From contig CP016202.1 of the NCBI GenBank assembly GCA_003433295.1, positions 950,104 to 988,760 of the forward strand: 38,657 nt of DNA, in the 5' to 3' direction. The notes beneath the pieces are model-generated. The model worked only from the letters and a program-made list of their open reading frames with translations. It had not been told where the DNA came from and ran no database searches. Positions 1-38,657 of this stretch are shown here, one piece after another. Source of the DNA: Eubacterium minutum ATCC 700079. Its GTDB lineage: Bacteria; Bacillota; Clostridia; Peptostreptococcales; Anaerovoracaceae. The first letter of the stretch is position 1. The number at the start of each line of letters is the position of its first letter. The translations under genes were made by a program, and so were the position numbers.

Positions 1-135
1 AACTCAGTCTTTGATAATTCAATATGACCTCAAACAGCACGCCCGCCATATTTCAATTTCCAAACTCGCTTGCGCCGATGATTCTTAACTGCTCTTGCGG
101 ATATGACTTCTGCCGCGGCGCGCGGGGCGTTGTAA
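1..135. repeat. Intergenic repeat copy 1 (half of a palindromic element)
   Basis: This stretch matches 7752-7886 in direct orientation at about nine bases in ten. Shared blocks include TTTGATAATTCAATATGACC, CACGCCCGCCATA and TGCTCTTGCGGATATG. At 7666-7884 the same sequence is the right arm of a long imperfect palindrome. Here the window begins inside the element, so the left arm would lie outside. No gene is seen from 136 to 366: that stretch holds a further short degenerate match (GCTCTTGCGG near 190-202) and otherwise nothing I can identify. Confidence 0.7.
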
Positions 136-366
136 TCATATTTTTGTGCGATCAAAAAACCGGGGTTCAAATCCCGCGTTCAATCCCGCCGGCAGTTTTC
201 GCCTGCTCTTGCGGAAAGATATGCAGAAAGGCTCAACCGGGTCATAAGCAAATTAAAACCCAGCTCAAGGATCAATTTCCGTGTGTGTCCATTAATTCTT
301 GCGGACTGCTCTCACAGATATCATCTCCGATGCCGGGTTTATGTTTATCGATATGTATCTATGCGA

Positions 367-1053
367 TCACAACGTATCCGTCTTAAGTTCCGCTCTGAGT
401 ATCCTTGAGAAATCGCAGTCGCTTCCTGTGATTCTACCTTCCGAAATGGATATTATCCTGTCCGCCAAGATTGCCAGATCTTCTTTGTTGTGGCTTGCAA
501 CTATGATGGTGGCGCCTCTCTCCTTTTCTTCCAAGAATAACTCCCTTACCGAACGTACTCCCTCTTCATCCAGTGCGTTTGTCGGTTCGTCGAGGAGTAT
601 AATGCGCGGTTTTTCAAATATAGCCTGCGCGATGGAAAGCTTCTGTTTCATTCCAAGCGAGTACGCATGCACTTTTCTCTTGTCATCGGGATCAAGCTTT
701 ACTCTTACGAGGCTTTCTCTCATGTCCTCAATACTTGCGATCTTCTTTATCTTGGCAAGTATCTTGAGGTTTTCCATCCCCGTGTACTGCGGAAGAAGCT
801 CCGTTCTCTCTATTATTATCCCCATGCTTTCGGGGAAGCTTATGTCCTTGTGGAGGATCTTCCCCTCTATCCTGACCTCACCGCTGTTCGGGTATATCAG
901 ACCCGCAATCGCTCTGAGAAGCATCGTCTTTCCCGATGCGTTTCTGCCGTATAGTCCGTATATGTTTCCGCTCTCAAACGTAAACGTGATATCATCCAAT
1001 ACCGTGTTCCCCTTAAGCCTTTTGGTCACATTTTTAAGTTCAATACTGTTCAT
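367..1053 (-). CDS. ABC transporter ATP-binding protein, BcrA/LanF-like (module A)
   Basis: This is a 228-residue single nucleotide-binding domain that should energise the two permeases encoded just upstream (1131-1865 and 1855-2670). Visible motifs are Walker A GRNASGKT (36-43), ABC signature SLGMKQ (132-137), Walker B ILLDEP (152-157) and the switch His188. At the Q-loop position the sequence reads MGIIIERTE, so Glu82 stands where most ABC ATPases have Gln. From family knowledge, Glu there is typical of lantibiotic-immunity LanF and bacitracin BcrA ATPases. The ATG is preceded by AGAGGTTAAG. The protein is almost identical to the copy at 3331-4029, with three substitutions before the divergent C-terminal tail. 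Export of, or immunity to, an antimicrobial peptide is inferred and the substrate is unknown. Confidence 0.88.
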   Translation of the reverse strand: MNSIELKNVTKRLKGNTVLDDITFTFESGNIYGLYGRNASGKTMLLRAIAGLIYPNSGEVRIEGKILHKDISFPESMGIIIERTELLPQYTGMENLKILAKIKKIASIEDMRESLVRVKLDPDDKRKVHAYSLGMKQKLSIAQAIFEKPRIILLDEPTNALDEEGVRSVRELFLEEKERGATIIVASHNKEDLAILADRIISISEGRITGSDCDFSRILRAELKTDTL

Positions 1054-1130
1054 CTTAACCTCTCTAAACTCCCATCACCTTATCATGCCAATGTATTCCG
1101 ATACCACGAATCCTCACATTAATCCGGCAA

Positions 1131-1865
1131 TCATATAAACTGCGTACTGCTGTCAAGAAGATCTTTCCTTTTAAATACCTGTATGGAGACGGTTACCATT
1201 AAAACCATTGCTATCGTATTATATACCAAAGGTTTCACCACGAATGCAGGATTACTTTTCATCCCTAATTTCTGCATTACAGGAGTCTGCATTATATCCA
1301 TGACAAGGTAGACTGTAGGCACGTACTCATAAAAAGACAGTGCCATGAATATCAGCGTCATGAGAAATGACATTCCCATCGCAGGCAATCCCGGAGAAAT
1401 GACAATGCTGAACATGAGATAAAGAATGCCCATGAACATATATATGAACGTAAGCGACAACCACCCGAGCAGCATGCATTGAAAGTAGTCATATTTCAGA
1501 AGAAAATCAATGCCAACACGCATTATCCCCAATACAACTTCCACAATAATGAATACCGCCGCAAAATACATGGCGGATATGAGTGTGTACCTAACCCTGT
1601 CGAGTATCCACCTCGTCCTGCCCGTCTTGATCACCTGCTGAAGCCCAAGCTCGGGCATCAGCTGAAAAAGCGATACGACGAACATAAGTGCAAACAATGT
1701 CTGTGCTTTCATAAAATTGTAGCCTGTTGCCGTGGTCAGCATCGCATCGATCCAATCCCAATCTTCTTTGGCGTTTAAAGTCCCGACCCAAACGGATGTG
1801 ACCCACCATATCACAAACATCACCGTAAGCGGTATCAAAAGCCATTTCATCTTTCTATAATTCAT
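1131..1865 (-). CDS. ABC-2 type permease subunit 2 (module A)
   Basis: A 244-residue, very hydrophobic protein with about six membrane segments (roughly 9-28, 52-70, 93-115, 127-155, 157-178 and 215-230). It ends in a short basic tail containing FKRKDLL. It lies between permease 1 and the ATPase in the same direction. Its start overlaps the stop of permease 1 by 11 bases (ATGAATTATAG), a sign of translational coupling. It is clearly paralogous to 4107-4841, with most differences in the first extracytoplasmic loop (about 29-50) and around 175-205. It resembles the ~240-residue permeases of LanFEG/BcrAB-type transporters. The assignment to ABC-2 permeases rests on size, topology and neighbours, since no signature residue is decisive. 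Confidence 0.82.
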   Translation of the reverse strand: MNYRKMKWLLIPLTVMFVIWWVTSVWVGTLNAKEDWDWIDAMLTTATGYNFMKAQTLFALMFVVSLFQLMPELGLQQVIKTGRTRWILDRVRYTLISAMYFAAVFIIVEVVLGIMRVGIDFLLKYDYFQCMLLGWLSLTFIYMFMGILYLMFSIVISPGLPAMGMSFLMTLIFMALSFYEYVPTVYLVMDIMQTPVMQKLGMKSNPAFVVKPLVYNTIAMVLMVTVSIQVFKRKDLLDSSTQFI

Positions 1866-2670
1866 CGTACCTCACCTTATAAATATACGCCGCTACCGTA
1901 GTCAACAGCACCAACAAAGTATAGTAAATTGAAGAAATAATCATCTCTCTGACATTGTATGTCGTAAAGCTGTGCATCACACTAAATATCATATATGGGA
2001 GATTCATCATTGAGATCCACACAAAAAAGATCACCGGATACAGAACGATATACTTCGGAACGAAAAAGGTCACGGCCGCACAAAACATGCCATATAGTCC
2101 TATTACCAATGAAAAAACCAATATATGGATTATGTATGTACTGTACGGATGAAGTAAGGCAAGTGCACTCAGACCCTCAACGTCACCTCTTCGCAAAGCT
2201 TCTTCCGGTACGGCAAAAGATGTTCCTCCTTTGAAAACTATGTTAGCGACGGCAAAATTAAAAACCAAAGCAATCATAACCACAATAAACGGAATCAAAA
2301 ATGCGGTTGCAAGCCGAGAAGAAACCACACTTTTTCGGTCCATCTTTGTCAGCAGAACGTTATAGTATCCACATTGTTTCTGGATCACAAACGAGTCGGC
2401 ATACGCAAAAAGTGGATACAACGGAAATACCCATGTCATCAATATCTGCGGCAAACGCCCTATATGCGATGCGGAAACAAAACTCGCAAAACACGGGTGA
2501 AAAAGATCCTTTCCTGTAGGTTTTGCAGCTACGATTCCTTCTAAATACCTACCAAAGTTATAGGTATAATTTTGGTAGAGGTCAAATGATGTAATACATA
2601 TAAAGAAAAGAAAAAAAATAAGAGTTCTCCTAGATTTAAGTGCAGTCAATAATTCATACCTAAGCATCAT
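1855..2670 (-). CDS. ABC-2 type permease subunit 1 (module A)
   Basis: A 271-residue membrane protein with about six hydrophobic stretches (near 16-29, 77-92, 122-147, 179-205, 207-224 and 248-264). Conserved among the three paralogues in the window are the segment HPCFASF.SASHIGRLPQ (about 58-75), the stretch LFAYADSF.(I/L)QKQCGYYNVLLTK and the C-terminus YKVRYDEL. The GGGAGG ribosome site lies 8 bases before an ATG ATG pair, so either Met may initiate. It is followed by permease 2 with an 11-base overlap and preceded by the secreted protein at 2712-3047, forming a four-gene unit with the ATPase. The substrate is unknown. Confidence 0.82.
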   Translation of the reverse strand: MMLRYELLTALKSRRTLIFFLFFICITSFDLYQNYTYNFGRYLEGIVAAKPTGKDLFHPCFASFVSASHIGRLPQILMTWVFPLYPLFAYADSFVIQKQCGYYNVLLTKMDRKSVVSSRLATAFLIPFIVVMIALVFNFAVANIVFKGGTSFAVPEEALRRGDVEGLSALALLHPYSTYIIHILVFSLVIGLYGMFCAAVTFFVPKYIVLYPVIFFVWISMMNLPYMIFSVMHSFTTYNVREMIISSIYYTLLVLLTTVAAYIYKVRYDEL

Positions 2671-2711
2671 CAGCGTTTCCTCCCAAGATCCAGTCAGAAT
2701 GATTCACTTAA

Positions 2712-3047
2712 CTATACGATGCCATACCACCCTTTCCCACACCTAACTCTCATATAATGCGAAAGATGTACTCCATTAGCGGATTCAATCCAAAAATCAG
2801 TAGCGGCACCCTTACCTTCACCCGACTTTATGAGTTTGACCCACCAGCGATCTGAAGGTGCAACGTTGCCTCTCCATCTGCCGTGTGGCTCTTGAGCATT
2901 CTGTTGACGCGGCTGAACTCGAAAACTGAAATCATGTGCTTGTGTGGCAAACACGCTTGAAGCTGAAACCATAAGCACCGTAAATACCACGGCAACCACC
3001 GCAATCAATGATATTGCCCTACTTTTTCTGTCTTTAATAACTCCCAT
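2712..3047 (-). CDS. Small secreted DUF2712-like protein, C-terminally short (module A)
   Basis: A 111-residue protein with a classical Sec signal peptide: basic KDRKSR, a hydrophobic stretch at about 11-28, and ASSVFA before a probable cut near residue 34. The mature part keeps RWWVKLIKSGEGKG, TDFW and YMRVRCG, shared with the longer paralogue at 5735-6175, and has a single Cys103. It stops at WYGIV, about 35 residues before the end of the paralogue. Only about 40 bases separate its stop from the next start, so the missing tail was deleted rather than frameshifted. The pattern resembles DUF2712-type secreted proteins as I remember them, and lactococcin 972-like bacteriocins are a remoter comparison. 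The ATG has AAAGGA 8 bases upstream. It could be a peptide cargo, a sensor ligand or a decayed copy. Confidence 0.68.
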   Translation of the reverse strand: MGVIKDRKSRAISLIAVVAVVFTVLMVSASSVFATQAHDFSFRVQPRQQNAQEPHGRWRGNVAPSDRWWVKLIKSGEGKGAATDFWIESANGVHLSHYMRVRCGKGWYGIV

Positions 3048-3163
3048 AACTCAATTCCTTTCTTCAAGCTCTTATGCTTGGAGAAACATTTTATAAAAGA
3101 ACTTACCTCGGATAGACTGTACCGGCAATTATGTCAATCGACGTAAGTTCATCCAACACGGTT

Positions 3164-3192
3164 AGTTTATAACAACCGAATCACATTCTCAA
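3164..3192 (-). promoter_or_regulatory. Predicted promoter of module A
   Basis: On the minus strand, a -35 TTGAGA (3187-3192) and a -10 TAAACT (3164-3169) are 17 bases apart and followed by AACC. The promoter of module B at 6308-6336 has the same layout, the same spacing and the same AACC after the -10. Between the promoter and the ATG at 3047 is a leader with the shared block CTATCCGAGGTAAG and a short hairpin (CAAGC/GCTTG) just before the ribosome site. The rest of 3048-3330 holds no gene that I see. Confidence 0.55.
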
Positions 3193-3330
3193 GTGTTTTA
3201 TCGAAAGTTTTTATTTTTTCTTGCTTTTTGTCAATTAGCAAAGTAAGTTCCGGTTTGTATAGGGTATACACGCGGTCGGTTGTATTCATCCGGAATATAT
3301 GTCAGTGTTCCTCCTTACGCATGCTACCGT

Positions 3331-4029
3331 CTAATGTGTCGGATCTACAGTTTCCGTCTTAAGTTCCGCTCTGAGTATCCTTGAGAAGTCGCAGTCGCTT
3401 CCTGTGATTCTACCTTCCGAAATGGATATTATCCTGTCCGCAAGGATTGCCAGATCTTCTTTGTTGTGGCTTGCAACTATGATGGTGGCGCCTCTCTCTT
3501 TCTCTTCCAAAAATAGTTCTCTTACCGAACGTACTCCCTCTTCGTCAAGCGCGTTTGTCGGTTCGTCGAGGAGTATAATGCGCGGCTTCTCGAATATCGC
3601 CTGCGCGATGGAAAGCTTCTGCTTCATTCCGAGCGAATACGCATGTACTTTTCTCTTGTCGTCGGGATCAAGCTTTACTCTCACGAGGCTTTCTCTCATA
3701 TCTTCCACGCTTGCTATCTTCTTTATCTTGGCAAGTATCTTGAGGTTTTCCATTCCCGTGTACTGCGGAAGAAGCTCCGTCCTCTCTATTATTATCCCCA
3801 TGCTTTCAGGAAAACTTATGTCCTTGTGGAGGATCTTCCCCTCTATCCTGACTTCACCGCTGTTCGGGTATATAAGGCCTGCGATAGCTCTCAAAAGCAT
3901 CGTTTTCCCCGACGCGTTTCTGCCGTAAAGTCCATATATGCTCCCGCTTTCAAACGTAAACGTCACATCATCAAGAACCGTGTTTCCCTTAAGCCTTTTA
4001 GTCACATTTTTAAGTTCAATACTGTTCAT
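3331..4029 (-). CDS. ABC transporter ATP-binding protein, BcrA/LanF-like (module B)
   Basis: A 232-residue ATPase that is a near copy of 367-1053. It has Walker A GRNASGKT (36-43), Glu82 in the Q-loop position, signature SLGMKQ (132-137), Walker B ILLDEP (152-157) and His188. It differs at only three internal positions (for example GS in place of GN before IYGLYG), then has the longer tail TVDPTH. It is the last gene of module B and lies 77 bases after permease 2, with AGAGGTTAAG before the ATG. The two ATPases are much more alike than the secreted proteins or permeases of the two modules, which suggests strong constraint or gene conversion. Confidence 0.88.
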   Translation of the reverse strand: MNSIELKNVTKRLKGNTVLDDVTFTFESGSIYGLYGRNASGKTMLLRAIAGLIYPNSGEVRIEGKILHKDISFPESMGIIIERTELLPQYTGMENLKILAKIKKIASVEDMRESLVRVKLDPDDKRKVHAYSLGMKQKLSIAQAIFEKPRIILLDEPTNALDEEGVRSVRELFLEEKERGATIIVASHNKEDLAILADRIISISEGRITGSDCDFSRILRAELKTETVDPTH

Positions 4030-4106
4030 CTTAACCTCTCTAAATTCCCATCACCTCATAATTCCGATGCGCTCCGATACCGCAAATCCGCGCATGAATC
4101 CATTCA

Positions 4107-4841
4107 TCATATAAACTGCATACTGCTGTCGAGCAAGTCTTTCCTCTTAAATACCTGTATCGACACAATTACCATCAAAATCATCGCTATCGTGTTGTAT
4201 ACCAAAGGCTTTACAACGAACATTGAATTGGTTATTAAGCCTACTTTTCTCATCGCCGGAACCGGCATTATGTCCATGACCACATAAATCGTGGGGATAT
4301 GTCTGTACAAAGACATTGCCATGAATATCAGATCCATGAGAAATGTCATGCCCACCGCCGTCAGCCCCGGGGAGAAGATGACGCTGAACATGAGATAAAG
4401 AATACCCATAAACATATATATGAATGTAAGGGACAACCAGCCAAGCAGCATGCACTGGAAGTAATCATACTTAAGAAGAAAATCAATCCCAACACGTGCA
4501 ATGCCCAACACGACCTCCACAAGAATAAACATCGCCGCAAAATACATTGCAGATATGAATGTATACCCGACCCGGTCAAGTATCCACCTTCTCCTGCCCG
4601 TCTTGATCACTTGCTGAAGTCCAAGCTCAGGCATCAGCTGAAAAAGCAACACTACAAACATCAACGAAAACAATAATTGAGCTTTTATAAAATTGTAACC
4701 CGCTGTTGTTTTGATCAACGCGTCGATCCAGTCCAAGTCCTCCGACGCGTTTAAGGTTATCATGACAACTGACGCGATCCACCACACCACAAACATCACC
4801 GTAAGCGGTATCAAAAGCCATTTCATCTTTCTATAATTCAT
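4107..4841 (-). CDS. ABC-2 type permease subunit 2 (module B)
   Basis: A 244-residue, multi-spanning permease paralogous to 1131-1865, with the same start (MNYRKMKWLLIPLTVMF), the same central block KYDYFQCMLLGWLSLTFIYM and the same end (FKRKDLLDSS.QFI). Variation is concentrated in the loop at about 27-50 (SVVMITLNASEDLDWIDAL) and at about 175-205. The start overlaps the stop of permease 1 by 11 bases, as in module A. A possible 18-codon reading frame overlaps its stop before the ATPase; it is not conserved in module A and I do not accept it as a gene. Confidence 0.82.
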   Translation of the reverse strand: MNYRKMKWLLIPLTVMFVVWWIASVVMITLNASEDLDWIDALIKTTAGYNFIKAQLLFSLMFVVLLFQLMPELGLQQVIKTGRRRWILDRVGYTFISAMYFAAMFILVEVVLGIARVGIDFLLKYDYFQCMLLGWLSLTFIYMFMGILYLMFSVIFSPGLTAVGMTFLMDLIFMAMSLYRHIPTIYVVMDIMPVPAMRKVGLITNSMFVVKPLVYNTIAMILMVIVSIQVFKRKDLLDSSMQFI

Positions 4842-5631
4842 CGTACCTCACCTTGTAAACATACGCCGCCACGGTAGTGGCAATCATCAAAACAGTATAG
4901 TAAATTGAGGAGACGATCATCTCCGTAGAGCTGTAATCTGTAAAACTCTGCATCACGCTCCATATGCTGTACGGAATATTCATTATAAGAAACCATACAA
5001 AAAAAATCACCGGATACAGGACGACATATTTTGGAATGAAAAAGGTCACTGCCGCGCAAAACATACCGTAAAGTCCCATGACGAAGGAGAAAACGAAGAT
5101 GTAAGCTATGTATACCTCATATGGGTGGCGAAAAAAAAAGTTTTGAAATTCTTCAAGCATCTGTCCTTCCAAATTCAGAAATGAAGTCCCACCTCGAAAA
5201 ACTATATTTGCGGCAACGAAATTCAAAACCAATGCAACCAAAATAGCGAGAAAAGGAACTAAAAACGCCACCGCAAGACGTGAAGAAACGACCTTTTTCC
5301 GGTCGGCCTTTGTCAGCAGAACGTTATAGTACCCGCACTGTTTCTGAAGCGCAAAAGAATCGGCGTAAGCAAAGAGAGGATATAAAGGAAACACCCACAT
5401 CATAAGCATCTGCGGCAAGCGTCCTATGTGCGATGCGGAAATAAAGCTTGCAAAACAGGGATGAAAAAGATCCTCTCCCGTCGGTTTTGAAGTCCACTCT
5501 CCTGTCAGGTACCGATGAAAATTGTAAGTGTAATTTTGATATAGGTCATACCCGGTAATCAAAATGAAAAACAGAAACAGAAAGATAACTCTTTTCGACT
5601 TAAGCGCTGTAAATAATTCACATTTCAGCAT
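4831..5631 (-). CDS. ABC-2 type permease subunit 1 (module B)
   Basis: A 266-residue protein with about six membrane segments, paralogous to 1855-2670 and 6530-7330. It keeps HPCFASFISASHIGRLPQ, QKQCGYYNVLLTK and the C-terminal KVRYDEL. The loop at about 145-170 (between the third and fourth membrane segments) is the most variable part among the three copies. AAAGGAG lies 9 bases before the ATG. It follows the secreted protein at 5735-6175 by about 100 bases and overlaps permease 2. The role is inferred as the membrane half of an ABC transporter working with 3331-4029. Confidence 0.82.
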   Translation of the reverse strand: MLKCELFTALKSKRVIFLFLFFILITGYDLYQNYTYNFHRYLTGEWTSKPTGEDLFHPCFASFISASHIGRLPQMLMMWVFPLYPLFAYADSFALQKQCGYYNVLLTKADRKKVVSSRLAVAFLVPFLAILVALVLNFVAANIVFRGGTSFLNLEGQMLEEFQNFFFRHPYEVYIAYIFVFSFVMGLYGMFCAAVTFFIPKYVVLYPVIFFVWFLIMNIPYSIWSVMQSFTDYSSTEMIVSSIYYTVLMIATTVAAYVYKVRYDEL

Positions 5632-5734
5632 AATTGTCGTCTCCTTTTAACCTCAAGCAAACCGTAAACTTCATAAACATAATACGAGTGGGCATGACTT
5701 AACATTTAAGCCATGCCCACCCAAAATACAGGTT

Positions 5735-6175
5735 TTAATCGTCTTGAGTTTGCCAACGACCACTTATAGTATACCCAGATGATTTGCTATGGTTATCCTC
5801 CGCCGTCAGGAGAACCTTACGATTGCTTGCCCTTGCATAGGCCACCTGACCGTACCAACCATTGCCGCATCTAACTCTCATATAAGGTGAAAGGTTGGTG
5901 CCGTCCCTTGCTTCAAGCCAGAAATCGGTTAATGCGCCTTTTCCTTCACCCGATTTTATGAGTTTGACCCACCAGCGATTCGATGGCGAAACATCTCCTC
6001 GGTATCTAGGGGTAGGCTCATGCCCATTGGCCTGCCACGCTTCAACCCTGAAATGGAAATCATGTGCTTGTGTGGCAAACGCACTTGAAGCTGAAGCCAC
6101 AAGCATAGTAAATGCCATGGCAAACACCATAATAACTGACATTGCCATACCTGATTTGTTTTTAGTAGTAAACAT
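5735..6175 (-). CDS. Small secreted DUF2712-like protein (module B, full length)
   Basis: A 146-residue secreted protein. I start it at the ATG at 6175 because AGGAG lies 8 bases upstream; an in-frame extension to 6235 has no ribosome site. The signal peptide spans about 1-34 (KNKSG, a hydrophobic core, then SAFA before the predicted cut). The mature part is about 112 residues, Trp- and Arg-rich, with RWWVKLIKSGEGKG (68-80), TDFWLE (83-88), a single Cys103 and a C-terminal half with VLLTAEDN (121-128) and GYTISGRW. The spacing of these blocks recalls DUF2712 proteins, from memory and not searched. It has its own promoter and comes first in the unit with two permeases and an E-loop ATPase, so it may be the exported or sensed partner. 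Confidence 0.75.
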   Translation of the reverse strand: MFTTKNKSGMAMSVIMVFAMAFTMLVASASSAFATQAHDFHFRVEAWQANGHEPTPRYRGDVSPSNRWWVKLIKSGEGKGALTDFWLEARDGTNLSPYMRVRCGNGWYGQVAYARASNRKVLLTAEDNHSKSSGYTISGRWQTQDD

Positions 6176-6307
6176 AATCACTACTCCTTTCTCCGAGCAT
6201 TTGGTGCCCGGTCTTCGTTTAGACAAGGGACTCACCTCGGATAGGCTGCGTAATCGATCAGACCAAACAACTCATCCCATCAACGCAAGTTCCCACCTGA
6301 TATGGTT

Positions 6308-6336
6308 AGTGTAGCATAACTGACTTATATAATCAA
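6308..6336 (-). promoter_or_regulatory. Predicted promoter of module B
   Basis: On the minus strand, -35 TTGATT (6331-6336), a 17-base spacer, -10 TACACT (6308-6313), then AACC. It aligns with the module A promoter at 3164-3192. The leader down to the ATG at 6175 contains the shared block CTATCCGAGGTGAG and a hairpin (CCGGGCA/TGCTCGG, one G-U pair) immediately before the AGAAAGGAG ribosome site. Confidence 0.6.
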
Positions 6337-6414
6337 GTATTCTTTCTTTTTTTATTAAAACTTTTTATTGTTTTGTACAAAATGCTGATGTACCTATTAA
6401 AACCACTTCTATAT

Positions 6415-6540
6415 TCACCGAAAAACTTTCAAATTACAGCCTGTAGGTTTATCTCTGCCGTCCTTTACAAAATCTGAAAAAAGGAACCGACACATCACCG
6501 TAAGTGGTATCAAAAGCCATTTCATTTTTCTATAATTCAT
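6415..6540 (-). pseudogene. Stump of ABC permease subunit 2 (module C)
   Basis: The first 16 codons (MNYRKMKWLLIPLTVM) match the start of 4107-4841 and 1131-1865, with the same 11-base overlap with the preceding permease. The match then ends abruptly and the frame runs through about 25 unrelated codons to a TGA at 6415-6417. No ATPase follows. This is the breakpoint of a deletion that removed most of a third module and joined it to the region upstream of the module B promoter. Confidence 0.8.
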
Positions 6541-7330
6541 CGTACCTCACCTTGTAAACATACGCCGCCACGGCGGTGGCGAACATCAAAACAGTATAGT
6601 AAATCGAGGAGACGATCATCTCCGTAGAGCTGTAATCTGTAAAACTATGCATCAGGCTCCATATGCTATAAGGAATATTCATGATAAGAAACCACACAAA
6701 AAAAATCACCGGATACAGGACTATATACTTTGGAATGAAAAAGGTCACTGCCGCGCAAAACATACCGTAAAGACCCATGACAAAGGAGAAAACGAAGATG
6801 TAAGCTACGTATATGCCATACGGATGGGATAAGGAAAATGTTTGAAAATTTGTAAGATCGCATTTTTCCCACCCCGAAAAATCCGTTCCTCCTTTAAAAA
6901 CTATATTTGCGCCAATGAAATTCAAAACTAGTGCAACAAAAATGGCAAGAAAGGGAACCAAGAACGCCACCACAAGACGTGAAGAAACGACCTTTTTCCG
7001 CTCAACCTTTGTCAGCAGAACGTTATAGTACCCACACTGCTTCTGAAGCGCAAAAGAATCGGCGTAAGCAAAAAGTGGGTACAACGGAAATGCCCATTTC
7101 ATAAGTATTTGCGGCAAACGCCCTATATGTGATGCGGAAATAAAGCTTGCAAAACAGGGATGAAAAATATCCTTTCCCGTCGGTTTTGAAATCAATTTAC
7201 CTGTTAGATAGTCGTGGAAATTAGCTCTATAATTGTCGTATAAGTCATATGTGGTAATCAAAACAAAAAACAGAAACAGAAAGATAACTCTCTTCGACTT
7301 AAGTGCTGTGGACAATTCATATTTCAACAT
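6530..7330 (-). CDS. ABC-2 type permease subunit 1, orphan (module C)
   Basis: An intact 266-residue frame paralogous to 4831-5631 (very close) and 1855-2670, with HPCFASFISASHIGRLPQ, QKQCGYYNVLLTK and KVRYDEL conserved. I start at the ATG at 7330, 8 bases after AGAGGAG; a GTG one codon upstream is possible. Its partner permease is a stump and it has no ATPase of its own, so on its own it is probably non-functional unless it pairs with the products of modules A or B. No secreted-protein gene or clear promoter is visible upstream. The frame is undamaged, which suggests that the loss was recent. Confidence 0.75.
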   Translation of the reverse strand: MLKYELSTALKSKRVIFLFLFFVLITTYDLYDNYRANFHDYLTGKLISKPTGKDIFHPCFASFISASHIGRLPQILMKWAFPLYPLFAYADSFALQKQCGYYNVLLTKVERKKVVSSRLVVAFLVPFLAIFVALVLNFIGANIVFKGGTDFSGWEKCDLTNFQTFSLSHPYGIYVAYIFVFSFVMGLYGMFCAAVTFFIPKYIVLYPVIFFVWFLIMNIPYSIWSLMHSFTDYSSTEMIVSSIYYTVLMFATAVAAYVYKVRYDEL

Positions 7331-7665
7331 CACTGTCGCTCCTCTTTGAAACTAAAACAAATCATTTCCTTTGTAACATACTATTGATCGTATCGGTAAG
7401 TAACTGCACATACATCAACAAAGCATACGGGTAATATTTCACCTGATTGTGCAGGTTTTTCTGCGATATGTATAAGTTTAAAGCTTTTAACTTCTTGCGT
7501 CAATATTTTTCTATGTTCAACTCATTGCCCCAAGGCATCAGGACACCTGCTCACTCATCGGCAAATACAGGCGTTCGCATACCTATCTGCAAGAGCATAT
7601 AAAGACTGCCGGCGCAAATGAGCGTGGGAATTGATATTGAATCTTCTTTGCGCAAAGATATGATC

Positions 7666-7884
7666 GCAACGCCCGCCCCCTGCGGCGGTAGGCACGCGTC
7701 CTCATCACAGAGAATCAAACAGCTCGCTCGCGGAAATTGAATGGCGGCGTGAACTCGGGCTTTGATAATTCAATATGACCTCAAACAGCACGCCCGCCAT
7801 ACTTCAATTTCTGAACTCGCCTGCGCCGATGATTCTTGACTGCTCTTGCGGATATGCCTGCCGCCGCAGGGGGCGGGGCGTTGC
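7666..7884. repeat. Long imperfect palindrome, MITE-like
   Basis: The left arm (7666 onward, GCAACGCCCGCCCCCTGCGG) is the inverted complement of the right arm ending at 7884. The outer 29-30 bases differ at only a few positions. The arms continue inward with partial pairing (AAATTGAATGGCGGCGTG against CACGCCCGCCATACTTCAATTT) toward a centre near 7770. The right half recurs at 1-135, and a weaker inverted match lies at about 7583-7650. No transposase or coding frame is inside. The rest of the 7331-7969 gap shows no gene: 7331-7580 is AT-richer spacer in which I see nothing specific, and 7885-7969 is the short tail after the ABC-F gene. Confidence 0.6.
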
Positions 7885-7969
7885 AACAGAATTATATGCA
7901 AATACATGCACCGTTCATTTCCCGCAAATGGATCGTCACCGTCATATACGCAGTTCAGTATCCGCGCGG

Positions 7970-10009
7970 CTAACCCTGAAGTTCCATCCACCTGTCGTAC
8001 GTGGTTTCAAGGGTGGCTTCCTTTTCTTTCACTTCTTTGTCCAGCTCCACAAGTTTCAACGGTTCCGACAAATTTTCCGGTTTGCACATCTCCTCTTTAA
8101 GCAATTCTATCTCATTCTCAAGTTTTGCGATCTCATCTTCCAGACGTGCTTTTTCCCGCTCGATGCGACGCCGTTCGGTTTCGATTTTTTTCTTAAGGAT
8201 CCTCTCTTCCGCCGGGTTCATTGCGCCTGCTTTCCGGTTTTCGTCAGATGACCCTATGCTCGAAGCGTTCCTGTCGGGACCATTTCCCGTACCGGCGTCT
8301 GTTTCCGCACTCAACTTCTTTATATAGTCCCTGCCCGATTCTATGGACGCCCTCTTTTCTTCATAGTAGTCGTAGCCGCCGATGTATTCGGTTATTCCGC
8401 ACTTATCGAGTTCAAAGATTTTGGTCGCGATTTTATTGAGAAAATATCTGTCGTGAGAAACCGCGATCACAGTGCCCGGGTAATCCTGCAGAGCTTCCTC
8501 GAACACCTCTTTGGAATCTATGTCGAGGTGGTTTGTGGGCTCATCGAGAATCAGAACATTCGCTCCCGAAAGCATCAGTTTCAAAAGCGCAAGCCGCGCC
8601 TTTTCCCCGCCGGAAAGTGTATCGACCCGGTTGAACACGCGATCGGCGGCAAACAGAAAACGACCCAGCAGGCCCCTAACTTCACTGTCTTTATACTGTA
8701 CGTAAACATCGTGTATTTCTTCCATCAGGGTTTTATTGCCGTCCAGCAACTCCTGATGCTGGTCGTAGTAAGCAAATTCCACCCGGTGTCCACGTTCAAG
8801 GTACCCCGAATCAGGTTCAAGCGTACCCATTATAATCTTGAGCAGCGTCGTCTTCCCTGTTCCGTTGGATCCGACTATGCAGATTTTTTCGCCCCGCTTT
8901 ATGTCAAAATCGACTCCGCCGAACACTTCTTTTCTCTCCCGACCCGTGGTGAAGGATTTTGAAAGCCCCTCGGCAAACAAAACGTCGCCTCCGCTCTGAT
9001 AATCCTGACTGAATTTTATCTTCACTCCGGAACGCTCCGCCTGCGGTTTTTCCAGTCTTTCCAATGCATCAAGTCTTTTTTCCCGCGACGCCGCGCGCTT
9101 GGCGAGATGTTCCGTCCCGTGAGATTTGAATCGCCTGATCATCTCCTCTTGGCGTTTTATTTCCTCCTGCTGTTTGGCGTAGGCTTTCAGCTCACTTTCC
9201 CTCTGTTGCCTTCGTTTTGCAATGAACTGCGTATAGTTGCCCCTGTACATCTTGAGTTTCCTGTTTTCAATCTGAAAGATGTTCGTACACATGTTATCGA
9301 GGAAATACCGGTCGTGCGATACGAGAACGACCGTGCCCCTGTATGACTTAAGGAACTGTTCAAGCCATTTGAGCATTCCGATGTCGAGATGATTGGTCGG
9401 TTCGTCGAGCAGCAATATATCCGGGTGTTCCATCAAAAGACAGGCCAGCGCAAGCCTCGTGCGCTCGCCTCCGGAAAGCGTGGAAACCTCTTTCTCATAG
9501 TATTCTTCGCCGAATGCCATACTGCTCAAAATGCCTCTCATGCGGCTTTTATAGGAAAATCCGCCCTCGTCGTTATACTTGTCCTGAAGAACCGTAAGCC
9601 TGCGGAAAAGCCTGTCATATCCGGAATCCGACGTGCCTTTTTCACCGCTCTCTTTGCGAAACTCATCGCTTGCGCCGATTGCGGCTATCTCGTCGGAAAG
9701 CATATGTATTTCCTTTTCCATCTCTTCAAATTTGCCGTATATGTTTTCCACCTGCTGTATTACTGTCCCCTCAGGGTTAAACTCGTCCTTTTGACTCAAA
9801 TAACCGACGGTCACGCCTTTGGCAATAAAAAAACTGCCGGATTCGGCCGTATCCCGTCCGGTGAGTATGTTCATGAGAGTCGTCTTGCCCGCGCCGTTTG
9901 CTCCGACGATGCCGACCCGATCGCCTTCATTTATATGAAACGAAACCTTGTCCAGTATCATATCCGTCCCGTATGCTTTTGTTATTTCCGTTGCCGATAG
10001 TATAGTCAT
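7970..10009 (-). CDS. ABC-F family ATPase (YdiF/Uup-like)
   Basis: A 679-residue soluble protein with two ABC domains and no membrane segments, as in ABC-F translation factors that act at the ribosomal E site. Visible are the first Walker A GANGAGKT (36-43), a first LSGGERTRLALA signature, a DEPTNHLD Walker B block in each half, and a second Walker A GSNGTGKT. The inter-domain linker is charged (YAKQQEEIKRQEEMIRRF) and contains the SREKRLDALE element typical of YdiF-like members. A C-terminal coiled coil (about 600-675, rich in EIAKLENEIELLKEE) is present. Length and tail fit YdiF/Uup rather than a dedicated antibiotic-resistance ABC-F, but I cannot exclude that. The start has no good Shine-Dalgarno sequence, because the heptamer repeat at 10010-10183 reaches it directly. 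Confidence 0.9.
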   Translation of the reverse strand: MTILSATEITKAYGTDMILDKVSFHINEGDRVGIVGANGAGKTTLMNILTGRDTAESGSFFIAKGVTVGYLSQKDEFNPEGTVIQQVENIYGKFEEMEKEIHMLSDEIAAIGASDEFRKESGEKGTSDSGYDRLFRRLTVLQDKYNDEGGFSYKSRMRGILSSMAFGEEYYEKEVSTLSGGERTRLALACLLMEHPDILLLDEPTNHLDIGMLKWLEQFLKSYRGTVVLVSHDRYFLDNMCTNIFQIENRKLKMYRGNYTQFIAKRRQQRESELKAYAKQQEEIKRQEEMIRRFKSHGTEHLAKRAASREKRLDALERLEKPQAERSGVKIKFSQDYQSGGDVLFAEGLSKSFTTGRERKEVFGGVDFDIKRGEKICIVGSNGTGKTTLLKIIMGTLEPDSGYLERGHRVEFAYYDQHQELLDGNKTLMEEIHDVYVQYKDSEVRGLLGRFLFAADRVFNRVDTLSGGEKARLALLKLMLSGANVLILDEPTNHLDIDSKEVFEEALQDYPGTVIAVSHDRYFLNKIATKIFELDKCGITEYIGGYDYYEEKRASIESGRDYIKKLSAETDAGTGNGPDRNASSIGSSDENRKAGAMNPAEERILKKKIETERRRIEREKARLEDEIAKLENEIELLKEEMCKPENLSEPLKLVELDKEVKEKEATLETTYDRWMELQG

Positions 10010-10183
10010 AAAGTAAATTGTAAATCGTGTATTTCAAGCAGTAAATTATAAATCATGGGTTGTGAGTCACAAATTGTAAGTTGCAGGTCGCAAATAGCGC
10101 TGTGGGTCATAGATTGCAAGTTGCAGGTCGCAGATAGCAAGTTGTAAGTCATAGATCGCAAGTTGCAGGTCGCAAGACATGGA
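10010..10183. repeat. Degenerate heptanucleotide tandem repeat
   Basis: The whole spacer between tsaD and the ABC-F gene reads as consecutive 7-base units on the plus strand: GCAAGTT, GCAGGTC, GCAGATA, GCAAGTT, GTAAGTC, ATAGATC, GCAAGTT, GCAGGTC and so on, about two dozen units with one single-base slip. The period changes base content little, so the unit is conserved as purine/pyrimidine pattern more than as exact sequence. It abuts the ATG at 10009. A frame through it (repeated CNLQSMT-like motifs) is a by-product of the repeat, not a gene. Confidence 0.8.
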
Positions 10184-11200
10184 CTAAAACGGCAGATTCG
10201 CGTATGCGTCCAGAAGCAGGTCATCCGCCCCGTTCATCTTGTACCGGTAATATGCAGAAGAGGCTATCATCGCGGCGTTGTCCGTGCAAAGCACAGGGTC
10301 GGGCAGATACAAGTCTATCCCCTTATTGTCGCATTCCGCCTTTAACATCTCTCTCAGAAGCGAATTTGCCGCAACACCGCCCGATGCCGTGATCTTGTCT
10401 GTGCCGTACTTTTCCGCGGCAGCCATGGTCTTGTCCACAAGAACGTCCATCACCGCCTGTTGAAAAGCCGCGCACACGTCTTCTCTGCATATAACGTTGC
10501 CTCGCATCTTCTCCCTGCCCAAGTAGTTCAAAACCTGCGTTTTCAGTCCGCTGAAGCTGAAGTCAAAGCTTCCTTTTTCAAGACGGACACGTTTAAAGTC
10601 TACGGCTTCCGGATCACCGTCTTTGGCGGCTGCATCAATCTTAGGACCGCCGGGATACCCGAGTTGCATCACTCTTGCGACCTTGTCATACGCCTCTCCG
10701 ACCGCATCATCTTTCGTCTCTCCTATCACTTCGCACCTGTTGTAATCCGTAACATACACGAGATTGGTGTGTCCGCCGGACACCAGCAGAGTCAGAAACG
10801 GCGGTTCCAACTCTTTATATTGCAGGTACGCCGCACTGATGTGACCGTGCATATGATTGACTCCGACGAGCGGAATCCCCGTAGCAAAAGAAAGCGCCTT
10901 TGCCGTAGCGACGCCGATAACGAGCGCTCCTATAAGTCCCGGTCCGTTTGTGACTCCTATAAGATCGACTTCCTCAAGTTTCACTCCCGCCTCTTTGACG
11001 GCGAGTTCCAAAACCTCATTTATGTTCTGAAGATGATGGCGTGAAGCTATTTCCGGGACCACTCCGCCAAACTTGGTATGTATGTCTATCTGTGAGCTGA
11101 TCACGTTGGACAGCGCTTCTCTTCCGTCCGCGACCACAGCTACGGATGTTTCGTCACAGCTTGTTTCTATTCCCAAAGTGATAAATTTTCCGTTTTTCAT
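10184..11200 (-). CDS. tsaD: tRNA N6-threonylcarbamoyladenosine transferase TsaD
   Basis: A 338-residue TsaD (YgjD/Kae1 family). With TsaB and TsaE it transfers threonylcarbamoyl from the adenylate to A37 of ANN-decoding tRNAs. Motifs seen are ETSCDETS (12-19), the metal-binding NHMHGH (115-120, His116 and His120 as expected ligands), VSGGHT and ASGGVAANS, and CTDNAAMIA near the C-terminus. The length is normal. Its ATG directly follows the TGA of rimI. tsaE, tsaB, rimI and tsaD are consecutive and in the same direction, a common Firmicute arrangement, so they probably share a transcript. Confidence 0.97.
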   Translation of the reverse strand: MKNGKFITLGIETSCDETSVAVVADGREALSNVISSQIDIHTKFGGVVPEIASRHHLQNINEVLELAVKEAGVKLEEVDLIGVTNGPGLIGALVIGVATAKALSFATGIPLVGVNHMHGHISAAYLQYKELEPPFLTLLVSGGHTNLVYVTDYNRCEVIGETKDDAVGEAYDKVARVMQLGYPGGPKIDAAAKDGDPEAVDFKRVRLEKGSFDFSFSGLKTQVLNYLGREKMRGNVICREDVCAAFQQAVMDVLVDKTMAAAEKYGTDKITASGGVAANSLLREMLKAECDNKGIDLYLPDPVLCTDNAAMIASSAYYRYKMNGADDLLLDAYANLPF

Positions 11201-11644
11201 TCAGGACTCTCCCGTTCGCCACATTATTACAGCGTCTTCCCCGTTGTCCTCATAATATCCGGAGCGGATTCCCGCAGATTTGAATCCGAATTTTTCATAG
11301 AGTTTTATCGCCGCCTCGTTGCCTGCACGCACCTCCAACGTGTGTCCCACAAGCCCGTGCCTATCAGTCGTATAGAGCATCGCGGCCAGCAGAATTGAGG
11401 CTACGCCCTGCCGTCTGTACCCCGGCATGACCGCAACGTTGTTTATATGTCCCTCATCCGCGACTTCCCACATTCCGGCATAACCTGTGATATTGCCGTC
11501 CGTCTCCGAGACAAAATACTGTGCCCGCGGATTTTCCGTTATATCGGTAATCAGGGATTCCCTTGACCATGGTACGGAAAAACAGACCTTTTCTATCGCA
11601 ACGATTCCGTCAATGTCCGCTCTGTCCGCTTTTCTGATCTTCAT
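11201..11644 (-). CDS. rimI: Ribosomal protein S18-alanine N-acetyltransferase RimI
   Basis: A 147-residue GNAT acetyltransferase. The acetyl-CoA loop is RRQGVAS (about 82-88), preceded by NVAVMPGYR, and the C-terminal part carries AIKLYEKFGFKSAGIRSGYY, typical of RimI. It would acetylate protein N-termini, by family S18. AGAGGA lies about 8 bases before the ATG. It sits between tsaB and tsaD, where rimI is often found. The specific target is inferred from context; other GNAT N-terminal acetyltransferases look similar. Confidence 0.9.
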   Translation of the reverse strand: MKIRKADRADIDGIVAIEKVCFSVPWSRESLITDITENPRAQYFVSETDGNITGYAGMWEVADEGHINNVAVMPGYRRQGVASILLAAMLYTTDRHGLVGHTLEVRAGNEAAIKLYEKFGFKSAGIRSGYYEDNGEDAVIMWRTGES

Positions 11645-11747
11645 CTTCTTTTCCTCTTGCCTCAGGCCACGGATTTTCCGGCATTATCCGCCGGCGCCCG
11701 GCATGTTTCCGGAAAACACCTGCCCGCGGCCACCGGACTTCACAAAG

Positions 11748-12527
11748 TTAATTGTGACCGTTCATCAGGTTCGCCATCTTTTTCTCACGCAGTCTTGTCA
11801 GCGTGCCGTCCTTTAACTTCTGTTCGGCCTCGGTTTCCCTCATATAATCAGGCTGTAAATCCCGGAAGTCGCATTCTTCGCCACGCTCCCGCATGCCGAT
11901 TGCATGCCTTACGACCATGCCCGCCGTAGGGAGAAGCTCTCTTTCATTCGCAAATTTACGCCCTCTCAAAAGATGTGCAAATCTCTCGTCTTTCAGATAT
12001 GCCGTGACTCCGTCGCCATAAAACGTGATACTGTCATCCGTTCCGGAATGCACGCCATTCCCGCGGCTCCCGCGGATTCCGTCTACGGCCGACGTGACAT
12101 CATCGAGCATGTATGCGCCCGGGGCAAGGATCTCCTCTCCATGACTTCCGTATACCGCACCGTACACCTGACCTCTTCTGGCATTGACTATCACCGCGCA
12201 GCCGCTTTTTCCGTCACACTTTTCCCTGAACATTTCCAAACTCGGAACGGCAAAACAAGTTATATTCAGCGCCTGCGCAACGGCTCTGGCGGATGAAACT
12301 CCAATCCTTATCCCGGTATATGATCCGGGTCCCACGGATACCGCGACTCCGCTCAGGTCTGACGGTCCAACTCCCCGCTCCCGCAACAATTGTGAGGCAA
12401 GTTCCGTGATATTCCTCAAATGTCCCATAGGCTCTTCGGTCGATTTTTCTCTAATCTCTCGTGTTTCAAGGTTGCACAAAGCGACAGAGCCTCTCGCTCC
12501 CGTGGTTTCAAAGCCTAAAATGTACAT
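11748..12527 (-). CDS. tsaB: tRNA threonylcarbamoyladenosine biosynthesis protein TsaB
   Basis: A 259-residue TsaB, the inactive TsaD paralogue that dimerises with TsaD in the t6A complex. Seen are an ASKHA-type N-terminus (GFETTGARGSVAL), VSVGPGSYTGIRIG (about 67-80) and VNARRGQVYGAVY. The C-terminal third (after about 180) is lysine- and glutamate-rich and variable, as in the family. It overlaps the end of tsaE by 13 bases. About 100 bases separate it from rimI; that gap contains GC-rich inverted repeats (TTTTCCGG and CCGGAAAA) but no gene. Confidence 0.95.
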   Translation of the reverse strand: MYILGFETTGARGSVALCNLETREIREKSTEEPMGHLRNITELASQLLRERGVGPSDLSGVAVSVGPGSYTGIRIGVSSARAVAQALNITCFAVPSLEMFREKCDGKSGCAVIVNARRGQVYGAVYGSHGEEILAPGAYMLDDVTSAVDGIRGSRGNGVHSGTDDSITFYGDGVTAYLKDERFAHLLRGRKFANERELLPTAGMVVRHAIGMRERGEECDFRDLQPDYMRETEAEQKLKDGTLTRLREKKMANLMNGHN

Positions 12528-12958
12528 CTGTATATGCGTTCTCCTTCATTTTCTCCGTACTCAAGCAAAATCAGTTTCGTATCGTCCGGCAATATCTCCG
12601 CGATCTTATCCGCCCATTCAATGACGCATATCCCCCCGGCGTCAAAGTATTCCTCTCCCCCGATTTCGATAAGTTCCCCGCCGTTCTCAAGTCTGTAAAC
12701 GTCAAAGTGAAACAGAGGAAGTCTGCCCGAGTTGTATTCCTTTACAATCGTAAATGTCGGACTGGTTACGGTTTCCGAAATATCAAGTCCCGCGGCAATC
12801 GCCTTGGTCAGTGTCGTCTTTCCCGTACCGAGTTCTCCCACGAGTGCGAGAACATCTCCTCTTTCCAGAGTTTTTCCGAGCCCCTTTCCAAATTCCACCG
12901 CCTCTTTCTCCGAGCTTATTTTAATCTCTCTCATACTCATTTCGCTTCTTGCTTCCAT
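12515..12958 (-). CDS. tsaE: tRNA threonylcarbamoyladenosine biosynthesis ATPase TsaE
   Basis: A P-loop ATPase of up to 147 residues required for t6A synthesis with TsaB and TsaD. Walker A is GELGTGKTT (41-49), followed by TSPTFTIV and the HFDVYRLE motif, all characteristic of TsaE. The start is uncertain. The ATG at 12958 has no visible ribosome site, and in-frame ATGs at 12940 and 12934 would give the more usual beginning MREIKIS. All three overlap the end of ribU (stop at 12921), so translation is probably coupled to it. Confidence 0.94.
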   Translation of the reverse strand: MEARSEMSMREIKISSEKEAVEFGKGLGKTLERGDVLALVGELGTGKTTLTKAIAAGLDISETVTSPTFTIVKEYNSGRLPLFHFDVYRLENGGELIEIGGEEYFDAGGICVIEWADKIAEILPDDTKLILLEYGENEGERIYRCTF

Positions 12959-13490
12959 GGATTATATTTGAGATCTTTTTATAAATCAGGAACGTCACGA
13001 TCGAGTTGACTCCCGCCTTGCTCAGGTTAAAAGGCAGAATTGCCGGAAGCACGAGTTTCGCCACGGCCTCTCTGGTCATTCCGTAGAAGATCGGATCCAA
13101 TACGTAATTTGCCACGCACATAACCACAGCCATGCCAACCGTACCGCATGCCAGTCCGATCACCGCCGTCTTTCTGCTCTTATTTCTGTGGTATATGATT
13201 CCCGCGATCACCGCGAAGGTTCCCGTCGCTATCACGTGCATGGTAAATCCCATCCACGTATCCTGCCCCAACACAAAAGCCTGAACAAAGGCCGCCAAAA
13301 CAGTGACTATTATCCCCGGCACAGGGCCGAATGCGAATGTCGCTATCAAAACGGGGACGTCCGCCAACTCATATTTGAACGCCGGAAACAGCGGAAACGG
13401 CAAATATATGAAGACCAGCATGCACGAAATTGCCGTAAGCATTGCGACGGTGGTCATCTCTGTTCTTTTTCTTCTCTTTTCTTCTCTCAT
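12921..13490 (-). CDS. ribU: ECF transporter S component, riboflavin-type (RibU-like)
   Basis: A 189-residue membrane protein with five to six hydrophobic segments and basic ends. The pattern FPLFPAFKYELADVPVLI (about 33-50) followed by FGPVPG, and ILPFNLSKAG near 160, recalls RibU/FmnP substrate-binding subunits, which bind riboflavin and work with a shared EcfA/A'/T module located elsewhere. An AGAGGAAT ribosome site lies very close to the ATG. No FMN riboswitch is visible in the 69-base gap upstream, so regulation by flavin at this site is not supported. Riboflavin specificity is by similarity only; another vitamin is possible. Confidence 0.75.
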   Translation of the reverse strand: MREEKRRKRTEMTTVAMLTAISCMLVFIYLPFPLFPAFKYELADVPVLIATFAFGPVPGIIVTVLAAFVQAFVLGQDTWMGFTMHVIATGTFAVIAGIIYHRNKSRKTAVIGLACGTVGMAVVMCVANYVLDPIFYGMTREAVAKLVLPAILPFNLSKAGVNSIVTFLIYKKISNIIHGSKKRNEYERD

Positions 13491-13559
13491 ATTCCTCTCG
13501 ATTATCTTTCGACGGCAAATCTTACGCGCCGCCGCTTCCCGCCATCCGGCGGAAAACGC

Positions 13560-14993
13560 CTATATCGTAAAATCGGCCTGCGTCAAACGATAAAGTGCTT
13601 TGGCGTATATGTCCGTCATCTTATTAAACCTGTCTATGGCAATCTTTTCATTTTTTTGATGCATTATGTCCGGGTCTCCCGGAAACAAGCCGCCGAAAGC
13701 CACTACATTGGGGCATGCTCTGGCATACGTGCCGCCCGCGCTTACGATAGGCTCGCTGTCCATGTCGCCCGTTTCCTCTATGTATACATCCATCAGGGTT
13801 TTTATAAGATTGCTGTCCGCATCAAAATATAAAGGTTCCATATCTACGTGTTTTACCACGCCTATTGCATATTTATCCAAAATCGGCTGCATGGCGTCGT
13901 ACACATCATCCGCGCTGAAACTCACCGGATACCGCACATTGACGTTCACCGAGATCGAATCCTTATCGTAGCTTATCAATCCGTTGTTAACGGAAAGTCT
14001 GCCCGATTTTTCATCCTCAAATCCGATGCCGAGTTCTTCTCCGTACATGTTGAATCCCACATGTCCGTTATAAAAATCTATAAACTCGTTTACATCTTCG
14101 TTGGCAAAATTTAGTCTTCCCAAAAAACTCATGAGAACCGAAATCGCATTCAAACCTTTTTCGGGTCTCGCTCCGTGGCACGCAACTCCGTCCGCAAGTA
14201 TTTCAAGCGACTTGCCTACCCCCTTTGTTTTCAGCTTATATCCCGTCTCCACCATGAAATCCGCAAGTTTTTCTCTTATTTTTTCATAAGCACCCTTCGC
14301 GTCGCTTCTGACAACCGCGCGTGCCTGCGAAGCGACCATATTGACCGCCTCGCCTCCGGAAAGTTTACCCAACTGCAGTCCCGCCGCATTGCCCTTTGTG
14401 AGTTTTTTTGCAAGTTCAAACACCATTATTCCTTTTTCGCCGTTAATAACGGGGAAATCAGCGTCCGGTGTTATTCCGAAGTCGGGAGTTTCCACCTTGT
14501 CAAAGTAGTAATCCATGCCTTCCCATTCGGTTTCCTCATCAAGTCCCAGTATCAGGCGTATCTTCCTGTGCGGCTTATATCCAGCGTCTTTCAGCGCTTT
14601 CATCGCATATAAAGAGGCTATCACAGGCCCCTTGTCATCGGTCGTTCCTCTTCCTATGATATAACCGTCCTCTTCTTCCGCGCCGTAGGGATCGCTGTCC
14701 CATCCGTCGCCTGCGGGAACAACGTCAAGATGCCCCATCACTCCGACAGTTTCTTCCCCCTCGCCAAAGTCTATGTGACCTCCGTAGTTGTCTATATTTT
14801 CAACGGAAAAGCCCATCTCTTCGCCTTTGGCAAGCATGTATTCAAAAACTCTCTGTACACCCTCTCCGAACGGATATATCTGCGAATCCTCACCCTCAAC
14901 GGCGGACGATCTGTCACTCCTTATCCTTATCAACTCTTTCAGTGTTTCAATAGCGGGTCCACGGTTAGCCTCTATGTACTTCTGTAAATCCAT
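13560..14993 (-). CDS. pepV: Dipeptidase PepV (Sapep family, M20)
   Basis: A 477-residue M20 metallopeptidase that would cleave dipeptides in the cytoplasm. Metal-site motifs are GHLDVVPAGDGW (His88), GTTDDKGP (Asp119/120) and LDEETEWEGM (Glu153/154), followed by the large lid domain and a late ARACPNVVAFG block. Length and motifs fit PepV. GGAG lies 5 bases before the ATG. It starts 11 bases after the stop of the NFU-type gene and runs toward ribU, so it may be part of the same transcript. Confidence 0.92.
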   Translation of the reverse strand: MDLQKYIEANRGPAIETLKELIRIRSDRSSAVEGEDSQIYPFGEGVQRVFEYMLAKGEEMGFSVENIDNYGGHIDFGEGEETVGVMGHLDVVPAGDGWDSDPYGAEEEDGYIIGRGTTDDKGPVIASLYAMKALKDAGYKPHRKIRLILGLDEETEWEGMDYYFDKVETPDFGITPDADFPVINGEKGIMVFELAKKLTKGNAAGLQLGKLSGGEAVNMVASQARAVVRSDAKGAYEKIREKLADFMVETGYKLKTKGVGKSLEILADGVACHGARPEKGLNAISVLMSFLGRLNFANEDVNEFIDFYNGHVGFNMYGEELGIGFEDEKSGRLSVNNGLISYDKDSISVNVNVRYPVSFSADDVYDAMQPILDKYAIGVVKHVDMEPLYFDADSNLIKTLMDVYIEETGDMDSEPIVSAGGTYARACPNVVAFGGLFPGDPDIMHQKNEKIAIDRFNKMTDIYAKALYRLTQADFTI

Positions 14994-15004
14994 TCACACT
15001 CCAA

Positions 15005-15229
15005 TCAATCCACCGCTACGACGCCTCTGATTTCCGGCACAGTCTCCGAAAGAATCTGTTCAACAATCCCCTTCAATGTCATCCTTGCTCCGGGGCATCC
15101 CGCACAGTGTCCTGTCAGTCTCACTTTTACGATATTTCCCGGTGTGATCTCCACAAGTTCAATACTTCCGCCATCCTGTGCAAGCACCTTCTTTATTTCT
15201 TCAAGTGCCGCGTTTACTCTTGTTTCCAT
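15005..15229 (-). CDS. NifU C-terminal (NFU) domain protein
   Basis: A 74-residue stand-alone NFU domain that would carry or transfer Fe-S clusters. The two cluster ligands are Cys42 and Cys45 in GHCAGCPGA, followed by the helix MTLKGIVEQIL. There is no N-terminal scaffold domain. GGAGG lies 7 bases before the ATG. It stands between dusB and pepV with no other Fe-S gene nearby, so its client is not indicated by context. Confidence 0.92.
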   Translation of the reverse strand: METRVNAALEEIKKVLAQDGGSIELVEITPGNIVKVRLTGHCAGCPGARMTLKGIVEQILSETVPEIRGVVAVD

Positions 15230-15308
15230 CTAATTTCCTCCAATGTGTATTTTTAAACCATGCAATGTCCGGACAATTTCCGGCAGCCATCAAAATTTGT
15301 GTCAATCG

Positions 15309-15388
15309 CTGCTCGTCACGACTACTTTTTAACTACTGCTCGTCACGACTACTTTTCAACTACTGCTTTTCGACGACCGCTTTTCGTC
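15309..15388. repeat. 27-bp direct repeat, three copies
   Basis: Two copies of a 27-base unit (15309-15335 and 15336-15362, containing CTGCTCGTCACGACTACTTT) differ by one base. A third, degenerate copy (15363-15388) keeps CTGCTTTTCGACGAC. They lie in the 234-base spacer between dusB and the NFU gene. I see no promoter or terminator there with confidence. Confidence 0.8.
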
Positions 15389-15463
15389 CTGTTTACATGC
15401 AGTGATGTCTTCGTTAATGCGGTTGAATCGCAAAAACCGCTCCGCCCGCTATTATACCATATT

Positions 15464-16489
15464 TCAGATAGAAAACATATATTCACAAATAGCCTCCCGC
15501 AGCTCCGCAACATCCGTGATTGCGTTTACGGTACGTCTGAACCCGGCGCTTCCTGCCAGTCCCTTGACGTACCAGCCGCAGATCTTGCGCATTTCCCTTA
15601 CCGCAACGTACTCGCCCTTTATCTCGACTATGTCGTCGAGCAGGCGCAACATCATCTCGCCTTTCTCGTTGATCGTCGGTGGCGGCGGCAACTCCTCACC
15701 GTTCCACGCACATTTTAAATCTCTGAAAATCCACGGATTGCCCAGCGCGCCGCGCCCTATCATCACAAAGTCGCAGTTCGTTTCTTCCAGCATCTCCATC
15801 GCCGTGGCGATATCAACGACATCTCCGTTTCCGATGACCGGTATGCGCAACGCTTTTTTTACTTCGGCTATGGTTTTTTTATCCACCGTCCCCGAATAAA
15901 ATTGCGCTCTGGTTCTTCCGTGAACCGCAACGGCGGAGGCTCCGCCCTCCTGCACCGCGAGCGCCGCCTCAACCGCATTGTTTTCATCCGCCGCAAAACC
16001 TGTTCTTATCTTCGCGGTTACGGGTCTGTCGGTATTCTGAACCGCCGCGCGAACCAGTTTTTCCATCAGTCCGGGATCTTTAAGAAGAGCCGAACCCTCT
16101 CCGTTCTTGACTATCTTAGGTACGGGACAGCCCATATTTATGTCGAGCAAAACGTGTTTTCTGTCGTTCAACCTGTCCGTCGCATAAGCTATCATGTCAG
16201 GTTCATGTCCGAATATCTGGTATGCCGTATTGCTCTCGTCCTCATAGCGGAACAGCAGTTTCTCCGTATTCTTATCGTTGTAATACATGCCCTTGGCGCT
16301 CACCATCTCCGAATACGTCAAAGACGCCCCCATCTGCCGATTGATTCGGCGCATGGGAGCGTCGGTTATACCCGCAAGAGGGGCGAGAACGAACGGATTG
16401 TCCAACTTGAGATTTCCTATATTTCCAATTCGCCCCTCACTCCTTATTGTTTCCACTCGACTTTGCTTAATCTGCTTATTGCTTCTCAT
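15464..16489 (-). CDS. dusB: tRNA-dihydrouridine synthase (DusB type)
   Basis: A 341-residue FMN-dependent tRNA-dihydrouridine synthase. The core begins with NPFVLAPLAGITDAPMR (31-47). It continues with the catalytic Cys121 in DINMGCPVPKI, TAKIRTGF, VHGRTRAQFYSG and GNGDV plus IGRGALGNPWIF for phosphate binding. It carries about 20 extra N-terminal residues before the usual DusB start and no internal Met to replace them. The ribosome site at the first ATG is weak. It follows coaX by 6 bases, and the ftsH-coaX-dusB proximity is common in Firmicutes. Confidence 0.95.
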   Translation of the reverse strand: MRSNKQIKQSRVETIRSEGRIGNIGNLKLDNPFVLAPLAGITDAPMRRINRQMGASLTYSEMVSAKGMYYNDKNTEKLLFRYEDESNTAYQIFGHEPDMIAYATDRLNDRKHVLLDINMGCPVPKIVKNGEGSALLKDPGLMEKLVRAAVQNTDRPVTAKIRTGFAADENNAVEAALAVQEGGASAVAVHGRTRAQFYSGTVDKKTIAEVKKALRIPVIGNGDVVDIATAMEMLEETNCDFVMIGRGALGNPWIFRDLKCAWNGEELPPPPTINEKGEMMLRLLDDIVEIKGEYVAVREMRKICGWYVKGLAGSAGFRRTVNAITDVAELREAICEYMFSI

Positions 16490-16495
16490 GTCACT

Positions 16496-17401
16496 TTATT
16501 CATTCGGACTTTCTTCTTCGCACGGTTTTTGCTCATTTTTGGATTGCGTGTCACACGGTTTTTCAGCCTTTGACGGTTGCACCTCGCACGGCTTTCTGTC
16601 TTTAGAGGAATGCCTTAGTCTGCGATTCTTCCGGTAAATTATTTCCAGACCCTCAAGTGTCAGCAGTCTGTCCACACAGTCAATACAGTCAACTCCCGCA
16701 TCTATCATGGCGGCAAGGCCCCCCGTCGCGATGACCTTTGCGGGCGTGCCGCTCTCCGTGATCGCTTCAAGTTCTTCTTTCATCTTCTTTACGATAAACT
16801 CCACCATTCCCATGTGACTATACACAAGTCCGGACTGCATGCTCTGAATGGTATTTTTGCAGATGGCGTGCCCCGGTTCCTCCAACTCGACCTTCGGCAG
16901 CATCGCGGTCTTCTGGAACAACGCCTCGGACGCTATTTTAAGTCCGGGGGCTATCGTCCCACCCAGATACTCCGCTTTCTCGCTTATGGCGCAAAACGTG
17001 GTTGCCGTACCGAAATCTATGATTATCAGGGGGCCCCCGTACTTTTTGTAAGCAGCGACGGCGTTTACTATTCTGTCGGCTCCGACCGTCTTCGGGTTGT
17101 CATATTTGACGATCAGACCTGTCTTGACGCCCGACTCTATGACTATGGCTCTCTTGCAGAAATACTTCTGCGACATGTGCTGCATAGTATAAAGAACGGA
17201 CGGAACGACCGTCGAAATTATAACATCTTTTACAGCACTCATTTTCAGCCCCTCGTATCGAAAAAACTGACTGATGAGCATGCCGTACTCGTCGGCGCTC
17301 TTATTCGTATCTGTTTCTATTCTCCAGTTCGTGATCAGTTCCTCGCCCTTGAAGACTCCGAGGACTATGTTGCTGTTTCCGATGTCAAATGCCAATAACA
17401 T
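16496..17401 (-). CDS. coaX: Type III pantothenate kinase with repeat tail
   Basis: A 301-residue CoaX that phosphorylates pantothenate, the first step to coenzyme A. ASKHA-fold motifs are AFDIGNSNIVLG (4-15), GADRIVNAVAAY, IIDFGTATTFC and GGTIAPGL. The enzyme ends near residue 255-260 in relatives. Here the last 32 residues (270-301) are three 11-residue repeats starting KPCEVQ, KPCDTQ and KPCEEE, polar and cysteine-bearing, with no known role. AGGA lies about 9 bases before the ATG. Confidence 0.95.
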   Translation of the reverse strand: MLLAFDIGNSNIVLGVFKGEELITNWRIETDTNKSADEYGMLISQFFRYEGLKMSAVKDVIISTVVPSVLYTMQHMSQKYFCKRAIVIESGVKTGLIVKYDNPKTVGADRIVNAVAAYKKYGGPLIIIDFGTATTFCAISEKAEYLGGTIAPGLKIASEALFQKTAMLPKVELEEPGHAICKNTIQSMQSGLVYSHMGMVEFIVKKMKEELEAITESGTPAKVIATGGLAAMIDAGVDCIDCVDRLLTLEGLEIIYRKNRRLRHSSKDRKPCEVQPSKAEKPCDTQSKNEQKPCEEESPNE

Positions 17402-17438
17402 ATTTCAAATTCCTTCGACTTCTTTCTCTTCATTTTCA

Positions 17439-19019
17439 CTATTTTACCACCGACTCAAGCCTTTTGAGCGCCAGCGCGATAGTCAGGCCGGGGATTATTC
17501 TGTTCCCCGTCATTTCCGCGCCGAGCACCTCGTTTATTCTCTTGAGTCTGTATTGAACCGTGTTCGTATGGATCCCCATAAAAACGCTGGTTTTGCCGCT
17601 GTTCAGTCCCGCGTCGAGAACAAAAGTTTCCAGAGTCTCCAGAAGCTGCTTCGCCTTGTTTTCTCCCATCTCACGCTTGAACGGTTCCAGAAGTTCCATA
17701 TAGGTTTTTTTCAGATAACTGTTCTGAATCTGTATGTTTACGCAGTTCGATGCAAGCGACAGCTCATACTTGGTGAAGACTCTCTTATATGGAAATACAC
17801 TTTCAACGAAAGTCCACGTTTCGACTATCAGGTGGAAAGCGTCGGCGGCGCCTTCTATGCCGTTTATCCCCGTAACGTGAAATACGCGCAACGCCTTGTT
17901 GTCTTCCTTTAATTTCTCATACATCCCGAGAACCGCGGCTTTTCCCGTAAAAACTTCGTCCGAAGGAGCATCGCCTTTCTTAATGATGACTCCGTAAGAC
18001 TCGCTCCCCTCCGCCAGCCTTATGACTTCGGCGTTTTCCTTCATCTCGAAATCCGAAATTATGGAATTGCATTTTGAGGTTTCCACGCCTTTGTAATAGA
18101 ACACACTCATAATGTTTTCCGCCGGCAATTCCATCTCGTCCTTGAGCGCATACGCAAGGCTCTTGTTGGAACGAATAAGGGCCTTCACAAATTCCGCCTT
18201 CACATCGCGTTCAGGCGTATACTTCCACATGCCTATGGCAAGCTCGATGATTTCCGCAAGCTTGGTAATCTCTCCCGCGGAATAATTATCTTCATTATCC
18301 ACCAAGAAGAGAAAATACTTTTCGTTATCTATCTTTATCGAGCCCCAGTATGTAAGCACGCCATTTACGTCTATAAACGTATACACGCTCGATTTATCGA
18401 CATCCCTCTCTTTTCCAAGCCTTATCGCATCGGCAATGGTGGTTCTCTGACGCGTTTCCACGGTCAATATGGGATTGAAATCCCGGGACAACAGCACAAG
18501 TTGAAATTCATTGCTGACAGCCGCCTCCTTGAGGGCACTCTGAAAGCTGCTGTGCCGCTCAAAATCCAAAAGATGATATATGGTGTTGTTTATCAAACTG
18601 TTCTTGAAGTTGCTGCCGTACAGGAGCTTGTCCACCACCTGCTCTATTACATCCGCATACCCGGACGGGTTTGCATCCGGCATCGCCACAAGAGGCAGCG
18701 CATTCTTTTCGGCGGTTTCAACAACCGTTTTCTCAAGTGAAGTAAGCCCCTTCTTAAGATGAAACACTATCAGTCCCGATGCGCCCTTGCGGGCAACGCT
18801 CTCGACGATTTTACATTTTTCCGAGGTATCGTCAACGCCTGAAAAGGATGTCAGCAGAAGCTGCTCGTTCAAATCTTTCAAATCCTCTACCGAGGTCGAA
18901 TCGCAAACATCAAGCACAGAAACGGATCTCACTCTGTTTTCTATATTTTTTCTGCCGGCGGCAAGGACGCTCGGAGTCAACGACTCCAGGCTCAGACAAT
19001 CATTAACTGTAATTTTCAT
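17439..19019 (-). CDS. PucR/CdaR-family transcriptional regulator
   Basis: A 526-residue regulator when started at the ATG at 19019, which has GGTGAT four bases upstream; TTG/GTG/ATG codons just before it are alternatives. The N-terminal third looks like the PucR ligand-sensing domain (DLKDLNEQLLLTSF, GASGLIVFH). The C-terminus holds the PucR helix-turn-helix, with SVFMGIHTNTVQYRLKRINE close to the end. Members control purine, sugar-acid or amino-acid catabolism. No catabolic genes are adjacent, so the target is unknown. Its place between ftsH and coaX is unusual in my experience of this locus. Confidence 0.85.
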   Translation of the reverse strand: MKITVNDCLSLESLTPSVLAAGRKNIENRVRSVSVLDVCDSTSVEDLKDLNEQLLLTSFSGVDDTSEKCKIVESVARKGASGLIVFHLKKGLTSLEKTVVETAEKNALPLVAMPDANPSGYADVIEQVVDKLLYGSNFKNSLINNTIYHLLDFERHSSFQSALKEAAVSNEFQLVLLSRDFNPILTVETRQRTTIADAIRLGKERDVDKSSVYTFIDVNGVLTYWGSIKIDNEKYFLFLVDNEDNYSAGEITKLAEIIELAIGMWKYTPERDVKAEFVKALIRSNKSLAYALKDEMELPAENIMSVFYYKGVETSKCNSIISDFEMKENAEVIRLAEGSESYGVIIKKGDAPSDEVFTGKAAVLGMYEKLKEDNKALRVFHVTGINGIEGAADAFHLIVETWTFVESVFPYKRVFTKYELSLASNCVNIQIQNSYLKKTYMELLEPFKREMGENKAKQLLETLETFVLDAGLNSGKTSVFMGIHTNTVQYRLKRINEVLGAEMTGNRIIPGLTIALALKRLESVVK

Positions 19020-19142
19020 GGTCATCACCAACTTTCTCTGTATCGCAGGTCAATCTCCACTTAATCAAGCTTTCTGCGTCTTATTCGTCGTCTGCTTTTC
19101 GGATTTATTTTTCCTTCTTACTCACTTACTCAATCTTTTTCA

Positions 19143-21305
19143 TCAGTCTTTTTTCACATCGGATCCATCGTTGTCGGCACGGTCGCGGGTATCGTCACCG
19201 GCATCCGTTTCCTCATGTTTGCCGGTTTCCTCGCTCTCACCGTTGTCAGTGTGACTGTCCGATACGTCCCTGTTCTCCGATTTATAGTCATCAATAAACC
19301 TCTTCGGTATGTTGATGGTGATGGTTTGCGCTCTGTCGGAATCCTCGTTCATGTAATCGGTGTCATACTTTGCGAGTTCTTCCTGCATGCGCCTTTCCTC
19401 TTCCTCGCGTATTCTCCTGCTCTCTTCAGCCTCCTTCGCATTCTCTCTGCGGATCTCATCTTCCTTTTCGCGAACCTGTTTTTCTATGCCGTCCGCATCG
19501 ATTTCGCCCGCGTACAGAGCTTCAAACTGTTCTCCGTCGAGGGTTTCCACCTTCAGCAGAGCCTGCGCAACGACTTCCAGCTTATCCATATTCTCCGTAA
19601 GTATCTTTTCGGTTTCCGCATATGCGTCCTGTATTATCTTCTTGACTTCTCTGTCGATCTCGGCAGCAACGCCCTCGGAATAGGATTTGGTCTTTCCGTA
19701 ATCGCGTCCGAGGAAGACATCGCTCGAATCATTGTAGTTTACAGGTCCTATCGCGTCGCTGAAACCGTACTTCGTCACCATGTCTCTGGCGGTTTCCGTC
19801 GCCCTCTGAATGTCGTTGCTCGCGCCGGTGCTGATATCATCAAGCGTGAGAGCTTCCGCAACACGTCCTCCGAGAAGGTGCTGTATCTCGTGCAGCATCT
19901 TCTTCTTGGTTCCGTACGTCTTGTCTTCGGTAGGGAGCGACATGGTAAATCCGCCCGCCGCGCCGCGCGGAATTATGGTTATCTGGTGTACCGGATCCGC
20001 ATCGGGCGTGCTTCTCATGACTATCGCATGACCCGCCTCATGGTACGCTGTGAGCTTTCTTTCCTTTTCGCTTATCACCCTGCTCTTCTTTGCAGGACCT
20101 GCAATAACCTTGGTCGTGGCTTCTTCTATCTCCGCCATCCTTATATTGCGCCCGTTTCGCCTTGCCGTTATGAGAGCGGCTTCATTGAGCAGATTCTCAA
20201 GATCGGCGGGGGTGAATCCCGGCGTCCTTCTTGCCAGGATCTCCGGAGAGACCTCATCGCCCAGAGGCTTGTCCTTTGCATGCACTCTTATGATCTCTTC
20301 TCTTCCCTTTACGTCAGGAATCCCTATCACTATCTGACGGTCAAAACGACCCGGTCTCAACAGCGCCGGATCCAGAATGTCGGGTCTGTTGGTCGCGGCG
20401 AGAATTATTATGCCCGAGTTTTCTCCGAAACCGTCCATTTCCACGAGGAGCTGGTTGAGTGTCTGCTCTCTCTCATCGTTTCCTCCGCCCAGTCCCGCGC
20501 CTCTTTTACGCCCGACGGCATCTATCTCGTCGATGAAAATTATACACGGCGCATTTTTCTTCGCCTGTTCAAACAGATCTCTCACGCGCGAAGCTCCGAC
20601 GCCCACGAACATCTCTACAAAGTCGGAACCGGATATCGTGAAGAAAGGTACCCCGGCTTCGCCCGCCGTTGCTCTTGAAACGTAGGTTTTTCCGGTTCCC
20701 GGAGGTCCTACCAAGAGCATTCCTTTAGGTATCCTGGCGCCTACCTCGTTATATTTTCTCGGATCCTTCAGAAAATCGACCACTTCTTCCAACTCGGCTT
20801 TTTCCTCCTTGAGTCCGGCAACGTCGGCAAAGGTTATTATCTTTCCGTCGCCTTTATACATCCTAGCCTTGCTCTTTCCAAACTGGAACGCCTTGCCGTT
20901 TCCGCCCTGGTTCATCATCAGGTAGAACAAAAATCCGAGCGCCAGAACCATAATTATCGTAGGCAGCAACTGGAATATGAAACTTGTGGAACTCGGTTCC
21001 TTGGGATCGTATGAAAGCTTGTTGTTCTGCATGCCTTTTACGATGTACTTCTCGAATATCCACTGCTGGTCAATCACGCTGTTTGCATAGGTGTAGATAT
21101 ATTTACCTTCACCGATTTTACCCGTGATTTTATTGTCCGCGATGTTTATCTCTTTGATTTTTCCCTGCTTAAGGTACTGAACCATGGTCGAATATTTGAC
21201 CTTCTGGTTGCTCGTACCCACGCTGTTCTTATATATCATCGCTCCAACGAGCACAAGAGCAAACAGCACTATATAAATGGTGATATTTTTTGCAAACCTT
21301 TTCAA
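19143..21305 (-). CDS. ftsH: ATP-dependent zinc metalloprotease FtsH
   Basis: A 720-residue membrane AAA protease for quality control of membrane and short-lived proteins. It has a transmembrane segment (about 9-24), an extracytoplasmic domain, a second segment (about 110-131) and an AAA domain. The AAA motifs are Walker A GPPGTGKT (200-207), Walker B IIFIDEID (255-262) and arginine fingers Arg316/Arg319. The protease domain has zinc-binding HEAGH (422-426). The start codon is TTG, with GGAGG nine bases upstream. The tail after about 600 is unusually long and charged: a Glu/Arg-rich coiled coil ([20 protein letters not shown]), then an acidic Asp/Glu/Ser/Thr stretch of about 50 residues. Family members are usually 600-650 residues. 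Confidence 0.97.
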
Positions 21306-21573
21306 TTATCTATTCCTCCATTACTTCAGTCAGTAATCAGCGCCCGCCCGCCGATCTCCGCGCGCCGGTTTTCCAATCGACCGCGGCGCCCGGAGATCGC
21401 CGAAGCGCGCGGAGCCTTTCCGTATCCGGATGTGACCTCCGCACGCTTCGCCGGTTCGCCGGCGGCGAATCGGCGGGCATCGGCGCATATATGAGTCCGA
21501 GTTCGACACTTTCACGCCAACCCGGTATTCATTCTTTTTTTGTGTCCGTACACAAATTAACTTGTTGATTTTA
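21306..21573. other. GC-rich, palindrome-dense spacer between tilS and ftsH
   Basis: No gene is seen here. The centre (about 21336-21480) is far richer in G+C than its flanks and full of inverted repeats: CTCCGCGCG with CGCGCGGAG, and GATCTCCG with CGGAGATC. These offer alternative hairpins. Nearer tilS there is TTTGTGT/ACACAAA around a four-base loop without a terminal T-run. The ftsH ribosome site (GGAGG, 21315-21319) is at one end. In many Firmicutes hpt lies between tilS and ftsH; it is absent. Confidence 0.6.
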
Positions 21574-23061
21574 TCATACGAAGCTTAATATTTCAATGCA
21601 AAAAGTCTTTTTTGTATCTTTTGAAACCGGATACAATCCGCTGTACCTACCCCGGTCAAATATATCTCCGGCTGCCGGTATAAACAGAATTTCACTGCCT
21701 ATCGCGACCATGTATATTTCCGCCCGCTTTTCCTTAGGCACCTTTTCATCCACAAACAAATTCTGTATTTTCTTCCTGCCCGAGCCGCCCTTGAGAACGA
21801 TATAATCTCCGGGCTTTCTCGGCCTTACGCATATCGCGTTCCGAAAATCCCGTCCGAATCTTTCCACGAGCAGATCCTCATCAAATTCCGCATGCATGCC
21901 GTTTTTTATTCTGCTTCCGCATTCGTCCTTATCCACGCTCCTGCAGGACATCTGCGGAGGTCTTCCGGCAGGCCTGCCCGGCCTTGAGAATATAATTCTG
22001 TCGTATGACTTCCTGACCATGTATCCTCTCGGCAAATTCACCGCCGCAGACGGCAACCTGCTTCCAGCAAGCTTCTCCATTTCATCAAAATGACCTGCCT
22101 GCAGATCCTCGGAAAGACCGAGGCGGCGCAGAATCCCGGCGGCGCTCCTCTTCCAGAGCGACGGCGCATTTTCAAATATATTCCCGCATGAGATCTCATA
22201 CGGTTTTGCGGCGGCTGCCGCATCTCCCGGCACATCCTGAGCGGACATATCCGCAGTGTCGCTCATCCCGTCGGACACCGCCGAATCTCCGGCGTCGGTC
22301 GGCGCGTCGGTTCGAAGCGCCATAGCCTGCAAAAAGTCACTATCCTCCGCCGCCGCCTTCCCGAGCCTTAGTATCGCCTCTGAAACGTTCGGATTATACC
22401 GTTCCAGATAAGGTATCAGCTCGAGTCTGATTCTATTTCTATCATAGACGGGTTCGTCATTTGTGTAATCGATGCAAGGATTAAGTGATTTTTCTTCACA
22501 ATACGCCACGATGTCTTTCTTTCTTACCCCTAAAAGAGGTTTGATAACCGTAAATCCGTCATCACTTTTTCTGACTTCTCTCATGCCCGCCAGTCCGTCT
22601 ATCCCCGTTCCTCGAAGAACACGAAAAATGATGGTTTCAACTTGGTCGTCCGCATTGTGAGCGGTCGCAACCGATATGTACTCCCGCGGCACTCCCGTCG
22701 CTTCGATTTCGCCGGCAACGTTGCCAAAGCACTCATATCTCTTGAGCCTGCCCGATTCTTCCGTCGCAATGCCCAGTTTTTTGGCGGTTTTCACGCAGTC
22801 AAAGGAAAACACACTGCAATCGATCCCGTTATCCTCGCAAAGTTTCCTGCAATACATCATATCGCTGTTCGCCGCATCACCCCTTATCATGTGATTTACG
22901 TGAACCGGATAAACCGCAATGTCGATCTCATCCTTCAGTTCCAGCAGAATATTAAAAAGACACACCGAATCCGGACCACCCGACAATCCCAAAACGATGT
23001 GCTGCCCGTCACGTATGTATTCGTTTTTTTTGACCTCGGCATAAATTTCATCTTTTTTCAT
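21574..23061 (-). CDS. tilS: tRNA(Ile)-lysidine synthase
   Basis: A 495-residue TilS that modifies C34 of tRNA-Ile(CAU) with lysine, using the PP-loop SGGPDS (27-32). The N-terminal ATPase domain includes HVNHMIRGDAA, ATAHNADDQVETI, RGTGIDGLAGM and IKPLL. The C-terminal substrate-recognition domain follows, with RPRKPGDYI and the end KVPKEKR. A low-complexity Ala/Asp/Ser insertion lies at about residues 246-283, where relatives have a short linker. The ATG has no clear ribosome site; the upstream bases are the promoter region of the divergent small RNA. Confidence 0.94.
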   Translation of the reverse strand: MKKDEIYAEVKKNEYIRDGQHIVLGLSGGPDSVCLFNILLELKDEIDIAVYPVHVNHMIRGDAANSDMMYCRKLCEDNGIDCSVFSFDCVKTAKKLGIATEESGRLKRYECFGNVAGEIEATGVPREYISVATAHNADDQVETIIFRVLRGTGIDGLAGMREVRKSDDGFTVIKPLLGVRKKDIVAYCEEKSLNPCIDYTNDEPVYDRNRIRLELIPYLERYNPNVSEAILRLGKAAAEDSDFLQAMALRTDAPTDAGDSAVSDGMSDTADMSAQDVPGDAAAAAKPYEISCGNIFENAPSLWKRSAAGILRRLGLSEDLQAGHFDEMEKLAGSRLPSAAVNLPRGYMVRKSYDRIIFSRPGRPAGRPPQMSCRSVDKDECGSRIKNGMHAEFDEDLLVERFGRDFRNAICVRPRKPGDYIVLKGGSGRKKIQNLFVDEKVPKEKRAEIYMVAIGSEILFIPAAGDIFDRGRYSGLYPVSKDTKKTFCIEILSFV

Positions 23062-23081
23062 AATAAAATTCTAAAAAACAC

Positions 23082-23109
23082 TTGACATACTCCCGCTATA
23101 GACTATAAT
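23082..23109 (+). promoter_or_regulatory. Near-consensus promoter of the plus-strand small RNA
   Basis: It has a perfect -35 TTGACA (23082-23087), a 16-base spacer and a perfect -10 TATAAT (23104-23109). The -10 lies in the palindrome GACTATAATATAGTC. It is the best sigma-70-type match I found in the window, and it points away from tilS into the gap with tatD. The likely start of transcription is near 23116. Confidence 0.8.
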
Positions 23110-23115
23110 ATAGTC

Positions 23116-23223
23116 GTGAAGTGACTTCCTCGTCACTTTAACCAACCACCTGTCAGGGCTGCGTTCACGATAACCTCGTGGAGGCAGCCTTTGGCATTCA
23201 GTATGCAAACAATGCGTATTTTT
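23116..23223 (+). ncRNA. Candidate structured small RNA (~108 nt), family not recognised
   Basis: It is bounded by a near-consensus promoter and an intrinsic terminator, and lies between the 3' end of tatD and the start of tilS, opposite in strand to both. Hairpin 1 is AAGTGAC/GTCACTT with loop TTCCTC (23119-23138). Hairpin 2 has outer stem GGCTGC/GCAGCC and inner stem CACG/CGTG (about 23157-23188), possibly extended by CCAA/TTGG. The third is the terminator stem. There is no open frame of note. I compared it in mind with SRP RNA, 6S RNA, tmRNA and common riboswitches and found no convincing match. Pyrimidine-rich loops suggest binding to ribosome sites of mRNAs, which is inference. Confidence 0.62.
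23201..23223 (+). terminator. Intrinsic terminator of the small RNA
   Basis: The stem is GTATGC (23201-23206) with GCGTAT (23214-23219), including two G-U pairs, with loop AAACAAT, then TTTTT (23219-23223). It ends exactly at the stop codon of the convergent tatD gene. On the minus strand the same sequence lacks a T-run, so it is not a tatD terminator. Confidence 0.68.
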
Positions 23224-24062
23224 CAACCGATGCCGTAAAAATTCTTCGCGTTCTCGCACGTCTTTCTCGCGACATCTTCAAAACTCATTCCTTTAAGCAC
23301 AGCAACTCTCCTTGCCACGTATTCCACATAAGGCGACATGTTCTGTTTTCCCCTTTTGGGAACGGGCGCAAGATAAGGAGAATCCGTTTCCACGGTCAGA
23401 AATTCAATCGGTATATCCGCCGCGACTTCACTCGTTTTCCTGCTGTTCTTGAACGTCACCGGACCGCAGATAGATATGGTGGCACCTAGCGCGACATACT
23501 CTCTTGCCGTCTCCCTGCTTCCCGAAAAACAGTGTATCAGCACGCGGCTGTCACCCTTTTCATTGCCCGAGGCATCTTTTCTCGGCGGAAAGAACTGCTG
23601 CCGCTCTTTTGAAAAAGCCCCCTCTTCTTTGAGTATCTTCATGGTTTCGGCTTCCGCCTCTCTCGAGTGTATAACTATCGGCAGTTTCAATTCGTTGGCA
23701 AGCTGTATCTGCCTCCTGAACCAGTATCGCTGTACATCTCTCTCCGAAAGATCGTAGTGAAAGTCGAGTCCTATTTCTCCTATTCCGCACACTTTTTCCT
23801 CGGAAGTCATTGCGGCAAGTTTTTTCAGCCCGTCCTCATCAAGTTCCTTGCTGTCGTGCGGGTGAACGCCCACCACGGCATAGCACCACGGATACTTCGC
23901 CGCATCCCGCACCGCCTGCCCGGACGACTTCAAATTCGCTCCGGCATCCATCACGTACGCGACCTGCGAAGCCTCTATTTTTCTTGCAAGTTCTTCCCGA
24001 TCCTTTTCGGAAAAAGACTCTTCATTTATATGAGCATGCGCGTCAAATAATATTTTTTCCAT
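23223..24062 (-). CDS. tatD: TatD family metal-dependent hydrolase (DNase)
   Basis: A 279-residue TIM-barrel hydrolase of the TatD family, generally 3'-5' DNase/RNase or D-aminoacyl editing enzymes. Metal and active-site residues seen are DAHAH (His9, His11), GIGEIGLDFHYD, VIHSREAE, LIHCFSGS and VETDSPYLAPV. A segment at about 162-178 (FFPPRKDASGNEKGDSR) is an insertion relative to the shortest members. It lies directly downstream of metG, a common pairing. The ATG follows a heptamer repeat whose GGGAA units may act as a weak ribosome site. Confidence 0.94.
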   Translation of the reverse strand: MEKILFDAHAHINEESFSEKDREELARKIEASQVAYVMDAGANLKSSGQAVRDAAKYPWCYAVVGVHPHDSKELDEDGLKKLAAMTSEEKVCGIGEIGLDFHYDLSERDVQRYWFRRQIQLANELKLPIVIHSREAEAETMKILKEEGAFSKERQQFFPPRKDASGNEKGDSRVLIHCFSGSRETAREYVALGATISICGPVTFKNSRKTSEVAADIPIEFLTVETDSPYLAPVPKRGKQNMSPYVEYVARRVAVLKGMSFEDVARKTCENAKNFYGIG

Positions 24063-24070
24063 AACACGTT

Positions 24071-24153
24071 TGTTCCCTATTCGCCATTCGCTATTCCCTG
24101 TTCGCTATTCCTATTCAATATTCGCTATTCCCTATTCAATATTACATATTACA
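24071..24153. repeat. Degenerate heptanucleotide tandem repeat
   Basis: On the plus strand the units are TGTTCCC, TATTCGC, CATTCGC, TATTCCC, TGTTCGC, TATTCC (six bases), TATTCAA, TATTCGC, TATTCCC, TATTCAA, TATTACA and TATTACA. They fill most of the metG-tatD spacer and end 8 bases before the tatD start codon (24062). The period equals that of 10010-10183 but the sequence differs. Confidence 0.82.
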
Positions 24154-24189
24154 ATACACGGGACAATACGCGAGAGCCTCTCCCGAATA

Positions 24190-25758
24190 CTAAAGTGCTT
24201 CAAGTTCCTTGAGTTCCTTTTCGATATCGAGCCTCGGGAAAAGCGCATTCCCCCTGCACACCTTATTTCCGTTTATCATGTCAAACACAAAGGCATCTTC
24301 CCACTTCACCACGCCGTCTATGCCAAGCTGCCTGCGGATCTCTTCCGTGGTGCTGTGCATGTACGGATAGATCAGAATCGAAATTATGCGTATTGCCTCC
24401 GCCAGATTGTGAAGACAAGTATTCAACTCTTCTCTGCGGGTTTCATCTTTCGCCAGTATCCACGGCGTTTTTTCATCTATGTATTTATTTGCCCGGCGCA
24501 CAAGGATCCATATGCTCTCAAGCGCGTTGTTAAATGCAAACTCATTCATGTGTTTTTCCACCTCGGAGCCGGCTGAGGTTGCGATTTTTTTCAGATCAAT
24601 GTCCGTATCGTCTTCGTAAACCGCAGGCGGAATGATACCTTGGCAATATTTTTCAAGCATGGCAGTGGTTCTTGATACCAAATTCCCGAGATCGTTCGCC
24701 AGATCGAAGTTCATCCTCTTCAGCATCACCTCATTGGTAAATACTCCGTCCTGACCGAACGTGTACTCTCTGAGCAAAAAGTACTTGAGCGCGTCTATCC
24801 CGTATCTTTCTATGAGAACGACAGGATCCACAACGTTGCCCTTGGACTTGCTCATCTTGCCGCCGTCTATCAAAAGCCAGCCGTGCCCCAGCACCTGCTT
24901 TGGAAGAGGCAAGTCGAGCGACATCAGCATTGCGGGCCAGATTATGGAATGAAACCTTACGATTTCCTTTCCGACCAAATGAACATCCGCCGGCCAATAT
25001 TTGTCGAACTCCTGCGGCGAATCCGGATATCCCAATGCGGTTATGTAGTTTGTGAGCGCATCAAGCCATACATATATGACGTGACCCGGATCTACAGGTA
25101 CACGTATCCCCCAGTCGAAACTCGATCTGGATATGCATAGATCCTCAAGTCCCTGCTTAACAAACTCGGTCATCTCATTTCTTCTAGTATCCGGTTTTAA
25201 AAAATCGGGATTTTCCTCAAAAAGCTGTAAAATCCTGTCCCGGTATTTTGACATGCGGAAAAAATACGCATCCTCCTGCGCTTTCTGAACAGGTCTTCCG
25301 CAGTCCGGGCAGCGTCCGTCTTCGAGCTGGCTCTCCGTCCAGAACGACTCGCACGGCGTACAATACCAGCCCTCATATTTGCCCTTATATATGTCCCCTT
25401 TGGCGTTCATTTTATTGAAAATCTCTTGAACGCGGCTCACATGTCTTTCTTCCGTGGTTCTGATAAAATCGTCGTAGGAGATTTCCATGGTGCCCCAGAG
25501 TTTTTTTATCCCCGAAACCACTTTATCGACATATTCCTGAGGCGATACGCCCTCCTTGTCGGCAATCTGCTTTATCTTAAGTCCGTGTTCATCTGTTCCC
25601 GTCAGGAAGTGAACATCGTAGCCCGAAAGTCTCTTGAACCTTGCCATGGCGTCCGCCATTACGGTGCAATACGTGTGTCCTATGTGCAGGTTGGCACTCG
25701 GATAATATATCGGCGTGGTAATGTAATACGTTCCTTTGCTTGTCTTTGTATCTGCCAT
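24190..25758 (-). CDS. metG: Methionyl-tRNA synthetase
   Basis: A 522-residue class I synthetase that charges tRNA-Met. It has HIGH (25-28), a four-cysteine zinc knuckle (Cys133, Cys136, Cys150, Cys153), KMSKS (301-305) and an all-alpha anticodon domain. It ends near residue 520 and so lacks the C-terminal EMAP/Trbp111 tRNA-binding domain found in the ~650-residue Bacillus type. AGGGGA lies 8 bases before the ATG. No T-box leader is visible in the short gap to the lan terminator. It is the first housekeeping gene after the lanthipeptide operon. Confidence 0.97.
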   Translation of the reverse strand: MADTKTSKGTYYITTPIYYPSANLHIGHTYCTVMADAMARFKRLSGYDVHFLTGTDEHGLKIKQIADKEGVSPQEYVDKVVSGIKKLWGTMEISYDDFIRTTEERHVSRVQEIFNKMNAKGDIYKGKYEGWYCTPCESFWTESQLEDGRCPDCGRPVQKAQEDAYFFRMSKYRDRILQLFEENPDFLKPDTRRNEMTEFVKQGLEDLCISRSSFDWGIRVPVDPGHVIYVWLDALTNYITALGYPDSPQEFDKYWPADVHLVGKEIVRFHSIIWPAMLMSLDLPLPKQVLGHGWLLIDGGKMSKSKGNVVDPVVLIERYGIDALKYFLLREYTFGQDGVFTNEVMLKRMNFDLANDLGNLVSRTTAMLEKYCQGIIPPAVYEDDTDIDLKKIATSAGSEVEKHMNEFAFNNALESIWILVRRANKYIDEKTPWILAKDETRREELNTCLHNLAEAIRIISILIYPYMHSTTEEIRRQLGIDGVVKWEDAFVFDMINGNKVCRGNALFPRLDIEKELKELEAL

Positions 25759-25832
25759 AATGTAATTCCCCTAATTCCTTTCCTCAAGTCCCGCCCGAGA
25801 CGCGGGGTCGTTAACGCCTAACATGGTATCAC

Positions 25833-25866
25833 AAAAGCCCCCGTTCCTCAAGCCTTGAACAGGGGC
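25833..25866 (-). terminator. Intrinsic terminator of the lanthipeptide operon
   Basis: Read on the minus strand, GCCCCTGTTC pairs with GAACGGGGGC over ten positions (one U-G pair) around a ten-base loop, followed by TTTTGTG. It lies about 15 bases after the lanT stop and upstream of metG, so it should insulate metG from lan transcription. Confidence 0.85.
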
Positions 25867-25881
25867 AGGGTACAGATGATT

Positions 25882-27648
25882 TCAATCCTGTAGCATATAA
25901 AGTCTTTCATATTCACTTGATGACTTAATCAGTTCTTCGTGGCCACCCGTTCCGTCAATTTCCCCTTCTTTTAAAACAATAATTTTGTTGGCATTATGGA
26001 TAAAGTGATTAAACTTATGGACTATCACCACACCGATTTTATTCCTGAACGCTTTCTCATACAATTGCGCCATCTCATATTCGGATATAGCATCCAATGC
26101 CGCATTGGGTTCATCTAAAAAATACAAATCCGCATCTCTGATAAATGCTCTTGCCAGTGCAATTTTCTGCCACTGACCATACGATAATTCTTTTCCCATC
26201 TCAAACCAGTACCCGAGTTGTGTGTCTATGCCTTTCTCCTGTTCCGATATCAAAGTCTCAAGGCCAAAGTTCCTGCATGCCTCCATTATTATGTGATTCT
26301 TATCTATCACCGCCAAATTGCTGTAACATACATTTTCCCTTATGGTTGCCTCATATTTGCTGAAATCCTGAAATAATGCACCTATACATTCAGTATAATT
26401 CCTCTTATCTATATCTCTAAGATTTTTGCCGTTAACCAGAATTTCTCCTTCATATTCATCGTAGAATCCCAAAAGAATTTTCATCAAAGTACTTTTCCCG
26501 CTTCCATTCCTACCCACTATTGCAACAAAATCCCCTTCTTTCATGGATAAATTGATATTCTTCAGTACATATTCATTACCTTGTTTATATTTGAACGAAA
26601 GACTTCTGACTTCAATGGATTCTATTTTATCTATTTTTAATCCTTCGCCCTTCTCCTCTTCTTCAAGTTCAAGGAAATCAAACAGTTGGTTTATGAACAT
26701 CCCCGATTTATTCAAATCCGCCATGGTCTGAATTACACTTTGTATTTGATCTTTTGATGAAACCATCGCTCTTGTATACGTAATCACATCGCCGATCAAA
26801 ATATTACCCAAATATCCGCAATATATCGTGTAAGCAAACAATCCACCTATCAGTGCCTGTTCCAGTATGCTGAACAGCAACGTAAATCGGATCCTCTTGC
26901 CTGATATGTATAAATCCTGCTTTGCAAAATGTCTTGAGAGCGACTCGAACTTACCGATAAAATGAGAAAACAGGTCATACAATTTCAATTCTTTATAGTT
27001 GAATCCACATGTTATGATATACCCGTCATACCAAGCTTTTCTTTCATCGTTGGTTCTTTTCTTAATCATATTGAACTCTTCAACATTAATCTTATTGCTT
27101 ATTATAAAGCGTATTATCGGTATTATTATAAGGAAAGGAACTATCCAGACCCTAAAAGAAAACACGATAATAATATATGAAACACACGTAACAAGCGTTC
27201 CGACTATGGACATCACGGTATCAAAATATGTTACGATACCTCCCTCGGTTTGATTCTCCGCACGCTGCATCATATCGTAAGTCTCACTGCTTTCATAATC
27301 CTGCAGACTAAGCCGGGAAGCCTTGTTCAACACCTCCTTTTTCATCTCTATATTAAATTTCAATGTGAATTTCGTTTTATAGTATCCGGTAGCAGAGTTA
27401 ATCAGAACCTCCACCAATCCGATCAGAAGGTAAAGAGCGATAAGAGCAAATATATAATTCAAGTTCCCGATCTGTGACTGAATTGAATTTATGATAGCTT
27501 GCATGACCTTAAGTGAAAGTGCCGGGAAGAGTCCGGTAAATATAACTGTACCAGCTATTATATATAAATATTTTTTATCCACACGTCCAATCAGCCTAAC
27601 ACTTTTCCCAACGGTGCGCAGTACGGACATAGCACTTGACTTTTTCAT
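25882..27648 (-). CDS. lanT: Class I lanthipeptide exporter LanT
   Basis: A half-size ABC exporter (588 residues from the ATG at 27648) that should secrete the modified precursors. I prefer this ATG because AAAGGTG lies at the right distance; a GTG three codons earlier overlaps that site. The membrane domain spans about 1-320. The ATPase domain has Walker A GRNGSGKST (379-387), signature LSYGQWQ (488-494), Walker B LYFLDEP (508-514) and the switch His544. It has no N-terminal C39 peptidase domain, so like NisT it cannot remove leaders itself. It is the last gene of the operon, 20 bases after lanC. Confidence 0.92.
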   Translation of the reverse strand: MKKSSAMSVLRTVGKSVRLIGRVDKKYLYIIAGTVIFTGLFPALSLKVMQAIINSIQSQIGNLNYIFALIALYLLIGLVEVLINSATGYYKTKFTLKFNIEMKKEVLNKASRLSLQDYESSETYDMMQRAENQTEGGIVTYFDTVMSIVGTLVTCVSYIIIVFSFRVWIVPFLIIIPIIRFIISNKINVEEFNMIKKRTNDERKAWYDGYIITCGFNYKELKLYDLFSHFIGKFESLSRHFAKQDLYISGKRIRFTLLFSILEQALIGGLFAYTIYCGYLGNILIGDVITYTRAMVSSKDQIQSVIQTMADLNKSGMFINQLFDFLELEEEEKGEGLKIDKIESIEVRSLSFKYKQGNEYVLKNINLSMKEGDFVAIVGRNGSGKSTLMKILLGFYDEYEGEILVNGKNLRDIDKRNYTECIGALFQDFSKYEATIRENVCYSNLAVIDKNHIIMEACRNFGLETLISEQEKGIDTQLGYWFEMGKELSYGQWQKIALARAFIRDADLYFLDEPNAALDAISEYEMAQLYEKAFRNKIGVVIVHKFNHFIHNANKIIVLKEGEIDGTGGHEELIKSSSEYERLYMLQD

Positions 27649-27667
27649 TGTTTTCACCTTTCAAACT

Positions 27668-28975
27668 CTATCCTATCATAAGCAACTTTCTGTATTCAGT
27701 AACTCCGTAAAACAGTTCCGCAAAACAGGCAACAATACCGGTCACTCCGTTCAGAAGTGAATATTCACCTATGTATCCTTCCAAATGCCCCTCATCATTT
27801 TCTATCTGATCGGGAAATGATTCGGCTATTTTGGTACTGTATTCACTAAGGCGTATTATCTCTTTCACATGAGTCTCCACACTTTTCCTAAGTCCCGTTC
27901 CTTCTTCTTCGTTCAAAATCAGGAGCTTTCCTGCCAAGAGACTAGCATATCCGTGACATATTGCCGGACTGAGCAGATACCATTTTTCTATCTTTAGACT
28001 CATAGCTTTTACAAGTTCTTTCTTCAGATCCTCTTCCTCTTTCCGCCGACCCATATTTGCTGCGGTTATGATAAGTCCACACAGTACGCCTGTATTTCCA
28101 TAACACCAACTGGCAGCATACTGTATCTCATCATGTCTAACCTTCTTCTTCAAAAATGATTCATAAGAAAGCTGGCTCGGCCAATACCACACCCCATTTT
28201 CTTCGATTCTGAAATCGTCGTAAAACTTTTTCAATCTCACTATTGCATCTTTCACTTCAATATCGTTATAACCCCTTGCATAAGCCTTTGAAAGTGCCGT
28301 CAAAGGTGCCACCATGCCGTGTGACATCCCAAAATTGAAATTTCCATTGGGAAATTCCTTTTTTTCTATATCCAAAAATTGTTTTTCCGGTTTAATATGG
28401 AAGTTATAAACTTCCGATCCCTTATATTCATGCTTACCGGTTAATTTAACAAGATAATCAATCATCTCATATATGCTTTTCTTGTAAAGCTCTTTCGGCA
28501 ACCTTCCACAATCAAGCAAATAATACAAATTACCTGCGATACCTGAAATACAGTCATAGTCATTGCATTCCGTCTGAGTGAAATCATATGATGAATTGTG
28601 CAGTTTCTCATACACCCCCTCCATCAGCAGCATATTCAAATTCGAAGAAAAATTTTTCAGTCTGCCCGTCACTTTCGAATAATAATTGACGCAAAAACAA
28701 GCATATCCATATCCCGATATCATTGAATAATTCTCACGATGAATCCCGTATCTTTCCACGTATTCTTTTATCGTTAAACACACACTGTAGCCTATTTCTT
28801 CCCATTTTTCATATTTGTAATTTATTTCCATCGCAATGCACGAAAGCAATAGGTAATCATATATGCACATCGACTCCGACACATTGTTTTCAAATTCTTT
28901 TTCCGCTTTATCAAATGCTTTTTTGATATACCTTTTTGCGAGTTCTCCAGTTTCTTTGTTAGTCGATTCATACAT
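27668..28975 (-). CDS. lanC: Lanthipeptide cyclase LanC
   Basis: A 435-residue LanC that joins cysteine thiols to dehydrated Ser/Thr, making lanthionine rings. Zinc ligands are Cys291 in SWCYGNTG and Cys340-His341 in AICHGYAS. The alpha-toroid repeats are visible as DCISGIAGN, GMSHGMVAPL (His219) and SLLNGVTGIVACF. The ATG at 28975 has GGGAGG seven bases upstream and starts 20 bases after protease 1. It works with LanB on all three precursors, since it is the only cyclase in view. Confidence 0.95.
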   Translation of the reverse strand: MYESTNKETGELAKRYIKKAFDKAEKEFENNVSESMCIYDYLLLSCIAMEINYKYEKWEEIGYSVCLTIKEYVERYGIHRENYSMISGYGYACFCVNYYSKVTGRLKNFSSNLNMLLMEGVYEKLHNSSYDFTQTECNDYDCISGIAGNLYYLLDCGRLPKELYKKSIYEMIDYLVKLTGKHEYKGSEVYNFHIKPEKQFLDIEKKEFPNGNFNFGMSHGMVAPLTALSKAYARGYNDIEVKDAIVRLKKFYDDFRIEENGVWYWPSQLSYESFLKKKVRHDEIQYAASWCYGNTGVLCGLIITAANMGRRKEEEDLKKELVKAMSLKIEKWYLLSPAICHGYASLLAGKLLILNEEEGTGLRKSVETHVKEIIRLSEYSTKIAESFPDQIENDEGHLEGYIGEYSLLNGVTGIVACFAELFYGVTEYRKLLMIG

Positions 28976-28994
28976 ACTTACGCCTCCCTCTCAT

Positions 28995-30959
28995 TCAGCG
29001 TCTCTTACCATCAAAAGGTTTTTTATCCAAAATGAGTTTCACTGCTTTCTCGACAAGTTCATCTCTTCCGTCGGCAAGCCCCTTTACCGTAGGTTTGACT
29101 TCTATGTCAGGCTTGACTCCGACCCTCTGAAGCTGCTTGTTGCCGGGATATGACTTGCTAACATTCGCCGAAAAAAAGCACCCCAGTTTTCCCGGCAGGG
29201 TTATTTCAGTGGCGGCTCCGTTTGCCCCCACCGTTCCGGTACCTATTATTATTGAGTTCGGGCACTTGCGAATCGCAAGTGCGGCAAGCTCGTATTTACT
29301 CATCGTTCTTTCATCTATGATTACAACCACTCGCCCCTTATACATAGGTCGTCTCCGTTCTTTTCCTCTCCATGTATTGATAATACCGTTATTCATCATA
29401 TCGCTATAGCTTAGTATTTCTCTTAGATTTTTTCGTTTGCTGATTATTCTAAAGTTTTTTCCCCATGCGCCTCTACCGCATGAGCCTACCGGTTTTTCGG
29501 CAAATGCTCCGGGTATAAATCGATTTGCAGAATAAATACCCCAGTATTTTTTAGATTTTGACAGTAAATACTGCGGAAGACTATATGCGATTAATGCCGG
29601 CTGTGCATACCTTAAATCCACTATTATTCCTTTTGTATCTTTGAATTTGCTCATAGTATCATCCAGCCTTTTTACTCCATTCCCTTTTTCTTTTATGTAG
29701 CCTATCGTTCCATCTTTCATAAACTCACTTTTTCCGCCGTCAAAATACTTCACTTGCTCTATATTGGGAATATACTCGCATTCTTCATCGCATTGTTTCT
29801 TTTTGCCATCCCTCACTACTACGAATTTTGCTTTAGGTGTTTTTGAAGCGAACAAGCGTACAAAGGCATTGCGGTATCTTCCTTCCACAGACACAGATAA
29901 ATACCTTGAACATCTCTTCATTCGCTTTTCTATGCTTTCTTCATTTACCGATAAGATTACATCTCCACTCTTAAGTCCGTTTTTTGAAAAGCTTCTTTCA
30001 ACGACCCATTTACCGTCTAAATAAGTTGCTGTAATGGATGGCATATATGACCCAAGGTATTTGTCAAGCACTCCTTGTTTATCATTGAAAAACGTATGAG
30101 TATCATGTATGTGAGTCGTAAGGTTCGCTATTGACAGCGAGTAGGACTTATGATCTTTCCCTGTGGCAAGTTCAGGAATCTTCTTCAAAAGGACATCGTC
30201 CCAATTTTCTCCTATTATATTTTTATTGCCGTCAAAGTACTCTATTATGTTCCAATACCTGAACAGGGAAAGCAACCTCATGCCCGAATCGTTATACTTC
30301 ATATCGTTTCCCGTTTCACAATCCATCGATACATTTATCAAATCAAAGTCTTCGGGACCCATTTTTTTTATATATACCGAATAGCCTTTTTCCCCTATCT
30401 TCTTTACTTTAGAGAGTCTCTTGAGATATTCGGAAAGTCTGTTCCCGAGTAAGCCTTTATCTTCTATCCAGCTCATATCGGTTCTGTAATATTCGTTCTT
30501 TACATCCCTATCGTATTCTTGCTGTTCCTCAGTATCCAATTCCTCTATCTTAAAAGGGAATTTCTCAAGCCACGCCGCCATGGCTTGATTGGCTTTATCC
30601 TTTGACTTTGCGGCAAGCACCCTCGGCATTACCCTGAAAAGCTCCGCATCCCAGTTTAGCTTGCCGTCTGTAATCTTTGGATGTCTGTACTTTACATATC
30701 CCCATACCTTTGCAAGTACGTACAGATTATGCTGTTGCGCCTTGTTCATTTCGGTTATTCTTATCTTGCTGTCGTTGATAAATTCAGTGTCTTTCTTGCG
30801 TTCCGTATTGGCACTTAACTTTCGCGCGTTTTCATAACTGTCCTCAAGCAAATCCCATTCATTGGAGACCATATCCGGTAATAGTCTTATGACTATTACG
30901 AGGATTATAAGAAAAAATATCATCATCAATATTTTCTTTTTTTTGAATTTCTTTTCCAC
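28995..30959 (-). CDS. Membrane-anchored S41 family protease 1 (paired with lanA1)
   Basis: A 654-residue protein starting at a GTG with AGAGGAG ten bases upstream. A basic N-terminus and one membrane helix (about 10-28) should place the rest outside the cell. An N-terminal domain with VWGYVKYRHP (85-94) is followed by HDTHT (His288), a PDZ-like segment (about 325-345, SGDVILSVNEESIEKR) and the S41 core with nucleophile Ser554 in TMSKYELAA. Ala579 occupies the position of the Lys of Ser-Lys C-terminal processing proteases, so a Ser-His type as in tricorn or nisin resistance protein is likely. It is more divergent than proteases 2 and 3. A weak promoter-like match (TATAAT at 31052-31057) lies upstream. 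The role is either immunity or leader cleavage. Confidence 0.87.
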   Translation of the reverse strand: MEKKFKKKKILMMIFFLIILVIVIRLLPDMVSNEWDLLEDSYENARKLSANTERKKDTEFINDSKIRITEMNKAQQHNLYVLAKVWGYVKYRHPKITDGKLNWDAELFRVMPRVLAAKSKDKANQAMAAWLEKFPFKIEELDTEEQQEYDRDVKNEYYRTDMSWIEDKGLLGNRLSEYLKRLSKVKKIGEKGYSVYIKKMGPEDFDLINVSMDCETGNDMKYNDSGMRLLSLFRYWNIIEYFDGNKNIIGENWDDVLLKKIPELATGKDHKSYSLSIANLTTHIHDTHTFFNDKQGVLDKYLGSYMPSITATYLDGKWVVERSFSKNGLKSGDVILSVNEESIEKRMKRCSRYLSVSVEGRYRNAFVRLFASKTPKAKFVVVRDGKKKQCDEECEYIPNIEQVKYFDGGKSEFMKDGTIGYIKEKGNGVKRLDDTMSKFKDTKGIIVDLRYAQPALIAYSLPQYLLSKSKKYWGIYSANRFIPGAFAEKPVGSCGRGAWGKNFRIISKRKNLREILSYSDMMNNGIINTWRGKERRRPMYKGRVVVIIDERTMSKYELAALAIRKCPNSIIIGTGTVGANGAATEITLPGKLGCFFSANVSKSYPGNKQLQRVGVKPDIEVKPTVKGLADGRDELVEKAVKLILDKKPFDGKRR

Positions 30960-31083
30960 AACTTAACATCTCCTCTTGCTTTAAGTAAAATGTTAATTTT
31001 CACTATAACAGTGCGAATAACCCTTTGCATTACAACTTCCACTTATTTTAAATTATATTCCACCTACATGCCTTATCTTCAAG

Positions 31084-31305
31084 CTAACATCTTATCTGTG
31101 CCAAGCCACATCCCTTTTTATGACAGGACGCAGCCGGAATTTTAGTCTTTCCTAACGTTGGCACTTTGCATTTGCGCGTGCAGTTACATGTACGAGCACA
31201 AGTATGCGTCGTCACCGTTGTAGTTATTACGCTTGCCACATCCTCATATTCTTCTGATTGGCTTGTTATTTTTAAATCCAGATCAAAATCTTTGTAGTCT
31301 TCCAT
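31084..31305 (-). CDS. lanA1: Class I lanthipeptide precursor LanA1 (seven cysteines)
   Basis: A 73-residue precursor with AGGAG six bases before the ATG. The leader has the nisin-type box FDLDL (7-11) for LanB/LanC binding, then an acidic stretch to about residue 23. The core is Thr-rich (TTTVTTHT, 28-35) with cysteines at 36, 40, 42, 46, 61, 66 and 73. CTRKC (42-46) matches the place of nisin ring B (CTPGC). It ends in AQIRC like the other two precursors but has Leu68 where they have Thr67, so the last ring must form differently. No PR, PQ or GG cleavage site is visible. It sits before protease 1 in the operon. Confidence 0.9.
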   Translation of the reverse strand: MEDYKDFDLDLKITSQSEEYEDVASVITTTVTTHTCARTCNCTRKCKVPTLGKTKIPAASCHKKGCGLAQIRC

Positions 31306-31353
31306 GTTTTTCTCCTTATTTGATTTTTAATCTAACAAAGGTTATTCGCACAT

Positions 31354-31380
31354 CAATATCGGTGCTCACACCGGATATTG
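31354..31380 (-). promoter_or_regulatory. Cassette hairpin 1 (upstream of lanA1)
   Basis: Arms CAATATCGGTG and CACCGGATATTG pair over eleven positions with one bulged G and loop CTCA. It begins five bases after the stop of protease 2 and lies about 50 bases before lanA1. There is no T-run after it on the minus strand, so it is not a classical terminator. A neighbouring CAATAT could pair alternatively with ATATTG. Confidence 0.7.
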
Positions 31381-31385
31381 CAATA

Positions 31386-33344
31386 TCATTTAGCCTTGCT
31401 AAAAGGCTTTTTATCCAAAATGAGTTTCACTGCTTTCTCCACAAGTTCATCTCTTCCGTCGGCAAGTCCCTTAACCGTAGGTTTGACTTCTATGTCAGGC
31501 TTTACTCCGACCCTCTGAAGCTGCTTATTGCCGGGATATGACTTGCTAACATTCGCCGTGAAGAGGGCTTCCAATTCTCCCGGTAATGTCATTTCAGCGG
31601 CAGCCCCGTTTGCTCCCACCGTGCCGCTTCCTATTATTATTGAGTTCGGGCTCTTTCGAATCGCAAGTGCGGCAAGCTCATATTTACTCATCGCTCTTTC
31701 ATCTATAATTACAACCACCCGCCCTTTATACATCGGACGCTTCCGCTCTTTCCCTTTCCATGTGTTGATGATACCGTTATTTGTCACATTGCTGTAATTC
31801 AGTGTCTCCATCAGATTCTTGCGCTTGCCTATTTCTCGAAATATCTTTTTTGCAGCTCCTCTTCCGCATACCCATCCATTGATTTCAGTAAACGCCCCCG
31901 GTACAAAACGATTGGCGGCATATACAGTAAGATATTTTTCAGGCTTTGAAAGAAGATACAGCGGCAGACAACTACAAATAAGAGGAGGCTGCAGATACCT
32001 CAAATCCACTATTATTCCTTTAGTATCCTTAAATTTCTCCATTACATCATCCAGTTCTTCATAACCTTCTCCTTCTTCACGTATGTATCCGACCGTGCCG
32101 TCTCTCATGAGTTTGCTTTCATTGTCCACAACATCCGCGTCTGCTTTTGCATCTGCAATATACACGCACGTCGCTTCGCATTGTATCTTTTTACCGTTTC
32201 GCAAAACTTCAAATTTTGCCTTGGTTGTATTTGAACCCAGCAAATTCGCAAACGCATCCCAATATCTGTTGTCTATCGAAACCGACAGATACTTTCTGCA
32301 CCTTTTGATGCGTTTTTCCATACTCTCGCCATTCACCGACAGTATTGTGTCCCCGGGCTTTACGCTGTCTTCGGGAAGTGTTTTTTCAACTACCCACTTG
32401 TTATCTATATTCACTGCGGTAAGTGATGGTATGTATGCCCCAAGGTAAGTATCAAGCACTCTGAACTTATCCACCAGCTGTGTATGAGTGTCATGTATGT
32501 GGATCGTAAGGTTCGCCATGGAAAGTGAGTATGACTCATGATCTTTCCCCGTGGCAAGTTCAGGAATCTTCTTCAAAAGGACATCGTCCCAATTTTCTCC
32601 TATGATATTTTTGTTGCCGTCAAAGTACTCTATTATGTTCCAATACCTGAACAGGGAAAGCAACCTCATGCCCGAATCGTCATATTTCATATCGTTTCCC
32701 GTTTCACAATCCATTGATACATTTATCAAATCAAAGTCTTCGGGCCCCATTTTCTTCATATATACCGAATAGCCTTTTTCCCCTATCTTCTTTACTTTAG
32801 AGAGTCTCTTGAGATATCCGGAAAGGTTCTTCCCAAGTAGAATTTTATCTTCTATCCAGCTCATATCGGTTCTGTAATATTCGTTCTTTATATTTTTATC
32901 ATATTCTTGCTGTTCTTCGGCGTTCAAGCTCTCTATTTCAAAAGGGAATTTTTCAAGCCACACCGCCATGGCTTGGTTGGCTTTGCCCTTTGACTTTGCG
33001 GCAAGGACTCTCGGCATTATCCTGAAAAGCTCCGCATCCCAGTTGAGCGTGCCGTCCGTGATCTTTGGATGCCTGTACTTTACATACCCCCATACCTTTG
33101 CAAGTACATACAGGTTATGCTGTTGCACCTTGTTTATTTTCGTGATTCTTATCTTACTGTCACTTTTGAACTCGGTGTCCTTCTTACGCTCCGCATTTGC
33201 GCTTATTTTCCTAACATCCAAATACTTATTGTCCAGAAGTTCAAACTCATTGGATATTAAAACTGCCACCACTCCTATAACTATAGCAACGAATATCAGC
33301 AAAGATACGATTACTATTTTCTTTTTGCTACGTTTCTTTTCCAT
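31386..33344 (-). CDS. Membrane-anchored S41 family protease 2 (paired with lanA2)
   Basis: A 652-residue paralogue of proteases 1 and 3, about nine residues in ten identical to protease 3 by eye. It has an N-terminal anchor (about 10-30), VWGYVKYRHP (84-93), HDTHT (His287), PDZ-like PGDTILSVNGESMEKR, Ser553 in AMSKYELAA and Ala578 in GTVGANGAA. The catalytic-domain end, VGVKPDIEVKPTVKGLADGR, is identical in all three. It differs from protease 3 mainly in short patches near the active site (about 455-495 and 580-597). It follows lanA2 by 113 bases. Immunity against, or maturation of, the LanA2 product is inferred from pairing. Confidence 0.87.
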   Translation of the reverse strand: MEKKRSKKKIVIVSLLIFVAIVIGVVAVLISNEFELLDNKYLDVRKISANAERKKDTEFKSDSKIRITKINKVQQHNLYVLAKVWGYVKYRHPKITDGTLNWDAELFRIMPRVLAAKSKGKANQAMAVWLEKFPFEIESLNAEEQQEYDKNIKNEYYRTDMSWIEDKILLGKNLSGYLKRLSKVKKIGEKGYSVYMKKMGPEDFDLINVSMDCETGNDMKYDDSGMRLLSLFRYWNIIEYFDGNKNIIGENWDDVLLKKIPELATGKDHESYSLSMANLTIHIHDTHTQLVDKFRVLDTYLGAYIPSLTAVNIDNKWVVEKTLPEDSVKPGDTILSVNGESMEKRIKRCRKYLSVSIDNRYWDAFANLLGSNTTKAKFEVLRNGKKIQCEATCVYIADAKADADVVDNESKLMRDGTVGYIREEGEGYEELDDVMEKFKDTKGIIVDLRYLQPPLICSCLPLYLLSKPEKYLTVYAANRFVPGAFTEINGWVCGRGAAKKIFREIGKRKNLMETLNYSNVTNNGIINTWKGKERKRPMYKGRVVVIIDERAMSKYELAALAIRKSPNSIIIGSGTVGANGAAAEMTLPGELEALFTANVSKSYPGNKQLQRVGVKPDIEVKPTVKGLADGRDELVEKAVKLILDKKPFSKAK

Positions 33345-33457
33345 GACATTACCTGCGTCTTTCCTTCATCATCTAAAATAGTTGCGGCAAATATCCCTAT
33401 AAAGTAGGTATTTAATCTAAGTTTTGTATTCTAACGAAACAATTGTTTTTCATCAAA

Positions 33458-33676
33458 TTAGCAGCGAATCTGCGCCGTACCCTGAACCTTTTTATAGCAA
33501 GATGCAACAGGTTTCTTTGTCTTGCCCTTGGTTGGCACCGGGCATTTAGGCGTACATTTTATTTTTTTTGAAAGCCAATATGTTGTTGGTGTAAGTGTCG
33601 CACTTGCAGGTTCATCAACGGAATTTTCTTCTGAACTCTTAAGGTCCAAATCGAAATCTTCATACTTATTCCCCAT
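33458..33676 (-). CDS. lanA2: Class I lanthipeptide precursor LanA2
   Basis: A 72-residue precursor. I start at the ATG at 33676 because AGGAGG lies five bases upstream (33682-33687); the frame stays open 17 codons further without support. The leader contains FDLDL (8-12) and the acidic SSEENSVDEP. The core has cysteines 41, 45, 60 and 72. CTPKC (41-45) resembles nisin ring B (CTPGC), and Ser36 is placed to make a ring with Cys41 as in ring A. Thr53 to Cys60 and Thr67 to Cys72 are likely further rings. The core is strongly basic (KGKTKK, YKK). Residues 24-40 differ almost completely from LanA3, while the rest is nearly identical. Confidence 0.93.
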   Translation of the reverse strand: MGNKYEDFDLDLKSSEENSVDEPASATLTPTTYWLSKKIKCTPKCPVPTKGKTKKPVASCYKKVQGTAQIRC

Positions 33677-33724
33677 GTCGTCCTCCTTTCTCCTACTTGT
33701 TCTTTTGGAATATTTGCCGCATAT

Positions 33725-33751
33725 CAATATCGGTGCTCACACCGGATATTG
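33725..33751 (-). promoter_or_regulatory. Cassette hairpin 2 (upstream of lanA2)
   Basis: It is identical to the hairpin at 31354-31380, begins five bases after the stop of protease 3 and lies about 50 bases before lanA2. Together with the overlapping 12-base palindrome ATATTGCAATAT (33746-33757) it offers two mutually exclusive pairings. No T-run follows. Confidence 0.7.
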
Positions 33752-33756
33752 CAATA

Positions 33757-35715
33757 TCATTTAGCCTTGCTAAAAGGCTTTTTATCCAAAATAAGTTTCA
33801 CTGCTTTCTCGACGAGTTCATCTCTTCCGTCGGCAAGCCCCTTGACCGTAGGTTTTACTTCTATATCAGGTTTGACTCCGACCCTCTGAAGCTGCTTATT
33901 GCCGGGATATGACTTGCTAACATTCGCCGTGAAGGAAACTTCCAATTGCCCCGGCAGCGTTGCCCGAGCGGCGCCGCCGTTTGCTCCTACCGTTCCGCTT
34001 CCTATTACTATTGCGTTCGGGCTCTTTCGAATCGCAAGTGCGGCAATCTCATATTTACTCATCGTTCTTTCATCTATAATTACAACCACCCGCCCTTTAT
34101 ATATCGGGCGCTTTCGTTCTTTCCCTCTCCACGTATTGATAATACCGTTATTTGTCATATTGCTGTAATTCAATATCTCCATCAAATTTTTTCGCTCGCC
34201 TATTTCTCGAAATATCTTTTTCGCAGTTCCTCGTCCGCATGGCCACCCATCGGTTTCAGTAAATGCCCCCGGTACAAAACGATTGGCGGCATATACAGTA
34301 AAATATTTTTCAGGCTTTGAAAAAAGATGCTGTGGCAGGCAAGTGCCAATGAGAGGAGGCTGCAGATACCTCAAGTCCACTATTATTCCTTTGGTGTCCT
34401 TAAATTTCTCCATTACATCATCCAGTTCTTTGTAACCTTCTCCTTCTTCACGTATGTATCCGACCGTGCCGTCTCTCATGAGTTTGCTTTCATTGTCCAC
34501 AACATCCCTTTCTGCTTTTGCATCTTCAATATACACGCACGTCGCTTCGCATTGCATCTTTTTACCGTCTCGCAAAACTTCAAATTTTGCCTTGATTGTA
34601 TTTGAACCCAGCAAATTCGTAAACGCATACCAATATCTGTTGTCTATCGAAACCGACAGGTACTTTCTGCACCTTTTGATGCGTTTTTCAATGCTCTCGC
34701 CATTCACCGACAGTATTGTGTCCCCTGCTTTTATGCTGTCTTCGGGAAGTGTCTTTTCCACTACCCACTTATTGCCTATGTTTACTGCGGTAAATGATGG
34801 TATATATGCTCCTAAATAATCCTCCATAACCCTGAACTTATCCACCAGCTCTGTATGAGTGTCATGTATGTGGGTTGTAAGATTCGCCATGGAAAGTGAA
34901 TATGACTTATGATCTTTCCCCGTGGCAAGCTCAGGAATCTTTTTCAAAAGGACATCGTCCCAGTTTTCTCCTATGACATTTTTGTTGCCGTCAAAGTACT
35001 CTATTATATTCCAATACCTGAACAGGGAAAGTAGCCTCATGCCCGAATCGTCATATTTCATATCGTTTCCCGTTTCACAATCCATCGATACATTTATCAA
35101 ATCAAAGTCTTCGGGACCTATTTTTTTCATATATACCGAATATCCTTTCTCCCCTATCTTCTTTACTTTGGAGAGCCTCTTGAGATATCCGGAAAGTCTG
35201 CTCCCAAGTAAGCCTTTATTCTCTATCCAGCTCATATCGGTTCTGTAATATTCTTTCTTTATATTTTTATCGTATTCCCGCTGTTCCTCGGCATTCAAGC
35301 TCTCTATTTCAAAAGGGAATTTTTCAAGCCACACCGCCATGGCTTGGTTGGCTTTGCCCTTTGACTTTGCGGCAAGCACTCTCGGCATTACCCTGAAAAG
35401 TTTCGCATCCCAGTTCAGCGTGCCGTCTGTGATCTTTGGATGTCTGTACTTTACATATCCCCATACCTTTGCAAGTACATACAGGTTATGCTGTTGCACC
35501 TTGCTTATTTTTGTGATTCTTATCTTACTGCCGCTTTTAAACCCGGTATCCTTCTTACGCTGTGCATTCTCGCTTATTTTCCTAACATCCAAATACTTAT
35601 TGTCTAGAAGCTCAAACTCATTGGACATTAAAACTGCCACCACTCCTATAACTATAGCAACGAATATCAGCAAAAATACGATTACCCTTTTCTTTTTGCT
35701 ACGTTTCTTTTCCAT
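33757..35715 (-). CDS. Membrane-anchored S41 family protease 3 (paired with lanA3)
   Basis: A 652-residue paralogue with the same layout as protease 2: an anchor at about 10-30, VWGYVKYRHP (84-93), HDTHT (His287), PDZ-like AGDTILSVNGESIEKR, Ser553 in TMSKYEIAA and Ala578 in GTVGANGGA. Patches that differ from protease 2 include LIGTCLPQHLF against LICSCLPLYLL, and GGAARATLPGQLEVSF against GAAAEMTLPGELEALF. Both patches are close to the catalytic Ser in sequence or fold. It follows lanA3 by 110 bases. Its function is as uncertain as that of its paralogues: cognate immunity is my first choice, leader removal the second. Confidence 0.87.
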   Translation of the reverse strand: MEKKRSKKKRVIVFLLIFVAIVIGVVAVLMSNEFELLDNKYLDVRKISENAQRKKDTGFKSGSKIRITKISKVQQHNLYVLAKVWGYVKYRHPKITDGTLNWDAKLFRVMPRVLAAKSKGKANQAMAVWLEKFPFEIESLNAEEQREYDKNIKKEYYRTDMSWIENKGLLGSRLSGYLKRLSKVKKIGEKGYSVYMKKIGPEDFDLINVSMDCETGNDMKYDDSGMRLLSLFRYWNIIEYFDGNKNVIGENWDDVLLKKIPELATGKDHKSYSLSMANLTTHIHDTHTELVDKFRVMEDYLGAYIPSFTAVNIGNKWVVEKTLPEDSIKAGDTILSVNGESIEKRIKRCRKYLSVSIDNRYWYAFTNLLGSNTIKAKFEVLRDGKKMQCEATCVYIEDAKAERDVVDNESKLMRDGTVGYIREEGEGYKELDDVMEKFKDTKGIIVDLRYLQPPLIGTCLPQHLFSKPEKYFTVYAANRFVPGAFTETDGWPCGRGTAKKIFREIGERKNLMEILNYSNMTNNGIINTWRGKERKRPIYKGRVVVIIDERTMSKYEIAALAIRKSPNAIVIGSGTVGANGGAARATLPGQLEVSFTANVSKSYPGNKQLQRVGVKPDIEVKPTVKGLADGRDELVEKAVKLILDKKPFSKAK

Positions 35716-35825
35716 AACATTACCTGCGTCTTTCCTTCATTGTCTAAAATGGTTGCGGCAAATATCCCTATCAAGCAGGTCATTAATCTAAGTTTTATCT
35801 TTTAACGAAACAACTGATTTTCAAA

Positions 35826-36044
35826 TTAGCAACGAACCTGCGCCGTACCCTGAACCTTTTTATAGCAAGATGCAACAGGTTTCTTTGTCTTGCCCTTGGT
35901 TGGCACCGGGCATTTAGGCGTACATTTCATTTTTATTGAAATAGGTAGCGTTGTTACTGTTACAGTCACTGTATTAGGCTCATCAACGGAATTTTCTTCT
36001 GAACTCTTAAGGTCCAAATCGAAGTCTTCATACTTATTCCCCAT
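35826..36044 (-). CDS. lanA3: Class I lanthipeptide precursor LanA3
   Basis: A 72-residue precursor starting at the ATG at 36044, behind the same AGGAGG as lanA2; the 26 codons in frame before it are the hairpin region. It has leader box FDLDL (8-12), identical residues 1-23 to LanA2, a different 24-40 (NTVTVTVTT then PISIKMK), and a C-terminal part identical to LanA2 except Val70. Ser36, Lys40 and Cys41 are kept even in the variable window. Cysteines are 41, 45, 60 and 72. It directly follows lanB, which is the usual neighbour of a lanA gene. Confidence 0.93.
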   Translation of the reverse strand: MGNKYEDFDLDLKSSEENSVDEPNTVTVTVTTLPISIKMKCTPKCPVPTKGKTKKPVASCYKKVQGTAQVRC

Positions 36045-36092
36045 GTCGTCCTCCTTTATCCTGCTTGTTTTTTTGGAATATTTGCCGCATAT

Positions 36093-36119
36093 CAATATCG
36101 GTGCTGACACCGGATATTG
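36093..36119 (-). promoter_or_regulatory. Cassette hairpin 3 (upstream of lanA3)
   Basis: Same stem as at 31354 and 33725, with loop CTGA instead of CTCA. It lies about ten bases after the lanB stop and about 50 before lanA3. It therefore marks the left border of the first cassette after lanB, which shows that the hairpin belongs to the lanA cassette and not to the protease. Confidence 0.7.
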
Positions 36120-36128
36120 CAATATTGT

Positions 36129-38657
36129 TTAATCCCTATCCTTCATATCCGTTTTTATCTTTTCTTCTTTAGTTTTACGCATGTATCTCTCTTTTTTTAT
36201 CACATCATACAGTGTATGCCTCAACAGACTGTATGCTTTCTCTTCTAACTCTCTATTCCCGTTGAGGCGATTGCAGCACATGTGTAACAACGACAAGATT
36301 ATTTCATTCTTCGAGTCAGTAAGCGATCCCCGATTTTCCTCAAGTACCCGCAAAAAATCTTTGATGCAAGGATTTGAGGAGTTCTCTTGCAGAATTTCTT
36401 CCAGTTCTTTAATGTATTCCTTTCTTTTGTTCTGATATTCCTTTCTATGATTTTCCTTATTTGTAATCTCGTCAAGCATGGTGAACATATCCGACTTTTC
36501 ACCCATTAGTTGATTCATCAGAATCGCGACGGCTCTAAAGTACACCTTCGTTAAGATCTCATGATTTTTTATGTCATTTTTATCAAGTAAATCTATGACG
36601 TCTTCACTGTTTTTGAAGAAAAGTCTTTCTGCGGCTTCTATGCAAAACTCACCTCCGTAGCGATTTATTTCTCTGGTATATTCATGCATGCTCCACTTCT
36701 TCAAAAAACCGTTCTCTCTCATTTTCAACATCCATGCATTCAAATGTGAAAGTTTGCCCAATGCATCATGCTCACTTTCATACTTGACACGCAGTCTCAG
36801 ATGGTTTCCGCTTTCATCCGCATAACGAATAAAGAAAAAATTTTCTATCTCTAACGATTTCTTGTCTCTTTTAAATGCAACAAGTAGATCATTGTCCATA
36901 TCATCGCTGCAATATAACTTAAAATATACCCACCCGCCGTGTAACATCGGGATTTTTCTGTTTTTATTCTTAATCAACAAATCTATGTCTTCTTTTTCGC
37001 TTCGCAATTGAACGGTAGAATTGTTTTCTTTTCGAACCCCATCTTTTCTATACATTGAAAAAACACACTCCACCGCAAAATGTTCTCCGTTCGAATTCAT
37101 ACCGCTGCCATTTTGAAAAACTTCATCTTCCAGCGCACATAGCCGTAAATCTTTTTCTTCCCCGTATTCCTGATATATAATTTCAACCGTCACAGAATCG
37201 TCCCTGCGCAAAATCAATCTGTTATCGTCCTCGCACAGATAGAAAAATTCGGGTACATCAAACCGGTCAACGAAATAACGATATTCTTCCCTGAATTTTT
37301 CAATATTCAGCTTGCTGAAGTGTTTTTTTGTCAGTCTCCATGTTTCCGGAAAAACCACTATTCCCTCTATCTCAACTTCCGGAGTGTAAATATAGTTTTC
37401 ATCAAACAAATATGAGAGCCGTTCTATTACCTTAATATCATCATACTCGGCGGAAATACCGCACAACAAGTTGAACAACTTACTGTTCAACATGCTGTTC
37501 AACATATTGTCAGTTATCATCTTGCATATCTTGTCATTTGTAACAGACTTCAGATAAAGCTTATCATCATAATCCAAGCCAACTACAATATCATCGAGAA
37601 AAATTCTTCTGCTTTTGTTCTCCGTATCCGTCATACCCAATAAAAAACAGCAGGGATAGTTATTGCTCCAATTCATTACGTTGGATAATCTCCCTGCTGT
37701 CGGCATTTCTCTGATCTCTGTCAAAAGATATTCGTCAGAGCCACATTCTGCATATATGCTATTATATTTTTTAAATTCTTCTCTTTCAAAAACCCGTTCA
37801 AACCTCTGGAATGATTTCCCCGCGGACGATGATCCTATATTTGGTCCTAGGTACAATTTAGGATCTGTTTTATCTCCGACTACGACAAGGTTTATATCAA
37901 ACGAGTCCTGAGGCACCCATTCCGGATTCCACTTTATGTCCAAAAAGTCCTCTTTGGAGAAACTTATCTTCTTTTCTCTGTTCAAAATCGCTTCTTGTAT
38001 TTTAGTATCAAACAGAGATTTTATATAAGTTTCTCTTTCATTCTCCTCTGACCTTGTGACATCCATATAACTCAACCCGTCAAACCCCGCAGGATCAATC
38101 ACCTGTGTTAAAGGAACCTCTACGCCTTGACCATATTCCTCTTGGAACTGATGCTTAAATTCCTTCAATGTAGAGTATATTTTACTTTCAATTCCTATCC
38201 GTTCAATGCAATCTACAAAATTTTCTATTTTCTTTTTAATGCCTACATCAAGTTCCAACTCGTTGAACGAAGAGCCTGAATTAACTTTAACATAAGATTT
38301 GCTGCCCTGAATGGAACTCATAATACCGATGGTTTCATCCAGTACGTCATAACCTGCTTCGTATTCATCAAAACGTCTCTGTATTTGGTTGAGTTGCTCT
38401 CTGAACTCCGGCAGGATATTTCTTCTCTCCAATACACCCAAACAATATGACAACGTGTTACTACAGTACGCAGGTATTCTGATTTCTGTAAGAAGATATT
38501 CTTGCTCAATCAAGGTGTTTATAACATTAATAACTTTCTCGTCCGGCACATAATCGTATGCGCTTTTAATTATACCGACCAACTCCCGATAATTTATATA
38601 ATCCTGCGCACTACTTACAACCAGTTCCACCAAAGGCGAATACCTTATACTGGAGTT
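36129..38657 (-). CDS. lanB: Lanthipeptide dehydratase LanB (partial, cut by window edge)
   Basis: 842 residues are visible and the frame stays open to the edge, so roughly the first 150-200 residues of a ~1000-residue LanB are missing. Numbering here starts at the in-frame TTG at 38633, which is an internal Leu and not the start. LanB glutamylates Ser/Thr of the precursor from Glu-tRNA and then eliminates glutamate. The N-terminal domain shows YSPLVELVVSSA, LIEQEYLLTEIRIP and PEFFYLCEDDNRLIL (461-475). The C-terminal elimination domain (about 565-815) shows FFFIRYADESGNHLRLR (599-615), NRYGG (657-661) and LHMCCNRLNG (783-792). It is the upstream partner of lanA3, and no promoter is within the window. 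Confidence 0.95.
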   Translation of the reverse strand, partial: NSSIRYSPLVELVVSSAQDYINYRELVGIIKSAYDYVPDEKVINVINTLIEQEYLLTEIRIPAYCSNTLSYCLGVLERRNILPEFREQLNQIQRRFDEYEAGYDVLDETIGIMSSIQGSKSYVKVNSGSSFNELELDVGIKKKIENFVDCIERIGIESKIYSTLKEFKHQFQEEYGQGVEVPLTQVIDPAGFDGLSYMDVTRSEENERETYIKSLFDTKIQEAILNREKKISFSKEDFLDIKWNPEWVPQDSFDINLVVVGDKTDPKLYLGPNIGSSSAGKSFQRFERVFEREEFKKYNSIYAECGSDEYLLTEIREMPTAGRLSNVMNWSNNYPCCFLLGMTDTENKSRRIFLDDIVVGLDYDDKLYLKSVTNDKICKMITDNMLNSMLNSKLFNLLCGISAEYDDIKVIERLSYLFDENYIYTPEVEIEGIVVFPETWRLTKKHFSKLNIEKFREEYRYFVDRFDVPEFFYLCEDDNRLILRRDDSVTVEIIYQEYGEEKDLRLCALEDEVFQNGSGMNSNGEHFAVECVFSMYRKDGVRKENNSTVQLRSEKEDIDLLIKNKNRKIPMLHGGWVYFKLYCSDDMDNDLLVAFKRDKKSLEIENFFFIRYADESGNHLRLRVKYESEHDALGKLSHLNAWMLKMRENGFLKKWSMHEYTREINRYGGEFCIEAAERLFFKNSEDVIDLLDKNDIKNHEILTKVYFRAVAILMNQLMGEKSDMFTMLDEITNKENHRKEYQNKRKEYIKELEEILQENSSNPCIKDFLRVLEENRGSLTDSKNEIILSLLHMCCNRLNGNRELEEKAYSLLRHTLYDVIKKERYMRKTKEEKIKTDMKDRD

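Follow-up and report, generated by a model that had tools for sequence, protein, structure and literature searches.

A class I lanthipeptide operon of Eubacterium minutum with three tandem precursor-S41 protease cassettes and predicted long-range stems around the precursor genes

A known protease is often missing for the last step of lanthipeptide maturation, as described in passages of PMC8960859. A locus in Eubacterium minutum ATCC 700079 raises a related question, namely why each of three lanthipeptide precursor genes is accompanied by a protease gene of its own. The locus lies on contig CP016202.1 in a window of 38,657 nt, the whole stretch of DNA that was analysed, and is read on the minus strand in the order lanB, three units of hairpin, lanA and S41 protease, lanC and a NisT-type lanT.

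36129..38657, minus strand: lanB lantibiotic dehydratase, C-terminal 834 of 1029 aa (PF04738 E 8.5e-66, PF14028 E 1.7e-42)
36095..36117, minus strand: hairpin of unit 1 (ATATCCGGTGTSAGCACCGATAT repeat)
35826..36044, minus strand: lanA1, 72 aa, FDLD leader (ORF list)
33757..35715, minus strand: S41-1 protease, 652 aa, N-terminal hydrophobic stretch, H287 and S553 (PF03572 E 1.8e-14)
33727..33749, minus strand: hairpin of unit 2 (ATATCCGGTGTSAGCACCGATAT repeat)
33458..33676, minus strand: lanA2, 72 aa, FDLD leader (ORF list)
31386..33344, minus strand: S41-2 protease, 652 aa (PF03572 E 7.1e-12; structure predicted)
31356..31378, minus strand: hairpin of unit 3 (ATATCCGGTGTSAGCACCGATAT repeat)
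31084..31305, minus strand: lanA3, 73 aa, FDLD leader (ORF list)
28995..30959, minus strand: S41-3 protease, 654 aa, GTG start (PF03572 E 6.8e-12)
27668..28975, minus strand: lanC cyclase, 435 aa (PF05147 E 5.3e-33)
25882..27657, minus strand: lanT, NisT-type ABC exporter, 591 aa (PF00005 E 4.4e-30)

The tandem units are spaced at 2368-2388 nt, with 2368 and 2371 nt from hairpin to hairpin, and are highly identical to one another. The initial annotation had described three consecutive hairpin-lanA-S41 units in a class I cluster, with one S41 gene per precursor and single lanB, lanC and lanT genes flanking the array. Domains and gene coordinates on the minus strand bear this out, with lanC and lanT single in the cluster and lanB ahead of the units. 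The array is best explained as a class I lanthipeptide operon in which precursor and protease genes were duplicated together twice, while LanB, LanC and LanT are shared. The whole of this explanation, including leader removal by the S41 enzymes and an RNA stem around lanA, is held tentatively, at close to but below an even chance.

The class assignment follows from the enzymes and the precursors. The lanB gene runs beyond the window end, and its full ORF of 1029 aa (L004, 11233-14322) holds both dehydratase domains of class I, PF04738 and PF14028, above the cut-off. LanC matches PF05147 with 114.5 bits (cut-off 23.2) and contains the WCYG and CHG motifs, which we take to be zinc ligands. The Pfam matches of LanT include no C39 peptidase domain. 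All three LanA possess the class I leader, with its FDLD box, and a core of Ser, Thr and Cys. Submitted to the NCBIfam FDLD model, lanA3 reached 16.7 bits, below the cut-off of 20, and lanA1 gave no match. The lanA1 and lanA2 ORFs are too long if a TTG start is taken; with ATG as start both encode 72 aa, and lanA3 encodes 73 aa. By these LanB, LanC and LanA features the product is a predicted lanthipeptide, and its lanthionine content is likewise a prediction. Nearly all differences between LanA1 and LanA2 fall within codons 24-39. The two are separated by 10 replacements in codons 23-39 and by 1 across the other 55 codons, a clustering equalled by 0 of 20000 permutations.

The three S41 proteins are 90, 72 and 74% identical in pairwise comparison, match PF03572 with 45.7-54.1 bits (cut-off 24), and are the only genes that the S41 query matches genome-wide. 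The catalytic S553 and H287 are unchanged across all 10 sequences of the alignment (3 window copies and 7 relatives). By domain and Ser/His the copies fit the S41 peptidase family, and proteolytic activity is predicted. The initial annotation had named pseudogenes as one finding that would tell against it; this reading is rejected, as all frames are open, Ser and His are kept, and dN/dS is 0.18-0.19 in all three pairs, a ratio by which all three genes are under purifying selection.

The copies do not diverge evenly. Between S41-2 and S41-3, codons for the same amino acid differ at 31 of 191 positions in aa 61-290 versus 73 of 142 in aa 291-540, and the range of this synonymous mosaic was reached by 0 of 5000 permutations in S2-S3 and also in S1-S3. 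The S1-S2 pair shows no significant mosaic (309 of 5000 permutations) and no significant clustering of replacements. Unit 3 stands far apart from the others in its lanA and over S41 aa 291-540. Segments appear to have been exchanged between S41-3 and the other two copies, in line with the initial annotation's view that the array could grow or shrink by recombination, and such exchange would account for the mosaic.

What might these proteases do? The S8 domain expected of a subtilisin-type LanP is absent from the window, where the cassette proteases are PF03572 S41 enzymes; the genome carries three S8-domain genes, each >70 kb from the cluster. Judged from the sequence, the S41 enzymes are most likely dedicated leader-removing proteases. 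LanT would export the precursor, which would then meet an S41 serine protease held by its N-terminal helix, with its body presumably outside the cell, and this enzyme would cut off the leader as a non-subtilisin LanP. The S41 copies may have drifted to suit, around the leader/core border, the precursor of their own unit under ongoing segment exchange, so that the outer parts would stay alike and the middle part of unit 3 would stay different. The distance of the S8 genes and the lack of a C39 domain in LanT speak for leader removal by S41. Against it, the LanA1 and LanA2 leaders are nearly identical, so one LanP could serve both, and any of the three distant S8 proteases could be an unlinked LanP. 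The S1-S2 mosaic is not significant and the replacements are unclustered, so a matching of S41 to the variable LanA block is conjectural.

The main rival takes the cassette as a bacteriocin/immunity pair, with the S41 enzymes providing NSR-like self-immunity, which we consider unlikely. Immunity genes usually come one per precursor, the pattern seen here, and inspection by eye of the ORFs around the cluster revealed neither lanFEG nor lanI. Additionally, NSR is itself an S41 protease at the membrane, with a Ser/His dyad, that degrades nisin (parts of PMC4698656 and PMC8003753). However, the TASSAEM motif defined for NSR (part of PMC4698656) is missing, with MSKYE found at the catalytic Ser, and NSR by name is absent both from 31 solved-structure sequence matches and from the best 50 of 84 Foldseek matches (E 0.001). 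The closest structures among the matches listed are a Bacteroides S41, CPAF and CtpA. A producer destroying its own product would need tight localisation, and the portions of the NSR literature covered describe no producer that employs NSR for immunity. It is also conceivable, though improbable, that one lanA-S41 pair multiplied in tandem and persists chiefly because it raises output, the proteases being unmatched to the precursors and LanA diversity arising independently. Such a dosage effect agrees with the regular, highly identical units, the purifying selection on every copy, the mosaic suggesting sequence exchange and the unclustered S1-S2 replacements, but pure dosage would need neither the dense replacement block between LanA1 and LanA2 nor the wide divergence of unit 3.

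The lanA-S41 pairing has so far been seen in this genome only. Of 16 further genomes that carry a related lanB, 0 contain a related S41 gene (E 1e-10), and no further cluster with both lanA and S41 was found among the relatives searched. The S41 search gave 5/17 in the genus at E 1e-3, full-length in the own genome only, and at E 1e-20 gave 2/296 in the family, 7/393 in the order and 4/391 in the class, these last three counts each including the own genome and coming from overlapping samples. For LanB, the family gave 1/296 at E 1e-20 (the own genome), and at E 1e-30 the class gave 5/391 and the family of G760 14/189. Genome contig scans, which rest on two short peptide patterns and may miss relatives, found no relative with the cassette when queried with the three S41 sequences; queried with four sequences, they found 7 loci, one being the G087 contig again, with lan genes in none by eye. 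Viral contigs gave zero matches to S41 or LanB queries. Plasmids gave 5 S41 records, each from Bacteroidota and 23-30% identical, and 96 LanB records, with an annotated S41 gene in 0 of 7 inspected. Among the entries listed, open-licence papers on S41 in lanthipeptide or RiPP clusters yielded nothing comparable. Elsewhere, S41 relatives stand beside agrB or, by eye, amid genes unrelated to lan. The nearest one found (43% identity) lies 66 nt downstream of an agrB (PF04647) that follows an agrD-like ORF (by eye, no Pfam match), and thus accompanies another exported peptide, a setting that speaks for the main explanation.

A further question is how the precursor gene of each unit is expressed. 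A search of the window that tolerated up to 3 mismatches located the ATATCCGGTGTSAGCACCGATAT hairpin at 3 places (0 across 100 shuffles), and its 15-base core has exactly 3 occurrences genome-wide with no mismatch permitted. It starts 7-11 nt past the stop codons of lanB, S41-1 and S41-2, confirming the initial annotation, which had placed it just after a stop at each unit start; it is missing 3' of S41-3. A function as terminator is rejected, since a terminator-like site was not called at any of the three places. The earlier interpretation is supported in part, by the cassette array, the intact S41 genes and the signs of exchange among copies; it had overlooked the CPBP genes that follow lanA in related clusters and a larger predicted stem that encloses each lanA here.

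36075..36089, minus strand: 5' arm of the stem around lanA1 (complementary arms, as in all lines below)
35754..35768, minus strand: 3' arm around lanA1, loop 306 nt
36060..36067, minus strand: second-stem 5' arm CAAGCAGG, unit 1
35772..35779, minus strand: second-stem 3' arm CCTGCTTG, unit 1
33707..33721, minus strand: 5' arm of the stem around lanA2
33383..33397, minus strand: 3' arm around lanA2, loop 309 nt
33692..33699, minus strand: second-stem 5' arm CAAGTAGG, unit 2, C-G to U-A versus unit 1
33402..33408, minus strand: second-stem 3' arm CCTACTT, unit 2
31337..31351, minus strand: 5' arm of the stem around lanA3, sequence unlike units 1-2
31011..31025, minus strand: 3' arm around lanA3, loop 311 nt

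Every lanA of the window is predicted to sit inside a loop of ~310 nt shut by a 15-bp long-range stem. The stem of unit 3 uses another arm sequence than units 1-2 with unchanged geometry, and the second stem shows a compensatory C-G/U-A change between units 1 and 2. The stem score was matched by 4, 6 and 6 of 1000 shuffles in units 1-3, and folding units 1 and 3 as RNA gave z of -3.0 and -3.1, with 0 of 100 shuffles as good. Across 25800-38657, Rfam gave no match that reached the gathering score. Enclosing stems also occur in four more clostridial clusters with lanB ahead of lanA: L042 (3/1000 shuffles reaching the score), L043 (2 and 5/1000 for its two lanA), L072 (0/1000) and L071, where a block of two lanA gave 0/1000 when tested after L072 was seen. 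The test failed in L044 (231/1000), in L070 (570/1000; upstream mostly N) and on the single lanA of L071 (796 and 20/1000). Among lanA not directly behind lanB, 23 of 26 tested lay above 5% of shuffles, the exceptions being L074 (18/1000), L080 (12/500) and L082, whose stem is equally strong (2/500). To gauge the background, 216 long ORFs were scored with 60 shuffles each; z 3.3 was attained by 3, including S41-1, which is flanked by arms that it has in common with its neighbours.

These inverted repeats could act in DNA, as inversion sites for phase variation or as ends of mobile elements, and not as an RNA stem, which seems to us quite improbable. The arms, 15-28 nt long, are near-perfect around lanA in five clusters, the window cluster included, and a symmetric count of mismatches (G-T vs A-C, 7 v 5, p 0.39) leans towards neither molecule. 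Yet all stem-enclosed lanA are read in the operon sense, and inspection of the window cluster by eye turned up no recombinase gene. The two lanA of L043 have 5' arms with 5 differences between them, and by eye 5 of 5 keep pairing with the unchanged 3' arm via A-U or G-U; the lanA2 stem of L043 was not recovered under symmetric mismatch scoring, and an unconstrained search around it favoured a different arm pair. In eight stems the 5' arm ends 29-48 nt ahead of the ATG, which leaves the ribosome site free. The stem probably works at the RNA level to set lanA expression, through pairing and processing. Lying between neighbouring stop and start codons, beside the small hairpin, it would separate or protect a short lanA mRNA within the long operon transcript, so that precursor would exceed enzyme. 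Among the entries listed, open-licence papers offered nothing comparable on a lanA-enclosing stem.

A wider view is possible, somewhat short of an even chance: clostridial lanB-then-lanA operons may share a general RNA device, in which lanA is looped by a fast-changing complementary stem and is excised or protected, and which has here become part of a cassette that can be exchanged and that carries an S41 specific to its precursor, for maturation or immunity, so that new pairs can be added as units. The array suggests an unusual way of diversifying and expressing lantibiotic-like peptides. If the S41 fixed to each precursor is a leader protease, it would add an enzyme family to this step and a route to matched peptide/protease pairs; if the S41 enzymes are immunity proteins, the NSR-like resistance mechanism would gain a producer-side counterpart. 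The stem, recurring with different arm sequences across several clostridial clusters, is a simple possible answer to how a mid-operon precursor gene outproduces its enzymes.

Among related clusters, L042, L043, L044 and L072 share with the window cluster a related LanB (28-36%), a LanA of FDLD/FDID type and a membrane-protease-type gene after lanA, and L042, L043 and L072 also have the stem around lanA. They differ in that this gene encodes a CPBP-family (PF02517) membrane protein, where the window cluster has S41, and in that CPBP and lanA numbers do not match: in L042 a single lanA stands with two CPBP genes recognised by Pfam and a third that looks similar by eye, and L043 has two lanA and one CPBP. 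The G903 cluster (L070) has, at 46%, the closest LanB found, and its LanA shows a matching C-terminal pattern, but only a single lanA is visible, with a 1183-base N run between lanB and lanA concealing part of the cluster, and its genome has no S41 match. NSR is about half the length of the window S41. It is likewise a membrane-associated S41 protease with Ser/His (part of PMC4698656). The window S41, however, is without TASSAEM, stands in the producer's cluster and comes in one copy per precursor. In rRNA-type processing stalks, cut by RNase III, a stem similarly closes a loop holding RNA for release, whereas here the loop would be a short protein-coding message inside an operon, and its processing is conjectural. 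With the nisin- and epidermin-type class I clusters the locus has in common LanB, LanC, a NisT-like LanT and a LanA with an FxLD leader. Here, however, lanRK and lanFEG were not recognised by eye adjoining the cluster, three lanA-protease cassettes lie between lanB and lanC, and S41 proteases take the place of the subtilisin LanP.

The lanthipeptide cluster lies on the minus strand and runs from lanB through three units, each made of a hairpin, a precursor gene (lanA) and an S41 protease gene, to lanC and lanT. The initial annotation had described these units as tandem cassettes of 2.36-2.39 kb, and re-examination recovered its coordinates, the length of the units, the hairpin and the genes that they contain.

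28995-36119, minus strand: the three tandem units
35826-36044, minus strand: lanA1, precursor gene of unit 1
33458-33676, minus strand: lanA2, precursor gene of unit 2

The window's end cuts lanB, whose full ORF in the genome codes for 1029 aa. Pfam backs the identity of LanB, LanC and the ABC exporter, and each of the three proteases has a Pfam-supported S41 domain. By eye, the ORFs upstream of lanB resemble pyruvate formate-lyase activase and pyruvate formate-lyase, a gene resembling metG and more housekeeping-type genes follow lanT, and no lanFEG, lanI or lanRK was recognised among the ORFs around the cluster. The exact hairpin core has three copies genome-wide, all in the cluster; they stand 3' of lanB, S41-1 and S41-2 and none follows S41-3, so the hairpin is part of each unit's lanA side.

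All three S41 copies are under purifying selection. S41-1 and S41-2 share 90% protein identity, and S41-3 shares 72-74% with either, unevenly distributed: identity is 84-89% over residues 61-290 and 541-654, where silent changes are few, and 47-59% over residues 1-60 and 291-540, where 43-53% of comparable codons carry a silent change. Such a range arose in 0 of 5000 permutations and is most simply explained if the copies have exchanged segments; patchiness between S41-1 and S41-2 was not significant (309/5000). LanA1 and LanA2 are nearly identical letter by letter in the leader and the C-terminal core. Ten of their 11 replacements fall within codons 24-39, where the core presumably begins (clustering in 0/20000 permutations), a block that could stem from selection or from an imported segment.

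Each protease has a basic N-terminus, a single hydrophobic stretch and about 600 residues after it, a layout that would place the protease body outside the cell. His 287 and Ser 553 (S41-1 numbering) are invariant in all ten aligned sequences, the three window proteases and seven relatives. The Lys of CtpA-type enzymes is, by eye, absent from what we take to be its usual place, so the active site resembles the Ser/His kind seen in tricorn and in the nisin resistance protein (NSR). The AlphaFold2 model of S41-2 (mean pLDDT 78.6) is closest, among the matches listed, to a Bacteroides S41 protease, CPAF and CtpA/D1 proteases.

In our working model, the whole cluster would be transcribed as one operon RNA, from which stems and hairpins would excise or guard lanA pieces, giving precursor in excess; LanB and LanC would modify the precursor, LanT would export it, and a surface S41 protease would complete the exported peptide. 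Among the possible S41 roles we rank leader removal first: LanT lacks a peptidase, the S41 enzymes are the only proteases recognised in the cluster, and the nearest S41 relative adjoins another exported peptide. An unlinked LanP could still be one of three S8 proteases encoded elsewhere in the genome. The strongest rival is NSR-like immunity, since every precursor is paired with its own S41 copy and inspection by eye of the ORFs around the cluster showed no further immunity gene.

S41 relatives in other genomes share 28-43% identity, and no lan genes were seen by eye near them (about 9 kb each side for most, short pieces for G660 and G727). The closest (43%; genome G087, locus L010, 9577-12328) adjoins agr-type genes instead, 66 nt downstream of agrB (PF04647), itself preceded by an agrD-like ORF recognised by eye with no Pfam hit; this protease may process the agr signal peptide. 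It also has an apparent lipobox. A related lanB was found in 16 other genomes, none with an S41 relative at E 1e-10; nine were searched without a positive control and seven alongside G000 and G087, both of which matched. The closest LanB (46%, genome G903) accompanies a LanA of the window's family and no S41. Since lanB and LanA relatives occur elsewhere without S41, the S41 cassette looks like something added locally to a precursor family that other genomes also have. At that G903 cluster (L070, 6588-7770) a 1183-base N run exactly separates lanB from lanA and may conceal more repeated units. A CPBP-family protein lies downstream of lanA in clusters L042, L043, L044 and L072. In L042 (genome G760, 12205-17493), lanA, lanC and lanT are interspersed with genes for two membrane proteins of the CPBP family (PF02517) and for one more that is similar by eye; these may serve in maturation or immunity. 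Another cluster (L076, 1593-6480, genome G952) has at least ten FDLD-leader lanA-like ORFs around single lanB, lanC and lanT.

In the predicted folds, each window unit has a 15-bp stem enclosing lanA (loop 306-311 nt); one arm lies 30-31 nt ahead of the ATG and the other 57-60 nt past the stop. The arms have one sequence in units 1 and 2 and another in unit 3, with length, place and one G-U position retained. Shuffled flanks reached the scores of units 1, 2 and 3 in 4, 6 and 6 of 1000 cases. Behind lanB in other clusters, the score was reached in 3/1000 shuffles for L042, 2 and 5/1000 for L043, 0/1000 for L072 (28-nt arms), 231/1000 for L044 and 570/1000 for L070, where the upstream is mostly N. 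The two near-identical lanA of L071 (genome G887) gave 796/1000 and 20/1000 singly; a stem with 27-nt arms surrounds both together (8156-8721, loop 473 nt, 0/1000), a block tested after the L072 arm had been seen. The tally is thus 7 of 11 lanA tested singly plus this post hoc block, in five of seven clusters, or about five independent cases, because arms are related in units 1 and 2, in both L043 lanA, and in L071 and L072. Among 26 lanA not directly behind lanB, one was equally strong and two borderline; the former (L082, 175-412, genome G1021) precedes lanB and has 22-nt arms (2/500 shuffles). As background, z 3.3 was reached by 3 of 216 long ORFs.

The 5' arms of the two L043 lanA differ at five sites, and every one of these still pairs with their common 3' arm, a pattern that favours action as RNA; an unconstrained search around the second of these lanA chose other arms. 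In the window, a second stem shows a C-G to U-A change between units 1 and 2. A symmetric count of G-T against A-C mismatches in the stems gave no decision between RNA and DNA.

Neither an S41 enzyme as leader protease nor a stem around lanA is described in the available portions of PMC8960859, PMC4698656, PMC8003753, PMC7268733, PMC11015633 and PMC9958725. The enclosing stem is a new lead of wider reach than the protease arrangement, and the arrangement itself is real, intact and unusual among class I lanthipeptide clusters.
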